Virus record (IMG/VR): IMGVR_UViG_3300031688_001478
Coordinates: 37,135 to 101,134 of that record
Reading direction: 5' to 3' (one strand)
Source: a virus
DNA length: 64,000 nucleotides
In this document: piece after piece, positions 1-64,000 of the stretch
How positions within the stretch are numbered: the first letter of the stretch is position 1
Layout: every line of letters starts with the position of its first letter
Notes under the pieces: model-generated
Databases searched by the model: none
What the model was told of the DNA's origin: nothing
What the model saw: only the letters and a program-made list of their open reading frames with translations
Program-made: the position numbers and the translations under genes

Positions 1-3000
1 GTAGTAACATAGGAACTATCACTGTCATCTGCTAACCAGTTCAGGTCTTGTGGATCTCTATAACCAGCCAATTTAATATTTTGTGTTTCTTCACCGTTGT
101 ATACTTTACTGCTTACTGCAATAATTGGGTTAGCCGTTGTACCTCTAGTACCACGTATAATGCCTAGCAACTTATTACTTATTGAGTCAATGCCTGTATA
201 CTCTATTCTTTCTGAGTTAATCCATATAACACCTTTATTACTAGCGGATGCGTTTGGTAAAACATCAGCATCTGCTACTGTAATGGTAGTATCCCACTCA
301 TTAACTATTGCTGTAACTGTTGTTAATCCTGATGTCGAACTTCTATAAAAGTCTGTTCTTCCAAATAGATCCATAAACACAGTATGTCTAACTGGTTTAG
401 AACTTGCTGTTCCTATTGCAATATTGCCATGTGAAACGTTACTTGTATAAACATTCATAACTAATGTTTCAAATGGTTGTATAACAATAAGTTCTTCTGG
501 TCTGTCTGGTCCGTATCCTGACTTAGTAAATGTTACTGCATCAAATCCGTATACTGTTTCGTTGTTAACTCTATAGTTTACAGCGCCTTGACTATCGGTA
601 TCAAACACACCGTGGAAGTTATTAACTGTTACATCTTTATCCCAAACTTCTTCATCCCATGCAAAGAAGTCAAAGCCTCTTGTATTAGTGTAGAATGTAG
701 TTGGGTGTGTGCCTGGAACAATATCCATAAACACATTAGCATCTAATATCTCGCCGTTAAAGTCTCCGCCAACTGCTGTCTTAACTAAACTTAATGTATA
801 GTTTAGGTTGCCATCGTTAACCATGTTAGTCATAATAGCTTTATTAGTTGTTATAGTTGTATTTGCTCCTGCGCCAGTGCCGTGTGCTGAATCCATAGCA
901 TGTACAAATGCTGTTCTAATATGTGTATTGAACTTAAACTCTCTGTCACTTGCTCTCCAATTAACACTAGTGTTGCCCATTGCGGCTTCTGTTGTGCCTT
1001 CAATACTTATAATGTTTTTAGCAATACTTTCTTTTAATGTTTCTTTAGCAGGGTTAAAGCCGTGTACTGATTCAAAGTCAAGTACATCACCTACTTGTAT
1101 TCCACCTAATGTTGGATTGTCTGTGTATGCTTTATTAAACACAATTTTGTTATCTGCAACATTATATGTCCAGTTAGTAACTGCGCCGGCTAGTAACGTA
1201 CTAGCACTAACGTTTGGTACTACTACGTCATTATGCCTAACTGTTAAACTAGAAACATCACTTGCATCAGTAATGTAAGGTATGAAGTTAAATGGTACTT
1301 CAGTTAAGTTACTGGATGCTATTACTCGCTGTGTCTTTGTTGTAAGCGAATTTTGATACAAGTCTGAATTAACTCTATCAATTATAATCTTAGTGTTTAT
1401 TTTTCTTACTGGAGCATTACTACTTACAAATCCTGCGTATGCTGTATCGCTGTTAAGTATAGTTGCATCAGCTGTAATACTTGCATCTAGTATACGAACA
1501 GATGTTGCATCCTCATCAAAGTATGGAGGTCTATCAAAGTCACTAGTTGATCCCTTCAATATTTCTACTGGAGCTTTCTTAATATCTCTATAGTTTCTAA
1601 TCTTACTACTGTAAGGTTTAACTTCATTGAAGTATTCAACTGCTTTGCTAAAGTTATCAACTTTTAATCCTTTAAATTGGATTAAGTCAGTTTCTTCTTT
1701 TTGTACATTTAAGTATGTAGATTTAAACGCCCAACTCAATTCTATTTGTTCGCCTATTGCAAACTTAACCATACTAAAGAATAACTTGTTCCAGTAAAGT
1801 TTATGTGTGCCTATGAATACTTTAGTGTACAAGTGATGTAGTATTTGTCTAATCTCTTTTCCGATTTCAAGTTGTTGCTTATCAGTGTATACCTTTTTAT
1901 TCCACTGTACCGTTTCGTTTTCCATAGCAATCAGTGTAAACTTGTTATCTGTTTTAGTGTATTCGAATAACTTATATTTAGAAGTAGCAGTATCTTGTAC
2001 TTGTATAATACTCTTGTCTAGTAAGTTTTTTATTAACTTTAATTGCTTTTCAGTTTTAACTCGTCTAAGTGGTCTATAATCTTCGTTATAATAAATTTTA
2101 GTATTTTTTACTTTGTTAGTTCGTAGTAACTTAAACCAGTTAGAAGTTATTAAATGAGGAGTTGAAGTTGGTAGCCCAACTCTCCAATCTGTAAATACTG
2201 TGTCCATTTGTAGTTCTGAGAATATGTCGTTCATTGTTTCGAACATTTGCTTTCTAGCCGCTAAAATATCCTTAAACATTGTTTGTCTAGGTCTAAACTG
2301 TGAACCGTATCTCTCGCCTTCACTAAGTCCTGCAACAGGAACAATTTCGTTTATAGCATTGTATCCTGCTAAACTGTCCATAACCTTAATACTTAGGTTG
2401 TGCGGAATAGTTGCATTAGTATTGCCTTCACCTGCTAAAGTCCAGCTGGTGTGCTTCTGCGATAATCCAGATTCTTTTCTTCTAAAGTTTAAACTTACAA
2501 TAGAGTCTTCAGTTTTAATTAAATCGCCTAACTTATTAATTGTCATTGCTTCCGGAGAAACAAGTGCAAAATAAGGCATTCTGTTTCCTTCAGGATTATC
2601 TAACAACTGTTCAAGCTCTTGTGTACTTTTGTTTCTATTGTATTTCATCATAGCATCGTTGGATACTTCACTTATGCCTCTAACCCAATAGTAGTACGAA
2701 GTTATTGTTTTGCCTCGTTTGTTTATTGCTTTCTCATCAATGTATGCACCACTGTCTATTGCTGTTCCAGGTCCTGCATATTCTATTGGTGGTACAGTAT
2801 TTCGTGTCCACTCGTAAATTACAATTTCACTTCCTGGGAATTTAGAACCCCAATCATTGTTTCGTTGCATATTATTGTAAGCAAATTGTCCGTATGTTCC
2901 TTTACCTTGCTCGTACCAGTTATATCGTACTTTACTAGTATCCCACCAAGTTTGTCCTACTTGCTCTTCGCCAAACTTAGTATACGCTGGATCATACACA

Positions 3001-6000
3001 ATAGGATCATTCTCTACTTTGTAAGTAATGTCCTTATCTATGAATCCTGGTATAATACCTTTGAATGGATCGTATAAGTTAATATCAAATTCTTTTACAG
3101 CCGTATCAGCATCGTAAGTAATTACGTCATCTATGAATGCAATGTCTGTTAATGTTTCTTGCTTTCTTATTACTGTACCGCTTTCTAAATATGCCCAGCC
3201 GTTACCACCGTAGTTATCAATCCATACATTGGCATGGTCGGCTAATGTTAATCCTGCTTCAGTGTCATATCTCATGCTCTGTAACAATAATGGTTTAACG
3301 TCTTGCCTTGTGAGGTTCGTGTTAGTAAACACAACAGGGCTAGTGCCGTCTACTCCTCTAAGTTCGTATTCATACAAGTTTGCTATTGTACTAGCATTAC
3401 CTAATCCCATTCCTAAAGTAAAGCCTTGCGTCCATGGAAGGTTACCTTGCCAACCGCCGCCACGTCCTAATAATCCTGCTGTACTGTTAGCGCCTGTTAA
3501 TGCAGAACCAGTAACGTCTAATTGAGGATCAATGCCAGTGGAGTCGATGTTCTCAAAGTTTGGATAAGTTCCACACACATAGTCACCATCTGTAATGCCT
3601 AATAACTGTAGTAGTCCTGGGTTAAGTTCATCACTTAGTCTTATACCACTAATGTTTGGTCCGCCCATAAGTAGTTCGCCGAAACTAGCAAGGTCGCCAC
3701 CGGTTCCGTCACCGCCGCCACCAGGGCCGCCATTTGCTCCGGTTAATCCTCTGCTACCGTTTCTGCCGTCTCCGTTATTATCTCCATCTGGATTTAAAGG
3801 TCGTCCGTCCGGTCCGTATTGTACTTCGTCTGCTCCGAACCAAGGGTTACCATTTTCGTCTAATGGACTCCATAAAGTAATGTCATCTGCTAATTGTCCT
3901 AATGGGGAACGCGGAAGAATCATGCCATTTGGCAGTCCTAAATCGTTGAGTGCATTACCGGCTTCGCTACAGCTAGGAATATCTCTTGCTGTTAAGAATA
4001 CTCTACCGCCTGAACCTGCACCGGGCTTATTCAATGTGCCCAAAGTATCACTGTCAAGTACACCTGTTGTTTTACGTTTAATATCGTACTGTATTGGTAC
4101 GCCAGCGTCTAAGTCACTTGGGAATATTTTGTATATGCCTCTATCAATAACTTGTATATCTGTTATGCCGCCATAGCCGTCAACGCCTGTAATAACAAAC
4201 TTAGCAGGTCTCTCAACAGCTGGCTGAGGTTTAAGTCTCGCGGACACTTCCGCATCTCTACCTTGTCCTCTAACGGTAATAGTTGGAGGATTATCTATGC
4301 TATAGCCAGAGCCTTCTAGTTTCAAGCCTACTGAAGCTATTCCGCCATTTGAATCGTAAGTGATTGCGTCATAGTCTACTAATGCTCCACCACCTGGTTC
4401 GCCACGTTGTCCAATCTTAAACGTTATAGGTGTAGCCATTCCATTTGTAAGGTAGCCACTGCCTGGGTTATTAACTGTGAATGCAAGAATGCCACTAGTA
4501 CCTTGACTTACTACAGGTGTACCACCCATAAGTCTCATTATGGCTCCGACTTCGTAACCTGTACCTGCTGTAATACAAATACTGCTTTTAACAAGAGCTT
4601 GTCTGTTTTGTTCTGCTGTTACAGTATTAGTAGTATATGATGTAACATGTGTAGCAACATCCAACGTACTTGACGTGCCGCTGACAGTATGTCTAGTTGC
4701 GCCTGCGCCAGTTGTAGTTGGTGTTAGTGTTGTTTCTTTATTAAAGCATACTTGATTATCTTGCTTAATAGAATAGTCTAACACTTCTTTATATATTCCG
4801 CCTGCACAACCATTTCTAATTATCATTGGATCTGATAACTTGTTTCTAATCATTAAGCACTTTTCTTTAGTTGCTGAATCTACAGTAATAAGAACGTTAA
4901 CTGATGTTGTTTGACTTAGTATCTCTTTCTTAATTGCTGTTAAGTTAGTTGAGCCACTTAGCGATATGCTATCACCGTTAATAAAGAACGAGTCACCGGC
5001 GCCAACCATTTTAGTTTGTCCACATATTTTAACTCTAGCTTTAGGCTTACAAATTGGTACATTAACTGTTCCACTTACTGGAGCAACTGTGCCTGATGTT
5101 GAATTCTTCTGTAAAGCTGTTAATGAAAGATAGCTAGTACTTGCTGTATTGTTCTGTTTCTGATTAAGACCTACACCAGATACTAAACCAGTTCCGCCAA
5201 ATATTGCTCCGCTGGTCATATTGCCGTTAACACCGAACTGAGGAACTCCTGATGGTGCTTGGTTAATAGGGTATGTTTTGTATATTGGGAGATTAATAGA
5301 TCCCATTCCACCATAGCCGCCTGAGCCTCCTAGGTGTATCATGTTCTGTCCTACGTTTAATCTGCTATTAGAATAGCCACCTATAAAGTTATGCGCCATG
5401 CCTGCTATGGGTGGGTATAAAGGAAAGCCGTGTATCTGTGTTTGGTTTGCCAATGTTACCAAATTAGTATTCTGATTTCCGTTTGGAGGAGGATTACCAA
5501 CTCCAACTGATCCCTTACTTGGGTAGCCGGCTCCGTTAACATCGTCTGCTGGATGTTCCATGTAATATTTAAATGCTGTACTTGTCTTCGAATCTTTGTC
5601 TAGAGTAATAGTAATATATCTGCCTTTACTAGCATCATATGTAAATGATATTTTGCCATTTTCTTTAACAAAGCCGTTACCATGTTCTGTATAACCTTGA
5701 TTTATTAACTGACCAGGGCCAACATTATTTTGTTGCCATGGTGTCATTCCAGCTGATATTTGCCATTTAACACCTGACCATGCATGTATATCTACTTTGT
5801 CTATAGGACTTAATGTACTTGCAACGCCTGTGCCTGCAATCTTAGATCCAGTCGATCCTGCATGAGTACTTTGGTAAACTGTTAGTCTATCTTTAGCACT
5901 ATACATATCAAACAATATTCTAACTGGATATGTTTGAGAAGTGTCTTCCGCAAACTTGTACTTAAATGTTTCTGTTTGTCCTCTGCCCTGCGTGTTCATC

Positions 6001-9000
6001 TCATTTACAAATACAGATGTAACTGGTGGTACCGGAGGTTTTGGTGGTACCGGAGGAGGTGGAGGACACGGATCATCGTGCTGTGTAAGAGATATTAACG
6101 GTGTCCAGTCAATTACAGTTGTGCCTGTAGTTGCCACACTTGCACCTGGGCCTGTCTGTCCCTTGCTAATTGTTGATGGTGGAACAATTGTTTGAATCGG
6201 TTGTGGCGGTAGTGGGTTGCCAGCTGGATCAGTAAAAGGCCACCCTTTGTTTGGTGGTGGTGTCGGTATCGGATTCGCTATCACCGGAATACTAACGCCT
6301 GGAGCAGGTGGATTCGATGGCATCTGAGGATAACCAAGTCCTGTATGTACAAGCTGTTGCTGTAAAGTATTATATGCTACACCTCTGCCTACTGCAGAAG
6401 GTATAGGATTTTGTGTTGTTATGTTAGGAATAATATTATTTACTAGAGGTGTTCCACTCACAAATGGAAGCACTGGTAAAGAATGACCTATACTTGAATT
6501 TGGTTTACCGGCACCGCCCATGCCTGCGCCGCCTTGTTGGAAATAAGGTGTGCCGCCCTTCGCCGCTGAACCGCCCCTCATCAGTTTATTTACTTGGTTC
6601 ATTATTCCAGTAATTCCTGTTAAGGACATATACATGGAATCACATTGTACTAATGCTCCCGACTTAATAGCCATCTGTCTATTAATCTCATCTGCATATT
6701 CTTGTGAGGTATGCATTGGGAACGCTGTTGCAACTTTGGCTCCATTAACCATAATATCGCCATCATGTTTTGATATTAAGTATGCTTCTGAATCTGCGCC
6801 ACCTGTTGTTGGCAATGTATCTGTGCCGTGTACTTTATATTCTTTTTCTGAAACATATCTAATTCCGCCTGTTGCGTACGGATGGTCAAACCCAAATCCT
6901 TCTAAACGTATAACAGTAGAGCTAGGTACAGATTCAACTTTCCATGCCCAGTTATAATAGTTCGGTTCCATGTCAACAATGTTTATAACTTTGTTTACAA
7001 TTGTGTCTGTTCCATCTGTGTCTAAAGTATGTGCTTCTTTTAAAGTAACTTCTACCTGGTCTGTCATCATAGTTGCATTGCCAAATGCATTATCCTGGAA
7101 TGTAAGACTTGCTGTGCCTGTCGCTGTTGCATTTTGAGATAGTACCACTCCTGTTACTGTAACTTCTGCAACTGTTGTGCCTCCAGTAATGCCTGCGCCA
7201 CTTACTAGCATACCGGATGTTACTACTGCATTCGGTGAAGCGATAGTTGCCGTTGTACTGCCACTAGTTGTACCTACTGAAACTACAACACTTGTAGGCT
7301 CTACAAAATCTCCGTACACACTAATTGTAGTTGCTGATTTCCCAACAACTCTGTATACACCTGAATAGTAACCTGCGTTGTTAATTTTAACAACTCCTAA
7401 GTTTGCAACTGTTGAAGTGTTCATGTCTGTTGTAAATACTAAACCGTTATTAACTGCTAAACTTAATGCACTTGAACTAACATTTGAACTAAAAGTACTT
7501 TCAGTAACTGTGAATGTTGTTATAATAGAATTTGCTGTACTGTAATTATTTGTTCTCTTAGAGAACTGTATAGTCGCACCGTTTGACATTGTAACTGCTG
7601 TGTCTACTACCATTGTAACTGCATCAGTTATAGCAGTAACTTTAGTGTTAGCTGGTATCCCAGAGCCACTTACAACATGTCCAACTTGAATAGTGTTATC
7701 GCCTGCTGTAATGATTATAGTAGTTGCACTAGATAATGCACCATTAATTGTTGTGGAATAAATTCCTGTATCAGTTGTATCAACTAATGTTGTTGCCATT
7801 GTAGACGGACTTACTGTAACATTACTTGCTTTATAAGTATTACCGTTTAAGGCACCTGTACTTGAATCTGTGAACGTTATATACGAGCCTTCTTCAAAGT
7901 CGTTCATTGAAGTAGTGCCTGTATAAGTTAAGTTAACTGTGTTGCTAGTACCAACGTTGGCATCTAGAGCAAACGTTTCTGAAGTATTAATATAATAGTT
8001 TACTGCTGAAACATTACCACTTACTGTTGGCTCAATTTTTTCTATTAACAATCTTAACGGCTCTTTATATCCAATGCCTGAAATTGTTACAGAATTTTTA
8101 ACAACTTGATCTTCATTTAAGAAGTATCCAACCGGAGTATTAACTTCCATAATAGTGTTATCAAACATCTTGTCACCATCAGCAAGTTCGATATTTGCAT
8201 AATAACTATCTAGTGCAATGCCTTCACGTTTTAATGCTATAACATTATCGTAATAGTTTGTAATGTTTGCTTCGTCTGTTAAGTAGTTTGAGTTAGCATA
8301 AGCATCTAAACTTATGTCAGTGTACAACATTGTTGTACCTAAATTATCGTTGAATTTAATATAAGCAACATTACTAGTAGCATCAAATCCTGTGGGTTGA
8401 ACTAACTTGTATGCATTAAAGTCTGAATGCTCACTAACAGCAAAATGTACTACATCATTTTCTTGAGGTATCTTATTAGCTGGACGAGAATCAATATCAA
8501 ATAATCCTGTAAAATCATTTAAGTTCATTGCTTGGTATGCCACGTTGTACGAGGATATGTAACCTGCGTTTGGTAGTGGGGTATACTTGCTGTCAGTAAT
8601 ACCTGTGAAGTCAACATTTTTAGTAGTGGGCCACAAGTCTTTAGTTTTCATATCTGTTGGTCTATGAATAAATCTTGTGCTATCATCTACGTCAATTAAT
8701 ATAGTCGAGTCCGATAAGTCGTCTGGTGTTATTTCTAATGTTCGTTGTTGTTTTAGTCTTGCCGCTAATGCATCCTCGGCTTTAACTTTAATATTTAATG
8801 TGCTACCAGGTAAGTCACCTTGATATGCTTCTGCAAAATCTACTGTTGCTCTTTCAATAATTGTGATAGGAGTATTTTCGTTTAACTCTCCACCCGGTAG
8901 TTTAGTTACATCATAAAATGTAATAGTAGAATTATGAGTACCAGCATTATTATCTATTGCAAAACCGTTTGTTCCGTCTGTCTCTAAAGCATCACTTATT

Positions 9001-12000
9001 AGTGTGCCGTTAATAAGCACTTCTATATGCGGATAGTTACCGTTTATAATTTGTAAGTTGTCTATTGCAATGTTACCTGCTTCCGGAGTTGCTTGACTAG
9101 TTACGTTGCCTGACTCAGGAGCAAAAGTAAATGCTAATGATCCAGATGTTGTTCTTTCAGTAGGAACAATAGTTGATCTGCTACCAGAATCGAATTCCCA
9201 ATTAACAGTATTGTCTTCTTCTACGGCTACTACTGTTGTGCCATTGATATTAACAATAACGTTAGTGTTCGTTGTGGCGTTTGCAGTTTCAAAACTGTAT
9301 CGCTGTCTAGGTTGGAAACGCTTAGAGCCAGTATTAAGAATAATATCTGCTGAGTTATCTAATTTTAATTTGTTTACAAGGTCATCTTTTTGTGCATCGT
9401 TGGCACTACTTACAGTAAAGTCGTTACCTGAAAGTTGTAACTTGTAGTTAGTGGACGCCGCTGTGCCCAGTGTAAGTACTGATGCTGTAACGTTAGCGTT
9501 GGTATTAGCGTTGGTGTTAATTGCTTCTGCAACAAGTGTAACATTACTAGACGAACTGAGGTCAATGAACGATGCCGCATTTGCGGAGAAGTTATCTGTT
9601 ATGCTTATACCAGTTAACACATTAGCACTAAAGGATCCTGAGCTATCTAAGAATGCATTACTAACAGCATACGGCTTACTGAAGTAAGTTGTAATATTTG
9701 CAGTAAGTAACTGTGCCGCTACAACTGTTACACTAGGATTAATAGTATAACCATATCCTGGTTCAGTAACTGTAACATCTTTAATAGTACCGTCTGTGTT
9801 CAAGTTAACAGTTGCTTCAGCAGTTGTTCCACCTGCGTACATAAATGATCCTGGGATCTCTGCTGGTGGTCCTTCAATTTCTAAAACAGGTACACTATAG
9901 AATTTAGTAGTTGCACCTAGTAGTTCCACTTCACTAATTACACTAACAATATCTTCCGGATAAACAATTTGTATTAATTGATTTTCGCTTGTAATTTCTG
10001 AATCTTGTATTTTAATATCTAGTCTCTGGTTGTTTTGAACGTCACCAAAATCTCCAGACTTAAGAGCCCACTCGTCGTATACTGCTATACTACCAGGAAC
10101 TAATACTTTATCACTGTTAAGTAATTTTTCAATACTTGCCTTAGTACCCTTGTCTCTAATCATACCATTGTAGAAATCGAATTGGTTATCGTCTACAAGT
10201 TCAAACTCTCTTAGATATTTTCTTTCGGTGTAACCATACTGTCGTCTACTTGCTTCGTATACTTGTCTTTCAACTGGTACATGACCGATCTCATTGTATC
10301 TACCCATGTCTTGTGCAAGTGTATCGTAGTTTGGCTTTAAGCCATCTTCAGTAATTAAGAAACCTTCACTCATTAACGAGCCTGTCCAGTTTGCTGTTCT
10401 CTTACCTTTAACTTTTAATCTTTTTTGTCTATGCCCAAACACTGTGTCGTAAATTGTATCTCCAAACACAGTCTTATTATTAATAAGCATAGCATGTTCT
10501 ATACTATTTGTATGGATAATAATTCCAAAAATCTGCGAGTTAGTTGGTGGAGTAACTTCAATAGTACTTCCTTCTCTAACAATTAAACAGTCTGTTGGTA
10601 AAATCTTTTTACCAGTTTCGTCTAATATACTAAACTGTCCTTTAAATGATTCTGCAATCTCGCTTATTCTACCTTCAATGGAAGTGAACTTAATTTTTCT
10701 TGCCATTGGACTTAGGCTTAATGTATTACCAGTTGCCCACTTACCTAAACTCCAGAATAAAAATTGCTTGCCTGAATATACCCAGTCACTAACATCATTT
10801 ATTTCGTTGTTGAAGTCGTTAAAGTCGTAGCCTTGTGTTTTCTGCTTTCTTCCTAACTCAGTTAAGAACTCAAATACTTCGCCTATAGTTTTATAAACTG
10901 TGCCGTATTCTACACGTTCTGTTACGCCAGTTCCTTCTAAGTAGTAAGTTGCTTCAGCGGCATTAACCATTGGCAATGAGCTGAGCCTTTGATAAAATTC
11001 TGTATTAGTTACTGCTGTTGCTTTTGCAACTGCACTTTTTGCCTGGTAGTAGTTGTATCCAGACTTAACAATATCGCCTGCGTTGTATGAGAGTGTAGCC
11101 CCGTAATTTGAAAAGTCTGCTGGTTCGCCTCCAACACTTACTTCTGTACGTTGCCCTTCTTTATTAGAAGGCTCAACTTCAAAGAATCTCTTAGTACTGC
11201 TGTATCCTGAAAGTTTGTAATACCCGTCTGCTGTAAGCTCAACTATTACACCAGTGTATTGGTTTGTAGTTGTGTAAGGTCCAACGTGAACACTTACTTG
11301 AATATCTTCATGTGGAAGAATTAAACTTGAACTATTACCTGTTATGCTGTAGCTATCGCTGAATACTGTCATAGTATCTTTGTCAACAAAGCCAGCAAAC
11401 TTATGTCCTAGTTTACCGTTAACTGATTTAAACGGAGTAGCAAATTCTGTTTTGGTGTTTATACCATGGAATCGTAAGTACGAATCAATAAATTGTGTAT
11501 ACCCTGTGTTAGTAAGTAATGTTTTATTGTCAGCGGCAGTATTACCGTGTACAATTGCATCTTTAACTTGGTAACGTTTAAATGTTGTTTTGTCAAGTAG
11601 TTGTAAAGGGTTTGCTGAACTTCTAATAATTTTTTCTGGCTCTGCAAACACACTAGCAAACTTACCTGGCTTTGTGAGGAATAATGCTTCTGCTATTGCA
11701 AAAGGATATTGCTCTGACATCTTCCAAGCATTCTCTACTGGAGCTCCATCGCCAAATTTCCATTCATTAGCAACCTTTGTAACGTCACTAGTGTATGTAG
11801 TTGTCTGTGTATTAACTAATGAGTAATTCTCTGTGCCTGCTGTAGCAAATGTGCCTGCACCTAATATGTTGTTTGCAAGGTCAGTTGTAGTAAATCTAAA
11901 CTTAGGACCTACGGTGTACGGATATGCTGGAGCGCCAGCAGTATCTATTGTGGCAACATACGCCCATACGCCACTTGGAAACTCTGGAGTTACCATAAAG

Positions 12001-15000
12001 CGTCCATTAAATTCGTCTAAGTCACCTGTTGCAGTATCGAACACATAGTCCTCTATGAACTCGCCTGTAGGTATTCCGCCTACTCCTAGTGCATAAGTAT
12101 CTCTTGCGTTTGTTTTTAAACTATAACTAGATACTAAACGTTTAATATCACTAGTATCGTTTAATCTGTCTGTATATCCATATGGCCCGTAAATTGGCAA
12201 ACCATCAAATGCCCAACCAATTATTGGACTATGCGTTGATGTACTCCATGCACTAAGCCCAACTGTTTTTGGACTAGGCTGTACATAACCATAGCGGTTA
12301 TTTGCATCTGGGTTTCCACCTGCTGTATCTCTGCCTACTTCGTTTCTGTACATAGCATTGTAATGCCAATTGCTAGTAGTATCAATAGTAACACCTGTGT
12401 TGCCGTTAAATACTAAACCTCCGTTAACTGCAATACCTGTATGCGTTTTAGCAGTAGTTGTGGCTGTAACAAATTGTGCCGCGGTAGATGTACTTGCATC
12501 TGAGTAATGATTGGCGTCGGTAGCATCTGCTATAACTTTTATTGTATATTTCGATGTCTTGTCTTCTACAAAAGCAGTACTATTACTAATAGGGAATGTT
12601 CCAATAACATGATTTAATAAGTTACTTGTTGTTACATTAATGTGCGTAGTGGTGCCGTCTGTTCTTTCGTTTATATGTAAACCGTCTGTAGTTCCTACAA
12701 ACGAAGTTGCACTAGCTGTTGCTGTGCCAAGCTCTGCTTGAGTCCATACTGTGGTTCTAGTTGTGGACGCTGTGCTTGAAATATTTGCTGGTGCTAATAA
12801 CTTAGCATCTGCGTCTACTGGTAACATACTCTTTAATCCAATACGTCTGTAAGGATTATTAATTTTGTATGCTGAATTATCTACATTCTTTGTGGTGCCT
12901 TGCCTAATGATACCGTTTTCAATATCACTCCACATTGGTTTGTTGCCACTACCATAATTAGTGTTTGTTGTTGTAATATATTGAGTGTCCCACCAGCTTG
13001 GCTTTTTAACAAGTCCCAACATTTCCCATGGATGCGTATGTGGTCTAGCAGTATCAAAACTATCTTCAAAAATGCCTCTCCAGTACCCAGCGTTTGCTGT
13101 GCCTGAGTTATAGTTCCATGTAAACGGTTTATCAACATCGTAATATTCGTTTTCAACAAAGTCCGCTTCGTTTCTTGCAATAAATTTGTTAAAGTTTTCT
13201 CTTAAAATGTTGTAGTATGCAGTTCTAGAAATACCAGTATTTCTAAATGTTCCTGGTCTAATATCGTGTACATTTAAATCTGGATAATTTAGTTTGTCTC
13301 TATAAACTTGTTGTATGCTGTTGTAAACTCTCTTTTCAAATTCTAATAAAATCTCATCTTGCTTATCGTTGTCTGCAACTGTTCTACTGCCGTCATGTCC
13401 AACTATAACGTTAATTGCTTCTGCAAATGATGTATCAGACATAATTTTTGGTAACTGTACAGGTGTAATACCCATAGCAGATGTAGTTGGAGGACATTGA
13501 GCACTTTCTCTATTTTTGTTAAAGAATCTAACTTTAATAGTATTGCCTAATGTTAACGTATATTCTGTTGTAAATGATAGAGTACACACGCCGAGTTTGC
13601 CAGCCATTGTATAATCTTTATCTATTAATAATAATACATCATTGCCTTTAGCATCTTGATCATAAACATGAATAGCATTTTCTATTTTATCTAAATTTAA
13701 GAAGTTAGATAGTGTGTATTCTTTTTGTACAATATTATTAATAAGAAGTAATTCTTCATCATACCTGTCGCCTAATGCTAACATGTAACTGTAGTCAAAT
13801 ACTAGTTTACCTGGATTGTATGCTATGACGTTTTGTAGAACGTCTTCCAATATTGCATGGTCAGTCATTACTGTTGTATCGTTAGCATCGATATAGCGTT
13901 TAATTTCTTTCTTTAATCTGTTTTTATATTTTAGATACTCATCGCCGTTAAACTTCATTGCATCTACAATGTTAAATTTATCGTTGCTTATAAGGAATCC
14001 TGCCATCTGCAAATCGTCGTCTGTTTGCACAATTTTGTTTGCAAGAGTTTTATCGTCATCTAGGCTAGCAAAATTGTTATCACCTAAAGCATTACCAACT
14101 ATGTTTGTTTGCTCTTGGATATAGTCCTTAACATGTTCTAAGTACTGCGGTTCACTAATAGTTAATACATCAGATTTTTCAGTATTAGCATACCAGCCTA
14201 ACGGTAATTCATATCGCCCGGTTCGTTTCTTGTCTTGTATTATTCCAGTAGTTGTTGGAGTAGTAATTCTAATAGTATCATTCTTTACTACATTGAATGT
14301 TGTAAACTCTATTGCTTTTAACGTAGTGTTGTATGTCCAGTCTGCTCTACGAATTCCATTTACTTTTACTCTAATTTTAGTAGCATCAGACGGTACAGTA
14401 GTAAGGTTCCAGAGTGTGCGTTTATTGTCGATGTCAAGTTGCGATACTTCAAAATCGTCTTCCACTTTCTGTTTAAATGAGTCTTTATGTCCACGCCATG
14501 CTGTGTCGTAAGTAATTACTCCGTCAGTATCTGTCTTCTTATAATAACTATAACCTTTTACAAAGCTAGTAGTTGTGCCGCCGAAAGGTGTGTAACTAAT
14601 TACATCACTAGACATGTTATTATCAAACACAATTTCACTAAAGTTATTAAAGTTTTTATATTCTAATGGGAATCCTAATACACTGTCGTTAGTTGAACTA
14701 GTAAGTGCGTCCTTATAGGAAAATAACTTAGTTCCTTTGAATGATGAACTTGGATACGTTACTTCGTTGCCAACAGATTTTTTACTAGAGTCGTATGCCG
14801 CAAATAATGGCGCTGAATTAACTTTTGTCTTTCTTTGACCAACAATCCATTTTGTTCCAGACCAGTAGTATTCTTTACCTTGATGTTGCACTCCAAACAG
14901 AACAGCTACAATGTCGCCTGTTACTGGAGTCCACGGAACAAAGTTTGAGTCACCGTCAACTGCTCCAACTGGATTAGTTGTTGGATGTGGCATCCTTGTT

Positions 15001-16544
15001 AATTTTATTCTGTTATTAAAAGTTAATGCTACACCGTCTGCAATAGTTTCTGCTTGACTTAATGTAATAGTAAGTGTGCTAGTATTAATTGTTTTTACTG
15101 TTGTATCGACACCACTAATGCCTGTGCCTTTAACTAAAGCACCAACGTAAACATCTGCCATACTATCTAGTACAACAGTAGTGGAACTAGAAACAGCACC
15201 GTTAACAGTTTGTGTTTGCGTATCCTCTACAACATAAATGTATTTTGATATGGTTGCATCTTCGTCTGGTAATAGCAGTTTGTTAGCAAGTTTTAATCCT
15301 TGATTATCTAGTAAAGCACTAACGGCTCTGCCTTGCACTTCATTTTTAGTATAGCCTGTGCCACTTAAATCAGCACTGAATGTTGTTCCTTTACTTCCAA
15401 AGTTATATAATTCTAAATTTCTATCAAATTCTAGGATCGGTCTTTTTGCTCTGTAAGCCTTATCAGGCAATGCAGTAGCCGATTCTGTAAATCTATCTTT
15501 GTGATGCCAAAAGTTAATCCTACTCCAAGTATTGTTATCTTCAGCGGCCCTTTGCATAATCAAGTAGTCGGGTACTATCTGGGTGTTGCCGCCATCCCAT
15601 GGATCAGCATCAAAGCCTGCAGTACCTGTGTTCATGTATGAAAGAAACTTGCCAGTGCCTGTAACATATCCTTTCCAGTAAGTTTCACCAGTTAATGTTA
15701 TATCATCTAATCCAATAAAGAATTCGTTGTCAATTTTCTTTCCTAGTGCGTCATAGTATTGTCTAGCAGTGCCGTTGTCTTCTAATAATAATGCGGCGGC
15801 TGTAATTGCGCCTGATGGTATGTCAGATGCTATAAGCGTTGATTCCGCCGTTATAACTTCATCGTCCCACGGTGTAAATGCTGGTGTTGAAAATATAGCA
15901 CTAAAGTTTTGATCCTTAGCATATAACACTATGCTATCGCCTACACCTTCTACGATGTATCTGATTCCTAAGTACGTTGCTGGAATAACATGTGTGCCTG
16001 CAAATTCTATAACAGCGCCGTTTTTAAGTTCTATGCCATTAGGTGAAGTATAAAACTTCTTGCCTATTATATCTTTTAAAACATTAATAGTTGTTGCACT
16101 AGTTCCGTTAACTGTAATCTTGTTTGGGCCGTCTGTGCTCCAGAAATATTCCTGGAAGTTAACTAGCTTGTCGTAATCAATTGGAGGTAAAAAACTATAA
16201 AAATTTGTGTCAAACAATACATTTTCGTTTTTAGTATCTACGCCATAACTCGATAATTGGTTAACAAAGTCTTCGTAGAATAATACATTTGTTGCTTCGC
16301 CGGTAGATCCATCAATTGTGTTTACTACTGGCTCTAAACTGTATTTTTGTCTGCTTGGATTTGGTTCAACAATGTAGTGGTCTTGGCTGGAGTTAAATTG
16401 ATCTGGCTCCTTACGTCCAATGTATGCGGAAATTGTTTCAATGTTACTTTTACTGAATAACTGTTCTACGGTACTTTCAAAAAAGTTCTTTAATACCGTG
16501 GTCTGTAATGCACCGGGTAACTTACTTATTTGCTTATCAGCCAT
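1..16544 (-). CDS. Giant virion structural protein, probably baseplate/tail tip (C-terminus outside window)
   Basis: One minus-strand frame stays open from the ATG at 16544 to the window edge, at least 5,514 codons; I translated it across its length and met no stop. The start lies 8 nt after the gp6 stop with an AGGA site, so translation is probably coupled to gp6. The N-terminus (LPGALQTTVLKNFFESTVEQ, later FLPPIDYDKLVNFQEYFW) resembles large structural proteins of cyanophages and jumbo phages. Around residues 1430-1530 there is a YHYH-like region (GWAFDGLPIYGPYGY, then LDEFNGRF and a YPY). A proline-rich hinge lies near residues 3490-3507 and a collagen-like glycine-rich stretch near 4250-4295. 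Most of the rest is Ser/Thr/Val-rich beta sequence. It follows gp25 and gp6, so it may stand in for the wedge proteins gp7/gp8/gp10. The role is inferred; the open frame is seen. Confidence 0.85.
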   Translation of the reverse strand, partial: MADKQISKLPGALQTTVLKNFFESTVEQLFSKSNIETISAYIGRKEPDQFNSSQDHYIVEPNPSRQKYSLEPVVNTIDGSTGEATNVLFYEDFVNQLSSYGVDTKNENVLFDTNFYSFLPPIDYDKLVNFQEYFWSTDGPNKITVNGTSATTINVLKDIIGKKFYTSPNGIELKNGAVIEFAGTHVIPATYLGIRYIVEGVGDSIVLYAKDQNFSAIFSTPAFTPWDDEVITAESTLIASDIPSGAITAAALLLEDNGTARQYYDALGKKIDNEFFIGLDDITLTGETYWKGYVTGTGKFLSYMNTGTAGFDADPWDGGNTQIVPDYLIMQRAAEDNNTWSRINFWHHKDRFTESATALPDKAYRAKRPILEFDRNLELYNFGSKGTTFSADLSGTGYTKNEVQGRAVSALLDNQGLKLANKLLLPDEDATISKYIYVVEDTQTQTVNGAVSSSTTVVLDSMADVYVGALVKGTGISGVDTTVKTINTSTLTITLSQAETIADGVALTFNNRIKLTRMPHPTTNPVGAVDGDSNFVPWTPVTGDIVAVLFGVQHQGKEYYWSGTKWIVGQRKTKVNSAPLFAAYDSSKKSVGNEVTYPSSSFKGTKLFSYKDALTSSTNDSVLGFPLEYKNFNNFSEIVFDNNMSSDVISYTPFGGTTTSFVKGYSYYKKTDTDGVITYDTAWRGHKDSFKQKVEDDFEVSQLDIDNKRTLWNLTTVPSDATKIRVKVNGIRRADWTYNTTLKAIEFTTFNVVKNDTIRITTPTTTGIIQDKKRTGRYELPLGWYANTEKSDVLTISEPQYLEHVKDYIQEQTNIVGNALGDNNFASLDDDKTLANKIVQTDDDLQMAGFLISNDKFNIVDAMKFNGDEYLKYKNRLKKEIKRYIDANDTTVMTDHAILEDVLQNVIAYNPGKLVFDYSYMLALGDRYDEELLLINNIVQKEYTLSNFLNLDKIENAIHVYDQDAKGNDVLLLIDKDYTMAGKLGVCTLSFTTEYTLTLGNTIKVRFFNKNRESAQCPPTTSAMGITPVQLPKIMSDTSFAEAINVIVGHDGSRTVADNDKQDEILLEFEKRVYNSIQQVYRDKLNYPDLNVHDIRPGTFRNTGISRTAYYNILRENFNKFIARNEADFVENEYYDVDKPFTWNYNSGTANAGYWRGIFEDSFDTARPHTHPWEMLGLVKKPSWWDTQYITTTNTNYGSGNKPMWSDIENGIIRQGTTKNVDNSAYKINNPYRRIGLKSMLPVDADAKLLAPANISSTASTTRTTVWTQAELGTATASATSFVGTTDGLHINERTDGTTTHINVTTSNLLNHVIGTFPISNSTAFVEDKTSKYTIKVIADATDANHYSDASTSTAAQFVTATTTAKTHTGIAVNGGLVFNGNTGVTIDTTSNWHYNAMYRNEVGRDTAGGNPDANNRYGYVQPSPKTVGLSAWSTSTHSPIIGWAFDGLPIYGPYGYTDRLNDTSDIKRLVSSYSLKTNARDTYALGVGGIPTGEFIEDYVFDTATGDLDEFNGRFMVTPEFPSGVWAYVATIDTAGAPAYPYTVGPKFRFTTTDLANNILGAGTFATAGTENYSLVNTQTTTYTSDVTKVANEWKFGDGAPVENAWKMSEQYPFAIAEALFLTKPGKFASVFAEPEKIIRSSANPLQLLDKTTFKRYQVKDAIVHGNTAADNKTLLTNTGYTQFIDSYLRFHGINTKTEFATPFKSVNGKLGHKFAGFVDKDTMTVFSDSYSITGNSSSLILPHEDIQVSVHVGPYTTTNQYTGVIVELTADGYYKLSGYSSTKRFFEVEPSNKEGQRTEVSVGGEPADFSNYGATLSYNAGDIVKSGYNYYQAKSAVAKATAVTNTEFYQRLSSLPMVNAAEATYYLEGTGVTERVEYGTVYKTIGEVFEFLTELGRKQKTQGYDFNDFNNEINDVSDWVYSGKQFLFWSLGKWATGNTLSLSPMARKIKFTSIEGRISEIAESFKGQFSILDETGKKILPTDCLIVREGSTIEVTPPTNSQIFGIIIHTNSIEHAMLINNKTVFGDTIYDTVFGHRQKRLKVKGKRTANWTGSLMSEGFLITEDGLKPNYDTLAQDMGRYNEIGHVPVERQVYEASRRQYGYTERKYLREFELVDDNQFDFYNGMIRDKGTKASIEKLLNSDKVLVPGSIAVYDEWALKSGDFGDVQNNQRLDIKIQDSEITSENQLIQIVYPEDIVSVISEVELLGATTKFYSVPVLEIEGPPAEIPGSFMYAGGTTAEATVNLNTDGTIKDVTVTEPGYGYTINPSVTVVAAQLLTANITTYFSKPYAVSNAFLDSSGSFSANVLTGISITDNFSANAASFIDLSSSSNVTLVAEAINTNANTNANVTASVLTLGTAASTNYKLQLSGNDFTVSSANDAQKDDLVNKLKLDNSADIILNTGSKRFQPRQRYSFETANATTNTNVIVNINGTTVVAVEEDNTVNWEFDSGSRSTIVPTERTTSGSLAFTFAPESGNVTSQATPEAGNIAIDNLQIINGNYPHIEVLINGTLISDALETDGTNGFAIDNNAGTHNSTITFYDVTKLPGGELNENTPITIIERATVDFAEAYQGDLPGSTLNIKVKAEDALAARLKQQRTLEITPDDLSDSTILIDVDDSTRFIHRPTDMKTKDLWPTTKNVDFTGITDSKYTPLPNAGYISSYNVAYQAMNLNDFTGLFDIDSRPANKIPQENDVVHFAVSEHSDFNAYKLVQPTGFDATSNVAYIKFNDNLGTTMLYTDISLDAYANSNYLTDEANITNYYDNVIALKREGIALDSYYANIELADGDKMFDNTIMEVNTPVGYFLNEDQVVKNSVTISGIGYKEPLRLLIEKIEPTVSGNVSAVNYYINTSETFALDANVGTSNTVNLTYTGTTSMNDFEEGSYITFTDSSTGALNGNTYKASNVTVSPSTMATTLVDTTDTGIYSTTINGALSSATTIIITAGDNTIQVGHVVSGSGIPANTKVTAITDAVTMVVDTAVTMSNGATIQFSKRTNNYSTANSIITTFTVTESTFSSNVSSSALSLAVNNGLVFTTDMNTSTVANLGVVKINNAGYYSGVYRVVGKSATTISVYGDFVEPTSVVVSVGTTSGSTTATIASPNAVVTSGMLVSGAGITGGTTVAEVTVTGVVLSQNATATGTASLTFQDNAFGNATMMTDQVEVTLKEAHTLDTDGTDTIVNKVINIVDMEPNYYNWAWKVESVPSSTVIRLEGFGFDHPYATGGIRYVSEKEYKVHGTDTLPTTGGADSEAYLISKHDGDIMVNGAKVATAFPMHTSQEYADEINRQMAIKSGALVQCDSMYMSLTGITGIMNQVNKLMRGGSAAKGGTPYFQQGGAGMGGAGKPNSSIGHSLPVLPFVSGTPLVNNIIPNITTQNPIPSAVGRGVAYNTLQQQLVHTGLGYPQMPSNPPAPGVSIPVIANPIPTPPPNKGWPFTDPAGNPLPPQPIQTIVPPSTISKGQTGPGASVATTGTTVIDWTPLISLTQHDDPCPPPPPVPPKPPVPPVTSVFVNEMNTQGRGQTETFKYKFAEDTSQTYPVRILFDMYSAKDRLTVYQSTHAGSTGSKIAGTGVASTLSPIDKVDIHAWSGVKWQISAGMTPWQQNNVGPGQLINQGYTEHGNGFVKENGKISFTYDASKGRYITITLDKDSKTSTAFKYYMEHPADDVNGAGYPSKGSVGVGNPPPNGNQNTNLVTLANQTQIHGFPLYPPIAGMAHNFIGGYSNSRLNVGQNMIHLGGSGGYGGMGSINLPIYKTYPINQAPSGVPQFGVNGNMTSGAIFGGTGLVSGVGLNQKQNNTASTSYLSLTALQKNSTSGTVAPVSGTVNVPICKPKARVKICGQTKMVGAGDSFFINGDSISLSGSTNLTAIKKEILSQTTSVNVLITVDSATKEKCLMIRNKLSDPMIIRNGCAGGIYKEVLDYSIKQDNQVCFNKETTLTPTTTGAGATRHTVSGTSSTLDVATHVTSYTTNTVTAEQNRQALVKSSICITAGTGYEVGAIMRLMGGTPVVSQGTSGILAFTVNNPGSGYLTNGMATPITFKIGQRGEPGGGALVDYDAITYDSNGGIASVGLKLEGSGYSIDNPPTITVRGQGRDAEVSARLKPQPAVERPAKFVITGVDGYGGITDIQVIDRGIYKIFPSDLDAGVPIQYDIKRKTTGVLDSDTLGTLNKPGAGSGGRVFLTARDIPSCSEAGNALNDLGLPNGMILPRSPLGQLADDITLWSPLDENGNPWFGADEVQYGPDGRPLNPDGDNNGDGRNGSRGLTGANGGPGGGGDGTGGDLASFGELLMGGPNISGIRLSDELNPGLLQLLGITDGDYVCGTYPNFENIDSTGIDPQLDVTGSALTGANSTAGLLGRGGGWQGNLPWTQGFTLGMGLGNASTIANLYEYELRGVDGTSPVVFTNTNLTRQDVKPLLLQSMRYDTEAGLTLADHANVWIDNYGGNGWAYLESGTVIRKQETLTDIAFIDDVITYDADTAVKEFDINLYDPFKGIIPGFIDKDITYKVENDPIVYDPAYTKFGEEQVGQTWWDTSKVRYNWYEQGKGTYGQFAYNNMQRNNDWGSKFPGSEIVIYEWTRNTVPPIEYAGPGTAIDSGAYIDEKAINKRGKTITSYYYWVRGISEVSNDAMMKYNRNKSTQELEQLLDNPEGNRMPYFALVSPEAMTINKLGDLIKTEDSIVSLNFRRKESGLSQKHTSWTLAGEGNTNATIPHNLSIKVMDSLAGYNAINEIVPVAGLSEGERYGSQFRPRQTMFKDILAARKQMFETMNDIFSELQMDTVFTDWRVGLPTSTPHLITSNWFKLLRTNKVKNTKIYYNEDYRPLRRVKTEKQLKLIKNLLDKSIIQVQDTATSKYKLFEYTKTDNKFTLIAMENETVQWNKKVYTDKQQLEIGKEIRQILHHLYTKVFIGTHKLYWNKLFFSMVKFAIGEQIELSWAFKSTYLNVQKEETDLIQFKGLKVDNFSKAVEYFNEVKPYSSKIRNYRDIKKAPVEILKGSTSDFDRPPYFDEDATSVRILDASITADATILNSDTAYAGFVSSNAPVRKINTKIIIDRVNSDLYQNSLTTKTQRVIASSNLTEVPFNFIPYITDASDVSSLTVRHNDVVVPNVSASTLLAGAVTNWTYNVADNKIVFNKAYTDNPTLGGIQVGDVLDFESVHGFNPAKETLKESIAKNIISIEGTTEAAMGNTSVNWRASDREFKFNTHIRTAFVHAMDSAHGTGAGANTTITTNKAIMTNMVNDGNLNYTLSLVKTAVGGDFNGEILDANVFMDIVPGTHPTTFYTNTRGFDFFAWDEEVWDKDVTVNNFHGVFDTDSQGAVNYRVNNETVYGFDAVTFTKSGYGPDRPEELIVIQPFETLVMNVYTSNVSHGNIAIGTASSKPVRHTVFMDLFGRTDFYRSSTSGLTTVTAIVNEWDTTITVADADVLPNASASNKGVIWINSERIEYTGIDSISNKLLGIIRGTRGTTANPIIAVSSKVYNGEETQNIKLAGYRDPQDLNWLADDSDSSYVT

Positions 16545-16552
16545 GTTTTTTC

Positions 16553-19500
16553 CTAATATCCGCTGTTGTCTGTTGAGCTACTAGAGTTGCCCACAGAATT
16601 ATTTAGGGTAATTGTATTACCCAATGTAGTGTTTGCTACACTTTGATCCAGTACATAAGTACCATGGTAGTATGTTACACTGTTAGGCATGTAAAATACT
16701 TGCCCAAAGAATGTGTGCGTCATACTTGTTCCGTCACCTGCAAAGTTTGCCGCTTCAGCTGAAGCATATAACGGATAGTAACCATTAATAGCATAAGGAC
16801 CCACAGAGCTGTCAACACCATTGTATGTTGTTAATAGTCCGCTACTAGTCTTGTTAGGCTTAATGTTACCATGTGTTAATTTGTCTACAACATCAATTTC
16901 GTCAATGCCGGCTGTACTTAAAAATAGTTCGTCTGCATCTGCTTTAACTTGGAATAAGTCTCCAAAAACACCACTTGCTTTTGTAGGCACAATAACAATA
17001 CTGCCTATAGCATTTCCAACTTGCTGATGTATATAACTGCTTAGTTCTGTGAAGTAAAAAGTATCGCCGAAGTCCCAATTATCTACATTGAAATATTGGT
17101 TAATTGCGCCAATAACTTTTGTTTTAATTTCGTTATCACTTAAACTTGTTCCAGGCAATCGAACAACTTTGAATTTTGCTTGTAGCTCATCAGTTGCATC
17201 ATCGCCAAATATTAATTTAAATCTTCCACTCTTGAATACTAATTGGTCACTAGCAGATTTAAAGTCTTGTAAAATAGCAAATTCGTTTTCTAATTCTGAA
17301 CTAGTAGGTGCTGTTGGGAAATCTGTTCCTGGCACTTTAATATAAGATTGCATGTCTTCCCAGTACGAAGAAGTAAGTACAAAGAATTCATGTACGTTAC
17401 TAACACTAGGATCGATTCGCATACTATTGTCTGCAACGTGAGTCCATTTAAATACTACACCGTTTTGTCTGAGTGACTTAGAATTCTGTGTAAAACTTCT
17501 GCCTTTTTTAGCAAAGTGACTTGAACTTTCGTAGTTGCTAACACTTGCTAAGTTTGTGCTACTCTTAGTTAAAATAAATACCTTCCCAGTGTCTTTAGAA
17601 TAAATCTTTTTATTATGCATGCCACCAGTAGTTTCATTTTTACCTTGCTGGTTATTAAATAAATCAACAACAGTTTTGTTTCTAACTAAGTAGAATTCGT
17701 AATCAGCAGTATTATACGGCACACCAGCGGCGCCTGTCACAGTTGATCTATCTCCAGCAAACGTTAGTGTTGTTTCTTTTCTTAAATCTAATATGCCTGT
17801 TTTAACTGGTCTAGTATAAGTGTAGCCATCAAAGTCTTCATAGTTTTCAAATAATATAATGTCGTCTGCGCCAACAAAATGTTCAAACTGGATTGGATTA
17901 TCTGGACTATCTGATGATGCTGTATTAACAGGAGTAACTTTAACCTTCTTAGGATCAGTATATCCGTCTGGGTAACTAAAGTTTCCTATAGCACTATATA
18001 CTATCGGAGCATCAAGTCTAGAGTTGTCGTTAACATACTTAACTGCAATAGTATCACTTCTGTTATTTCTAGCAGAGTTGTCTATGGCATAGTGATGTCT
18101 TGCTTCAAAGTCAACTACAAGTGTTCCTGTCTGTGCCGCATAGTTACTAGTAGCTAATTGGAAAGAAGCGCCAGCTACTGTACATGAACCGCCTGCCGCC
18201 AGTGTTAAGTTCTGATTATTATATCTGTATGCAATGCCGCCTGTAGCATTTAAAATTGGTCCACCGAATGTGGTACCATCAAACGCTATAGTTATTTTTG
18301 GCAACTTATAAATTACGCCAGTGTCTGCAACTACTACTACTTTGTCAGTAACAGTTGTTGATGCCGATGTGCCTAATTCAATTGATGTTGGTTGTACAAA
18401 AGCCCCTATGGCTCCATTTTGATAAATTCCTAAGTTAGATATAACTGAAACTGCTATATCGTAATGCTTAACATTTCTGGAAATCAACGGTATATTAGAA
18501 AAGTAAGATCCTGTAGTACCTAAATACCACTTGTCTCCAATTATTACACCGTCTTCGTCAACCCATGTAAATGATTCTGTGAAACTAGGCTTAATGTTTA
18601 ATGTTGGTAATTCAATTGAATCGTATTTTGCTAAACCTGTTGCGTTATCCTGTAACCTGTTTTCATTGACATTATAAAATCTAACATCGTCTAAACTTTC
18701 GAACACAAATTGTGTTCCTCTAATTTCAATATCATATCTGTATGATAATGTATCTACATTAACATATTTAAATTTTAATATCCAACTTGCATCTAATCCT
18801 GTTCCTGATGAATCTCCGGTATACGAAGCACTAAAGTCTTTAGCAGTACTTAAATTATTATTCTCTATAATATAGAATCTATTTTCGCTAGGCATAAATC
18901 TTACGCCAAATGTTCTTCTAGAAGCCATTGCCGATTTTAATTGCTGTTCTTCTAATGCAAATAATGTTTTTCTTAAAATAACAATTACTTCATCACATTT
19001 CCAACCATTTGTAATTTTCTTATTAAGTTTAACTGGGCCATTTGATGTACTACTAGCCGAGTTTCTAACACCGTTGTTATCCATACTAACAATCTTAGCC
19101 CATTCATATTTTGTTTTATCAGTGGGATCATAGAATTTTAACATATAGCCAGGCTGTATAATTTTAAACAGCGTATTAGCTACATTAACGTCAGTAGGTG
19201 TTCCACCAGCTGTATATGTCTCAGACATATACCCAAACACACCTGTAGCAATTCTTGGCAATGTATTCCATGTTATGCCGAATAATGAAATATCAAACAT
19301 ATCAGTATAAGCAGGAACTTCTTTAACTTTAGTTCTAAATGTGCTGTAAATAAAATCATTAAGTTTTAAGTTCTTAATAATAGTTGGAAACTTTGTGTTA
19401 ATAAAATCTTGTGTAGTATTCGTAGTTGTTACTTTAAATGCATCACTAGAGTTACTAGGCTCTTCATACAATGCGCCATCTTCTGCGATACTAGTTGTGG

Positions 19501-20926
19501 TCTGGAAAGTACTAGTAGGATCTGTAATATCAATATATCTACTGTGTCCAGCATGTGTTTTGTTAGTAACTTTTAATTTTTTAATGTTTGTGCTTTTAGC
19601 TAAAGGAAGTACTTGGTAGTCTTGAGCTGTAACCATTCTGTCTTGAGCATAATATGCCTGTGGTGCTCTTTCCTTAATGCCAGCAAGTGTTTCTGCAGGT
19701 AAACTGTTTGATACCTTGCTTTCTAGTTTTGATGTAATTGTTAACTGATGCGATTTACCATCTCCTGTAAAGTATGGTATAGTTGTTACAACAGTTCTAA
19801 CATCATCTGGCTGTAGTGCAAATCTTTCGTTGTCACTAACTCTGTACTGAGCTTTAAATGATCCCATAGGTACGTTTGCAAAGTTACCGTCTGCAAACTG
19901 TAGTCTAATACCACCTTGTCCTACATTTTGTACAGCATATAATAACGGAGTATTTTTAGCCTTAGTGTTATACATTAAAGTCTGTCCAACAGTGTTTGGA
20001 ACTTTAACCCACTTAGTTAATACTTTATCATTACTATCTACTTCTGACAAATATACATCTGTTTCATTAATATTATCAACAGCAATTGCTTGTTGTCTGT
20101 TTTCAATTGGTGTAGTAAAATCGAAATTTGATGATCGCAATGTGCCTTGCTTAAACATCATAAAGAATCCAGTATTTTTACTTAATGATCCTAGTCCGTC
20201 ATTTCTATGAAGTATTGAAAAGTTGTTTGTGCTGTCTGGATGCTTTTCTGCAAACACACCGGCATCTTCAAAATCAACATTCACAAATTCAAATGCTCTG
20301 TCAACTCCGTTAACATTTACATCAAAGCCGTATGTTTGCGATGCAGTGATTGGAGTGTTAATATCGTATCTGTCTGTTATGATTCCACCGACAGTTCCTG
20401 TTTTTACAGGCTTACTAAATCTGTTAACATTACCAAATGCACTATTCATTATAGTTAAAAATTGTTCGTAACTGTCTGGATTGTTTGCATCGTTCCAGCT
20501 AATAGTTTTATCGTTTATACTTGCACCCGAACTATCTGTTAACGCCTCTGAAGTTGACACGCTTACAATTTTCATTAATCCACTTGCAGGCATATTTCGT
20601 TTTGGATTGTATCCAAGTTGTCTAGCAAGTTTAAATACCGAGTCTCTTCGCTCAGCAGTTTCTAAAAAGTTTTCTCTTGTATTAACATCCATTCTGAATG
20701 CAATACTTTGCCCGAGGTAGGCAAGCAATTCTATGATTGCTATGAATTCTGAACTTTCAATATAATCATTGAAGTTTTCTGGAAAATTAGATTTGATATA
20801 TTCGACCATTGCATTTCTAATAGTGTCAAAGTCGTATGCTTGAAAGTCTACTTGACTATATGCCTGATAGGCTACTGACCAATCTTCTGCCGCGAATAAA
20901 TTATTTTGTCTGCTATTAACTGCCAT
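16553..20926 (-). CDS. 6: Baseplate wedge subunit gp6 (J-like), enlarged
   Basis: Probable gp6, the protein that dimerises to form the continuous inner ring of the T4-type baseplate. The N-terminus (FAAEDWSVAYQAYSQVDFQA, then ELLAYLGQSIAFRMDVNTRE) carries the usual gp6 signature. A baseplate-J-like segment lies near the C-terminus (VRLPGTSLSDNEIKTKVIGA followed by WDFGDTFYFTELSSYIHQ). At 1,457 aa it is more than twice the 660 aa of T4 gp6, and the extra sequence sits in the middle as beta-rich material that may be extra wedge or fibre-attachment domains. It starts 1 nt after the gp25 stop and is followed after 8 nt by the giant gene, so gp25-gp6-giant form one late operon. Confidence 0.9.
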   Translation of the reverse strand: MAVNSRQNNLFAAEDWSVAYQAYSQVDFQAYDFDTIRNAMVEYIKSNFPENFNDYIESSEFIAIIELLAYLGQSIAFRMDVNTRENFLETAERRDSVFKLARQLGYNPKRNMPASGLMKIVSVSTSEALTDSSGASINDKTISWNDANNPDSYEQFLTIMNSAFGNVNRFSKPVKTGTVGGIITDRYDINTPITASQTYGFDVNVNGVDRAFEFVNVDFEDAGVFAEKHPDSTNNFSILHRNDGLGSLSKNTGFFMMFKQGTLRSSNFDFTTPIENRQQAIAVDNINETDVYLSEVDSNDKVLTKWVKVPNTVGQTLMYNTKAKNTPLLYAVQNVGQGGIRLQFADGNFANVPMGSFKAQYRVSDNERFALQPDDVRTVVTTIPYFTGDGKSHQLTITSKLESKVSNSLPAETLAGIKERAPQAYYAQDRMVTAQDYQVLPLAKSTNIKKLKVTNKTHAGHSRYIDITDPTSTFQTTTSIAEDGALYEEPSNSSDAFKVTTTNTTQDFINTKFPTIIKNLKLNDFIYSTFRTKVKEVPAYTDMFDISLFGITWNTLPRIATGVFGYMSETYTAGGTPTDVNVANTLFKIIQPGYMLKFYDPTDKTKYEWAKIVSMDNNGVRNSASSTSNGPVKLNKKITNGWKCDEVIVILRKTLFALEEQQLKSAMASRRTFGVRFMPSENRFYIIENNNLSTAKDFSASYTGDSSGTGLDASWILKFKYVNVDTLSYRYDIEIRGTQFVFESLDDVRFYNVNENRLQDNATGLAKYDSIELPTLNIKPSFTESFTWVDEDGVIIGDKWYLGTTGSYFSNIPLISRNVKHYDIAVSVISNLGIYQNGAIGAFVQPTSIELGTSASTTVTDKVVVVADTGVIYKLPKITIAFDGTTFGGPILNATGGIAYRYNNQNLTLAAGGSCTVAGASFQLATSNYAAQTGTLVVDFEARHHYAIDNSARNNRSDTIAVKYVNDNSRLDAPIVYSAIGNFSYPDGYTDPKKVKVTPVNTASSDSPDNPIQFEHFVGADDIILFENYEDFDGYTYTRPVKTGILDLRKETTLTFAGDRSTVTGAAGVPYNTADYEFYLVRNKTVVDLFNNQQGKNETTGGMHNKKIYSKDTGKVFILTKSSTNLASVSNYESSSHFAKKGRSFTQNSKSLRQNGVVFKWTHVADNSMRIDPSVSNVHEFFVLTSSYWEDMQSYIKVPGTDFPTAPTSSELENEFAILQDFKSASDQLVFKSGRFKLIFGDDATDELQAKFKVVRLPGTSLSDNEIKTKVIGAINQYFNVDNWDFGDTFYFTELSSYIHQQVGNAIGSIVIVPTKASGVFGDLFQVKADADELFLSTAGIDEIDVVDKLTHGNIKPNKTSSGLLTTYNGVDSSVGPYAINGYYPLYASAEAANFAGDGTSMTHTFFGQVFYMPNSVTYYHGTYVLDQSVANTTLGNTITLNNSVGNSSSSTDNSGY

Positions 20927-20927
20927 G

Positions 20928-21299
20928 TTATATCTCTACGTTTTCCCTAGCATACTCTACAAATAGTGTGTCTTCCGATAAAAACGGTTTAAACTTTAAG
21001 TGTAATGTTATGCGAATTGTGTGGTCTAATACATCAGTGAACATATCGGTCATTTCTACCCTGCTGTCCTTCGATACAATACGCTCTATATCTTCTTTGA
21101 TTTCTGCAACAACGTATTGGTCTAGAGGGTTCATTATAATATCCCAAATTCTAGTACCATATGTAGGTCTCATTACTCGCTCACCTCTTTTGGTATAAAG
21201 TTCGTTAAGTAAGTCAGCTTTTATAAGTTCACCATCAATTAGCGTATAAGGTGCCCTTACCTTGCCTGTTGTGCTGAATCCTCTGTATATATTTGCCAT
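20928..21299 (-). CDS. 25: Baseplate wedge subunit gp25
   Basis: This 123-aa protein matches gp25 (132 aa in T4), the conserved sheath-nucleating wedge protein shared with type VI secretion TssE. Visible landmarks are the N-terminal YRGFSTTGKVRAPYTLIDGE and the core RGERVMRPTYGTRIWDIIMN. It is the first gene of the leftward gp25-gp6-giant operon. A GATAAATA late box ends only 5 nt before the ATG. If T4 spacing applies, transcription would begin at the start codon itself; an AGGA overlapping that box is the only Shine-Dalgarno candidate. Confidence 0.93.
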   Translation of the reverse strand: MANIYRGFSTTGKVRAPYTLIDGELIKADLLNELYTKRGERVMRPTYGTRIWDIIMNPLDQYVVAEIKEDIERIVSKDSRVEMTDMFTDVLDHTIRITLHLKFKPFLSEDTLFVEYARENVEI

Positions 21300-21304
21300 A
21301 CAAC

Positions 21305-21312
21305 TATTTATC
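21305..21312 (-). promoter_or_regulatory. Late promoter box (GATAAATA) for gp25 operon
   Basis: GATAAATA on the minus strand, 5 nt before the gp25 ATG. It matches the box seen before other late units in this window and the T4 late consensus TATAAATA at 7 of 8 positions. The very short distance predicts a leaderless message, or else this match is accidental and the AGGA within it serves as ribosome site. Confidence 0.6.
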
Positions 21313-21364
21313 CTAAAGGATTAAAACTAGTTATAATAAACACCATAATAAGCCTAAAAAAATG

Positions 21365-21393
21365 TTGACTTTTCAATAGAATGGATACATAAT
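21365..21393 (+). promoter_or_regulatory. Sigma70-like early promoter
   Basis: TTGACT at 21365-21370, a 17-bp spacer, and CATAAT at 21388-21393, 50 bp before the ATG at 21443. It has the same form as the promoters at 27678 and 35204, so host RNA polymerase probably reads this three-gene unit early in infection. Confidence 0.75.
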
Positions 21394-21442
21394 AACATAG
21401 TAGGAATTATCTTGCTAATTTTATAAATTTATAGGAATAACA

Positions 21443-21718
21443 ATGAGAAATATCATTGAACGATTCGACAGCATTTGCAAAAAAGCAGACGCAGTTAACA
21501 AGCAGTTAAAATTAACTGATCAGTCTTCTGGGTACGGACCTCGTTTCCAAAAGATGATGTCGAAAAAACAGAATCGTCTACATTCCGTAGGCATTTACGA
21601 TTACCACACTAAGGGCTATGTATTGTTCGAAATGGTTAATCTTGTAGGTCAGAAGGGCAAAGTACCACAGGAATTCTATGACATGGAATCTATGCTCAAG
21701 AATGCCGTTACCGCCTAA
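21443..21718 (+). CDS. Small hypothetical protein, early unit
   Basis: A 91-aa basic protein that I do not recognise. Its first half is helical and charged (IIERFDSICKKADAVNKQLK); the second half (SVGIYDYHTKGYVLFEMVNL) looks like a short beta-rich domain. It has no signal peptide or membrane segment. It is first in a three-gene plus-strand unit behind a sigma70-like promoter and is placed between two leftward baseplate operons. A role in early takeover is possible but not shown. The ATG follows a weak AGGAAT site. Confidence 0.75.
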   Translation: MRNIIERFDSICKKADAVNKQLKLTDQSSGYGPRFQKMMSKKQNRLHSVGIYDYHTKGYVLFEMVNLVGQKGKVPQEFYDMESMLKNAVTA

Positions 21719-22328
21719 CAAAAATATTGTTTTTATACATGGTAGTGGCGCCTCCACGTTAAGTTTTAACTTTTTACAAATATTCTTGCCAGAACATAAC
21801 GTACTTTATATAGAGTACGACACGCAAGAGCTACCGGAAACATTAGTAACTCGTATCAAAATGGAAATACTCGATGAGTTTGGGCATGAACCATTCTCCG
21901 TAATAGCACATAGTTACGGGTGTTTGCTAGGATTAAAAGCGGTACAGGCATTTGCTAACTGTGAAGTATTTTTAGCCATGAGTGCTCCGTGGGGCGGTAG
22001 TAGAACAGCAAAATGGTTATCGTATGCATTCAGACACAGCAAACTTTTTACAGCACTAAATCCAAAGAGTACGTTTATCACTGCATTACAAACTGTAAAC
22101 AATGATTTTAAGATAATTAACATAGTAACAACAGGAACTAGAGGAGCCGGAAATGCTCTTGCTGGTATGGGTGAATCTAACGATGGCACTCTAACTGTTA
22201 AAACACAGAAATCTGTTCCTAGTAATTTTAATAATTTGAAACAGATTGAAATGGGTACTAGTCACAACGAAGTGCTAGTTAATTTTGAAACGGTTGAAAT
22301 TATAAAAAGGGAGATGTTTGGTGAATAA
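21702..22328 (+). CDS. Alpha/beta hydrolase-fold protein
   Basis: A 208-aa protein with the layout of a serine alpha/beta hydrolase. It has an early strand plus oxyanion motif (IVFIHGSG), a nucleophile elbow IAHSYG with Ser71, a candidate acid Asp161 (SNDGT) and a candidate base His188 (TSHNE). The whole triad is present, so it is probably active on an ester or amide; the substrate is unknown. It has no signal peptide. I chose the ATG at 21702, which overlaps the upstream gene by 17 nt; an in-frame ATG at 21678 would add eight residues and has no better ribosome site. It could modify host lipids or a virion component. Confidence 0.8.
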   Translation: MPLPPNKNIVFIHGSGASTLSFNFLQIFLPEHNVLYIEYDTQELPETLVTRIKMEILDEFGHEPFSVIAHSYGCLLGLKAVQAFANCEVFLAMSAPWGGSRTAKWLSYAFRHSKLFTALNPKSTFITALQTVNNDFKIINIVTTGTRGAGNALAGMGESNDGTLTVKTQKSVPSNFNNLKQIEMGTSHNEVLVNFETVEIIKREMFGE

Positions 22329-22533
22329 TAACCATAGCTTAAACGATACCTTAGAAGAAGAACTTCGTCTTATGCTTGTTGACAAGAACAACGAATGTAA
22401 TCAACTAAGAGCCGAAATTAAAACTTTAAGAAGATCAGTTGCTGAAGAACAAGAAGGCAAATATAGAGCCTATATCAAGTTTGCTGATTTACAACAACAA
22501 ATACATACAAATAAGAATAACGAAACAGCTTAA
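22321..22533 (+). CDS. Small coiled-coil protein
   Basis: A 70-aa charged protein, mostly one predicted coiled coil (TLEEELRLMLVDKNNECNQL continuing in heptad style to about residue 60). I prefer the GTG at 22321, placed 7 nt after GGGAG and overlapping the hydrolase stop; a TTG at 22318 is too close to that site. Its stop overlaps the convergent gp5 stop by 4 nt, and I see no terminator between them. Function unknown. Confidence 0.7.
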   Translation: MNNNHSLNDTLEEELRLMLVDKNNECNQLRAEIKTLRRSVAEEQEGKYRAYIKFADLQQQIHTNKNNETA

Positions 22534-24074
22534 CTAGTTGGATTGTCTTTGTCTGCATGGCCTATATAAGGCTCTCGAGTCAGTAATGGCTCTATAATAC
22601 TAGTAACAGTATCTTTATTACCATCTCTCTCACCGTCAGTGGTCAACGGATTATCTTCGCTAGTTGCTTGAAAGTCATATTCCCACCCTGGTGTTTCTAT
22701 TGGCTGGTCTTCATGTGCTATTGTCGGTATAGCCAAAGCGGCTTTACTGTTTTCTGCCTGTGTTGCACTACCACCATCATTGAGATGCACTGTACTGCCC
22801 ACTACGTTTACTTTATTACCTGCTTGTATATTTGTCTCACCGCCTGCCTTAATATGCTGAGTTTCTGACGCTGTACTAAACATGTTAGACTTAGCATTTA
22901 AATGCATGTCAGTGCCAGCGGTTGCAAGTAGTGATTGTCTGGCAGTTAAATGCATACTGCCTAACTCGTCTACTTCTAACACAAAGTCTTTCATAACTTT
23001 CATAGTAGCTTCTGCGCCAGCGTTAATGTTGAGTACGCCACGTTGATTGCCGTCCTCGTCTTGTTGTCCATGTGCTTCGCCATAAACACCTGCATTAATA
23101 TTTACAGATGTGTTGCCTTCTAGATTTAAATTTTTGTCTGCACGAATATTGATGTTACCTTTAGCTCTATACGAAATATCTTTTTCACTATATATTTGTA
23201 TGTCGCCGTCTCCACTCATCTCTACCCACGCAGTACCTTTTGCATTTATTATATAAATTAGTCCGTTAGTGTCGTCCATTAATACTTGGTTGCCACCTGC
23301 TGTTCTAATTCTTATATTTTTACTGTCGCCGTTGATGTCGCCATCGTCCATCACAAAACTGTGTCCACCTGTTCTGTGTGTGCCGTCTTTTTTACCTGTA
23401 GTTAAATTTACATCTTCTGCACCAGGAGTAGATATACCAAATACTGCACTAGGTGATTCTCTTCTTGCACTAGATGACGATAAGCCTCTGAGCTTGTCAT
23501 TTATTAAGCCTTGGTCAAGAATAGGTTTTGTTATATATGGGTTAACTGGTCGTGTAGCATTAACACCGTGATTTATTTGGTCTGTTTGTCTATTAACTTC
23601 TGCAACTGGCAATTTTTGGTCTGTGCCAAAAGTTCTGCCTGCGGCATTACCAGGTACCATGTTAGCCATTTGATCTGGTAGTAAACATCCTAGTACAAAT
23701 GGTAATTTAGATTTGCCGTCAGCAAAACATACTAATACCCAGTTACCTACATCAGGCGGTACCATCCACATGCCATATGTTTTTTGTGTTTCGACATACG
23801 ATGCTAAATTGTCTCCAATTCTGTTAGCCGGGGTACTTCCACCAAACGGAGTACTCCAGAATGCATTAACCCAATTACTCGGATTATCTCTATCTTTGCC
23901 TAACGATGGAATATACACTGTTAGTCTGCCACTGTTAGTATCGTCTTTAGGTCTAACAATAACTTCGCCTAAATATACACCGAAATCTAAATCAGCATTT
24001 TTAGTCATTTCCGCAGTGGGATTATTTCTACTAACTTTAAACTTATCTGCTCTATAATTTCCGCGTAAACTCAT
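22530..24074 (-). CDS. 5: Baseplate hub spike gp5 without a visible lysozyme domain
   Basis: A 514-aa homologue of gp5, the trimeric central spike. Residues about 25-140 form the OB-fold (FGVYLGEVIVRPKDDTNSGR, then WMVPPDVGNWVLVCFADGKS). The C-terminal half is the repetitive beta-helix (DISYRAKGNINIRADKNLNL and similar strands, many ending in short polar turns). T4 gp5 (575 aa) carries an internal lysozyme with a Glu/Asp/Thr triad; I find no such segment here, only a linker of roughly 100 residues. Peptidoglycan piercing must use another protein or be mechanical. Its ATG overlaps the preceding stop as ATGA. Confidence 0.85.
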   Translation of the reverse strand: MSLRGNYRADKFKVSRNNPTAEMTKNADLDFGVYLGEVIVRPKDDTNSGRLTVYIPSLGKDRDNPSNWVNAFWSTPFGGSTPANRIGDNLASYVETQKTYGMWMVPPDVGNWVLVCFADGKSKLPFVLGCLLPDQMANMVPGNAAGRTFGTDQKLPVAEVNRQTDQINHGVNATRPVNPYITKPILDQGLINDKLRGLSSSSARRESPSAVFGISTPGAEDVNLTTGKKDGTHRTGGHSFVMDDGDINGDSKNIRIRTAGGNQVLMDDTNGLIYIINAKGTAWVEMSGDGDIQIYSEKDISYRAKGNINIRADKNLNLEGNTSVNINAGVYGEAHGQQDEDGNQRGVLNINAGAEATMKVMKDFVLEVDELGSMHLTARQSLLATAGTDMHLNAKSNMFSTASETQHIKAGGETNIQAGNKVNVVGSTVHLNDGGSATQAENSKAALAIPTIAHEDQPIETPGWEYDFQATSEDNPLTTDGERDGNKDTVTSIIEPLLTREPYIGHADKDNPTS

Positions 24075-26557
24075 CCGCCTGTACTCCTGTCCGCTTTGGA
24101 CTCATTAAATGTTTCTAGTTGTCGTGCGTTGACGGCGTCTGCTTCTGCATTAGGATCAAATCCATCATCTGCTGGACCGGCTAAGTAGCCATCTCCGTAA
24201 TCTATATCTACTATGTCGTACTCAGATAAATTTAGTGCTGTATTCTTTTTAGCATTTACTTCTATTTCAAACATGCCATTACTAAATGTACATGTAGTTG
24301 CCATGATTTGATATACACCGCTTATAAAGTAAGCCGTGCCTGCTTTCTCAAGATACCCTGTGTTGTTATCTTCATCATCCATATCAGGATCTATTACCCT
24401 CGGAGTTTGCATTGTAAATAGAAAATAGTTATCATTGCCGGTATACGATATGGAATCCATAGTGGTTGCCTTTCCAATGTTGTCTAGTTTCGCTGACATG
24501 CCTTTGCCTTTCTGCGGGTCCGTTGGCTTCTCGCCTAAGTACCATACATCGCCTCTAATTTTTAATCCTAAATCAATTAATATACTTGCATCATTGACAT
24601 TTTGGTACATGTATCCAAACAATGTTGCTTTAGGCGTGCCGTCAACAGTATTACCTGATGTGGACACAATACTCTTAGTATAGTCAAATCCCGGTTTAGT
24701 AACTGCCATCTTTAACGAGTTCATTGCTTGACGAGAACTAAGTTCGCCAATAACAATTTCACTGCCACCGGCATTGTCAATAAGATCCGCTCCATACAAA
24801 TAGCCACTCGGCTCTGGCTTGTACGGTGGGTCGTTTTGCGTTGGCGTCGGATCCGATGATGTAGGGGTGCTAGGATCTGCATTGGCTTCTTGGGACCTGA
24901 AATACCCTAGCGGATCATTGCCTCCGTTATTCAATAATACCATAGCTTCTGCTAAATTCCTTTGTGTCTGTTTATTTTCTTGTAGAGACTTTCTTTCAGA
25001 AGCACTTAACTGTAGTTGGTCAGCAACTTCATTCTGGTATGCAGAGTTATTTAATTTCTTGGTTAGTGCGTCTGTGTTTTCTTGTGCCGCCGCAATCTTA
25101 GCCTTCTTTTGTGAATTGTTGAGGTCGTCATCAGTTGTCGGAGTTCCTGGTGCGTTAGGATTAGTAGATGCATCACCCATCAATCCTCCTTGCGGAGCAC
25201 CTAGTAATAGTTGTCCTGCTTTATAGCCAATAGTTGCTTCTAAAATTTGGTCATTTTGTCCAGTATACAAATAATGATATGCTTTTTTTATTTTCAGTTC
25301 ATTTATTCGAGTGTTAATATTTTCTTTAGTAGTATCAAATTCACCCGGGCCACTGGCTAGTGAGTCGTCTGCTGTTTCATAAAGTATAGGTTTATAAGTT
25401 ACTTTCTTTGCGTAAGTATTTCTTCTATGGTCATAGTCTAGCCACTCAGTAACCGCTTCTATTCTGTACCATGTGGTAAATGTTTGATTCATGTCTAGAC
25501 CGTCTTTGTCTATGGTAGGATCAGTGAAGTCTGTCTTTCTTGTGATTGCCTTTAAAAAGTCATCATTCATTACTAGCAATGTTGTAAGGATCTTATGTAA
25601 GTTAGTGCCTTGCTTTAGTTGTATTCTGTTTCGTCTCCAAACTCCACCGCTGGCTTCTATACCACCATCTAAACTGTCTGGATTGTCTTCTAATATTTTA
25701 TCGTATTCTTCTCTGGTCTTGATTCCCATGGAATCTGCATTCATTAATCTGTTTACTTGTTCAGCTTGTTTGTAGTTACTATAATTTAAATTGCCGTCTC
25801 CACCGAGCATCAACACAAGATTAGAGAAGTCAAACGATACTTCATCTTGTACAGCATGTTCTTTATAGTTGTCTTCTCTGAACTGTTTAAGTGTATCTTC
25901 TAAGGATTTCATACATTCTACAATAGTGCTACCAGTCATACTGGTGTCAGCTGGAATTGTATAAAATGTATCCGAGTATGCGGTTGATTCGGTTTGTACG
26001 AACGTAACATCATATGTGCTACCAGCATCATTAATGTTTACATCGATAGTCGCAATTTCTAATTGCCAACACCATGGCCCATCGATAGAAACAGGTTCGC
26101 CACCGGATTCATTATCGTCTAAATCCTCTGTGTATCCTTTAAAGTTCAATTCGAGAAATACAGGTGCATTAGCAAACATACCGGCTTTGATGCCTAGCAC
26201 TTGTTTTGCCATCTGTATCTGGTCTAGTAAGTCTGCGGCGCCGGGCTGTATAAGTGTAAAAGAACCGTTGGTCACAAATACACCTGCTCCGGACCTAACG
26301 ATATTTAATTCTACATTTTCTATTGCTACACCAGTTACACTAGTCTGAGCAATAATAACTGTTTGTTCTGGTGCGGCTTTTAAGGCTCCGTTTTTATATC
26401 CGCCGCCGTTGCCGTCATCATCGGGTATCATGTAAAGTCTAAAATTATATGATGCGTTATTGAAAGCATCTAGTTTGTTACCGGCTACAGCACCAATCCA
26501 TCGGTCTTCCTTTATAGGAGTTTCAGCTGTCTCTTTGTCTTTGGAAGATCCAAACAT
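24071..26557 (-). CDS. Baseplate hub-associated structural protein (gp27-like position)
   Basis: An 828-aa protein between gp53 and gp5 in the leftward baseplate operon, overlapping its neighbours by 1 and 4 nt. The N-terminal 200 residues are beta-rich (VTGVAIENVELNIVRSGAGV, LELNFKGYTEDLDD). A charged coiled-coil and low-complexity middle lies around residues 460-560, and a further beta domain closes the protein (SYTGNDNYFLFTMQTPRVID). Its place beside gp5 suggests the gp27 hub role, clamping the spike to the tail tube, but I cannot show homology by eye. Virion structural is safe; hub is an inference. Confidence 0.7.
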   Translation of the reverse strand: MFGSSKDKETAETPIKEDRWIGAVAGNKLDAFNNASYNFRLYMIPDDDGNGGGYKNGALKAAPEQTVIIAQTSVTGVAIENVELNIVRSGAGVFVTNGSFTLIQPGAADLLDQIQMAKQVLGIKAGMFANAPVFLELNFKGYTEDLDDNESGGEPVSIDGPWCWQLEIATIDVNINDAGSTYDVTFVQTESTAYSDTFYTIPADTSMTGSTIVECMKSLEDTLKQFREDNYKEHAVQDEVSFDFSNLVLMLGGDGNLNYSNYKQAEQVNRLMNADSMGIKTREEYDKILEDNPDSLDGGIEASGGVWRRNRIQLKQGTNLHKILTTLLVMNDDFLKAITRKTDFTDPTIDKDGLDMNQTFTTWYRIEAVTEWLDYDHRRNTYAKKVTYKPILYETADDSLASGPGEFDTTKENINTRINELKIKKAYHYLYTGQNDQILEATIGYKAGQLLLGAPQGGLMGDASTNPNAPGTPTTDDDLNNSQKKAKIAAAQENTDALTKKLNNSAYQNEVADQLQLSASERKSLQENKQTQRNLAEAMVLLNNGGNDPLGYFRSQEANADPSTPTSSDPTPTQNDPPYKPEPSGYLYGADLIDNAGGSEIVIGELSSRQAMNSLKMAVTKPGFDYTKSIVSTSGNTVDGTPKATLFGYMYQNVNDASILIDLGLKIRGDVWYLGEKPTDPQKGKGMSAKLDNIGKATTMDSISYTGNDNYFLFTMQTPRVIDPDMDDEDNNTGYLEKAGTAYFISGVYQIMATTCTFSNGMFEIEVNAKKNTALNLSEYDIVDIDYGDGYLAGPADDGFDPNAEADAVNARQLETFNESKADRSTGG

Positions 26558-26856
26558 TAGTTTGCTAGCCTGTCTATTACTTCCTTAGAGGGTACGAATA
26601 TTATTAAACCTGACACAAAGTCTTCTATAGGGTCTACTAATGCATCTGGGTTTCTTAATGCAAACACCCACCATAGTTGGACCGTTCCATATAGTTCGTA
26701 TGCTAGTAAGTCAGGGCGTTTTGCGTATTTAGGTTCTACTGAATACTTTCTATCTGCTCGACTTTTTGGAAGTTTAGGCAAATCGTTTACGTCAAGAAAT
26801 AATCCTCTTGTGGAAGCTCTGCGTAAAAAACTGTCTTTGTTAACCGTGTTAGCCAT
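26557..26856 (-). CDS. 53: Baseplate wedge subunit gp53, short form
   Basis: This 99-aa protein carries the gp53 core: YAKRPDLLAYELYGTVQLWW followed by FALRNPDALVDPIEDF and a terminal IFVPSKEVIDRL. gp53 completes the T4 wedge and clamps gp6 and gp25. T4 gp53 is 196 aa, so this is a minimal form holding only the conserved half. It begins 1 nt into the gp48 stop and ends 1 nt into the next start, typical of tightly coupled structural genes. Confidence 0.85.
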   Translation of the reverse strand: MANTVNKDSFLRRASTRGLFLDVNDLPKLPKSRADRKYSVEPKYAKRPDLLAYELYGTVQLWWVFALRNPDALVDPIEDFVSGLIIFVPSKEVIDRLAN

Positions 26857-27602
26857 TAGATAAATCCATCCGATAGTCCCTTGCCACTAGTAAATCTTTG
26901 CAAGTTAAATTTCTTTCTTGTTTTTCTATATGTGTATTGTGGTGCAAGTTCTATCATTATACTAGTTTCCGTTGGCATCATTGTAGTTTTACCTTTGTAT
27001 TTAACCGGAACGTAATCTACGTTGGGCGGTAACTGGAAGTTATAGTTTCGTATGATAACTGGAACTTTGTTAAACCCAAATTCTCCTAAGTATTCAAATA
27101 ATAACACTGGAGGAGGAGTTCCAAAGAATCCACTCTTAACAGCACTATCACCATAGAATGCTTTAGTAACACTTCTTAAAAAATGAAATATTGCTAACAT
27201 ATATTGTGCTTCGTCTGTAGTATTTGCTGTGAACGTTCCTGTGATAGGTATCGTTGTAGGTCTACTATTAATGTATGTATAAAACGGATAGTTCGATCCA
27301 TGTTGGGTAGACTCATTATAATCTACTGAAGCCGCAAGGAAGATATCCGGAGTAAAAGGAAACACAATTCCGCCTCTCTCTTGCAATGGTTTTAGTACAC
27401 TATCAGTAATTTCTTTAGAAGGATCATCGGGATCTACTAGACCGTATGCCCATTTCTCTCCGCCTTTCTTAGGTCGGATTCTTGCTCGCCAGTCTATTTC
27501 CCCAAATTCTGTGCCGTCGTTGCGTTTCATGAATTGATTAAATTCTTGAGAACCGTCTTCGCTGTTTACACTAGGTTGGGTATTTGATGTTTCATTTGCC
27601 AT
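26856..27602 (-). CDS. 48: Baseplate-tail tube junction protein gp48
   Basis: A 248-aa protein of the gp48/gp54 type, which caps the baseplate and starts tail-tube polymerisation. Diagnostic stretches are WRARIRPKKGGEKWAYGL, VFPFTPDIFLAASVDY, the central NYPFYTYINSRPTTIPITG, and FFGTPPPVLLFEYLGEFG. I assign the start at 27602 (MANETSNT), 6 nt after AAGGAG; an in-frame ATG at 27644 would start inside the promoter. It leads the leftward operon gp48-gp53-hub-gp5. T4 gp48 is 364 aa, so this one is shorter; gp54 is the alternative name. Confidence 0.8.
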   Translation of the reverse strand: MANETSNTQPSVNSEDGSQEFNQFMKRNDGTEFGEIDWRARIRPKKGGEKWAYGLVDPDDPSKEITDSVLKPLQERGGIVFPFTPDIFLAASVDYNESTQHGSNYPFYTYINSRPTTIPITGTFTANTTDEAQYMLAIFHFLRSVTKAFYGDSAVKSGFFGTPPPVLLFEYLGEFGFNKVPVIIRNYNFQLPPNVDYVPVKYKGKTTMMPTETSIMIELAPQYTYRKTRKKFNLQRFTSGKGLSDGFI

Positions 27603-27619
27603 ATTGTGCTCCTTCGTTG

Positions 27620-27637
27620 TATTTATCAAGATAAATA
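27620..27637. promoter_or_regulatory. Palindromic bidirectional late promoter (TATTTATC-AA-GATAAATA)
   Basis: Two GATAAATA boxes lie back to back in an 18-bp inverted repeat: minus strand 27627-27620 facing gp48, plus strand 27630-27637 facing gp55. With T4-like spacing the gp48 message would start just before its GAAGGAG ribosome site, giving a leader of about 12 nt. The perfect symmetry suggests a shared, divergently firing late promoter. Confidence 0.75.
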
Positions 27638-27677
27638 ATAGCACGTTTTAATTATTAGTACGATTATTAGAAAACAG

Positions 27678-27706
27678 TTGACTTTGTCTTGCTTAGGCAC
27701 TATAAT
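27678..27706 (+). promoter_or_regulatory. Consensus sigma70-like early promoter for gp55
   Basis: TTGACT at 27678-27683, a 17-bp spacer and a perfect TATAAT at 27701-27706, 22 bp before the gp55 ATG. With the late box at 27630-27637, gp55-gp47-gp46 would have both early and late transcription. Confidence 0.85.
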
Positions 27707-27728
27707 ACTGTTTAACTAAGGAGATTAT

Positions 27729-28601
27729 ATGGCTCACATTACACCAAAAAAGGTTAATTATTTAAACAACAAAGACATACTAAAGCAGATTCATGCTAGT
27801 AAGATGTCGTATTGTTATGTGCAAGATGACAAGTACATGAACCCAGACATCATTTTAATGGATGTCAACGAAATTAATAAAACTACTATTAAACAGGCTC
27901 AAGAGAATAGGTCAGCAAAACTACAATCAGAAGGCTACCAAACTGCTATGAAAGAAGGCGGTTGGGATAAGAAGCCTAAGCAGAAAGACTTTGCAGTTGA
28001 TCCGCTTTCTCTTGCAGTAGATGAACTAGTGTTTAGAGTTATGGGATATGACCATATTCCAGATGAACCGGGTAGAAAGAAAACTACTAAAACAGTTGCT
28101 GATACAAAAGCAAAACTAAATTTCCCTCCATTTAAACATTATATAGTAGATGGTGCTGGAACAAATCCTAGGGAAGTTGCTAGAAGTCATTGGGTAGGTG
28201 GACTACACAATGGTCATTTTAGTGTTGACCACGGAAAAATTACAAATACCCTCGGTAGCATGTTTATGAAACTTGTAGAGCGTTACAGTCAAAGAGGTAA
28301 CTGGCGAGGTTACACTTATGTTGACGAAATGCGTGGACAAGCATTAGTACAACTTGCTCAAATAGGATTGCAATTCAACGAAGCAAAATCAGACAATCCA
28401 TTTGCATATTATACCGCTACAGTTAATAACAGTTTCACTAGAGTGTTAAACTTAGAGAAACGTAACCAATCAATTAGAGACGACATCTTAATCGAGTCTG
28501 GTCATTTACCAAGTTATGGTAGACAGATTGCATACGAGAATGAGATGAAAGAACTTCGTGCGATTGCAGAAACTGAAGTAGAAAATACATCAACTGAGTA
28601 A
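27729..28601 (+). CDS. 55: Late-transcription sigma factor gp55
   Basis: A 290-aa homologue of gp55, the phage sigma-family protein that directs host core RNA polymerase to TATAAATA late promoters. The N-terminal KVNYLNNKDILKQI parallels the T4 gp55 start, and the C-terminal half holds the core-binding region (RGNWRGYTYVDEMRGQALVQ, then FAYYTATVNNSFTRVLNLEK). It is longer than the 185-aa T4 protein; residues about 60-130 are an insertion rich in Lys and Asp. A strong site (AAGGAG) precedes the ATG. It heads a unit with gp47 and gp46 and would act on the GATAAATA boxes listed here. Confidence 0.9.
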   Translation: MAHITPKKVNYLNNKDILKQIHASKMSYCYVQDDKYMNPDIILMDVNEINKTTIKQAQENRSAKLQSEGYQTAMKEGGWDKKPKQKDFAVDPLSLAVDELVFRVMGYDHIPDEPGRKKTTKTVADTKAKLNFPPFKHYIVDGAGTNPREVARSHWVGGLHNGHFSVDHGKITNTLGSMFMKLVERYSQRGNWRGYTYVDEMRGQALVQLAQIGLQFNEAKSDNPFAYYTATVNNSFTRVLNLEKRNQSIRDDILIESGHLPSYGRQIAYENEMKELRAIAETEVENTSTE

Positions 28602-28609
28602 CAACCACT

Positions 28610-29629
28610 ATGGCAAACCTTTTTGAAAGGGCCGCGTGTTTCACCGATATACATTACGGCTTAAAACAAAACAGTAGACAACATTTAATAGACTGCGATA
28701 ACTTTATAACGTGGTTTATTAAGGAAGCGAAAGCACGGAATTGCGAGACTTGTATATTTCTGGGCGACTGGCATCATCATAGAGCAAGTATTAACATTGC
28801 TACTATGAACTCTACTATCAAAGACTTAAAGCGATTAAACGATGCATTTGAAACTGTGTACTTTATCACTGGAAATCATGACTTGTTTTATAGAGAAAAG
28901 CGTGACTTAAACAGTATCGAGTTTGCTAGAGATATGTCTAACATTGTTATGGTAGATGAACACTTCCTACAAGATGATGTTGCTATCGTTCCATGGTTAA
29001 TCGGAGACGAACACAAAGATGTTGCTAAAGTAAAATGCAAATACATGTTTGGACATTTCGAGTTACCATACTTTAAAATGAATGCAATGATTGAAATGCC
29101 GGATCACGGTGGTATTAGAGCAGACATGTTAAGTGGTCCAGAATATGTATTCAGTGGTCACTTCCACAAACGTCAATATAAAGGCAACATACATTACATC
29201 GGTAATGCTTTCCCACATAACTATGCAGATGCACAAGATAATGAACGTGGTGCAATGTTTTTAGAATGGGATGGCGAGCCACAATATGTTAATTGGGCAG
29301 AGTGTCCAAAGTATGTTACTATGGGGTTACGTCAGTTACTTGAAGCGCCTGAAAAATATTTAGATTCACAAACTCATGCAAGAGTTAAACTAGATGTAAA
29401 CATCAGTTACGAAGAAGCAAACTTTATTCGTGAAACATTTGCAGAACAATTTAAAGTTAGAGAGATACAATTACTTCCTGTTAAAGAAGAAGAGGAAGCC
29501 TTCGAAGGTGGTGAAATACAATTTGAAAGTGTTGACCAAATTGTTATACAGCAATTAGAAACAATCGAAAGCAACTTAGTCGACACCGGCGAGCTTGTTA
29601 AAATTTACAGAAGTTTAGAGACCTTATAA
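28610..29629 (+). CDS. 47: Recombination endonuclease subunit gp47 (Mre11-like)
   Basis: A 339-aa protein, the same length as T4 gp47, and the nuclease half of the Mre11-Rad50-like complex that resects DNA ends for recombination-dependent replication. Metallophosphatase motifs appear in order: Asp13/His15 (FTDIHYG), Asp53/His55 (LGDWHHH), Asn89-His90 (TGNHD) and SGHFHK near residue 180. It is followed without a gap by gp46, as expected for subunits made together, and lies 8 nt after gp55. Confidence 0.95.
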   Translation: MANLFERAACFTDIHYGLKQNSRQHLIDCDNFITWFIKEAKARNCETCIFLGDWHHHRASINIATMNSTIKDLKRLNDAFETVYFITGNHDLFYREKRDLNSIEFARDMSNIVMVDEHFLQDDVAIVPWLIGDEHKDVAKVKCKYMFGHFELPYFKMNAMIEMPDHGGIRADMLSGPEYVFSGHFHKRQYKGNIHYIGNAFPHNYADAQDNERGAMFLEWDGEPQYVNWAECPKYVTMGLRQLLEAPEKYLDSQTHARVKLDVNISYEEANFIRETFAEQFKVREIQLLPVKEEEEAFEGGEIQFESVDQIVIQQLETIESNLVDTGELVKIYRSLETL

Positions 29630-31399
29630 ATGCTTACTATAAAAAACGTAACAGCAAAAAACTTTATGAGTATTGGCAACAATACCCAGGCGGTTACATT
29701 TGATACCGAGCAACTAACACTAGTCCTAGGACACAATTTAGACTTAGGTGGCGATGGCAGTAGAAACGGTACAGGTAAAACGACAATCATTAATGCATTA
29801 AGTTATGGATTATACGGCGAAGCGTTAACAAACATTAGACGTGATAACTTAATTAATAAAACAAATGCTAAAGGCATGATTATTACTGTTGACTTTGATA
29901 TCAACGGAAACGAATATAGAATTGAACGTGGCAGACGTCCTAACACTTTAAAGTTTTTTATAGATGGTGTAGAGAAAGCTGATGACGAACAGCAAGGCGA
30001 CAGTAGAGAAACACAAAAAGAAATAGAACGTATTATAGGGTTCCCTCATAATATGTTTAAGCATTTGATTGCATTGAATACATACACTGAACCGTTCCTT
30101 AGTATGAAAACTAATGACCAACGTGATATGATTGAGCAGTTACTAGGCATCACTGAGATTAGTGAAAAAGCAGAGCTACTTAAAGAGCTACTTAAAAATA
30201 CCAAAGACAGCATTAAAGACGAAGAGTCTAGAATACAAGCAGTACAGAATGCTAACAAGCGTATTGAAAAGAACATTGACGACATTGAATTGCGTAGGAA
30301 AGCATGGGACAATCAACATAGCGTAAAATTAAAAGACTTACAAGCATCATTGGATGCATTAAGTGAAACTGATATTGATTCCGAACTAGACAAGCACAGA
30401 GAATTAGATATTGTTCACAAACAGTATTCAAAAATGCAAGGCTTACAAAATGAGTTAAAGCAACTACAAACTAGTAGCAAACGTAATGCTAGTACACTTG
30501 TTAGTATACGAAGCGATATCGAGAAAGCTGAATCAGGTGTATGCCCAGCATGTGATCAAAGTACAGCACACTTGGATACTCATGAAACGTATACCGCAGA
30601 GCTTAAAGAAAAAGAAAAAAAAGAGCTATCGTATTCTACAGAATTAGAAGGCAAAATAGCTGTGTTAGAGCAAAGCCTAACTGACATCGGAGAACTGCCT
30701 GAAAGTCCTATTACTTTTTATAACAGCATGGAAGATGCTTTACAGCATAGACATAATTTAGACACTATCACAGAGCAACTTGCTGAACGTAAAGAAGAAA
30801 CTAATCCATATTCTGACCAAGTAGTTACACTTAGAGAAACTGGCTTGGAAGAAGTTAGTTATGAAGGCATTAACGAGTGGACTAAATTAAAAGACCATCA
30901 AGACTTTTTGTATAAACTATTAACAAGCAAAGACAGTTTTATAAGAAAGAAAATTATCGACCAGAACTTACAATACTTAAACTACAGACTAAATTATTAT
31001 TTAGAAAAGTTAGGCTTGCCACATGATGTTAGATTCAACTCAGACTTGAGTGTAGACATTACTGAATATGGCAGAGACTTAGACTTTGATAATTTAAGTA
31101 GAGGCGAACGTAACAGATTAATACTTGGCATGAGTTGGGCATTCAGAGATATTTATGAAAGTCTTAACCAACCAATGAACTTAATGTGTATCGATGAACT
31201 TGTTGACTCTGGTATGGATACAACTGGTGTTGAAGCGGCACTGGGCGTACTTAAAAAGATGGGAAGAGAATCTAAGAAAAATGTATTCTTAATTTCCCAT
31301 AAAGAAGAACTGCAAGGAAGAGTTAGTAATGTATTGTATGTTGTAAAGGAAGGAGGTTTCACTTCTTATGCCAATGACATCGAAATATTGGATAACTAA
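29630..31399 (+). CDS. 46: Recombination endonuclease subunit gp46 (Rad50-like ATPase)
   Basis: A 589-aa SMC-like ATPase (T4 gp46: 560 aa). It has a Walker A at residues 43-52 (GSRNGTGKTT), long coiled coils around a zinc-hook CPAC near residue 305, an ABC signature LSRGERNRL near residue 488 and a Walker B LMCIDELVDSG near 518. With gp47 it forms the membrane-free cytoplasmic nuclease that processes ends. The start directly abuts the gp47 stop. Nothing unusual beyond one residue spacing before Walker A (GHNLDLGGDGSRN). Confidence 0.95.
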   Translation: MLTIKNVTAKNFMSIGNNTQAVTFDTEQLTLVLGHNLDLGGDGSRNGTGKTTIINALSYGLYGEALTNIRRDNLINKTNAKGMIITVDFDINGNEYRIERGRRPNTLKFFIDGVEKADDEQQGDSRETQKEIERIIGFPHNMFKHLIALNTYTEPFLSMKTNDQRDMIEQLLGITEISEKAELLKELLKNTKDSIKDEESRIQAVQNANKRIEKNIDDIELRRKAWDNQHSVKLKDLQASLDALSETDIDSELDKHRELDIVHKQYSKMQGLQNELKQLQTSSKRNASTLVSIRSDIEKAESGVCPACDQSTAHLDTHETYTAELKEKEKKELSYSTELEGKIAVLEQSLTDIGELPESPITFYNSMEDALQHRHNLDTITEQLAERKEETNPYSDQVVTLRETGLEEVSYEGINEWTKLKDHQDFLYKLLTSKDSFIRKKIIDQNLQYLNYRLNYYLEKLGLPHDVRFNSDLSVDITEYGRDLDFDNLSRGERNRLILGMSWAFRDIYESLNQPMNLMCIDELVDSGMDTTGVEAALGVLKKMGRESKKNVFLISHKEELQGRVSNVLYVVKEGGFTSYANDIEILDN

Positions 31400-31404
31400 T
31401 ATGC

Positions 31405-31830
31405 ATGACACCATGGACTTATGAAGGCAAAACAGTAGACTCACTTCCAGACGATTGCGAGGCATTTGTCTACTTAATTACTAATACCACAAACGATAGA
31501 AAGTATGTAGGTAAAAAGTTAGCCAAATTTAAAACAACTAAGCCTCCACTAAAAGGCAAAAAGAACAAACGTCGCGGAACGAAAGAATCGGACTGGAAAA
31601 CTTATTGGGGAAGTTCAGATCATCTAAATGCTGATGTATCAGAGCTAGGAGAAGGTAAGTTTACAAGAGAAATAATTTGGTATTGCCCCAGTAGAGGCGT
31701 TGCAAGTTATCTCGAAGCCAGAGAACAATTTGAAAGGCGTGTATTAGAAACCGATGATTACTATAACGGTATTATTAACGTTAGGGTAGGCGGTTCAAAA
31801 ATTCTACGAGAAGCATTGAAAGATAGATAA
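31405..31830 (+). CDS. SegE-like GIY-YIG endonuclease
   Basis: A 141-aa protein with a degenerate GIY-YIG start: FVYLITNTTNDRKYVGKK, where Tyr and YVGKK hold the two strand motifs, then a basic loop (KGKKNKRRGTKESDWKTYWG), Arg in a following helix and a late Glu (YLEAREQFERRVL). This matches the SegE-like group seen in T4-type phages. It could be a homing endonuclease or a domesticated nuclease. It starts 5 nt after gp46 with a weak ribosome site. The 660-nt gene-free stretch after it may be connected with its mobility. Confidence 0.75.
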   Translation: MTPWTYEGKTVDSLPDDCEAFVYLITNTTNDRKYVGKKLAKFKTTKPPLKGKKNKRRGTKESDWKTYWGSSDHLNADVSELGEGKFTREIIWYCPSRGVASYLEAREQFERRVLETDDYYNGIINVRVGGSKILREALKDR

Positions 31831-31848
31831 CTAACTATTGCATAACAA

Positions 31849-31895
31849 CACAGACACCAAGTCACAGCAAGGCACACCACAGACACCAAGTCACA
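31849..31895 (+). repeat. 18-nt direct repeat, two copies, 29-nt period
   Basis: CACAGACACCAAGTCACA occurs at 31849-31866 and 31878-31895. Two copies only, separated by 11 nt. The copies sit just after the SegE-like gene at the start of the gene-free stretch. Confidence 0.85.
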
Positions 31896-32206
31896 CTACA
31901 TAGGACTATACACCAGCCCCACCCGAGGCCAATATCGGACTCCTCGACAAACCTGAACAAGGTGCGAGAATTGGAGATGTATAGCGGTAAAGATACAAAC
32001 ACACGACAAACTGTATTAAAAGGATGTAGGCAATGAGAAAAAGCAACCTACAAGTTTGTGTAACTAAACTCTACAAGGTTACATAAATTTCCGTGAGATG
32101 AGACGGTAGTGTATGGGGACAGAAAGCTCACTGGTTCCTTATAGCACCCGAGTTAGAGATGATGATGGCTCATATGATGTCGACAGACACTATATTTTCC
32201 GAACAG

Positions 32207-32228
32207 CTTCTCCTTGCAATAGGAGAAG
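32207..32228 (+). other. Perfect 8-bp hairpin in gene-free region
   Basis: CTTCTCCT and AGGAGAAG flank the six-base loop TGCAAT. No T-run follows, so it is not a typical terminator. It could be part of a structured RNA or a processing site. Confidence 0.6.
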
Positions 32229-32404
32229 TATGACTCCAACTATATGATATCGCATTAATTAACTAATTAGAAACTTTCTAACAAGAACTGAAATGAATGT
32301 AATGAATGAAGTTAGTAGTTGGAAAAGATACGAAGTATCTAAAAAGCTAATTGTAATTAATTGTAACAAACATATATAAACAGTTCTAGAACTTATCCAA
32401 TTAA

Positions 32405-32412
32405 GATAAATA
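32405..32412 (+). promoter_or_regulatory. Late promoter box (GATAAATA) for cytochrome/copper cassette
   Basis: GATAAATA 79 nt before the ATG at 32491. It is the same box as before capsid and tail units, which implies that the oxidoreductase, lipoprotein and small membrane peptide are made late. Confidence 0.7.
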
Positions 32413-32490
32413 TATGTAAGAATATAACATAAGGTTATATTAGTATTAGAGCACTCGCTCGTAGTTGATACGCAATCCAAAGGAAAAAAC

Positions 32491-33768
32491 ATGTACAAGT
32501 ATATACTCACGGCTTTTTTAGCCACTGTGTCTACATCATCATGGGCAACAGACTATGTGTCAGGCGTTGCTGATATTATTAATAACAATTGTGTAGTATG
32601 CCATAGAGCAGGTGGCATAGGACCAATGAGTTTTGAAACGTACGAACAAGTTAGACCATGGGCTCCTCTTATAAGTTATAAAGTAATGACAAGAGAGATG
32701 CCTCCATACGCATACGATCATGGAATTGGCATACAAGACTTGCAAGGAGATTGGCGTCTGTCTCAAATGGATATAGACACAATTGTGGAATGGGTAGATA
32801 AAGGAAGCCTACGAGGTGATCCTGACATAACGGTGCAGACAGCACAACTACCGGATCCAGAAGCATGGAGTTTCACTGAGCAGTTTGGCTTACCCGATAC
32901 AGTTATACCCAGTGTAGCAATAGACATTCCTGCAAGTGGTAACGACTTGTGGCATAAGCATTTAGTTCCGACTGGACTAACAGAGGATCGTTGCATAAAA
33001 GCAGTACAAGTTAAGCCACGTGGCGAAGCTAAAGCAGTAGTACATCACGCCAACAGTAGTATTATAACTGAGAGCGGTAACCAGGGCATGTTAACAGAAT
33101 ATGCAATGGGTAAATGGGGTGAGATAGTACCAGAGGGTGTGTGCAGGACTATTCCAGCAAATGCAGAAGTAAGTTGGGACATTCATATGTACCCAGGTGG
33201 ATTAGGCGCAATGGCTCCTGGGAGTGTAATCAAAGACAATGTAGTAGAGATAGGACTTTGGCTATACTCACAAGAAGAAAGTGAAACATTAAAGTATAAG
33301 CAAGACTTATCGTTGTATCGCTTAGGTGACCAAGACGATATAGTTATTGCTCCGAACGGTTATCACATGACACAAGGCTTCCACAGTTTTGACCATCCTG
33401 TGAGATTAGACAGTTTTCAACCACACGGGCATTTAAGAATGAATGCCGCAAGTTTGGAAATATTCTATCCTATCACAGGCAAAACAGAACAAATTAGCCA
33501 AGTATCAAATTGGAGTGCAACATGGCATCACAGTCATTTATATGCTCCAGATGTAGCACCGCTAATTCCAGCTGGTGCAGTTATTGTATTGAAACAATGG
33601 TACGACAACACATCAGATAACCCAAACAACCCAGACTCTGATATGTGGGTAATGGGCGGTAGTAGAACAGGGGACGAAATGACCCACGCCTGGTTAGCTA
33701 TAACACACTTAGACGAAGAAGGATACACATCACTATTAGACAAACGGAGAGAAAACGGTGCTGACTAA
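32491..33768 (+). CDS. Secreted cytochrome c / copper type II monooxygenase-like protein
   Basis: A 425-aa protein with a signal peptide (residues 1-19, cut after SSWA), so it acts in the periplasm or outside. Residues 34-38 are a c-type haem site CVVCH; Met46, Met66 or Met70 could be the axial ligand. The C-terminal two thirds resembles the fold of peptidylglycine/dopamine monooxygenases: His185-His186 (AVVHHA) and His232 (WDIHMYP) match the first copper site, and His312-x-His314 (PHGHL) with Met397 (TGDEM) match the second. All expected ligands are present, suggesting an active haem-to-copper oxidoreductase. Similar fusions occur in bacteria with unknown substrates. I know of no such gene in phages. 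It has a good AAAGGA site and leads a three-gene cassette. Confidence 0.8.
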   Translation: MYKYILTAFLATVSTSSWATDYVSGVADIINNNCVVCHRAGGIGPMSFETYEQVRPWAPLISYKVMTREMPPYAYDHGIGIQDLQGDWRLSQMDIDTIVEWVDKGSLRGDPDITVQTAQLPDPEAWSFTEQFGLPDTVIPSVAIDIPASGNDLWHKHLVPTGLTEDRCIKAVQVKPRGEAKAVVHHANSSIITESGNQGMLTEYAMGKWGEIVPEGVCRTIPANAEVSWDIHMYPGGLGAMAPGSVIKDNVVEIGLWLYSQEESETLKYKQDLSLYRLGDQDDIVIAPNGYHMTQGFHSFDHPVRLDSFQPHGHLRMNAASLEIFYPITGKTEQISQVSNWSATWHHSHLYAPDVAPLIPAGAVIVLKQWYDNTSDNPNNPDSDMWVMGGSRTGDEMTHAWLAITHLDEEGYTSLLDKRRENGAD

Positions 33769-33952
33769 AATAGCAAAAACTTTAATACTAGTAGTAACTT
33801 TAACGGCATGTAGTAGTGTGCCGTTAAAGTTTTCAATAAATCAACAATCACAGTTTGATTACATGCCAGATCCAATAACATGGAATAGGAACATCTTCAC
33901 TTGTAGAGCTCAGCCACAATGTAATGCGGCTGATTTGTTTAACAGGTTTTGA
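33758..33952 (+). CDS. Small lipoprotein of the oxidoreductase cassette
   Basis: A 64-aa protein starting at GTG 33758 after GGAGA and overlapping the upstream gene by 11 nt. The N-terminus is a lipoprotein signal: a hydrophobic run ending LVVTLTAC with Cys18 as lipid anchor. The mature part is only about 47 residues and has two further cysteines (FTCRAQPQC). It may anchor or partner the secreted haem/copper protein at a membrane; that is inference from position only. Confidence 0.7.
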   Translation: MLTKIAKTLILVVTLTACSSVPLKFSINQQSQFDYMPDPITWNRNIFTCRAQPQCNAADLFNRF

Positions 33953-34050
33953 TGACTTATGGAATTATGATGTCGCTATGTATTTTTATTAACATTGCGG
34001 TATATGTAATGATAGGCATGTATTTTGAAGGACATGAAGCTTTTAATTAA
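33952..34050 (+). CDS. 32-aa membrane peptide
   Basis: A short ORF whose ATG shares one base with the preceding TGA stop (TGATG), a coupling pattern used by real phage genes. It encodes one hydrophobic span (MMSLCIFINIAVYVMIGMYF) and a short charged tail. Its stop lies 8 nt inside the convergent gene at 34043. It is probably the third member of the haem/copper cassette. The function is unknown, and chance cannot be excluded for so short a frame. Confidence 0.5.
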   Translation: MTYGIMMSLCIFINIAVYVMIGMYFEGHEAFN

Positions 34051-34573
34051 TTATGGTATTTAAATATGCTACGGTATCGAAATAGTTCATCCGTAAATTA
34101 ATTGAAAACATTTTAGAACTTACATCGATATCTCTGTGGTCACATCCATGTGATAGTTGTACATTTAATGCCATGACTTGACCTGGCATAATATACTTAG
34201 ATTCATTTTCCTTCCCATGCGTTATATAGATAGGGTGATCCTCTAGATTGAATAACATATTGCACTTACGAGTAAATGGATTGCCCCAACCTAACAGATA
34301 GTCATTATGATTTATAACATGTTCGTTTGCAGGAACAGTTTCAAATCCAATACTATGCTCCGCTAACACTTGTATAGGACTTAACAGTTCTTTAATTTTT
34401 TCCAAACACGATAAATCTGAAAGCATTAGTATGTCTTGTACTATGTCTGTACGATCTGGATCCTTGTGCATGTAGTATTTGCTTTCGGGTATAGTGTTAA
34501 CAACTTCCTGCTCTAGTTCTAGTATTGCAGGTATGTCTAATTTAAAATCGTATACGGTACTAAATTTACTCAT
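34043..34573 (-). CDS. 2OG-Fe(II) oxygenase-like protein B
   Basis: A 176-aa protein with the facial-triad pattern His89-x-Asp91 (INHND), His142 (QLSHG) and a co-substrate Arg161 (INLRM), as in 2-oxoglutarate/Fe(II) oxygenases. Such genes are common in T4-like cyanophages, where targets are mostly unknown. I chose ATG 34573 because it overlaps the upstream stop by 8 nt as ATGAGTAA, the same arrangement as the upstream junction. An in-frame GTG at 34594 would add seven residues. It is last in a three-gene leftward operon. Confidence 0.7.
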   Translation of the reverse strand: MSKFSTVYDFKLDIPAILELEQEVVNTIPESKYYMHKDPDRTDIVQDILMLSDLSCLEKIKELLSPIQVLAEHSIGFETVPANEHVINHNDYLLGWGNPFTRKCNMLFNLEDHPIYITHGKENESKYIMPGQVMALNVQLSHGCDHRDIDVSSKMFSINLRMNYFDTVAYLNTIIN

Positions 34574-34688
34574 GTCCTGCCGCCATCCACTCACCGTCTT
34601 TATATACTACAAGTTTTCCAGAGTGATCTAACGTGTATTCTCCTTCTATAGGAAATCTAGGTTCTCGAACAATAATCTTTCTACCCAT
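34566..34688 (-). CDS. 40-aa protein between two oxygenase-like genes
   Basis: A 40-residue protein (MGRKIIVREPRF onward, ending GEWMAAGHE) with an 8-nt overlap at each end: ATGGGTAG with the gene before it and ATGAGTAA with the gene after. A GAGAG site lies upstream of the ATG at 34688. The middle (GEYTLDHSGKLVVYKDGEW) reads as a small beta hairpin. Paired 8-nt overlaps argue that it is translated. Function unknown; perhaps a substrate or partner of the oxygenase-like proteins. Confidence 0.6.
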   Translation of the reverse strand: MGRKIIVREPRFPIEGEYTLDHSGKLVVYKDGEWMAAGHE

Positions 34689-35127
34689 ATTCAACTCTCT
34701 TTTGGTATGCTTGTCTAGTGTTAATTGTGAGGAACTTGAAGTCCTCATCTGTTTTGTTATTGGATCCGTGTAATAGGTTAGTGTTGATTAATAAACTTTC
34801 GCCCGGCTGTATAGCAACCTCGACCAACACACCATCGTTAGAATGTTCCACGTATGCAACATTGTCCCCTACATTAATAAGCAAGTTACTTCTGCGTATA
34901 ATATCGGTGTGTGCTTTTAAATAACTGTTTGCTAGTATGGATTCTGCACCTATTATAGTATCTTCTGTGATGGCGTATTTGCCCACAAAATCATCTGTTA
35001 TCCAATCTAAATGCTTTAGTTTGGCATACGGAAACACACATTGAATAATGTTGTTATATGTGAATTCCTGCCTATCATAGCCTTGTAAGGTACTTAGATT
35101 GGCATATATTTGTGGTTCTGTGTACAT
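34681..35127 (-). CDS. 2OG-Fe(II) oxygenase-like protein A
   Basis: A 148-aa protein with His73-x-Asp75 (LKAHTD), His120 (NLLHGS) and Arg138 (INTRQ), the spacing expected for a 2-oxoglutarate/Fe(II) oxygenase double-stranded beta-helix. It leads the leftward three-gene unit. A perfect T4-type TATAAATA lies 6 nt before the ATG, which would give an almost leaderless message. A strong AGGAGG lies 24 nt upstream at 35152-35157 but has no start codon near it. Targets may be nucleobases, proteins or small metabolites. Confidence 0.75.
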   Translation of the reverse strand: MYTEPQIYANLSTLQGYDRQEFTYNNIIQCVFPYAKLKHLDWITDDFVGKYAITEDTIIGAESILANSYLKAHTDIIRRSNLLINVGDNVAYVEHSNDGVLVEVAIQPGESLLINTNLLHGSNNKTDEDFKFLTINTRQAYQKRVEYG

Positions 35128-35133
35128 TAACTG

Positions 35134-35141
35134 TATTTATA
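35134..35141 (-). promoter_or_regulatory. Late promoter box (TATAAATA) for oxygenase-like operon
   Basis: Exact T4 late consensus on the minus strand, six bases before the ATG at 35127. T4-like initiation would fall about one base before the start codon. Confidence 0.6.
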
Positions 35142-35179
35142 TGCTTTGATACCTCCTATAACCATTATTTTAGTAAAAG

Positions 35180-35198
35180 TTACCAGAAAAACTGGTAA
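35180..35198. promoter_or_regulatory. Inverted repeat next to early promoter: candidate operator
   Basis: TTACCAG and CTGGTAA are separated by AAAAA, a perfect 7-bp dyad ending 5 bp before the -35 element at 35204. There is no T-run on the plus strand, so it is not a terminator in that direction. Its position suits a repressor or activator site for the SWIM/FG-GAP unit. Confidence 0.5.
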
Positions 35199-35203
35199 AA
35201 AAC

Positions 35204-35232
35204 TTGACATAGAAGCAGTTTCCTAGTATAAT
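35204..35232 (+). promoter_or_regulatory. Perfect-consensus sigma70-like early promoter
   Basis: TTGACA at 35204-35209, a 17-bp spacer and TATAAT at 35227-35232: both hexamers and the spacing are ideal. It lies 31 bp before the SWIM gene and probably also drives the FG-GAP gene. Confidence 0.9.
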
Positions 35233-35263
35233 ATACACTTAGTTTAGCAAAAAGGATAACACT

Positions 35264-35581
35264 ATGATAGAGATACTACAAGAAGTAACTGACTGGGGCA
35301 AGTACTCCGTTAACAATGGGATTTACCATGTTAATGGTGCTGGGCAACTAGTTGCATACAAGCCATCCGAAACTGCTGAACTTAAAACGTTTAAGAATCC
35401 GTTAAAGCAGTTTAGCAAAAGCAGACGTAAGTTTGTTAAGTTAGGTGAGGCAGACGAGCAATTAGCAGATGATGTTGTTGTTGTTCAAGGCAGTAACGGT
35501 AAGACTTACACGATACAGGACGGTAAATGTAGTTGTCCTGGCTACACATATAGGGGAAATTGTAAACATGTTAACAAATAA
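35264..35581 (+). CDS. SWIM zinc-finger protein
   Basis: A 105-aa protein ending in a SWIM-type zinc site: Cys89-x-Cys91, eight residues, Cys100-x-His102. SWIM fingers bind DNA or protein in MuDR-like, Rad51-paralogue-associated and bacterial helicase proteins. The N-terminal 60 residues are a basic, beta-then-helical segment with no motif I know. AAAGGA precedes the ATG. With an ideal host-type promoter and a possible operator upstream, it is likely an early regulator or recombination helper. Confidence 0.8.
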   Translation: MIEILQEVTDWGKYSVNNGIYHVNGAGQLVAYKPSETAELKTFKNPLKQFSKSRRKFVKLGEADEQLADDVVVVQGSNGKTYTIQDGKCSCPGYTYRGNCKHVNK

Positions 35582-35597
35582 AAAGGGGAATACGCAA

Positions 35598-37952
35598 ATG
35601 ATTAATTTCTGTGCAATACTTTTATCATTAGGCTTAGGTGCATGTGCAAGTGGCGGCGGCAGTACAACTGCACCCACCCCAACTGTAGTAACACCTCCAA
35701 CAACGGTTACTACATCACCTGACAAGCGAATACAGTTTGAGACTTTTTCAGATAACTTTGAAAATACTAATAGTGCGTTAGGTTATAACAATGTGTCTTA
35801 TGGTGTAGGCGATTATAATGATACAACTTGGGTTAACGGCAAATACACTGTTGAAGACTTTGCATTTTTGCAAGTTACTATTAATGGTAGTCACGGCGGC
35901 AAAGACTTAAACAATCCAGACTCAGACGAATATACAGGTCCAGGTGCTTGGATGACCAATGCAAGTTATGTTATAGAAAATGATATCAACCAAGATGGAC
36001 ATAACGACTTTGTTGTGTGGGTACAAACATTCGGTGACCGAAATACGATACCTGGCACACGAGCATTACAATTTATTAATGACGGCGAAGGACACTTTGC
36101 ATTAGATTGTAGTGTGTTTGATAACGGAGTATGTCCGTTAGTGTATGGACAAGATTCGACTATGACTAACATGGGTTGGTATAACGGAGAAGATGCGCCT
36201 GTACAAGAATACAACATGGGTATTGCACACCAATACGATTTAAACGGCGACGGTAATAAAGACTTGTTTAACACAGGTAACTTGTGGTTAACTGATAATG
36301 GCAAATTTATAAAGTCGCATGATAACTTGCCAGACTTTATGCTTTCAAACAAAAATAAAGATGGGGTCGAAGTTGGATTGATGGTTCATGACCATGCTGT
36401 AGGTGATTTAAATGGAGACGGCTTTAATGACATCTTTATGCCTAACACAATACCCGTTGCTGATATGGGTACGAACGGTGGGAACGGATACAAGTTCTTT
36501 ATGCTAAATGACGGATCAGGTAACTTTAAAGACACTAGGTTCAAAGTAGGTCATGATACTCACTTTGCGACATCTACAACAATAGCAGATTTTGATGGTG
36601 ACGGTTTTGGAGATATTGCACTAGGCTGGAGTCAAGGCGCCTATGTTTCCTTAGGTGGAGATAGTGTAGGTGGCATTTATTGGGGCAACACTGAATCAGA
36701 TTACACAACAGACTACACCGCATTACCTCCTGGGTATTATGAATATAATATTGCATTCGATATGCAGGCAACGGATGTTAATGCAGACGGCTTACTAGAC
36801 TTAGTTATAGCAAACACAGACGGCGAAAATTATTATCAAGGGCATGTGTTACAGTTCTTAACTAACAACGGCGACAGAACATTTGACCATGCGGCATTTA
36901 GGGCCGAAGAGTTAATAGAAGGAATTAACAACGGCGTGAACCACATTTATATACTAGACTTCAATCATGATGGCATTGACGATATACTAGTTACTTCACA
37001 AGACCGAGCGTATGCTATGATTAACAATGGCGATGGCACTTACACAGAAACTAGCCAGTTTGCTGTACCAGATAATAATCCTGTATTTAATATGTTATTC
37101 CCTGTTGAAGTAGATGGCAAATATGATTACGACTTTATTGGCGCAAATATTATGCAACCATCAGACACACAAACAATTACTAGTTTCTTTATTAGTTTAG
37201 ATCCACCGTCGCAGTTACAAGAAATGAGATCAGAACTACTTAATAAGCCATTGCAGTACGCACAGACTATTGCTGATAATAAAACATTGTTCCATAATAT
37301 TAAAAATGCAACACTTAGCGACAATGTGTTTATGGCAAGAAATAGTGTTACAGGTATTCAAGGTTACTCGCACAATTTTGATAACATAGGTGTTACAGTA
37401 GGCAACACATCTAACGGTGCATTAGTATACTTGGACAAACAAACAGGACAATTCCATTACGGTTTAGGTTATATGACAGACAAGATCGGTGCTAACAGTA
37501 ACGGCAAATGGTATGGCAACGGTACTGCTGAATTAGATGTTTCTACACTAAATGCATTTGCAGAATATACTACTCCTATACTACCTAACCTACATGTTAC
37601 AACGGGCCTAGCAATGTATAAGACGTCAGTACAAGGCTTTACAGAAGAAAACAGTCAGTACAACATCACAGTAAAAGACTTTACTTTAAACGATGCAGAA
37701 TTATATGTAGATGTAACAGGTATGCACACATCAGTGTACGGAAATACATACTTAACATTAGGTACTAGTATGCACCAGAGCTTGAGTAATACAAGCATTG
37801 TGTGGGACGGTGGATTGGTATCTGAATTTAGTAACAATGATGTTGCATTTAGAACTACACTAATGCACACATATAAAATGTTCTATGCTAAAGCAACTAC
37901 TAGTTCAGTTGATGGCGACACATTTGAAATAGGATTTAACTTACAGTTTTAA
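35598..37952 (+). CDS. FG-GAP/VCBS repeat lipoprotein with probable C-terminal beta-barrel
   Basis: A 784-aa protein starting at ATG 35598 after AAAGGGGA; an upstream in-frame ATG inside the SWIM gene lacks a good site. It begins with a short lipoprotein signal (LSLGLGAC) and a Ser/Thr/Pro linker. Six calcium-loop repeats of FG-GAP type follow (DINQDGHND, DLNGDGNKD, DLNGDGFND, DFDGDGFGD, DVNADGLLD, DFNHDGIDD), which should form a beta-propeller. The last 200 residues alternate as amphipathic strands and end in Phe (IGFNLQF), like outer-membrane autotransporter barrels. It is probably displayed on the infected cell surface. It seems to share the early promoter of the SWIM gene. Phage examples are unknown to me. 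Confidence 0.75.
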   Translation: MINFCAILLSLGLGACASGGGSTTAPTPTVVTPPTTVTTSPDKRIQFETFSDNFENTNSALGYNNVSYGVGDYNDTTWVNGKYTVEDFAFLQVTINGSHGGKDLNNPDSDEYTGPGAWMTNASYVIENDINQDGHNDFVVWVQTFGDRNTIPGTRALQFINDGEGHFALDCSVFDNGVCPLVYGQDSTMTNMGWYNGEDAPVQEYNMGIAHQYDLNGDGNKDLFNTGNLWLTDNGKFIKSHDNLPDFMLSNKNKDGVEVGLMVHDHAVGDLNGDGFNDIFMPNTIPVADMGTNGGNGYKFFMLNDGSGNFKDTRFKVGHDTHFATSTTIADFDGDGFGDIALGWSQGAYVSLGGDSVGGIYWGNTESDYTTDYTALPPGYYEYNIAFDMQATDVNADGLLDLVIANTDGENYYQGHVLQFLTNNGDRTFDHAAFRAEELIEGINNGVNHIYILDFNHDGIDDILVTSQDRAYAMINNGDGTYTETSQFAVPDNNPVFNMLFPVEVDGKYDYDFIGANIMQPSDTQTITSFFISLDPPSQLQEMRSELLNKPLQYAQTIADNKTLFHNIKNATLSDNVFMARNSVTGIQGYSHNFDNIGVTVGNTSNGALVYLDKQTGQFHYGLGYMTDKIGANSNGKWYGNGTAELDVSTLNAFAEYTTPILPNLHVTTGLAMYKTSVQGFTEENSQYNITVKDFTLNDAELYVDVTGMHTSVYGNTYLTLGTSMHQSLSNTSIVWDGGLVSEFSNNDVAFRTTLMHTYKMFYAKATTSSVDGDTFEIGFNLQF

Positions 37953-38185
37953 TCCATCCAGTCTTGACTCTTGTCACCGCTCTTCATTTTGTTGTAGCGG
38001 TTTAAGGTCTTTATAAGTTCTTCACGCTCAGATGGACTCAGGTGCCAACCCTCAGTATACGAAACGGCACCCTCACTAAAAATAGCCAGCTCGGCTACTT
38101 GTTTAGAAATTGCTTGACCTTCTTTCTCGAGTTTACCTAAGTAGGCTGAAATTTCTTCAGGCTCGGCTGACCCTAGGAACCCGTG
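37949..38185 (-). CDS. 51: gp51-like extension reached by -1 frameshift
   Basis: In the -1 frame after the slippery site, 78 codons run to TAA at 37949, encoding HGFLGSAEPEEISAYLGKLE and later FSEGAVSYTEGWHLSPSERE. This tail resembles the C-terminal part of tail assembly chaperones. The frame is closed by TGA a few codons upstream and has no ATG, GTG or TTG near its start, so frameshifting is the natural route. The fused product would be 367 aa. Two canonical heptamers overlap here, A AAT TTT and T TTT TTC in zero-frame reading. The stop overlaps the convergent FG-GAP stop. Confidence 0.75.
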   Translation of the reverse strand, partial: HGFLGSAEPEEISAYLGKLEKEGQAISKQVAELAIFSEGAVSYTEGWHLSPSEREELIKTLNRYNKMKSGDKSQDWMD

Positions 38186-39051
38186 AAAAAATTTACAGGA
38201 TCAAAGTTAATAGTAGAATTAAATGTGTTATCACATTCTTCATTGCTACATTCAACTTGCACCTCGTTATTAACACCCTTAGCATTAATGCTATTGATAA
38301 ATGCTTCAATTTCTTTTCCAACGTTGTTATCAGTATTCTCTAAAAACTCTCTAATAACTTTTTTGTCTTTAATAACAGCATCTTCGCCCTTCTCATCTTG
38401 AAAACTAACACTATAAATAGCATCAATCAATAACTCGAAGTTTAAGTCTGCTAGTTTAACAAAACTAGTATTAAATGCTTTTAGCCTTTCCATGTCGTCG
38501 TCTAATGCAGAAATACTTTGCATACTTCTTGTACTTTGGAAACTGGCAACACCTGCCTTAATAGTGTTCTTATAACTAAATGGCATACCTGAAATAACAA
38601 GTCCGTTTGCAAGAGTAACTTCGTAGACATCGTCTAGTTCTTCCATTGTCTGCAAACTTTGTGCAACACTTACAGTTACGTCAGTAGTAGTTTCGCACTT
38701 TGGACACTTAGCGGCAACATCAACATCATCACCACCACTTGCACCTCTAATTGCAATTAGTAATGCATCTACGTCAGCACTATATAAATCTCTTGCATTT
38801 TTAATTTCTGGTACACATGAATGGATCAATGAAGCAACTGCCTCACCGTTTAATAAAGCATCTGGATTTTTTAATAACAACTCATCTTTAGTAGTCATTG
38901 GATAAATTGCTAATTCTTGGGTACTATCATCATTGAATACGACAATACCTTCGTCATAAAATTTACCACCACTAGGGATTTTTGTGAATATCTTTGGTGC
39001 TCTGAAGTAGGCACTTAACGGATTCTGCGTTTTGTTCATATTTTTGCTCAT
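38173..39051 (-). CDS. 26: Baseplate hub / tail assembly chaperone gp26, zero-frame product
   Basis: A 292-aa gp26-family protein (T4: 208 aa) beside the tape measure gene. The N-terminus FTKIPSGGKFYDEG and TKDELLLKNPDALLNGEAVA is typical. It carries CxxC (CPKC) and Cys-x4-Cys pairs (CSNEEC) that look like a zinc ribbon. AGGAG precedes the ATG. The frame ends at TAG 38173 just after a slippery run (AAATTTTTTC) at 38194-38185, where the ribosome can shift -1 into the gp51-like extension. In other tailed phages such pairs are tail assembly chaperones that bind the tape measure protein. Confidence 0.85.
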   Translation of the reverse strand: MSKNMNKTQNPLSAYFRAPKIFTKIPSGGKFYDEGIVVFNDDSTQELAIYPMTTKDELLLKNPDALLNGEAVASLIHSCVPEIKNARDLYSADVDALLIAIRGASGGDDVDVAAKCPKCETTTDVTVSVAQSLQTMEELDDVYEVTLANGLVISGMPFSYKNTIKAGVASFQSTRSMQSISALDDDMERLKAFNTSFVKLADLNFELLIDAIYSVSFQDEKGEDAVIKDKKVIREFLENTDNNVGKEIEAFINSINAKGVNNEVQVECSNEECDNTFNSTINFDPVNFFTGS

Positions 39052-39074
39052 TAAAACTCCTGTTAATTCTTTAA

Positions 39075-39082
39075 GATAAATA
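39075..39082 (+). promoter_or_regulatory. Late promoter box (GATAAATA) for tape measure
   Basis: GATAAATA 81 nt before the GTG start at 39164. It faces the leftward box at 39131-39124, so the two 5' ends would overlap for about 40 nt. Confidence 0.7.
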
Positions 39083-39123
39083 CGTTTGTAGTTAAATTTT
39101 TATCTAATGATTAACTTAGTACT

Positions 39124-39131
39124 TATTTATC
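39124..39131 (-). promoter_or_regulatory. Late promoter box (GATAAATA) for gp26
   Basis: GATAAATA on the minus strand, 72 nt before the gp26 ATG. It is located inside the leader of the rightward tape measure transcript, so the promoters are face to face. Confidence 0.7.
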
Positions 39132-39163
39132 TACATTAAAACTAGTTTTAAAGGAAATACTGA

Positions 39164-42100
39164 GTGGCAGTTGAATTTAACATAGAAGGACAGAATTTTC
39201 GTTTCCCAGATTGGGCAACAGAATCCACCATGGAAGAAGTATCCAAAGTACTTCAAGAGATTGCAAAAAATAACGGTGTGTCAGACAAAGACCTTAAAGC
39301 ACTAGTAGAGAACAATAAGAAGATGCATTTAGCAATAACTAACAATGCAAAAGACGAAAAAAGTTCTGACAAAGCTAGACAGGAAGAGGCTAAAGAAGCC
39401 GGCGGGTTCTTACAAGAAATGATTAGGGGCATCAAAGGTAACGAAGATGCTATCAGAGACGGCAATAAAGTAGACAAAAAGGAATATAAATCCTTTGCTA
39501 CTAAAGTTATAGACGACTTTGAAAACACAGGCGAACAACTTGTCGGAGCAGTAGGCTTTGTTGGCGGAGGCGTATTTAAAGCAGGTATGCTACTTGGCGG
39601 CGCGGCAGTAACAGGCGCAGGCTTTATTAGTAAAGCAATGATGGGCGCCGGCAGTGCAATTAACGACCTTACTTCAGTTGGTATTGGGTTTAACAGTACT
39701 TACACTGATATGGGTAAAACTACTACCCAAGCAATTGGACAACTGGGTGCATTGGGCGACGGTTTTGCAGGTGCGGCACAGAGAATGGCAAATTCTTCTA
39801 GTGTAATAGCAACTCAGGGCTTTGGTAGATTTACTGACACAATGAAATTTGCGGCAGACACGTCAGAGGAACTTGGTTTAAGTTTCCAGGACAGCATGGA
39901 TCGTTTTGGACAAGCATTAGATAGACGACAAGCAATGTTAAACTTGGGTAATGTTGACCAGGGAAGATTAAACCAACAAGTAGCAAGAACAACAAGATTA
40001 CAACAAGCATACTCAACAGCAATTGGTGTGAGTACAGCAGAATTACAAAACTTTGTAAGTCAGCTATTAGACGAAGGTCAATTAACAGCAACACTTCTGC
40101 AATTTAACGATGCAGTACGAAGTGATGTTATTGGCGGCATAGAAGTATTTGCTTCTGGCATGGCGGCTATGGGCGGAAAAGCAGGAGCCGATCTTGCAAC
40201 AGCATTCCAGGAAGCGGCGAATACAAGTGCTATTGGAATGAGCCAAGCGGCTATTGGTATGGTAACAGCATTACCTAATCTTCAAGGCCCGATGAACGAA
40301 TATATAACAGCAGTACAAAACGGCACATTAAGCCAAGACCAAGCACAAGGAATGGTAGAAGGTCTAACGTCGACACTAGGCAATCTTAGCCACAGTGAAA
40401 AACAACGTATCAGAGCAATGGCTAACATTGGCGACGAATCAGCAAAAACTATGGCAAACGCTATAGCACAGTTTGAACAGTCCGAAAGCAAAATGAAAGA
40501 TATTAATAAATCATTAGGCACAGGCTTTCAAATGGACTTAGTACAAAAGGGTACTAACCAATTTAATAAAGTAATGGCACAGATATCAGGCGGAGCCCAG
40601 AATGCATTCTACAGTTTATTCTCAGATCCAGAAGTAACAGGAGCAATATCAGACGGCTTCAAAGAAATACTAGACATCTTTGGCTTTGGCGTAGACGATA
40701 TGAGTGGAGCCGCAATGAGTATGGGCGACAGAGTAGGCAAAATGGCGACAACTTTAGCTAAATGGATTAAAGTAGCGGCAGATCAATTAGCAGACTTTGC
40801 CCAATATATCAAAACAGCTTTCGATAAAGACGGCTTCGCTGGAGTGATTCAGACACTGTTAGGAGACATAGGCTCAGCAATAACTTCTGGCCTATTAAAG
40901 TTGCTAGCCGCGGCAGTTCCTGTGATAATTGCATTGTCGACGGCGAAAGCCCTTGCAATGCAGGCAGTTACCGGAAAAGTACAAGCCGGAGTTGGTGGAG
41001 CACTTGCAGACACGATAAAGAATAGAGTATCAAGTAGCGGTGCCACAGCAGTTGGAAGCGGACTGGAAGCGGCAGGCAGTAAAGCCACTGGTATGACCGA
41101 ATCAGCATTATCCGGAGGCGGCAAAACAGGCGGCTTCCTACAAAGAATAGCAGATGGCGTTAAGAAATTTGGCGACACTAAAGTACTTAAAGGCGCGGCG
41201 GCAATTGCATTATTAGGTGCATCAGTTGGATTAGCGGCTGTAGGACTTAAACAGTTCAATGATGTAGAGTGGACTTCAATTGTAAAAGGCACAATTGCAC
41301 TAGGCGGATTGGCGGCACTAGCCACGGTGCTAGGTAAAGCATCAGGATCGATGCTCACAGGAGCGGCGGCGATAGCACTATTAGGATTATCAATTCTTCC
41401 ATTAGGCAAAGGACTCCAATTAATGAAAGATGTTGGTCTTAAAACAATTGGCGTGTTGGCGGCAGGACTTGTAGTATTAGGTATAGCGGCGGCAGGACTT
41501 AGTTTTATATCACCATTTATTATAACAGGCGCAATAGCCATTGGAGCATTGGGTCTTGCATTAATACCATTAGGTCTTGCTATGCAGTTAATTAATGAGC
41601 CTCTTAAAAACTTCGGCCCTAGCTTATCAGCACTGGCAGACGTTGACGGTGGTGGACTAATGAATACAGCAGGCGGATTATTGGCAGTAGGAGCCGCTAT
41701 GACGCTAATGGCCCCTATGTTACCATTTATGCTTATTGGCTCTATGGCAGGACCTGTTATGGAGAGACTAGCAGATTCATTATATGCATTTAACCGTGTG
41801 GATATGAAAAACTTGAGTATGGCTGGCGGCGCAATGAAGTCACTTGGTGGCGGCATGAGTGCTATGAGCGGCGGTACATTAATGAGCGGTATCAAAGACG
41901 GCATCGGAGCATTGTTTGGAGCAGACAGTCCTATAGAAAAAATGAAAAAGTTTATCGACGGACTTGCTGGCATTAGTGTAAAGCCGTTATTAATTATAGC
42001 TAAAGGGTTTGTATTATTACAACAGGCAATAATAAAACTACCTGTAACATTACTTAACACAATGGCACGAATGAATGAAATGAGCGACATGTTCCTACTG

Positions 42101-43201
42101 TTAGCAGAAGAATCTAGATTCATAATGATATTTGGAAGTAACATAACTAAGTTCGCTGTTAATATGAAACATGTTGGAGACTCGTTTGAGAAAATGGGCG
42201 ACGACCCATTTGTTATATTCGACAATTTAGAAAGCCAATCTAAACACATGGGAATGTTTGCCACAAGTACAGCACAACTTAATGAAGCATTAGGTAATTT
42301 CGACGGTGCCGGTATTGGTCAAGGGTTCTACATAATGGGCGATGGCATAGCCTATCTAGCACAGCAAATAGCCGATATAAACTTCGCAGATTTATTAAAA
42401 ATAGCGGCATTAGGATTAATAGGCGGTAGTAGTTCAGCAGGAGCCAAGCAAGTAAACACAGACATGTCAAACGTTCCTACTAGTAAAGCAGGACAGAAAG
42501 CACTACAAAAAACTAGTGCGCCATTAGTAGAAAAAGGTGTAACTAAAACACCAACAGATACCACAGATATCATGAGCGATGAGGACTTATATATTGCTAG
42601 TACATCGTTAAAAGAGTTAACAGAACGACTACAAACGGCTGAAAAGCTTCTAAAACAAGGCCCCGACATTGATACGATGAGTTATATGGATGACGAACAA
42701 GGGCTTAAGAACGATGTGATGTTTGCAAAGATGGACATTAGAAGTAAGAAAGATCAGATGGCTGGCGGAACTGGCAGTTTTGCAGAGACAACAACAACGG
42801 GCATAGGAAGACCAGAAGCTTTGCCAATTGGTGAGGATACAGGCGCCGACGATGAAGACATCTTCGACTCTGTGCCGATACCTACGGCAATAGATAGGTC
42901 ACCGGCTGGCAGAGCCAAACGAAGAAGAGAACAGTTAGAGAAGAGAAAGGGTGGCGACTTAACTGGATTTAATGGCAACACTGGAACAGATGTTGACACA
43001 GACGCACAATTCCCAGAAACTAAAAAGCAAAAAGATAACAAGCCCAAAGTAGATACTACTATGGACGACTTCAATTCAAAACCAACCTCAACAACCCCAA
43101 CTCCTAACGAAGATAGGATAGGCGAACTAATATCATTACAGACCGAAAATAACAAGCTATTAAAGGCTCAAATCAAAGCTACTAAAGTTCTAAACGACTA
43201 A
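39164..43201 (+). CDS. 29: Tail tape measure protein (gp29-like)
   Basis: A 1,345-aa protein with tape-measure features: a charged helical N-terminus (to about residue 125), then long Ala/Gly-rich hydrophobic helical stretches (GGAAVTGAGFISKAMMGAGS; several between residues 560 and 900), and an acidic, Lys-rich disordered tail. It sets tail length and is ejected with the DNA. T4 gp29 has 590 aa; if the usual 1.5 angstrom per residue holds, this tail would be about 200 nm, which is an inference. The start is GTG after AAAGGAA. It lies divergent from its presumed chaperone gp26/51. Confidence 0.85.
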   Translation: MAVEFNIEGQNFRFPDWATESTMEEVSKVLQEIAKNNGVSDKDLKALVENNKKMHLAITNNAKDEKSSDKARQEEAKEAGGFLQEMIRGIKGNEDAIRDGNKVDKKEYKSFATKVIDDFENTGEQLVGAVGFVGGGVFKAGMLLGGAAVTGAGFISKAMMGAGSAINDLTSVGIGFNSTYTDMGKTTTQAIGQLGALGDGFAGAAQRMANSSSVIATQGFGRFTDTMKFAADTSEELGLSFQDSMDRFGQALDRRQAMLNLGNVDQGRLNQQVARTTRLQQAYSTAIGVSTAELQNFVSQLLDEGQLTATLLQFNDAVRSDVIGGIEVFASGMAAMGGKAGADLATAFQEAANTSAIGMSQAAIGMVTALPNLQGPMNEYITAVQNGTLSQDQAQGMVEGLTSTLGNLSHSEKQRIRAMANIGDESAKTMANAIAQFEQSESKMKDINKSLGTGFQMDLVQKGTNQFNKVMAQISGGAQNAFYSLFSDPEVTGAISDGFKEILDIFGFGVDDMSGAAMSMGDRVGKMATTLAKWIKVAADQLADFAQYIKTAFDKDGFAGVIQTLLGDIGSAITSGLLKLLAAAVPVIIALSTAKALAMQAVTGKVQAGVGGALADTIKNRVSSSGATAVGSGLEAAGSKATGMTESALSGGGKTGGFLQRIADGVKKFGDTKVLKGAAAIALLGASVGLAAVGLKQFNDVEWTSIVKGTIALGGLAALATVLGKASGSMLTGAAAIALLGLSILPLGKGLQLMKDVGLKTIGVLAAGLVVLGIAAAGLSFISPFIITGAIAIGALGLALIPLGLAMQLINEPLKNFGPSLSALADVDGGGLMNTAGGLLAVGAAMTLMAPMLPFMLIGSMAGPVMERLADSLYAFNRVDMKNLSMAGGAMKSLGGGMSAMSGGTLMSGIKDGIGALFGADSPIEKMKKFIDGLAGISVKPLLIIAKGFVLLQQAIIKLPVTLLNTMARMNEMSDMFLLLAEESRFIMIFGSNITKFAVNMKHVGDSFEKMGDDPFVIFDNLESQSKHMGMFATSTAQLNEALGNFDGAGIGQGFYIMGDGIAYLAQQIADINFADLLKIAALGLIGGSSSAGAKQVNTDMSNVPTSKAGQKALQKTSAPLVEKGVTKTPTDTTDIMSDEDLYIASTSLKELTERLQTAEKLLKQGPDIDTMSYMDDEQGLKNDVMFAKMDIRSKKDQMAGGTGSFAETTTTGIGRPEALPIGEDTGADDEDIFDSVPIPTAIDRSPAGRAKRRREQLEKRKGGDLTGFNGNTGTDVDTDAQFPETKKQKDNKPKVDTTMDDFNSKPTSTTPTPNEDRIGELISLQTENNKLLKAQIKATKVLND

Positions 43202-43213
43202 TTTCAAAAAGAC

Positions 43214-43242
43214 TTGACATTATTTCATTAAAGTGATAAATA
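43214..43242 (+). promoter_or_regulatory. Late promoter box for gp20 with overlapping TTGACA
   Basis: GATAAATA at 43235-43242 lies 21 nt before the gp20 ATG. A perfect TTGACA at 43214-43219 sits 17 bp before TAAATA, which is the end of the same box. This may be a hybrid early/late promoter or a late box with a chance -35. Confidence 0.65.
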
Positions 43243-43263
43243 TACGCATATAAAGGAACTTTT

Positions 43264-44958
43264 ATGGCAACTTGGCGAAAATATTTTAATGCAACATCAT
43301 CAAACGGAGGAATGCCTTCGAACGTTGATGGGCAGTCAGCTGGACAATTTGGTGCGGCTCGGTTTAGCAGTTGGTTACCTGAAGTATATGCAGGCAGTCC
43401 TAACAGACTTATGCGTTATATTCAGTATGACCAAATGGACAACGACTTGGAGATCAATGCGGCACTAGATATTATTGCAGAATTTTGCTCACAAGATGAC
43501 GAGTACACTAAACTACCATTCATATTCGAGTTTACAGAAGATCCTAGCGAAACAGAAATGAAAATTCTTAGCAAAACACTTGATCAATGGTGTAACAACA
43601 ACGAGCTAAGAAGACGAGCTTTTAAAATGGTAAGGAACACTCTTAAATACGGAGACCAGTTCTTTATTAGAGATCCAGAAACTTATAAACTATTTTGGGT
43701 TGACCCAGCAAACATTGAAAAGGTTGTTGTTAACGAAAGTGAAGGTAAGAAGATTGAAACTTACTTTATTAAAAACTTAGACGTTAACTTTGAACAAATG
43801 TCGGCAACAAGTGCCGCGGCATTACATGCCAGACCATATGGCGCAGGTGGCGGCATGATGGCAGGTGGCAATGTTGGAACTAGTGTTAGTAACTATTCGC
43901 CTATGGGCGGAGACCAAGGTGCTACAACAGGTAGTCCAGTTGATGCACAGCATGTAGTACATATTAGTTTAACAGAAGGCATGGATCATTCATGGCCCTT
44001 TGGCATTAGCGTATTAGAGCCAGTATTTAAAGTTTTTAAACAAAAAGAATTATTAGAAGATAGTATTATTATTTACAGAGTTCATAGAGCACCTGAAAGA
44101 AGAGTGTTTATGATTGACGTTGGTAATATGCCTCCTCATAAAGCACAACAGTACTTAGAACGTGTTAAGTATGAAGTACAGCAAAAACGTGTACCTAACA
44201 AAAACAAAGACGGCAACAATGTTGCAGATGCGGCTTACAATCCAATGAGTATGTTAGAAGATTACTTCTTTGCTCAAACGGCAGACGGTCGTGGTAGTAA
44301 AGTTGATACATTGCCTGGCGGTGAGAACTTAGGTCAAATTGACGACTTAAAATACTTTAACAACAAACTGCTAAGAGGATTGAGAGTACCAAGTTCATAT
44401 TTGCCTACTGGCCCAGATGATGGAACAGCGGCAACAACTGACGGTAAAGTAGGCGTTGCATACATACAAGAATTTCAATTTGCTAAGTTTTGTCAAAGAC
44501 TACAAAAGCAAATTATACGAACATTAGATAGAGAATTTAAAATGTTCTTAAACTATAAAGGCATTGAGCTTGATTCAAGTACATTTAAATTAGAATTAAC
44601 AGTACCTCAAAACTTCAGTTCATACAGAGACTTGGACATGAACCTTCAAAGAGCACAGCTATTCGGCAGTTTAGAAGCAGTACCGTATTTAAGTCAGCAA
44701 TTTAAACTTAAGAAGTACTTAGGCTTAACGCAAGAAGAGATGAAGGATAACGAGCATTATTGGAAGATGGAGAATAAATACAATACAGACGGCGCAGAAG
44801 ATGTAGGCTTACGAAATGTAGGCGTTAGACCTGGCCCAAGTGCTCCGTTAGACATAATGGCACCGGTAGAAGACATACCAGCACCAATGGATGATGTAAT
44901 GAGTCCAGATGTTAGCGGAATGGAACCTGGTTCAGAAATACCAGATGGAAACTTATAA
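43264..44958 (+). CDS. 20: Portal vertex protein gp20
   Basis: The 564-aa portal (T4: 524 aa), the dodecamer through which DNA is packaged and to which neck and tail attach. Recognisable stretches are LPEVYAGSPNRLMRYIQYDQ, LEINAALDIIAEFCSQDD, YRVHRAPERRVFMIDVGNMP and YFNNKLLRGLRVPSSYLP. It is first of a head-gene series in T4 order (20-67-68-21-22-23) with one inserted gene. AAAGGAAC precedes the ATG. The stop shares one base with the next start. The C-terminal 50 residues are Pro/Met/Asp-rich and probably disordered. Confidence 0.95.
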   Translation: MATWRKYFNATSSNGGMPSNVDGQSAGQFGAARFSSWLPEVYAGSPNRLMRYIQYDQMDNDLEINAALDIIAEFCSQDDEYTKLPFIFEFTEDPSETEMKILSKTLDQWCNNNELRRRAFKMVRNTLKYGDQFFIRDPETYKLFWVDPANIEKVVVNESEGKKIETYFIKNLDVNFEQMSATSAAALHARPYGAGGGMMAGGNVGTSVSNYSPMGGDQGATTGSPVDAQHVVHISLTEGMDHSWPFGISVLEPVFKVFKQKELLEDSIIIYRVHRAPERRVFMIDVGNMPPHKAQQYLERVKYEVQQKRVPNKNKDGNNVADAAYNPMSMLEDYFFAQTADGRGSKVDTLPGGENLGQIDDLKYFNNKLLRGLRVPSSYLPTGPDDGTAATTDGKVGVAYIQEFQFAKFCQRLQKQIIRTLDREFKMFLNYKGIELDSSTFKLELTVPQNFSSYRDLDMNLQRAQLFGSLEAVPYLSQQFKLKKYLGLTQEEMKDNEHYWKMENKYNTDGAEDVGLRNVGVRPGPSAPLDIMAPVEDIPAPMDDVMSPDVSGMEPGSEIPDGNL

Positions 44959-45161
44959 TGAGATTAACAGAATTTTACAATCCAGAAAATGACAGGTCAG
45001 TTGGCAGATCTCTTGACGATACTAGAAAAACTAAACTTACTTTAAAAACACTGAACAAGTTAAGAAAATATAGAGAAATTAAAAAGTCAGAGAATTTAGA
45101 ACAGCGTGAATTTGCATCACTTATGTATGCCAAAGCCGCTGAAGCAACTCCGGAATTTTAA
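44958..45161 (+). CDS. Small prohead core protein, gp67 position
   Basis: A 67-aa basic protein between portal and protease genes, where T4 has gp67. Its sequence (SLDDTRKTKLTLKTLNKLRK) resembles the short proteins found at this site in cyanophages. The length fits T4 gp67 (80 aa), but residue-level homology with T4 is not obvious. It is translationally coupled to gp20 by a 1-nt overlap. It is probably a minor core or portal-associated protein. Confidence 0.65.
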   Translation: MRLTEFYNPENDRSVGRSLDDTRKTKLTLKTLNKLRKYREIKKSENLEQREFASLMYAKAAEATPEF

Positions 45162-45989
45162 ATGAAGCTAGCCGTTTGCGGTTGCTCATGGTCCTCAGTA
45201 GATCCACAGCATAAAGGAATCGAATTCGGTTCTTTAATATCCTCACACATAAATGCAGAATATTACAACTTAGCTAAACCTGGTTGTAGTAACTTTGGCA
45301 TTGCACTACAAGTAGACTATGCATTAAAACACTACGATCCAGACGTGTTTATTATAAATGCTACAACAGTTACTAGAGAAGAAATCAAACTTAAAGACTC
45401 GCCACGTTACGATCCTGAAAAAGGCTGGGATAACGTAGATTTTAACCATGTGCTGATAGAGAAGTATAGGGACGAACATGCTCCCGGCTATGGCAAAGGA
45501 TATGCTCCTACGATAATGATAGACAGTTACGGCAGTATCTTTAATGAAGATATAGATAAGACTTTAGCAGACAATAACATAGTACAACGATACGAAAGAG
45601 CATTTACTAACAATAGTTTTGAAGCACTAAAAAAGCATTTTTTGTACATATATGATGCTGATGTACAGAGACACAAACAGCAAATGATATTAACCTATGC
45701 CTTACAAAAATTGCAATTAAAAGGCAAAAAAGTTATATTCTCACCCAACACATTTGACTGGGCAGAAGGATATGATATGGTGTCTAGGGATCCTTATGCT
45801 AAGGTATGCACTAAATGGGATATACCCAATACCATGCTACAGCAGAAAGGCATAGCAGATTATTTGTCAGTGTGCGATGACTTATGGGGCGGATGGGAAA
45901 ATAGTCCAGGCACACAATATGACCACCACTTGCCGTTAGAAGCACACCAAGCCTATGTTGAAACACTAAAACCGTATTTAACAACGTAG
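45162..45989 (+). CDS. SGNH/GDSL-like hydrolase inserted among head genes
   Basis: A 275-aa protein directly after the small core gene with no gap. The N-terminal block LAVCGCSWSS has a Ser in the position of the GDS(L) nucleophile, NLAKPGCSNFGIA holds a Gly and Asn in likely oxyanion blocks, and the C-terminal YDHHLPLEAH gives the Asp-x-x-His pair. This is the SGNH pattern seen in several marine phage proteins. It has no signal peptide. It may remove acyl groups from host glycans or modify virion proteins; substrate unknown. It breaks the T4 head order, so it is probably acquired cargo. Confidence 0.7.
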   Translation: MKLAVCGCSWSSVDPQHKGIEFGSLISSHINAEYYNLAKPGCSNFGIALQVDYALKHYDPDVFIINATTVTREEIKLKDSPRYDPEKGWDNVDFNHVLIEKYRDEHAPGYGKGYAPTIMIDSYGSIFNEDIDKTLADNNIVQRYERAFTNNSFEALKKHFLYIYDADVQRHKQQMILTYALQKLQLKGKKVIFSPNTFDWAEGYDMVSRDPYAKVCTKWDIPNTMLQQKGIADYLSVCDDLWGGWENSPGTQYDHHLPLEAHQAYVETLKPYLTT

Positions 45990-46009
45990 TTTTCTTAAAC
46001 GTAGCAAAG

Positions 46010-46017
46010 TATAAATA
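46010..46017 (+). promoter_or_regulatory. Late promoter box (TATAAATA) for core-protease-scaffold-capsid genes
   Basis: Perfect T4 late consensus in the 206-nt gap before the acidic core gene. T4-like initiation gives a leader of about 170 nt. An ACTATAATTATAGGAG stretch just before the ATG contains a -10-like TATAAT without a clear -35. Confidence 0.7.
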
Positions 46018-46195
46018 TTCTTTACATATACACTATAATCACACATTTCATTCCAAATGGGCTTGTTTTAGCCTATAACTATTCAAAAACCCCACCACCG
46101 TATAAGTATTACACATATTAAGATGTAAATACAATTTTTGCTGTATAACGGCATAAAAAACATTCATTTTATACTATAATTATAGGAGCTCAATA

Positions 46196-46948
46196 ATGTC
46201 AGAACGCAATAAATTAGAACAAGTTCTCGAACTACTACTTGCAGAAGATAACGAGCGTGCCGAAGAGCTACTTCACGAATATGTCGTTGAAACTGCTCGA
46301 GCCGAGTACGAGCGTATCTTAGACGAAGATGAAGTAGTCGAAACTGAAGAAACTGAAGAAGAAGCAGTTGAAGAGTCTGAGGAATCAGAAGAAGAAGCAG
46401 TTGAAGAAGCTATTGATGATAGCGATCCAGAAGCAGATTTTGTTAGCGATGTAGCAGATACAGACGCTGGAATTGATGACGATGAGATTGGCGGATTCGG
46501 AAGCGAAGAAGAAGCTGGTGAAGAAGAAGATTTAGAAGACAAAGTCGACAGTTTAGAAGACGAACTTGAAGATTTAAGAGCTGAATTTGAAAAATTACTT
46601 TCAGGCGAAGAAGAAGGCGAAGGCGAAGAATTGCCAGTAGACATGGACATGGAAATGGACATGGAACAGCCAGAAGAAGAGTCAATTGAATATGATTTAG
46701 ACGAGGAAGTTGAAGAAGACGAAGAAGTAGTTGAAGAAGCTACTAAATTGTCTGACACTGTAGCGGCACCAAAAGGTGGCGAAGCAGACAGCAAAGAATC
46801 CCCTTTAACTAAAAAGCCAAAAGCAACTGTAGTAACTGGAGCAGGAACACCTGTTAAAGCTAACGACGGCGGCGAAGGCAAAAAAGGCGAATCAGCTAAA
46901 GACCATACACCAACTGATAACATCAAGGTTTTGCCTAAAAAGGCATAA
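46196..46948 (+). CDS. Acidic prohead core protein (gp68-like)
   Basis: A 250-aa protein, extremely acidic through residues 40-180 with runs of Glu/Asp and the coiled coil DLEDKVDSLEDELEDLRAEF, then a Lys/Gly/Thr-rich tail. Its position before gp21 and its composition match the prohead core proteins gp67/gp68 of T4-like phages, which fill the scaffold and are cut by gp21. The N-terminus (LEQVLELLLAEDNERAEELL) is helical. Start at 46196 after TAGGAG. Low complexity means that function rests mainly on location. Confidence 0.75.
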   Translation: MSERNKLEQVLELLLAEDNERAEELLHEYVVETARAEYERILDEDEVVETEETEEEAVEESEESEEEAVEEAIDDSDPEADFVSDVADTDAGIDDDEIGGFGSEEEAGEEEDLEDKVDSLEDELEDLRAEFEKLLSGEEEGEGEELPVDMDMEMDMEQPEEESIEYDLDEEVEEDEEVVEEATKLSDTVAAPKGGEADSKESPLTKKPKATVVTGAGTPVKANDGGEGKKGESAKDHTPTDNIKVLPKKA

Positions 46949-46971
46949 CTGAACTTTAAGGTATATTAATA

Positions 46972-47598
46972 GTGCGTAAGTTATACGAATATATGAGTCC
47001 AGAAGCCAGTAAGATTCAATTACTTGAATCTAATGACGGAAAGGATTTATTTATGGCTGGTTTATTCATCCAAGGCGATGTTAAAAATCAGAATGGCAGG
47101 GTTTATCCAAAAGATGAAATCCAACGTGCTGTTGAGAACGTTACAGCAAGATTATCAACTGGTGAGACTGTGATGGGTGAGTTAGATCACCCAGAAGAGT
47201 TACAAATTAACCTAGACAGAGTTAGTCATATCATTACAGAAATGCAATGTGATGGCAGTGATGGAATGGGTAAATTGAAAATTATCGATACACCGATGGG
47301 AAACATTGCAAGAGCTTTATTAAAAGCTGGTGCAAAGTTAGGAGTAAGTAGTAGAGGAAGTGGTAATGTTAATGAGTCAGGTCGTGTGTCTGATTTTGAT
47401 ATCATTACTGTTGATATTGTTGCTCAACCTTCGGCGCCCGATGCTTATCCAAAGACAATTTATGAGTCTTTGTTTAATATGGAAGGCGGTAGCATGTTAC
47501 ATGAGATCGCTAAAGACTATACACACGGAAACATTGGTGCTGAGAAGCATCTAACTAAACAAATCATTAATTTTATTAATGAATTAAAATTGAGGTAG
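46972..47598 (+). CDS. 21: Prohead maturation protease gp21
   Basis: The 208-aa serine protease (T4: 212 aa) that cuts scaffold and capsid proteins. The catalytic His73 lies in GELDHPE and the nucleophile Ser126 in LGVSSRGSG, followed by an acidic block (SDFDIITVDIVAQPSAPDA). The start is a GTG after AAGG; no ATG is available before residue 8. It sits between the acidic core protein and gp22 in the standard order. T4 gp21 cuts after Leu/Ile-x-Glu; a matching IQE site exists near residue 41 of the capsid protein here. Confidence 0.95.
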   Translation: MRKLYEYMSPEASKIQLLESNDGKDLFMAGLFIQGDVKNQNGRVYPKDEIQRAVENVTARLSTGETVMGELDHPEELQINLDRVSHIITEMQCDGSDGMGKLKIIDTPMGNIARALLKAGAKLGVSSRGSGNVNESGRVSDFDIITVDIVAQPSAPDAYPKTIYESLFNMEGGSMLHEIAKDYTHGNIGAEKHLTKQIINFINELKLR

Positions 47599-47607
47599 GA
47601 GACTACT

Positions 47608-48717
47608 ATGGCAGTAAATTTTGAGGACCTGATCGAGTCTAGTGATATTAACGAAGAAGTTCGTACAAGTATCGTTGAGGCATGGGAAAGTCGTCTTGCC
47701 GAAGCCAAAGAACAACTTACAGCAGAATTAAGAGAAGAGTTTGCTCAGAGATATGAGCATGACAAAGGTCTTATTGTTGAAGCAGTTGACGGTTTTATTC
47801 ATCAGCGTATCGAAGCAGAAGTTGCCGAGATTGCTGAAGATAAAAAAGCTGTTGCTGGTGAAAGAGTTGCTTATAAAAAGGCTATCAGTGAACATAGCAC
47901 AAAGCTAAACAAGTTTGTGTCTGAACAACTAGCAAAAGAGATTAAAGAGTTAAGAGCTGAACGTTCTAACGTTGCAGAACATGTAACTAAACTCGACGAT
48001 TTTGTTGTTGAACAGCTGGCTGGAGAGCTTAAAGAATTCCATTCAGACAAGCAGGAACTAGTAGAGCAAAAAGTGAAAATGATGAGAGAAGGCAAAAAAC
48101 AACTTGCTGAATCAAAATCAGACTTCATTAAACGTGCCGCTGATACAGTTGAAAAAACAGTAAACGCTATTGTAAAAGAGAACGTTTCCAGTTTTAAAGA
48201 CGATATTACCGCCGCAAGAGAAAACGATTTTGGTCGTAGAATATTTGAATCATTTGCAAATGAGTATCGTTCAAGTTACTTGAATGAAACCTCTGATGTA
48301 AAAGACTTACAGAAAGAAATCGCAGACGTTAAGAAAACATTAGAAGAAACTAAAGCCCAAGCGGTAGCCACTGCTGAAGCAAAATCACTAGTTGAATCTA
48401 AGTTGAACGTAGCTAATGATTTAATGAATCGTAAAGATGCATTAAGTGAGCTACTTAAACCTCTTAGCAAAAGCAAAAAAGAATTAATGGTAGATTTACT
48501 CGAAAGTGTAAAGACTGAGAACTTAGAGAAGCAATTCAATAAGTATCTCCCATCTGTTTTAGATGGAGAAGTTCCAGCAGTAGAGAGTAGGAAAGCAATT
48601 AATGAATCAGTTGTGTCAACACACACTGGTAATAAAAACGTTCAGCCTTCATCGGAAGATGAACAGGACGTGGTTGAAATTAACCAAATCCGTAAATTAG
48701 CCGGACTTTCAAATTAG
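47608..48717 (+). CDS. 22: Prohead scaffold core protein gp22
   Basis: A 369-aa, highly charged protein, almost all helical and coiled coil, with repeated LNKFVSEQLAKEIKELRAER / LDDFVVEQLAGELKEFHSDK units near residues 95-150. It matches gp22, the main assembly core around which gp23 polymerises and which gp21 later destroys. The C-terminus VVEINQIRKLAGLSN is typical of the family. It is longer than T4 gp22 (269 aa), perhaps by duplication of the coiled-coil unit. GTAGGAG lies upstream of the ATG. Confidence 0.9.
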   Translation: MAVNFEDLIESSDINEEVRTSIVEAWESRLAEAKEQLTAELREEFAQRYEHDKGLIVEAVDGFIHQRIEAEVAEIAEDKKAVAGERVAYKKAISEHSTKLNKFVSEQLAKEIKELRAERSNVAEHVTKLDDFVVEQLAGELKEFHSDKQELVEQKVKMMREGKKQLAESKSDFIKRAADTVEKTVNAIVKENVSSFKDDITAARENDFGRRIFESFANEYRSSYLNETSDVKDLQKEIADVKKTLEETKAQAVATAEAKSLVESKLNVANDLMNRKDALSELLKPLSKSKKELMVDLLESVKTENLEKQFNKYLPSVLDGEVPAVESRKAINESVVSTHTGNKNVQPSSEDEQDVVEINQIRKLAGLSN

Positions 48718-48727
48718 GAGATAAGAA

Positions 48728-49867
48728 ATGGCAGAATTATTTGAGAGCAATTGGTCAGCTACCAAAGACGCACTTTTAGAAGGACTTAACGGTTCTAGAA
48801 AGAGTACTTTGGACGTAGTCCTGGAAAACACTAAAAGATATATTCAGGAATCAGCATCAAGTGGTGCTACACAGGCTGGCAACGTTGCTACATTAAACAA
48901 AGTAATGTTACCTCTAATCAGAAGGGTTATGCCTTCAGTTATAGCTAACGAACTTGTGGGCGTACAGCCTATGAGTGGCCCAGTTGGGCAAATCCACACA
49001 CTAAGAACACGTTATGCCGAAGCGGCAACTGGCGTGAACCCAGGTGATGAGGCTCTTAGCCCATTTAAGATTGCTAACGCTTACTCAGGAAATCCAGACG
49101 CTACTGCAAGTAGTGAAGGAACTGCTGGTAAGAAATTAAGCATCCAAATCTTAAAACAAACAGTTGAAGCAAAAACAAGACGTCTATCTGCAAGATGGAC
49201 ATTTGAAGCGGCACAAGATGCTGAATCAATGCATGGTCTTGATGTTGAAGCTGAAATTATGCAGGCATTGGCACAAGAAATCGTAGTAGAAATTGACCAA
49301 GAAATTATTGGTTCACTAAGATCTCTAGCTGGCGCAGGTACTACCCTAGACTTTAACGCAGTAACTGGCACACAGACTTACGTCGGTGACAGACATGCGG
49401 TATTGGCTATTGAGATCAATAGAGCGGCGAATAGAATCGCGGCTAGAACTAGACGTGGCGCTGGTAACTATATTGTTGTTTCACCTGAAGCACTTACAAT
49501 ATTACAATCAGCATCTACTTCAACGTTCGCAAGAACTACTGAAGGTTCATTCGAAGCACCTACTAACACTAAACTAGCTGGAGTCCTTAATGGCTCTATC
49601 AAAGTTTTTGTTGATAGTTATGCGGCTGATGGAACTAAAGTACTTGTTGGATACAAAGGTTCATCAGAAACTGATGCTCCTGCGTTCTATTGTCCTTACA
49701 TCCCATTAATGTCAACAGGTCCAGTAATGGATCCAAGTACATTTGAACCAGTAGTTTCGTTCATGACCAGATATGGTTACATTGAACTTACTAACACTGC
49801 TTCATCTTTGGGTAACGCGGCAGACTACGTTGACGCAATAACATTGTCAAACGTTGCATTCCAATAA
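48728..49867 (+). CDS. 23: Major capsid protein gp23
   Basis: The 379-aa capsid protein (T4: 521 aa; marine T4-likes are usually shorter). The signature region NELVGVQPMSGPVGQIHTLR and the later IVVSPEALTILQSA and VDSYAADGTKVLVGYKG are diagnostic of gp23. A candidate gp21 cleavage site is YIQE just before SASSG, after about residue 41. AGGAGATAAG precedes the ATG. A strong terminator follows 31 nt after the stop, closing the head operon. Confidence 0.96.
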   Translation: MAELFESNWSATKDALLEGLNGSRKSTLDVVLENTKRYIQESASSGATQAGNVATLNKVMLPLIRRVMPSVIANELVGVQPMSGPVGQIHTLRTRYAEAATGVNPGDEALSPFKIANAYSGNPDATASSEGTAGKKLSIQILKQTVEAKTRRLSARWTFEAAQDAESMHGLDVEAEIMQALAQEIVVEIDQEIIGSLRSLAGAGTTLDFNAVTGTQTYVGDRHAVLAIEINRAANRIAARTRRGAGNYIVVSPEALTILQSASTSTFARTTEGSFEAPTNTKLAGVLNGSIKVFVDSYAADGTKVLVGYKGSSETDAPAFYCPYIPLMSTGPVMDPSTFEPVVSFMTRYGYIELTNTASSLGNAADYVDAITLSNVAFQ

Positions 49868-49898
49868 GATTTATCTTAAAGGTCTAAAGAAACAAATT

Positions 49899-49926
49899 AA
49901 AAGCACACTTAGGTGTGCTTTTTTTT
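49899..49926 (+). terminator. Intrinsic terminator after gp23
   Basis: AAGCACAC and GTGTGCTT form an 8-bp stem around TTAG, followed by an eight-T run. It ends the head-gene transcript before the fibre promoter. Confidence 0.95.
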
Positions 49927-49951
49927 GACTTGAAAAAAATCCCGCAAGAAA

Positions 49952-49959
49952 GATAAATA
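49952..49959 (+). promoter_or_regulatory. Late promoter box (GATAAATA) for first fibre
   Basis: GATAAATA 41 nt before the ATG at 50001 and just after the capsid terminator. An AGGA site lies between them. Confidence 0.75.
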
Positions 49960-50000
49960 CAACTAAAGCAATTATTTAAATTTGTAGGATTTAGAATATA

Positions 50001-53000
50001 ATGACAAAACAATCGAATTTTAACCCAGAATCGGATCTGAAAGTAAAAGGTAGTTTATCCGTAGACACCCATTTGGCGGTCACAGGTAATACTGTAATAA
50101 CAGGAACGTTACAAGTTACAGGCGATACAACTTATCTTTCAGACACAGTAACACTTAACAATGCAAATGGTTATGTAATTAACGCTGACGCTGATTCAGG
50201 CACAGCATTCTTAGACATGCGTACTAACGTAGCAGACGCTAATGTGAGACTTGAATACGCTGGCGCAACTAACACCTTGCTAGTTAAAAATGATGATGGC
50301 ACAGTTACTACACTGGGCGTAACAGGTGATGTCACAGCAAGTGCTACAATTACTGGTGCTACATTTACAGACGGCACAGCGACTATTACGGGCGGCGTAG
50401 GCACCGGTTTTACAAGTGTTACTTCAACAGAATTTGTTGGACACTTAACAGGACCAGTAACTGGTACAGCCACAATTGCAGACAAATTTACAAATGACAG
50501 AACATTAACACTCACAGGTGATGTTGCAGGTAGTATTGCACTAGGACTTAATGCTACAAGTTCAGCACCAAGCATGAGTGTAACAATACAAGCAAATTCA
50601 GTTGCATTAGGAACAGATACAACGGGTAACTATGTTGCAACAATTACAGGCGGCACAGGTTTAACGTCTACTGTAGTTACAGGTGAAAGCGTAACTCCAA
50701 CTATTAACTTAGATAACACGGCAGTTACTCCAGCAACTTACGGAACAGCAGGATCAACAGGAACATTTACAGTTGACCAACAAGGCAGAATAACAAGCGG
50801 TGTAACAACACCTATAGTAATTACAGCATCACAAGTTTCTGACTTTACAACAGCCGCAGAACTACTTTTAAGTATCAGTGATGCAGGCGGAGACGGAAGT
50901 TTAGCATACAACAATACAACAGGTGTATTTACATACACTGGCCCAAGTGCTTCAGAAGTAAGAGCACACTTAACAGCTGGAACAGGCTTAACAGTTACTA
51001 ACGGTGAATTTGTACTAGATACTACAGCAGTAACAGGTGCAAGTTATGGTAGTGCAACAGCAATACCTACATTCACTGTAGATGCAGAAGGCAGACTAAC
51101 AGCGGCGGCAGATTTAAACATTGCAGTACCAAGCTCACAGATTACAGATTTTGCAGAATCAGTTGACGACCAAGTTAATACACTATTAGTTGCGGGCACA
51201 AACTTAACCAAAGTTTACGATGATGCGGCAAATACATTAACGTTGGATACTGGATCAACAGTTATATTAACAACTGGTAACCAAAGTTTAGCAGGCACTA
51301 AGACATTTACAGGCTCTGTGGACTTAACAGGAGCAACTACAACGGTAGCAACACCTTCAGCTGATGCACATGTGTCAACGAAAAAATATGTAGATGACGA
51401 AATTGCAACTATTGTTGGTACAGCCGGAGCAACATTAGATACGCTAGGCGAAATTGCAACAGCATTAGGCAATGATGCCGCTCTTAATACAACATTAGTA
51501 AACTCTATAGCAACAAAACTTCCATTAGCAGGCGGAACAATGTCCGGTGCTATTGCTATGAGTACAAATAAAATTACTGGATTAGGCACTCCTAGTGCAA
51601 CAACAGATGCTACAACTAAGGCATACGTTGATACTGCAAATACACAGATGGAAGCGTATGTATTGCTAAAACAATCAATAGAACGAGGCCATACTAATAC
51701 TACTACGGCATTGAAAGTTAATAGAGCAATTAGAGTAGATTCTCCTTCCATGAATTGGAAAAACTTATCTGACGCATCATATACAGCAAATAACAATATT
51801 AATTTAGAAACAGAAGTTGACGGGTTAGATGGCGGCACACCAGGAGTAAGTTTTACACCAGTATTGACTGGAACTGAACACGGTCTAATAACTATAGGCA
51901 AACAAGGCGGAATAACTCAGCAAATACAAGGTAACAAGGTCATATCAGGATCACTAAGGATTGCACCAGGTATAGATGTTAATAATGCCGCAAATGTCGA
52001 TAACCAGGGTAGCGGTGTTTTAACAATTAACGGCAATGTGGTTAACAGCAGTACAACACTTGTAACCGCAGGTAGCTTTGTAGTAGGCAACAAGTACACA
52101 ATTGCAGTTGTAGGAACAACTAATTATACATTAGTTGGTGCCGCAAATAACACTGTAGGCACATTCTTTATTGCAACAGGTGTTGGTGCAGGCACAGGTA
52201 GAGCAACACATCATAACAATCAATGGCTAACAAACGTAAACCATTCATTCTTTAAGCACACAATTGCCGCCGGTGAAAGTGCGTTATCCATCTTAGGTGG
52301 TAACATTTATTACAGTACTAAATCATCTGAAATTACACCTTACTTAGTAAGCGATACTAGTGGTGCAGGATCAATATCAACAGCTAGTGGCATCGACACT
52401 ACTAAGAAACTTGGCGTTGACCAAGCACATTTCCAAACATTCGGTAACAGCACAATGTATATTGGTGATATTGGAAATGTAGCAACATATACAACAGTTC
52501 AATATGGTGGAAGTTCTTATACAACTGGCAATAGACCATTAGAAAGATTAACAATTGACGGCGGTATAGTACTTGGAGCCAGACAAGCAGACGACTCTAT
52601 TTTAGTTAACGGTACTGTTTTCTTTGACAATGACAGACTTAAAACTGTAGAAGGCGGTATTATTAAAAACGTAACAACAGCAACAGTTGATACGGTTAAT
52701 TATACAACAGGCACAGGCAGAATAGCAATAAATGATTATCAAGGTGGTGAAAACTATCTTGCCGCTCTTGCACAAGGTACAGACATATCAATAACTAAAG
52801 CAAGTAATGTTGCGGCAAACGTTATTACTATTAGTTCAAATACATCAAGCATTGTTAATACAGCAAAAAGTTCTTTGAGTGCCACAGGTGCTAACATTAG
52901 TTACGATGGCGCAGGAGCATTTACAAGTACTGTAGGAGCATTGACAACAACTAATGTTGCAGAAGGTTCAAATTTATACTTTACAGATGAAAGAGTAGAT

Positions 53001-55265
53001 GACAGAGTTAGTTCTTTACTAGTTGGCGGAGCAAACGTAACTTTAACTTACAATGATGCCGCAGGCACATTAACAGTTGATGCAGATTTACTTGGCGATA
53101 TTACAAGTGTAGTAGCTGGAGCAGGTATGACCGGCGGAGCAACTACAGGTGATGCAACACTAAACGTTATAGGCGGAAATGGTATTACCGTTTCAGCTGA
53201 TGCAGTAATAACAGACGATACTTACATAAAAAACTTATTCAATGCATCTGGTTCTCAATTAAGTTACACTAACGGTATATTTACAAGTACCGCAGATAAT
53301 TATAATGCTTGGAGTTTTACAACAGATACAGCAGGCAACCAAGCAGTTAGTAGCGCCGGCTTAGTTAGTATACTAGGCGGAACAAACATGGATGTTACCC
53401 ACAGTGGTAGCACAATTACAATTTCAACACTTGCAGATATAACAGGTATAATTGCTGGCTCAGGTATGACCGGAGGCGGAACAACTGGTTCTCCTACACT
53501 AAACGTTATAGGTGGAAAAGGCATTACTGCTAGTGCAAATGAAATTGCATTAGACTTTACAGATTTTAATACAAGTAATATTACAGAAAATACAAACTTA
53601 TATTACACAGATGCGAGAGCAGATGCAAGAATTACAGCATCAAGTACAAGTGCTTTAAGTGAAGGAACAAATTTATATTACACAAATGCTAGAGCAGATG
53701 CAAGAATTACAAATGCACTTATAGATGAAGATACTATGGTAACTAATAGTGCTACTAAATTACCTTCACAGCAATCTGTTAAATCATACGTTGACACGAA
53801 AGTGGCGTCTATCATTGGCGGATCGTTAGATTTAAGTAGCAAAGATACAGATGATTTAAGCGAAGGTAGTTCAAATTTATATTATACAAATGCTAGAGCA
53901 GACGCTAGAGTAGACGCAGGTTTTACTGCTAAGTCCACAACAAATTTAAGCGAAGGCACAAATTTATATTATACAAATGCAAGAGCAGATGCTAGAATTA
54001 CAGCATCAAGTACAAGTGCTTTAAGTGAAGGCACTAACTTGTATTACACAAATGCAAGAGCAGATGCTAGAATTACAAATGCATTAGTTGACGAAGATAA
54101 TATGGCATCAAATAGTGCTACTAAACTTCCAAGTCAGCAAAGTGTTAAAGCATACGTTGATTCACAGGTAGCAAGTAAAGATAATACAGACGAAATAACA
54201 GAAGGTTCGACTAATTTATACTTTACAAATGCAAGAGCAGACGCTAGAATAACAGCGGCTAGTACAAGTGATTTATCAGAAGGCACGAACCTTTACTTTA
54301 CAAATGCTAGAGCAGACACAAGAGCAAATAGTGCCTTTGATACTAAATTTGCGGCACAAACCACAACTGGTTTATCAGAAGGAACAAATTTATATTACAC
54401 GAATGCTAGAGCAGATGCAAGAATTACTAACGTATTAGTTGACGAAGATAATATGGCATCAAATAGTGCTACTAAACTTCCAAGTCAGCAATCAGTAAAA
54501 GCATACGTTGATTCACAAGTAGCAAGTAAAGATAATACAGACGAAATAACAGAAGGTTCAACTAACTTATACTTTACAAATGCTAGAGCTGATGCAAGAA
54601 TTACAGCATCAAGTACAAGTGCTTTAAGTGAAGGCACAAACTTATACTTTACAAATGCAAGAGCAGATGCAAGAATTACCAAAGCGGCAATTGATGCTCT
54701 TAATGTAGATGCAGATACATTAGATAGTATTAGTAGTGCAAGTTTCTTAAGAAGCGATGCGGCAGATACGCATAGTGCCGACATTACCCCTAGCACAAAC
54801 AATACAATTAACTTAGGTTCTGCTTCTAATAAGTATGCAAATGTTTATGCAACGACATTTAATGGTGTTGCAACCACAGCCCAGTATGCGGATTTGGCAG
54901 AAAACTATCTAGCAGATGCAGACTATCCACCAGGCACAGTATTAGTACTAGGCGGAGAACAAGAAGTAACAGTGACATCTGAATTCAATAATTCTAAAGT
55001 AGCAGGTGTTGTAAGTACAGACCCAGCACACTTAATGAATTCCGCACTTTCCGGGCAATTTGTTAAAGCAGTTGCACTTAGAGGACGAGTTCCTGTAAGA
55101 GTAGTTGGTATAGTTAGCAAAGGTGATGTGCTAATAACTAGTTCTACCCCAGGCGTGGCAATGGTCAGTTCCGATCCACACTTTGCAGGTGCGGCATGCA
55201 TTATTGGTAAAGCAATATCCAATAAAGAACATGCTGGCGAAGGCATTGTAGAAGTACTAGTTTAA
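50001..55265 (+). CDS. Large repeat tail fibre / adhesin 1
   Basis: A 1,754-aa fibre-like protein rich in Thr, Ala, Gly and Asn. The N-terminal 70 residues are short beta repeats (LSVDTHLAVTGNTVITGTLQ). The middle has GAGMTGGATTGDATLNVIGG-type blocks and a GNKYTIAVVGTTNYTLVGAA module of a kind common in phage fibres. Residues about 1190-1555 are many copies of LSEGTNLYYTNARADARI, some in near-identical DNA. The C-terminal domain (AQYADLAENYLADADYPPGT onward) is shared with the next gene and may be an intramolecular chaperone or cleavage domain. It is probably a host-binding fibre. It has its own late promoter. Confidence 0.88.
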   Translation: MTKQSNFNPESDLKVKGSLSVDTHLAVTGNTVITGTLQVTGDTTYLSDTVTLNNANGYVINADADSGTAFLDMRTNVADANVRLEYAGATNTLLVKNDDGTVTTLGVTGDVTASATITGATFTDGTATITGGVGTGFTSVTSTEFVGHLTGPVTGTATIADKFTNDRTLTLTGDVAGSIALGLNATSSAPSMSVTIQANSVALGTDTTGNYVATITGGTGLTSTVVTGESVTPTINLDNTAVTPATYGTAGSTGTFTVDQQGRITSGVTTPIVITASQVSDFTTAAELLLSISDAGGDGSLAYNNTTGVFTYTGPSASEVRAHLTAGTGLTVTNGEFVLDTTAVTGASYGSATAIPTFTVDAEGRLTAAADLNIAVPSSQITDFAESVDDQVNTLLVAGTNLTKVYDDAANTLTLDTGSTVILTTGNQSLAGTKTFTGSVDLTGATTTVATPSADAHVSTKKYVDDEIATIVGTAGATLDTLGEIATALGNDAALNTTLVNSIATKLPLAGGTMSGAIAMSTNKITGLGTPSATTDATTKAYVDTANTQMEAYVLLKQSIERGHTNTTTALKVNRAIRVDSPSMNWKNLSDASYTANNNINLETEVDGLDGGTPGVSFTPVLTGTEHGLITIGKQGGITQQIQGNKVISGSLRIAPGIDVNNAANVDNQGSGVLTINGNVVNSSTTLVTAGSFVVGNKYTIAVVGTTNYTLVGAANNTVGTFFIATGVGAGTGRATHHNNQWLTNVNHSFFKHTIAAGESALSILGGNIYYSTKSSEITPYLVSDTSGAGSISTASGIDTTKKLGVDQAHFQTFGNSTMYIGDIGNVATYTTVQYGGSSYTTGNRPLERLTIDGGIVLGARQADDSILVNGTVFFDNDRLKTVEGGIIKNVTTATVDTVNYTTGTGRIAINDYQGGENYLAALAQGTDISITKASNVAANVITISSNTSSIVNTAKSSLSATGANISYDGAGAFTSTVGALTTTNVAEGSNLYFTDERVDDRVSSLLVGGANVTLTYNDAAGTLTVDADLLGDITSVVAGAGMTGGATTGDATLNVIGGNGITVSADAVITDDTYIKNLFNASGSQLSYTNGIFTSTADNYNAWSFTTDTAGNQAVSSAGLVSILGGTNMDVTHSGSTITISTLADITGIIAGSGMTGGGTTGSPTLNVIGGKGITASANEIALDFTDFNTSNITENTNLYYTDARADARITASSTSALSEGTNLYYTNARADARITNALIDEDTMVTNSATKLPSQQSVKSYVDTKVASIIGGSLDLSSKDTDDLSEGSSNLYYTNARADARVDAGFTAKSTTNLSEGTNLYYTNARADARITASSTSALSEGTNLYYTNARADARITNALVDEDNMASNSATKLPSQQSVKAYVDSQVASKDNTDEITEGSTNLYFTNARADARITAASTSDLSEGTNLYFTNARADTRANSAFDTKFAAQTTTGLSEGTNLYYTNARADARITNVLVDEDNMASNSATKLPSQQSVKAYVDSQVASKDNTDEITEGSTNLYFTNARADARITASSTSALSEGTNLYFTNARADARITKAAIDALNVDADTLDSISSASFLRSDAADTHSADITPSTNNTINLGSASNKYANVYATTFNGVATTAQYADLAENYLADADYPPGTVLVLGGEQEVTVTSEFNNSKVAGVVSTDPAHLMNSALSGQFVKAVALRGRVPVRVVGIVSKGDVLITSSTPGVAMVSSDPHFAGAACIIGKAISNKEHAGEGIVEVLV
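54087..54600 (+). repeat. Near-identical direct repeat, 351-nt period, inside fibre 1
   Basis: A block beginning GTTGACGAAGATAATATGGC occurs at 54087 and again at 54438. The match runs for roughly 150-170 nt with few changes. The period is 117 codons, so unequal recombination would add or remove a whole fibre segment in frame. Shorter copies of the NARADARI repeat flank it. Confidence 0.85.
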
Positions 55266-55298
55266 TAACTCGTAAACCAGTCCAAACTCCAACAAAAC

Positions 55299-55306
55299 GA
55301 TAAATA
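55299..55306 (+). promoter_or_regulatory. Late promoter box (GATAAATA) for second fibre
   Basis: GATAAATA 77 nt before the ATG at 55384. Confidence 0.75.
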
Positions 55307-55331
55307 TGTGCAATAGGGAAAACCTTATTGA

Positions 55332-55348
55332 CTGACTACGCGAGTCAG
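55332..55348 (+). other. Hairpin in the fibre 2 leader
   Basis: CTGACT and AGTCAG enclose ACGCG, a 6-bp stem lying 35 nt before the start codon and outside the ribosome site (TAGGAATAA). It could protect the message end. Confidence 0.5.
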
Positions 55349-55383
55349 ACTATATAACATATAGACAACATAGGAATAATAAA

Positions 55384-58300
55384 ATGGCCACAGCAATTCA
55401 ATGGAGACGAGGCACCACTACCCAACACAGTAGCTTTACTGGTTTGGCAGGTGAGATCACAGTCGATACAGATTTAAACACCGTTATAGTCCACGACGGA
55501 AGTACAGCAGGCGGACACAGAATAGCAAAATATACAGAAGTAACATCAGCGGCGGCAGGCGACATTAGTTCGGTTGTAGCTGGAGCAGGTTTAACTGGTG
55601 GAGCAACTACTGGTGATGCAACAATTAATGTTATTGCTGGAGGCGGTATTACTGTTTCAGCTGATGCAGTATCACTTAATGCTTCTTCAGGAACATTTAC
55701 AACAGGTGTGCAAACATTCTTAGCAGGTGGAACACTTGCAGGACACATTATACCATCAGCAGACGTTACTTACGATTTAGGTACAAGCAGTAAGCAATGG
55801 CGTGATGTATATGTTGGTCCAGGATCACTTTACATTAACGGACAACAAGTACTTCAAGACAATTCAGGTACAATCCAAATTAGTGCTGATGCAAACCAAA
55901 ACGTTGGAATAGTAACATCAGGATCAGGTGACGTAGAACTTAACGCATCTGGAACAGGTGTAATTAATATCCAATCAGCAATTACAGTTGATGCAGGACA
56001 AACACTTACTGGTACTGGCGGCTTAACAATGGCTTCCAACATTAACTTAAACAGTAATTCAGTTAACAACTTACCAGCTCCTGGACATGCAGGTGACGCC
56101 ACTAACAAAACATACGTTGATGGTGCAACTTACTTAACAGGTGGAACTGGTATTACAAATAGTTCAGGAACCTTTGCAATTGATGCCACAGTAATTACAA
56201 CTACTGGCACTCAAACAATCTCAGGCAACAAGACGTTCTCAGGAACAACTACCGTAAGCGGTACTTTGAACTCCTCAGGCGCTCAATTAAATATTGCTGA
56301 TAACCTTATAACATTAAATTCAGATGCAACTGGCACTCCAAGTGAAGATGTTGGTCTTATTGTTGAAAGGGGCGATTCAACTAACGTTCAGTTCAAATGG
56401 ATTGAAGCGGCAGATGAGTGGTCATTCACAAATGACGGTTCAGCTTACCAAGGTCTTGTTGGACATGCAGACTTTAGTGCTGTTACTAGCGGAGACGGAA
56501 GTCTTTCATATAACAGTTCAACAGGTGCGTATACATATACTGGCCCAACTGCGGCAAACGTTAGAGCACATTTAAGTGCTGGAACAGGCATGTCATTTAG
56601 TGGTGGAGCATTCGCTACAACAATTACACAGTATACTGATGCACTAGCTAAAGCATCTATTACTGTTAATGATGCAGGCGGAGACGGAAGTTTAGCAATT
56701 AGCAACGGTGTAATTACTTATACTGGACCTAGTGCGGCTGAAGCCGAAGCACAAATTAATGCACATTTAAGTGGTGGAACAGGTATTACTTATACAGACG
56801 GTGCTATTAGTGTAGATGCTACAGTAGTATCAACAAGTGGTACTCAAACTGTTGCAGGTGCTAAGACATTCAGTGATAACATGATTATCAGTGGTAACTT
56901 AACAGTTAACGGTACACAGACTATTGTTAATACTGAAACATTAACTATTGATGATAACATGATTGTTCTTAACAATAATGAAGCTGGCACTCCAAGTGAA
57001 GATTCAGGTATTGAAATAGAACGTGGAACATCAACTAACGTTAAACTACAGTGGAAAGAAGCTAGTGACAGATGGGAAATGTTTGATGGTTCAAGCACTT
57101 ATCCACTTGCTAGAACTACAGCAGATTTAACAGAATCAGGTAACTTATACTACACAGATGCTAGAGCAAATGCTCGAGTGGCGGCGGCAACCGGTGCTAA
57201 CTTAGATTTAAGTAGCAAAGATACTGGTGACTTATCAGAATCAGGTAACTTATACTATACAGATGCTAGAGCAGATGCCAGAATAGCGGCGGCTGACACT
57301 GGTGATTTATCAGAAGGTAGCAACGAATACTTTACTACTGCTAGAGCAAGAGCAAGTATTAGTGAAGGATCAACTGAATTAGCATATAACAGTACAACTG
57401 GTGTGTTAACATTTACACAGGGTAGTACTTCAGGTGTATCAGAAGGTTCCAACCTTTACTACACAGATGCTAGAGCAGATGCAAGAATTGCCAACGCAAG
57501 TACAAGTAATTTAAGTGAAGGCACAAACCTTTACCACACAACTGAAAGAGTACAAGATATTGCAGGCGCAATGTTTACTGCAAATACAGAAAGTGGAATT
57601 ACAGTAACATATGATGATGCTGACGGTACAATTGACTTAACAACAAGTATTGCAGGATTTAGTACAAGTAATTTAAGCGAAGGTTCAAACCTTTACCACA
57701 CAACTGCAAGAGCTAGAGCAAGTATTAACGGTGGAACAGGTATTACTTATAATGCTTCTACTGGTGCTATTAGTTTAACAGACACTGGTTATGTAACAGG
57801 TGTTACAGCAGGAACTGGTTTAAGTGGAGGCGGTACTTCAGGTACTGTTACACTAAACGTTTCAGGCATTACAGTTGCAGAACTAGACGGCGGAGCAGTT
57901 CAGATAAGTTCAGAATCATTTGCTGATAATAATACTACGTTGATGACATCAGCGGCAATTCAAGATAAAATTGAAGCATATGGATATTCAACAACAACAG
58001 GTGACATTACAGGTGTTACAGCAGGTGCAGGTTTAACTGGTGGCGCAACAAGCGGATCAGCTGACTTGGCTGTTGGAGCAGGTACTGGTATTACTGTAAA
58101 TGCAAATGATATTGCAGTTACATTAACACCATTTAGTACAAGTGATTTATCAGAAGGCACGAACCTTTACTATACAAGTGCTAGAGCAGATGCTAGAGTT
58201 AGTGCAGTAGTAACCAATGCGTTTGTTGATGCATTGAATGTTGATGCTGATACACTAGATGACTTAACTAGTTCTCAGTTCTTAAGAAGCGATGCTAATG

Positions 58301-58785
58301 ATTCACACAGTGGAACAATTACTCCTTCTTCAAACAATGCATTAAACTTAGGATCAAGTGGACTTAAATATGCAAATGTTTACGCAACTACATTCCAAGG
58401 TAATGCAACTTCGGCGCAGTATGCGGATTTGGCTGAGAAATACGAAAGTGATGCAGAACTAGAAGCAGGCACAGTTGTTATGTTTGGTGGTGATAAAGAA
58501 GTTACAGCATGTGATAGTGAAAACTGTCATGCAGTAGCAGGTGTTATCAGTACTGATCCAGCTTATATGATGAACGCAGGAGCAGAAGGTCAATTTGTAG
58601 CATTAACAGGAAGAGTACCTACTAAGGTTACTGGTCCAGTTGCTAAAGGTGACTTAATGGTTTCCGCAGGTAACGGTATGGCTAAGGCTAATAACGATGC
58701 ACAGGCAGGAAGAATGATTGGTAAAGCAGTTGGTTCTTCAGAAGGCGGAGAAGCTGTTATAGAAGTACTTGTTAACTTGATGTAA
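55384..58785 (+). CDS. Large repeat tail fibre / adhesin 2 with Mtd-like N-terminus
   Basis: A 1,133-aa paralogue of the preceding fibre. The N-terminus IQWRRGTTTQHSSFTGLAGE and VHDGSTAGGHRIA match the N-terminal attachment domain of the Mtd type found on many phage fibres. The body repeats two related modules of about 200 residues (containing NITLNSDATGTPSEDVGL-type and NMIVLNNNEAGTPSEDSGIE stretches) and LSEGSNLYYTDARADARI units. The C-terminal 120 residues (AQYADLAEKYESDAELEAGT) align with fibre 1. The paired genes may form distal and proximal fibre parts or two receptor specificities. A bidirectional terminator follows. Confidence 0.88.
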   Translation: MATAIQWRRGTTTQHSSFTGLAGEITVDTDLNTVIVHDGSTAGGHRIAKYTEVTSAAAGDISSVVAGAGLTGGATTGDATINVIAGGGITVSADAVSLNASSGTFTTGVQTFLAGGTLAGHIIPSADVTYDLGTSSKQWRDVYVGPGSLYINGQQVLQDNSGTIQISADANQNVGIVTSGSGDVELNASGTGVINIQSAITVDAGQTLTGTGGLTMASNINLNSNSVNNLPAPGHAGDATNKTYVDGATYLTGGTGITNSSGTFAIDATVITTTGTQTISGNKTFSGTTTVSGTLNSSGAQLNIADNLITLNSDATGTPSEDVGLIVERGDSTNVQFKWIEAADEWSFTNDGSAYQGLVGHADFSAVTSGDGSLSYNSSTGAYTYTGPTAANVRAHLSAGTGMSFSGGAFATTITQYTDALAKASITVNDAGGDGSLAISNGVITYTGPSAAEAEAQINAHLSGGTGITYTDGAISVDATVVSTSGTQTVAGAKTFSDNMIISGNLTVNGTQTIVNTETLTIDDNMIVLNNNEAGTPSEDSGIEIERGTSTNVKLQWKEASDRWEMFDGSSTYPLARTTADLTESGNLYYTDARANARVAAATGANLDLSSKDTGDLSESGNLYYTDARADARIAAADTGDLSEGSNEYFTTARARASISEGSTELAYNSTTGVLTFTQGSTSGVSEGSNLYYTDARADARIANASTSNLSEGTNLYHTTERVQDIAGAMFTANTESGITVTYDDADGTIDLTTSIAGFSTSNLSEGSNLYHTTARARASINGGTGITYNASTGAISLTDTGYVTGVTAGTGLSGGGTSGTVTLNVSGITVAELDGGAVQISSESFADNNTTLMTSAAIQDKIEAYGYSTTTGDITGVTAGAGLTGGATSGSADLAVGAGTGITVNANDIAVTLTPFSTSDLSEGTNLYYTSARADARVSAVVTNAFVDALNVDADTLDDLTSSQFLRSDANDSHSGTITPSSNNALNLGSSGLKYANVYATTFQGNATSAQYADLAEKYESDAELEAGTVVMFGGDKEVTACDSENCHAVAGVISTDPAYMMNAGAEGQFVALTGRVPTKVTGPVAKGDLMVSAGNGMAKANNDAQAGRMIGKAVGSSEGGEAVIEVLVNLM

Positions 58786-58800
58786 GAGTTTACAAACAAT

Positions 58801-58831
58801 AAAAAAGGGAGTTTTTTAACTCCCTTTTTTT
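58801..58831. terminator. Bidirectional intrinsic terminator
   Basis: GGGAGTT and AACTCCC with a TTTT loop, extended by an A-run before and T-run after, so both strands read hairpin plus U-tract. It serves fibre 2 rightward and the 44-aa gene leftward. Confidence 0.95.
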
Positions 58832-58835
58832 GTGA

Positions 58836-58970
58836 TTAAAGCTTCTGACTTTGATTCATGACATGCCAGATATTTCCTGACTTCATGTATTTGTCAAATT
58901 CTTTAGAAAGATTGGTAACCGATGTTCCGAACTTGGATAACATGGCTACTATTCCTGTTGGATTCGCCAT
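58836..58970 (-). CDS. 44-aa minus-strand protein
   Basis: A small ORF with strong support: AGGAG 8 nt before the ATG, a TATAAATA late box 112 nt upstream, and the bidirectional terminator directly after the stop. The product (MANPTGIVAMLSKFGTSVTN, then LSKEFDKYMKSGNIWHVMNQ) is probably one or two amphipathic helices, with no signal peptide. I do not recognise it. It could be a minor virion or regulatory peptide convergent with the fibre gene. Confidence 0.75.
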   Translation of the reverse strand: MANPTGIVAMLSKFGTSVTNLSKEFDKYMKSGNIWHVMNQSQKL

Positions 58971-59082
58971 ACTTTTCTCCTAAAATGTGATAACAAACTT
59001 TAACTTACTTGTCGTAACTTCATCCTATAGTAGGAACTGTTACAATCAATCTACAAGTATGTTACAATTGTGTTACAGAATG

Positions 59083-59090
59083 TATTTATA
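59083..59090 (-). promoter_or_regulatory. Late promoter box (TATAAATA) for 44-aa gene
   Basis: Perfect T4 late consensus on the minus strand. It is back to back with the curli operon box 70 nt away. Confidence 0.6.
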
Positions 59091-59160
59091 CAAACGAGTA
59101 TTTTTACCAGGAAATATGTGATATTGCATAACAGTTGTTACATAGAAACTAAACCCAAAC

Positions 59161-59168
59161 GATAAATA
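59161..59168 (+). promoter_or_regulatory. Late promoter box (GATAAATA) for curli-like operon
   Basis: GATAAATA 62 nt before the first gene of the operon. All genes to the window edge overlap or nearly abut, so this may be the only promoter. Confidence 0.75.
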
Positions 59169-59230
59169 GTAACGAGTAGACAGTAACACACACACTTAAA
59201 GTAGCAACCCTTAAAAGGTGTGTATATAAT

Positions 59231-59527
59231 ATGGAAGAAATATTTGGATTGATCGCTGAAGTAGGAGCCCCCATCGCCGGAAGTCTAGTAATGGGATTCT
59301 TTATCTTTATGGTAATAAAACAAATTCTCGAGGGTGTTGTAGACCAGGTCAAAACTTTGACTATGTTTTGCACATCACTAGAAGCGAGAGCAAGTACTAT
59401 GAGTAACGAAATGTTAAAAATAGACTTGCTAGTTAGCAGTGCCTTAGACCTCAGACCTGACATAGATCGAGTTTCGAGAGCAGATAATTTTGTCGAAGAT
59501 GGCAAAGTGGATGCTAGGAGAGACTAA
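59231..59527 (+). CDS. Small membrane protein A of curli-like operon
   Basis: A 98-aa protein with one N-terminal membrane span (GAPIAGSLVMGFFIFMVIKQ) and a helical, charged remainder that should face one compartment (LEARASTMSNEMLKIDLLVS). Layout and size resemble gene B next to it and small holin-like or channel-anchor proteins. First in the operon, with AAAGGTG before the ATG. Its stop shares one base with the next ATG. It could be an inner-membrane partner of the export system or a lysis protein; the sequence does not decide. Confidence 0.75.
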   Translation: MEEIFGLIAEVGAPIAGSLVMGFFIFMVIKQILEGVVDQVKTLTMFCTSLEARASTMSNEMLKIDLLVSSALDLRPDIDRVSRADNFVEDGKVDARRD

Positions 59528-59826
59528 TGGATATTGCACAGGCGATTAATGACTTTGGATTTCCAATCGTGTTATGCGTTGGACTCGGTTACTTTATATA
59601 TTATATATGGTGGTTTATTGGAGAAAAGATAGATCCCGCTCTTGGCGACATGCATATAGCACTAATCAGAGTAATAGATAAAATGCGTAGATTAGACCAA
59701 GATTTAATTAGGCTACAACAGAAAGTTGATGTTGTGTTAGAATACAGAGCTAGACAACAAGTGCTAGACAATGCAGAACAAGAAACTGCATTAAAAACAT
59801 TAAAACAAAAGCAAACAGGAAAGTAA
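59527..59826 (+). CDS. Small membrane protein B of curli-like operon
   Basis: A 99-aa protein with an N-terminal span (FPIVLCVGLGYFIYYIWWFI) and a long helix likely to form a coiled coil (IRVIDKMRRLDQDLIRLQQK). It is similar in plan to protein A and to small YvrJ/holin-like phage proteins (the short DFGFPIV start). It lies 1 nt before CsgF. A and B could form a hetero-oligomer in the inner membrane. Function unknown. Confidence 0.75.
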   Translation: MDIAQAINDFGFPIVLCVGLGYFIYYIWWFIGEKIDPALGDMHIALIRVIDKMRRLDQDLIRLQQKVDVVLEYRARQQVLDNAEQETALKTLKQKQTGK

Positions 59827-59827
59827 A

Positions 59828-60343
59828 ATGAAAATTACAGGTACACACTTAGGTATGTTGGTTATGGTCGGATATTTTATAATGTCTTTGGCTAATAGTG
59901 ACCTTTATGCCGATGAACTAAAGTTTAAGTTCAAGTCTCCGTCATTTTCTGGTAACGGGACAGGAGCACATTATTTAACAATTGAGAACCAGGAGAAGTC
60001 ACGAAAAGATAAGATTAAAGAAGACATAGAATCTGCGTTAAAACGAGCAGAACGTGACAATGATAATTCGACAATTAATAAATTTATTAGAAATTTGGAG
60101 AGTAGAATTTATTCACAAATTTCTAAAGGATTAGTCGACAGCATGTTTTGTGATCCAGCAGTAGTTATTGCATGTACAAATTCAGATTCAGGTAGTTTTG
60201 AAATTGAAGGAAATACTGTTACATACATTAAAACAGTTAATGAAGATGGGCTATCTATTATTAGAATGACTATTGTTGACCCTGACGGAACAATAACAAC
60301 TATTGAGATTCCAATTGGAATCGGCAACATTGGCGGCGGTTAA
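59828..60343 (+). CDS. csgF: CsgF-like curli assembly factor
   Basis: A 171-aa protein with a signal peptide (cut near residue 28, LYA). The mature start LKFKFKSPSFSGNGTGAHYL parallels the N-terminus of E. coli CsgF, the peptide that plugs into the CsgG pore. The C-terminal half (RIYSQISKGLVDSMF, then DGLSIIRMTIVDPDGTITTI) also follows the CsgF pattern. A charged insertion (residues about 55-80) and one Cys pair are additions. CsgF couples the outer-membrane channel to fibre nucleation. It overlaps CsgG by 1 nt. Confidence 0.88.
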   Translation: MKITGTHLGMLVMVGYFIMSLANSDLYADELKFKFKSPSFSGNGTGAHYLTIENQEKSRKDKIKEDIESALKRAERDNDNSTINKFIRNLESRIYSQISKGLVDSMFCDPAVVIACTNSDSGSFEIEGNTVTYIKTVNEDGLSIIRMTIVDPDGTITTIEIPIGIGNIGGG

Positions 60344-61353
60344 TGAAACTGTCTAATTACATACTGTTCTTTGTCGGCGCAATGTACTTAACTGGGTGTG
60401 CTAGTATATCTATACCCGGTGATACAGCATGTAATACGGACTTTCTCGAATGCGTAGAAGAGCCGAAGCAAGTAGAATTACCCACATATCGAAAATTACG
60501 ATATTTACCACCTAGCGAAACAATGCCAGTGGTAGCTGTTTATCAGTTTACTGACCAAACAGGACAAAGAAAAAGTCAAGATGGTGTCGCTAGTTTTAGT
60601 ACAGCGGTCACACAGGATCCGAAGAGCATATTGATTGACGCCTTGAAGGCGGCAGGTGCTCACGAAAACCCAAAAGGAACATGGTTCCGGGTAGTTGAAC
60701 GGGGTCTTGGCTTAGATAACTTAGTGAGGGAAAGGCAGATAGTTCGTAGTACACGCGAACAATATCAGACTGAAGAAAAACCTCAACAAGCAGTACAGCC
60801 ATTGTTATTTGCTGGTATGATACTCGAAGGAGGTGTTGTAGGTTATGACACTAATGTAGAGACTGGCGGTAATGGTGCAAGGTACTTAGGTATTGGTACT
60901 ACAAACCAATATAGAAGAGATAGTGTTACTATATCACTTAGAGCAGTAAGTACGCTCACCGGTGAAGTAATACTGAATGTACAGACATACAAAACTATCC
61001 TTAGTACAGGAATGGCAGGAGACGTATTCAAATTTTTAGACATGGATACACGATTGCTTGAATTGGAAAGTGGCATGACACAGAACGAGAGCGTAACTTA
61101 TGCAGTCCGGTCGGCGATTGAAGCCGCAGTATTGGCATTGATACAACAAGGTGATGAAAGAGGATATTGGAAAATTGTGTATCCGGAGAATTGGCAAGAA
61201 GAAGTAGATCAGCAAGAACGAGCTTACTGGATGAAAGTCAATAATCAAGAAATTTTGGATACAGATGTAGACGAGAAGCCTACGTCATCACAGAATACTT
61301 TTTGGAAAAAAATATTACTAAAAAGTGAACCCATTAATGGAGAAGAAAAATGA
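60343..61353 (+). CDS. csgG: CsgG-like curli secretion channel lipoprotein
   Basis: A 336-aa protein with lipobox MYLTGC (Cys19). It follows E. coli CsgG closely through the fold: VVAVYQFTDQTGQ, FSTAVTQDPKSILIDALKAA, VVERGLGLDNLVRERQIVRS, VGYDTNVETGGNGARYLGIG, LRAVSTLTGEVILNVQTYKT and SAIEAAVLALIQQG. CsgG forms a nonameric outer-membrane channel for curlin export. The constriction loop keeps the Phe (Phe85) but lacks the Tyr and Asn of E. coli and is one residue longer. A C-terminal extension of about 55 residues goes beyond the family core. ATGA overlap with the curlin-like gene. Confidence 0.95.
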   Translation: MKLSNYILFFVGAMYLTGCASISIPGDTACNTDFLECVEEPKQVELPTYRKLRYLPPSETMPVVAVYQFTDQTGQRKSQDGVASFSTAVTQDPKSILIDALKAAGAHENPKGTWFRVVERGLGLDNLVRERQIVRSTREQYQTEEKPQQAVQPLLFAGMILEGGVVGYDTNVETGGNGARYLGIGTTNQYRRDSVTISLRAVSTLTGEVILNVQTYKTILSTGMAGDVFKFLDMDTRLLELESGMTQNESVTYAVRSAIEAAVLALIQQGDERGYWKIVYPENWQEEVDQQERAYWMKVNNQEILDTDVDEKPTSSQNTFWKKILLKSEPINGEEK

Positions 61354-62180
61354 AGACAAACGTAATAAAGAAATTTACACTACAAGTCTTCGCTATAGTA
61401 AGTGTAATAATAGGAAGTCAGGCTCTAGGTGCAACGGATAACGAAGTACTACTAGACCAAGAAGGTGACAACTTAATATTAACAATATTACAAGCTGGTA
61501 ACAGTAACAGAGTTTCTGGAGTGGCCTCAGGGTCAGGAGATTTAGTTGTAACTGGTAACAGTTTGATAATTGATATCATACAAGACGGTAACACAAATAA
61601 GTTTTTTGGAGACTTAATATTTGATGGATCCGGAAGTTCAGTAATGGACTTTTATCAATTAGGTGATAGTAACGTCTGGGATTTACAGATCGGTGCTAAC
61701 TCTAATAGTGCAGATAATACAGACATGCTAGTAGACATTCAGGGCGACGGCAACACATTTGATGTTGGCATAGCTCACAGTGCCGCGGCGGAAAGCACTA
61801 ACTTTGATTTAGATATACTTGGTTCTAGGAACAATTTTACTGCAAGTTTCAACAATACTACAGCTTGGGCATCAGCATCAGGCAATAACGCTGTTGGCGG
61901 AATTAAAAGTACTGGAACTGGCACATCTGCTTTAGCAGGTATTACAATTGATACTAGTAACGTTGTATGGAATATGGAAATTATAGGAGACGACAACAAA
62001 TTTGCTACTAAACAAAGTGGTAACGGTGGTCATTCCTTAACAGTAGTCTTAGACGGCAGTGATGGTGATTTTCAATTCATACAGGACATGACAGCAACAT
62101 GTAGTCCAACGTGTGAAGGTATAATTAACATAAATCTAAATAGCGAAAATGCATCAGTTCTTATTAAACAGACTGATTAA
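61350..62180 (+). CDS. Curlin-like repeat protein 1
   Basis: A 276-aa protein with a signal peptide (to about residue 28, ALG-ATDN). It carries curlin-type units with the Gln-x-Gly-x-x-Asn core: ILQAGNSNR, IIQDGNTNK, FYQLGDSNVW, then weaker VDIQGDGNT and WNMEIIGDDN units. Amyloid-forming CsgA/CsgB use the same Q-x-G-x-N ladder. It is longer and less regular than E. coli CsgA (151 aa). The end has a Cys pair (CSPTC). Placed after csgG, it is the likely export substrate and fibre subunit. The FecR gene begins 32 nt before its stop. Confidence 0.8.
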   Translation: MKTNVIKKFTLQVFAIVSVIIGSQALGATDNEVLLDQEGDNLILTILQAGNSNRVSGVASGSGDLVVTGNSLIIDIIQDGNTNKFFGDLIFDGSGSSVMDFYQLGDSNVWDLQIGANSNSADNTDMLVDIQGDGNTFDVGIAHSAAAESTNFDLDILGSRNNFTASFNNTTAWASASGNNAVGGIKSTGTGTSALAGITIDTSNVVWNMEIIGDDNKFATKQSGNGGHSLTVVLDGSDGDFQFIQDMTATCSPTCEGIININLNSENASVLIKQTD

Positions 62181-63321
62181 CATAACAGCAGTATTAGTAC
62201 TGTTGCTTACACCAAATCTGAGTGCCGCTGAGAGCATCGGCGGCATTATTGAACAAAGTGGAGCAACTGGAAGTATTGTAAGGTTGTCAGGCGAAGAACT
62301 GGCGGCTAATATTTTAGCCAATATTGTAAGTTATGATGAAGTAGAAACAACAAATGGGAGACTAAAAATTGAGTTTCTCGACAAAACCCAGGTTAGTCTA
62401 ACAGAACACACTTACATGGAAATAGACGAATATGTATTCGACCCAGATCCAAGTAAAAGCAAGATGGCATTAAATTTTGTACAAGGAACAGCTAGGTTTG
62501 CCACGGGCAGTTTAGGTCTCGTAGCAAAAGAAAATATAACAATCCTGACCCCTACCGCAAGTATAGGGATTAGAGGAACCGATTTTACTACCACAGTCGA
62601 TGAACTGGGTAGGAGTCTAGTGATATTATTACCGGACGAAGACTGTACTAATACAGTAGCATTAGAAGAAGGGTGTGCTCCAAGTGGTAGCATAACGGTA
62701 ACAAATCAAGGCGGCACAGTAATATTAGATGAAGCCTACCAGGCAGTAATGGTAAGCACATTTGAAACAAGCCCTACACAGCCTGTTGTGTTGGTTGATT
62801 TAGATTTAAATATGATAGATAATATGTTTATTGTAGCAGAACCAAAACAGATTACAGAAGCAAAAGAAGAACAAGTACAAGAATTAAAAGGCGACAACGG
62901 ATTATTAGACTTTGATGGCTTAGATGCAAATGCAATTGAGCAAGATGTTTTAGCAGATACAACAGAAGATTTAGACTACACGGAATTGGATATAGATTTA
63001 TTAAATGTAGACTTCCTAGTAGACTTATTAGACATTGTAGAAAAAACTACTAGTGGATTAGATGAAAAAGGCGGAGACTCAGGCAGTGGCGATAATAAAT
63101 TAATAGGTGCTGTATACGGAACCAATCCTGGAAATCAATTTAATATTATTCCAGACTTAGATGGCAAAGTATTTTTTCTCAGGCAAGTAAGCAATAAAAT
63201 TAGTATTAAATTACGAAAAGGTTCTGTCGCACAGCTAGATATAAAAGACGGAGATTTAGGAGACACTATTATATGTTTAAGTAGTTGTGAAAACATATTA
63301 ATAAGTATAACACAAGAATGA
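62149..63321 (+). CDS. FecR-domain exported protein
   Basis: A 390-aa protein with a signal peptide (cut near NLSAAES). Residues about 65-150 are a FecR-type domain: TTNGRLKIEFLDKTQVSLTE, MALNFVQGTARFATGSLG and ITILTPTASIGIRGTDFTTT. Unlike true FecR it has no anti-sigma helix or membrane span after the signal, so it resembles secreted FecR-like proteins associated with surface structures. The middle is acidic and the C-terminus beta-rich with two Cys. It overlaps the curlin-like genes on both sides (32 nt and ATGA), so it is co-made with them and may organise or anchor the fibres. Confidence 0.82.
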   Translation: MHQFLLNRLINITAVLVLLLTPNLSAAESIGGIIEQSGATGSIVRLSGEELAANILANIVSYDEVETTNGRLKIEFLDKTQVSLTEHTYMEIDEYVFDPDPSKSKMALNFVQGTARFATGSLGLVAKENITILTPTASIGIRGTDFTTTVDELGRSLVILLPDEDCTNTVALEEGCAPSGSITVTNQGGTVILDEAYQAVMVSTFETSPTQPVVLVDLDLNMIDNMFIVAEPKQITEAKEEQVQELKGDNGLLDFDGLDANAIEQDVLADTTEDLDYTELDIDLLNVDFLVDLLDIVEKTTSGLDEKGGDSGSGDNKLIGAVYGTNPGNQFNIIPDLDGKVFFLRQVSNKISIKLRKGSVAQLDIKDGDLGDTIICLSSCENILISITQE

Positions 63322-64000
63322 ATATAGAAAAAAAATTAAATGACATGAAGCCAAAAGATACTCCTCTGTTAGTATTAGGATATATCTTATTGGGTATGAT
63401 GCTATTATTACCAGCAACAGCAAAAGCAGACAATGAAGTGGTGCTAGATCAGGAAGGTGATAATGTGGTTGTAGATATAATGCAAGCCGGCGCTATTAAT
63501 AAAATAGATATAGTACTAGGATTGAATAATAATACTAACAATACACTTAAAATAGGCCAAGGACACTCCGAGGGCGCCGAAAGTAACAACGTGTTTTTTA
63601 GTGTTGATGGCACCCACAACACTATGCAAATAGAACAGCATGGCAGTAATAACGAAGTTGGCTGGACTAATGCCTGGGGCACTGGTATTGGGTTTGGCGG
63701 CGACTTAGACGGAAATAGTAATCAGATATACTTCCATCAAAATTGTACTCGTGGCGCAAGTTGTGGCAAATCAGATATAGGATTTCATATCAAAGGAAAT
63801 TCTAATACAGTTCGATATGGTCAAGGAGTTTGGTTTGGTTCTGGCGGCAGTATATCGAGTACCACATTTTACGATGATGGCGACGAGGGCGGAAACCATA
63901 CAGCAACTATAGACATTCACGGTAACAATAATACTCTTGCTGGATTCCAAAGAAACGGTAGTCTTGATACTTATGATGGTCATACTGCAAATTTATACTT
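63318..64000 (+). CDS. Curlin-like repeat protein 2 (cut by window end)
   Basis: The frame is open from ATG 63318 to the edge, 227 codons. After a charged start and a hydrophobic signal (YILLGMMLLLPATAKA) the mature part opens with DNEVVLDQEGDNVVVDIMQA, very like the first curlin-like protein (DNEVLLDQEGDNLILTILQA). More Q/G/N units follow (LKIGQGHSE, MQIEQHGSNN, IDIHGNNN). A Cys pair (CTRGASC) is present. The two proteins may act as major and nucleator subunits, like CsgA and CsgB. The C-terminus is outside the window. Confidence 0.82.
   Translation, partial: MNIEKKLNDMKPKDTPLLVLGYILLGMMLLLPATAKADNEVVLDQEGDNVVVDIMQAGAINKIDIVLGLNNNTNNTLKIGQGHSEGAESNNVFFSVDGTHNTMQIEQHGSNNEVGWTNAWGTGIGFGGDLDGNSNQIYFHQNCTRGASCGKSDIGFHIKGNSNTVRYGQGVWFGSGGSISSTTFYDDGDEGGNHTATIDIHGNNNTLAGFQRNGSLDTYDGHTANLY

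Follow-up and report, generated by a model that had tools for sequence, protein, structure and literature searches.

A probable curli-type export module in a jumbo T4-like phage lineage and its putative link to cyclase signalling

The end of a 64,000-nucleotide stretch of viral DNA (the window; positions 37,135 to 101,134 of IMG/VR record IMGVR_UViG_3300031688_001478) carries a phage-encoded curli-type (type VIII) module. On balance, the module is best read as exporting a curlin-like fibre late in infection, with a FecR-domain protein as adaptor to signalling by a CHASE2-domain cyclase. The source is probably a marine giant virus of bacteria. Systems of this type are already known from smaller marine phages. 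What is new, within the literature searched, is the place of this one in a jumbo T4-like lineage.

Layout of the operon

The initial annotation described seven overlapping or abutting genes behind one late box. All seven open reading frames (ORFs) are found there on one strand, overlapping or abutting, and the operon is composed of the following features from position 59161.

59161..59168, + strand: late-type promoter box GATAAATA, 70 b ahead of sTM1, the first gene
59231..59527, + strand: sTM1, 98 aa; one hydrophobic segment and a predicted-helix-like tail; phrog_18771
59527..59826, + strand: sTM2, 99 aa; same architecture and PHROG (phrog_18771) as sTM1, to which it is 15% identical
59828..60343, + strand: CsgF-like protein, 171 aa; signal-peptide-like start; PF10614, 3.3e-11
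60343..61353, + strand: CsgG-like outer-membrane channel lipoprotein, 336 aa; PF03783, 3.4e-48
61350..62180, + strand: curlin-like 1, 276 aa; signal-peptide-like start; beta-solenoid model
62149..63321, + strand: FecR-domain protein, 390 aa; PF04773, 1.3e-9
63139..63315, + strand: C-terminal strand domain of the FecR protein, residues 331-389; final I-x-I-x-Q motif common to curlins
63318..64000, + strand: curlin-like 2, first 227 residues only

Curlin-like 2 is incomplete because the contig stops at window base 64000. The full-length protein has 313 aa in L004, a contig identical to the window over the window's last kilobase. In identical or near-identical contigs the operon continues beyond the window, and its last gene encodes a CHASE2-domain cyclase; signalling therefore probably belongs to the operon.

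The family assignments of CsgF, CsgG, and the FecR protein hold in a Pfam search, with all three matches above the cut-offs. sTM1 has no Pfam family at E 1 and none in NCBIfam. sTM2 has two sub-threshold Pfam matches, neither a kinase, and none in NCBIfam. A histidine-kinase identity was rejected for both, as the proteins are too short and have no such match in these databases. A holin identity for sTM2, for which the sole hint is a weak phrog_4898 match (E 0.028), was set aside. Both proteins are plausible inner-membrane partners. Scans of the window for tRNAs and Rfam families found nothing.

Late-type boxes in the window are clustered upstream of genes, and a T4-type late sigma gene is present. 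Ahead of the first gene of the module, an ATAAATA box stands at 44-127 b in all 32 jumbo-lineage loci listed. Among the loci listed overall, 59 of 69 have the box within 220 b upstream, and in most of the others' kin it lies at 13-17 b. Sigma-70 and terminator scans gave no excess over shuffles. The module of this jumbo T4-like phage is probably expressed late.

The portal protein of the window is 52% identical to that of PA5oct (287 kb), the closest among the matches listed. These listed matches (20 of 2471 records) are all from phages of 284-490 kb. The record that contains the window is fragmentary (101 kb), and a 340 kb relative, with a portal 77% identical, has the same module. A portal search of 40 records left 26 without a match, including the 217 kb contig G022; fragments may lack the gene.

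Conservation and predicted structures

The module was surveyed in the best 80 of 108 viral matches, with genes counted only where the locus extends far enough. In these 80 loci, the order CsgF-CsgG-curlin-FecR-cyclase is constant as far as the contigs reach. CsgF is present in 78/78, at least one curlin-like gene in 74/74, and FecR in 68/68. sTM1 and sTM2 are each found in 74 of 76 loci, where their placement is variable (on the opposite strand or separated by CsgF in some), and a second curlin-like gene in 43 of 60. The cyclase follows in 50 of 57, and the remaining seven records have it further downstream. Where dN/dS could be measured it is 0.03-0.35, with dS saturated in several cases. By this measure, the module genes are under purifying selection.

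Hydrophobic signal-like N-termini are near-universal: CsgF 55/57, CsgG 62/62 (52 with a lipobox), FecR 55/56, curlin-like 1 58/60, and curlin-like 2 33/35, as scored by our own heuristic, which also flags membrane proteins such as sTM1 and the cyclase.

Curlin-like 1 and 2 each match the curlin family PF07012 at E ~0.003, under the curated cut-off. Three repeat patterns were tried against 2000 shuffles. A loose strand-G-x-x-N unit occurs six times in curlin-like 1 and five times in curlin-like 2 (shuffle means 0.25 and 0.30; none as high). The QxGxx[NQ] pattern has three copies in curlin-like 1, equalled in 1/2000 shuffles and significant, and two in curlin-like 2, equalled in 122/2000 and not significant. 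The xxGxxN pattern is weak in both (42 and 107 of 2000 shuffles).

Curlin-like proteins that did not model as beta-solenoids would have contradicted the initial annotation; curlin-like 1, the one modelled, is predicted as an all-beta solenoid of 21 strands. In a second-look alignment, Pontibacter CsgA is the top match (Z 17.1). SufD beta-helices tie with CsgA within one Z unit, at lower rmsd, and tailspike beta-helices are also among the matches. Foldseek returned no match to the model at E 0.001 or better. Given this empty search and the SufD tie, the fold is that of a generic solenoid. The idea, from the initial annotation, of a self-sufficient curli-type set that would export candidate subunits of its own is supported.

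Proposed working and alternatives

The model of the FecR protein contains a signal helix, a FecR fold, a low-confidence linker, and a six-strand C-terminal domain, and is weak overall (pTM 0.49). Its FecR domain aligns with PupR over 136 residues (Z 14.8, rmsd 2.8). FecR iron and sigma regulators have a cytoplasmic anti-sigma region followed by a transmembrane helix. In the phage protein, the modelled N-terminal helix (residues 2-20) runs directly into the FecR domain, PF04773 is the sole Pfam family, and a cytoplasmic anti-sigma part is absent from both the model and the Pfam scan. An iron-regulator reading was rejected on the lack of this part. The protein is most likely a periplasmic adaptor and not an iron or sigma-factor regulator.

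The tails of the FecR and curlin-like proteins share a motif. An [ILVF]x[ILVT]xQ ending within four residues of the C-terminus, picked after inspection of the tails, is found in 54 of 56 FecR proteins, 39 of 59 curlin-like 1, and 23 of 33 curlin-like 2. It is seen in 0/436 other ORFs of at least 150 aa, 34/2385 shorter ORFs, 0/58 CsgF, 0/61 CsgG, and 2/41 cyclases. In a profile comparison with either curlin, the FecR tail outscores every one of 150 column shuffles. This comparison is not specific, since CsgF also exceeds its shuffles (22.2; shuffle maximum 19.7). Against solved structures, the FecR tail gave no curlin match and nothing informative among the matches listed.

In the proposed pathway, the curlin-like proteins, CsgF, CsgG, and the FecR protein would exit the cytoplasm via the host Sec route. 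CsgG would be the outer-membrane channel, with CsgF seated on it. Curlin-like 1, and curlin-like 2 where present, would cross CsgG and form a fibre with a beta-solenoid fold at the surface of the infected cell. The FecR protein would be a periplasmic adaptor that combines a FecR domain with C-terminal strands of curlin-like type. Through this protein, encoded beside the cyclase, fibre or export status would change cyclase output. By raw count, 7 of 20 alphaproteobacterial regions with a relative of the cyclase also have a FecR-domain gene within ~3 kb. Export of a phage curlin-like protein through CsgG-CsgF is likely. Candidate purposes are aggregation, a block to superinfection, or a pore. 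A more specific version, which we put forward tentatively and hold to be doubtful, is that FecR docks curlin. Held by or capping the nascent fibre through its C-terminal strands, it would report export status across the envelope to the cyclase, and the amount of exported phage amyloid would set the cyclic nucleotide level and, with it, infection timing.

All three cyclase copies scanned contain CHASE2 and guanylate-cyclase domains. The cyclase gene is as constant as the other genes, which would fit a module that is first of all a sensor of the surface or host state with a cyclic nucleotide output, in which curlin and FecR form an envelope sensor with no large fibre. FecR and cyclase directly adjoin in minimal modules: the FecR stop overlaps the cyclase start in 13 of 60 loci, and the gap is at most 14 b in 17 of 60, several being near-copies. 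The interval is a variable slot that holds a separate three-gene phage cassette in this jumbo lineage. The five bacterial curli loci described below, which have neither FecR nor cyclase, also speak for the sensor reading. CsgF-CsgG and up to two curlin-like proteins, however, exceed the needs of a sensor, and we consider it rather unlikely.

A second alternative makes CsgG, with or without CsgF, an outer-membrane pore for nutrient entry or lysis timing, the curlin-like genes being secondary. CsgG is strongly conserved, and its profile matches solved E. coli CsgG at 1e-72 (residues 2-260 of 277 aligned). At 336 aa, the window CsgG is ~56 aa longer than that of HTVC008M (280 aa), the extension being C-terminal. 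CsgF has weak similarity to E. coli CsgF (E 0.07), mostly N-terminal, where its FxFxxPxFxG region aligns weakly. No CsgE gate was found in 10 records, most of them fragments; HTVC008M, Melnitz, and the contigs of 340 kb and 217 kb were among those searched, and the E. coli control was detected. A CsgG channel lacking this gate may therefore be open. L087 also encodes a phage lysozyme (PF00959, 4e-11) on the opposite strand, ~2.4 kb beyond the cyclase, and this enzyme could serve in lysis. The available text of two papers proposes uptake (PMC7029224) and pinholin or secretin roles (PMC9004378). A bare pore, however, needs neither the curlin-like gene nor FecR, both of which are present in every locus counted and under purifying selection, which leaves this alternative with a low probability.

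Curlin-like proteins acting as tail or capsid fibres are very unlikely. The operon sits after two large receptor-binding-type ORFs (50001-55265 and 55384-58785) with the same kind of late-type box; both have BppL_N matches, and the second also matches Mtd_N. The tailspike matches of curlin-like 1 point the same way. Virion parts, however, are generally assembled in the cytoplasm, whereas nearly all curlin-like proteins have signal-like N-termini and are co-conserved with an outer-membrane channel.

A bacterial source was sought in two ways. A genome-wide scan with the CsgG alignment matched 155 stretches, of which 14 encode relatives. All 14 are on assembled contigs that resemble phage DNA as far as they extend, and a bacterial source was rejected by this route. 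The sTM genes are found in 12 of the 14, FecR in 11, and the cyclase in eight; L102 has only CsgF-CsgG-curlin visible and L098 is without a cyclase call. We infer a phage origin for these contigs. In the second search, CsgF matched seven of 385 genomes of one class (alphaproteobacteria), and five chromosomal curli loci were kept. One of the seven was below the cut-off, and G043 was dropped with two matches: L117, a phage-type module, and apparently the contig of L098. FecR, the cyclase, and the sTM pair are absent from all five loci.

Although the CsgF, CsgG, and curlin families were first described in bacteria, chance acquisition of a now decaying bacterial operon is extremely improbable, as the low dN/dS and constant core order already contradict it (unless the contigs are unrepresentative), the 26 distinct jumbo-lineage CsgG sequences form one well-supported clade (100/99), and sTM1/sTM2 partners are not seen in the five bacterial loci.

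Comparison with known systems

Curli modules are described in the available text for pelagimyophages (Zaragoza-Solas et al. 2020, PMC7029224), methylophage Melnitz (Buchholz et al. 2022, PMC9004378), and pelagipodophages, with curlins, FecR, and cyclase (Wittmers et al. 2022, PMC9599517). The initial annotation's statement that csgG- and csgF-like genes are reported in some marine T4-like phages was too narrow, since curlins, FecR, and cyclase were published as well. Searches of the open-access literature, covering titles and abstract openings among the matches listed, gave no report of curli in jumbo phages. The terms curli and CsgG do not occur in the searchable text of PMC7824862, nor jumbo in that of PMC9599517.

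The pelagiphage modules (PMC9599517, PMC7029224; HTVC008M), as far as their available descriptions go, resemble the window's: small gene(s), CsgF, CsgG, curlin-like, FecR, often a second curlin-like, and cyclase. CsgE is likewise absent from the modules in the available text of PMC9599517. The window's lineage differs in being jumbo T4-like and in the additional genes that separate curlin-like 2 from the cyclase. The histidine kinase gene(s) described there are equated by position only with sTM1/sTM2, which have no kinase match.

The Melnitz GenBank record has the order CsgF-CsgG-curlin-FecR-curlin-cyclase, as in the window's module, and its CsgG is 43.7% identical to the window's over the matched part. 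In its available text, the Melnitz paper (PMC9004378) states that fibre genes are lacking, proposes a lysis pore or secretin, and reports no clumping in culture. The GenBank record, in contrast, annotates curlin-repeat and FecR proteins. This comparison favours curlin-like subunit export over a lysis pore or secretin.

With the present module, viral curli systems are no longer confined to pelagipodophages and myophages of the 140-kb class but reach a lineage of jumbo phages. It adds to the published modules a new virus group and a clue to the linkage of parts. The curlin-like protein, FecR, and cyclase appear as indispensable as the CsgG channel, and an unexplained gene list becomes a testable circuit in which fibre export would be linked to cyclic-nucleotide signalling. 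Published modules occur at all 65 GOV2.0 stations and make up ~0.1% of assembled viral proteins, according to the available text of PMC9599517. If the circuit is real, this wide distribution would mean that many marine phages alter both the surface and the signalling state of the cells they infect.

Bacterial curli (E. coli csg and the alphaproteobacterial loci) and the phage module have CsgG and CsgF in common, and the phage module has curlin-like proteins as candidate exported subunits. They differ in CsgE, which was not found in the phage records searched, and in FecR, cyclase, and the sTM pair, which are near-constant in phage loci and missing from the five alphaproteobacterial ones. FecR/PupR cell-surface signalling proteins have the same FecR domain fold as the phage FecR protein. 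Unlike them, the phage protein starts with a signal helix, has no anti-sigma part in the model or Pfam scan, and finishes in a strand domain whose last residues are curlin-like.

Composition of the operon

The window spans positions 37135-101134 of a virus record 101,134 bases long, so window and contig end together. The initial annotation described seven overlapping or abutting genes behind one late box, and all seven are present, on one strand. Its family assignments held for CsgF, CsgG, and the FecR-domain protein, which score over the Pfam cut-off; the two curlin-like proteins reached an E of only about 0.003. A stem-loop with a T-run is located between the upstream receptor-binding-type ORF and the operon box.

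Features of the window (operon genes in order, all on one strand)
3-16544, minus strand: ORF of at least 5514 aa, continuing past the window edge
43264-44958: portal protein, sharing 52% identity with its counterpart in Pseudomonas phage PA5oct and relatives
55384-58785: receptor-binding-type ORF with Mtd_N and BppL_N domains, upstream of the operon
59161: box GATAAATA, ahead of the seven genes
Gene 1: sTM1, small membrane protein, 98 aa, phrog_18771 match
Gene 2: sTM2, small membrane protein, 99 aa, phrog_18771 match
Gene 3: CsgF, 171 aa
Gene 4: CsgG, 336 aa
Gene 5: curlin-like 1, 276 aa
Gene 6: FecR-domain protein, 390 aa
Gene 7: curlin-like 2, 227 aa within the window

The last kilobase of the window is identical in contig L004 and is matched at 995/1000 by L005 and L006. 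These contigs supply the full curlin-like 2 (313 aa) and further genes. Downstream gene order was read from longer stretches of six near-identical or related contigs. In the window's lineage, curlin-like 2 is followed by one or two short ORFs that contain hydrophobic stretches, a lipoprotein-like protein (92-105 aa), an Asn/Thr-rich exported-looking protein (453-556 aa; the repeat part of one copy is 41% Asn and 29% Thr), an exported-looking protein of 1070-1086 aa, and, directly ahead of the cyclase, a membrane/coiled-coil-type protein of 143-150 aa. Testing 15 records turned up a cyclase in 14, all but the window's own truncated contig; all three copies scanned contain CHASE2 and guanylate/adenylate cyclase domains. 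The L029/L088 contig has an additional 499 aa gene behind FecR. Across L024-L027 and L029, a 491-499 aa gene with the N-terminus M-x-x-D-x-I-x-x-Y-V-x-K-A-K sits between FecR and curlin-like 2, and the L029 copy has no Pfam family. A phage lysozyme gene (PF00959, 4e-11) lies on the minus strand of L087 at 15873-16343, about 2.4 kb past the cyclase.

The predicted structure of curlin-like 1 is a solenoid, the fold whose absence the initial annotation would have counted against its reading. Apart from a low-confidence signal region, the modelled protein consists wholly of strands (mean pLDDT 76.8, pTM 0.74). At a threshold of E 0.001, Foldseek returned nothing; the top hit of a second-look aligner was Pontibacter CsgA (Z 17.1, rmsd 8.8 over 202 residues), and SufD scored Z 16.5 with rmsd 3.2. 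Identification as a curlin rests on the repeats, context, and signal-like start.

Conservation and phage lineage

The operon is real, complete-looking, and conserved. For each gene, the count covers those of the best 80 of 108 viral matches whose sequence is long enough. CsgF is found in 78/78, at least one curlin-like gene in 74/74, and FecR in 68/68. sTM1 and sTM2 each occur in 74/76, and a second curlin-like gene in 43/60. The cyclase is within reach in 50 of 57 loci; the other seven have a large insertion, and all seven records carry it further on. The sTM pair is less fixed, lying on the opposite strand beyond the cyclase in seven contigs, and CsgF is between sTM1 and sTM2 in four. Where dS was estimable (sTM1 and sTM2 excluded; some dS >1), dN/dS is 0.03-0.22 against L007 and 0.07-0.17 against L010; for curlin-like 2 it is 0.22-0.35. 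An ATAAATA box precedes sTM1 by 44-127 bases in all 32 jumbo-lineage loci listed and lies within 220 bases upstream in 59 of 69 loci listed, with none in the other 10. Within the window, 9 of 18 such boxes are at most 150 bases upstream of a listed gene, in addition to the one before sTM1, left out of the 9 by a displacement in the gene list (10/18; rough binomial 4e-10).

The portal protein matches 2471 records, and the 20 of these listed are all phages of 284-490 kb. Forty records carrying, or tested for, the module were compared. A matching portal is present in 14, and 11 of these are at 67-100% (one partial), including the window's record and a 339,794-base contig. The published pelagimyophage HTVC008M, the methylophage Melnitz, and one other record have partial matches only, at 34-37%. 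No portal match was found in the other 26, which include a 217 kb contig and many short fragments. The window also encodes T4-type late sigma and SbcCD-like genes. We read its phage as a member of a jumbo T4-like lineage, for which the relatives suggest a marine origin.

The CsgG tree (82 proteins) places the 26 distinct jumbo-lineage sequences in one clade (support 100/99), which adjoins five sequences from assembled genomes and stands apart from the HTVC008M and Melnitz side. The five chromosomal bacterial sequences form a group, next to which lies one viral sequence (L056); the branches here are long, which makes the exact placement unsure. A search of 50,697 phage records for such a CsgG matched 7, made up of HTVC008M (two), Melnitz (four), and an unannotated 1.5 kb "Salmonella phage"; no jumbo phage record among those searched gave a match. 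The last of the seven, OR851715.1 (1499 bases), bears the doubtful label Salmonella phage S.Kent 1-2-1, and its CsgG shares 39% identity with the one in the window. Six phage records, those of HTVC008M and Melnitz, carry a FecR of this type.

Scanning the genome collection with the phage CsgG alignment identified 14 loci, all on assembled contigs, with sTM genes in 12, FecR in 11, and the cyclase in 8, the missing ones mostly cut by contig ends. We take these loci to be of phage origin. CsgF was also searched for in 385 genomes of one class, centred on a Maricaulis assembly, and seven matched. Setting aside one sub-threshold match and one phage case leaves five chromosomal loci, which carry CsgF, CsgG, and curlin-like genes. 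FecR, cyclase, and sTM genes were not found in any of the five (phage-built profiles, E 0.01; 18-19 kb read). By this comparison, the phage module looks like curli joined by a FecR/CHASE2-cyclase pair and a membrane pair, the membrane pair having been seen in phages only. Cyclase relatives, whole or catalytic part, occur in 240 of the same 385 genomes, and a FecR-domain gene is within about 3 kb of the best ones in 7 of 20 regions read (a raw count; several regions cut short).

The FecR protein and a proposed cargo slot

The FecR model (mean pLDDT 72.9, pTM 0.49) starts with a signal helix and the FecR domain; a linker of low confidence then leads to a C-terminal domain built from six short strands (pLDDT about 81-86). 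Residues 60-226 superpose on PupR (Z 14.8, rmsd 2.8, 136 aligned). The protein ends in I-x-I-x-Q; an alignment of 26 sequences shows no variation at the first I or the Q and almost none at the second I. The broader motif [ILVF]x[ILVT]xQ, defined post hoc after viewing protein tails, ends 54/56 FecR, 39/59 curlin-like 1, and 23/33 curlin-like 2 proteins. It ends 0/58 CsgF, 0/61 CsgG, 2/41 cyclases, 0/436 other ORFs of at least 150 aa, and 34/2385 shorter ones. Profile comparison gave the FecR tail a score of 26.9 against curlin-like 2 and of 20.9 against curlin-like 1, both beating all 150 column shuffles. The likeness to curlins is only suggestive, because CsgF (22.2) likewise beat all 150.

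The FecR stop and the cyclase start share 4 bases in 13 of 60 loci and are no more than 14 bases apart in 17 of 60; start positions were called mechanically, and several loci are near-copies. Elsewhere the gap reaches 5.5 kb, and 7-10 kb in the window's lineage. The genes in these gaps differ between loci, and several appear by eye to have signal-like starts. From adjacency in some loci and differing genes in others, we read the arrangement as a FecR-cyclase pair interrupted by a cargo slot.

A separate three-gene phage cassette occurs in L084-L088 and L090, of the window's lineage, and in L176-L204. Its first gene encodes an exported-looking protein that is rich in Asn, Thr, and Ser and has a conserved C-terminal domain. 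The second encodes a large, acidic, exported-looking protein (complete copies have about 820-1090 aa), and the third a membrane/coiled-coil-type protein. The first gene is ahead of the large one in 26 of 27 annotated loci, and the third follows it in 23, the other four stopping there. Nineteen of the 27 are without a curli gene or cyclase within the stretch read. The C-terminal domain of the first cassette protein is also found in 11 phage records, including pelagiphages and Roseobacter phages, and in HTVC202P the adjacent genes are of similar build. One might guess at lysis or surface display as the cassette's role. In the 340 kb jumbo relative L089 (6202-8770, minus strand), and likewise in L030-L032, the slot lies between curlin-like 2 and the cyclase and holds two exported-looking proteins with one CxxCH heme motif each; cytochrome c-type Pfam matches are below cut-off.

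Probable function and comparison with published phage systems

Export of the curlin-like subunits is the likeliest job of the operon. The most interesting testable step is a possible link to the cyclase through FecR.

Curli-type phage systems are already known from three papers. CsgF, CsgG, and the operon were described in pelagimyophages, with uptake or sibling capture proposed (PMC7029224). For Melnitz, a lysis pore or secretin was proposed, and clumping was not observed (PMC9004378). CsgA/B, FecR, cyclase, and a histidine kinase were described in podo- and myophages; the module was present at every one of the 65 stations surveyed, and transcripts were reported (PMC9599517). Relative to this literature, and as far as our searches show, the new elements are the jumbo lineage, the five-locus bacterial contrast, doubt over the histidine kinase label, the common C-terminal motif, and the cargo slot.
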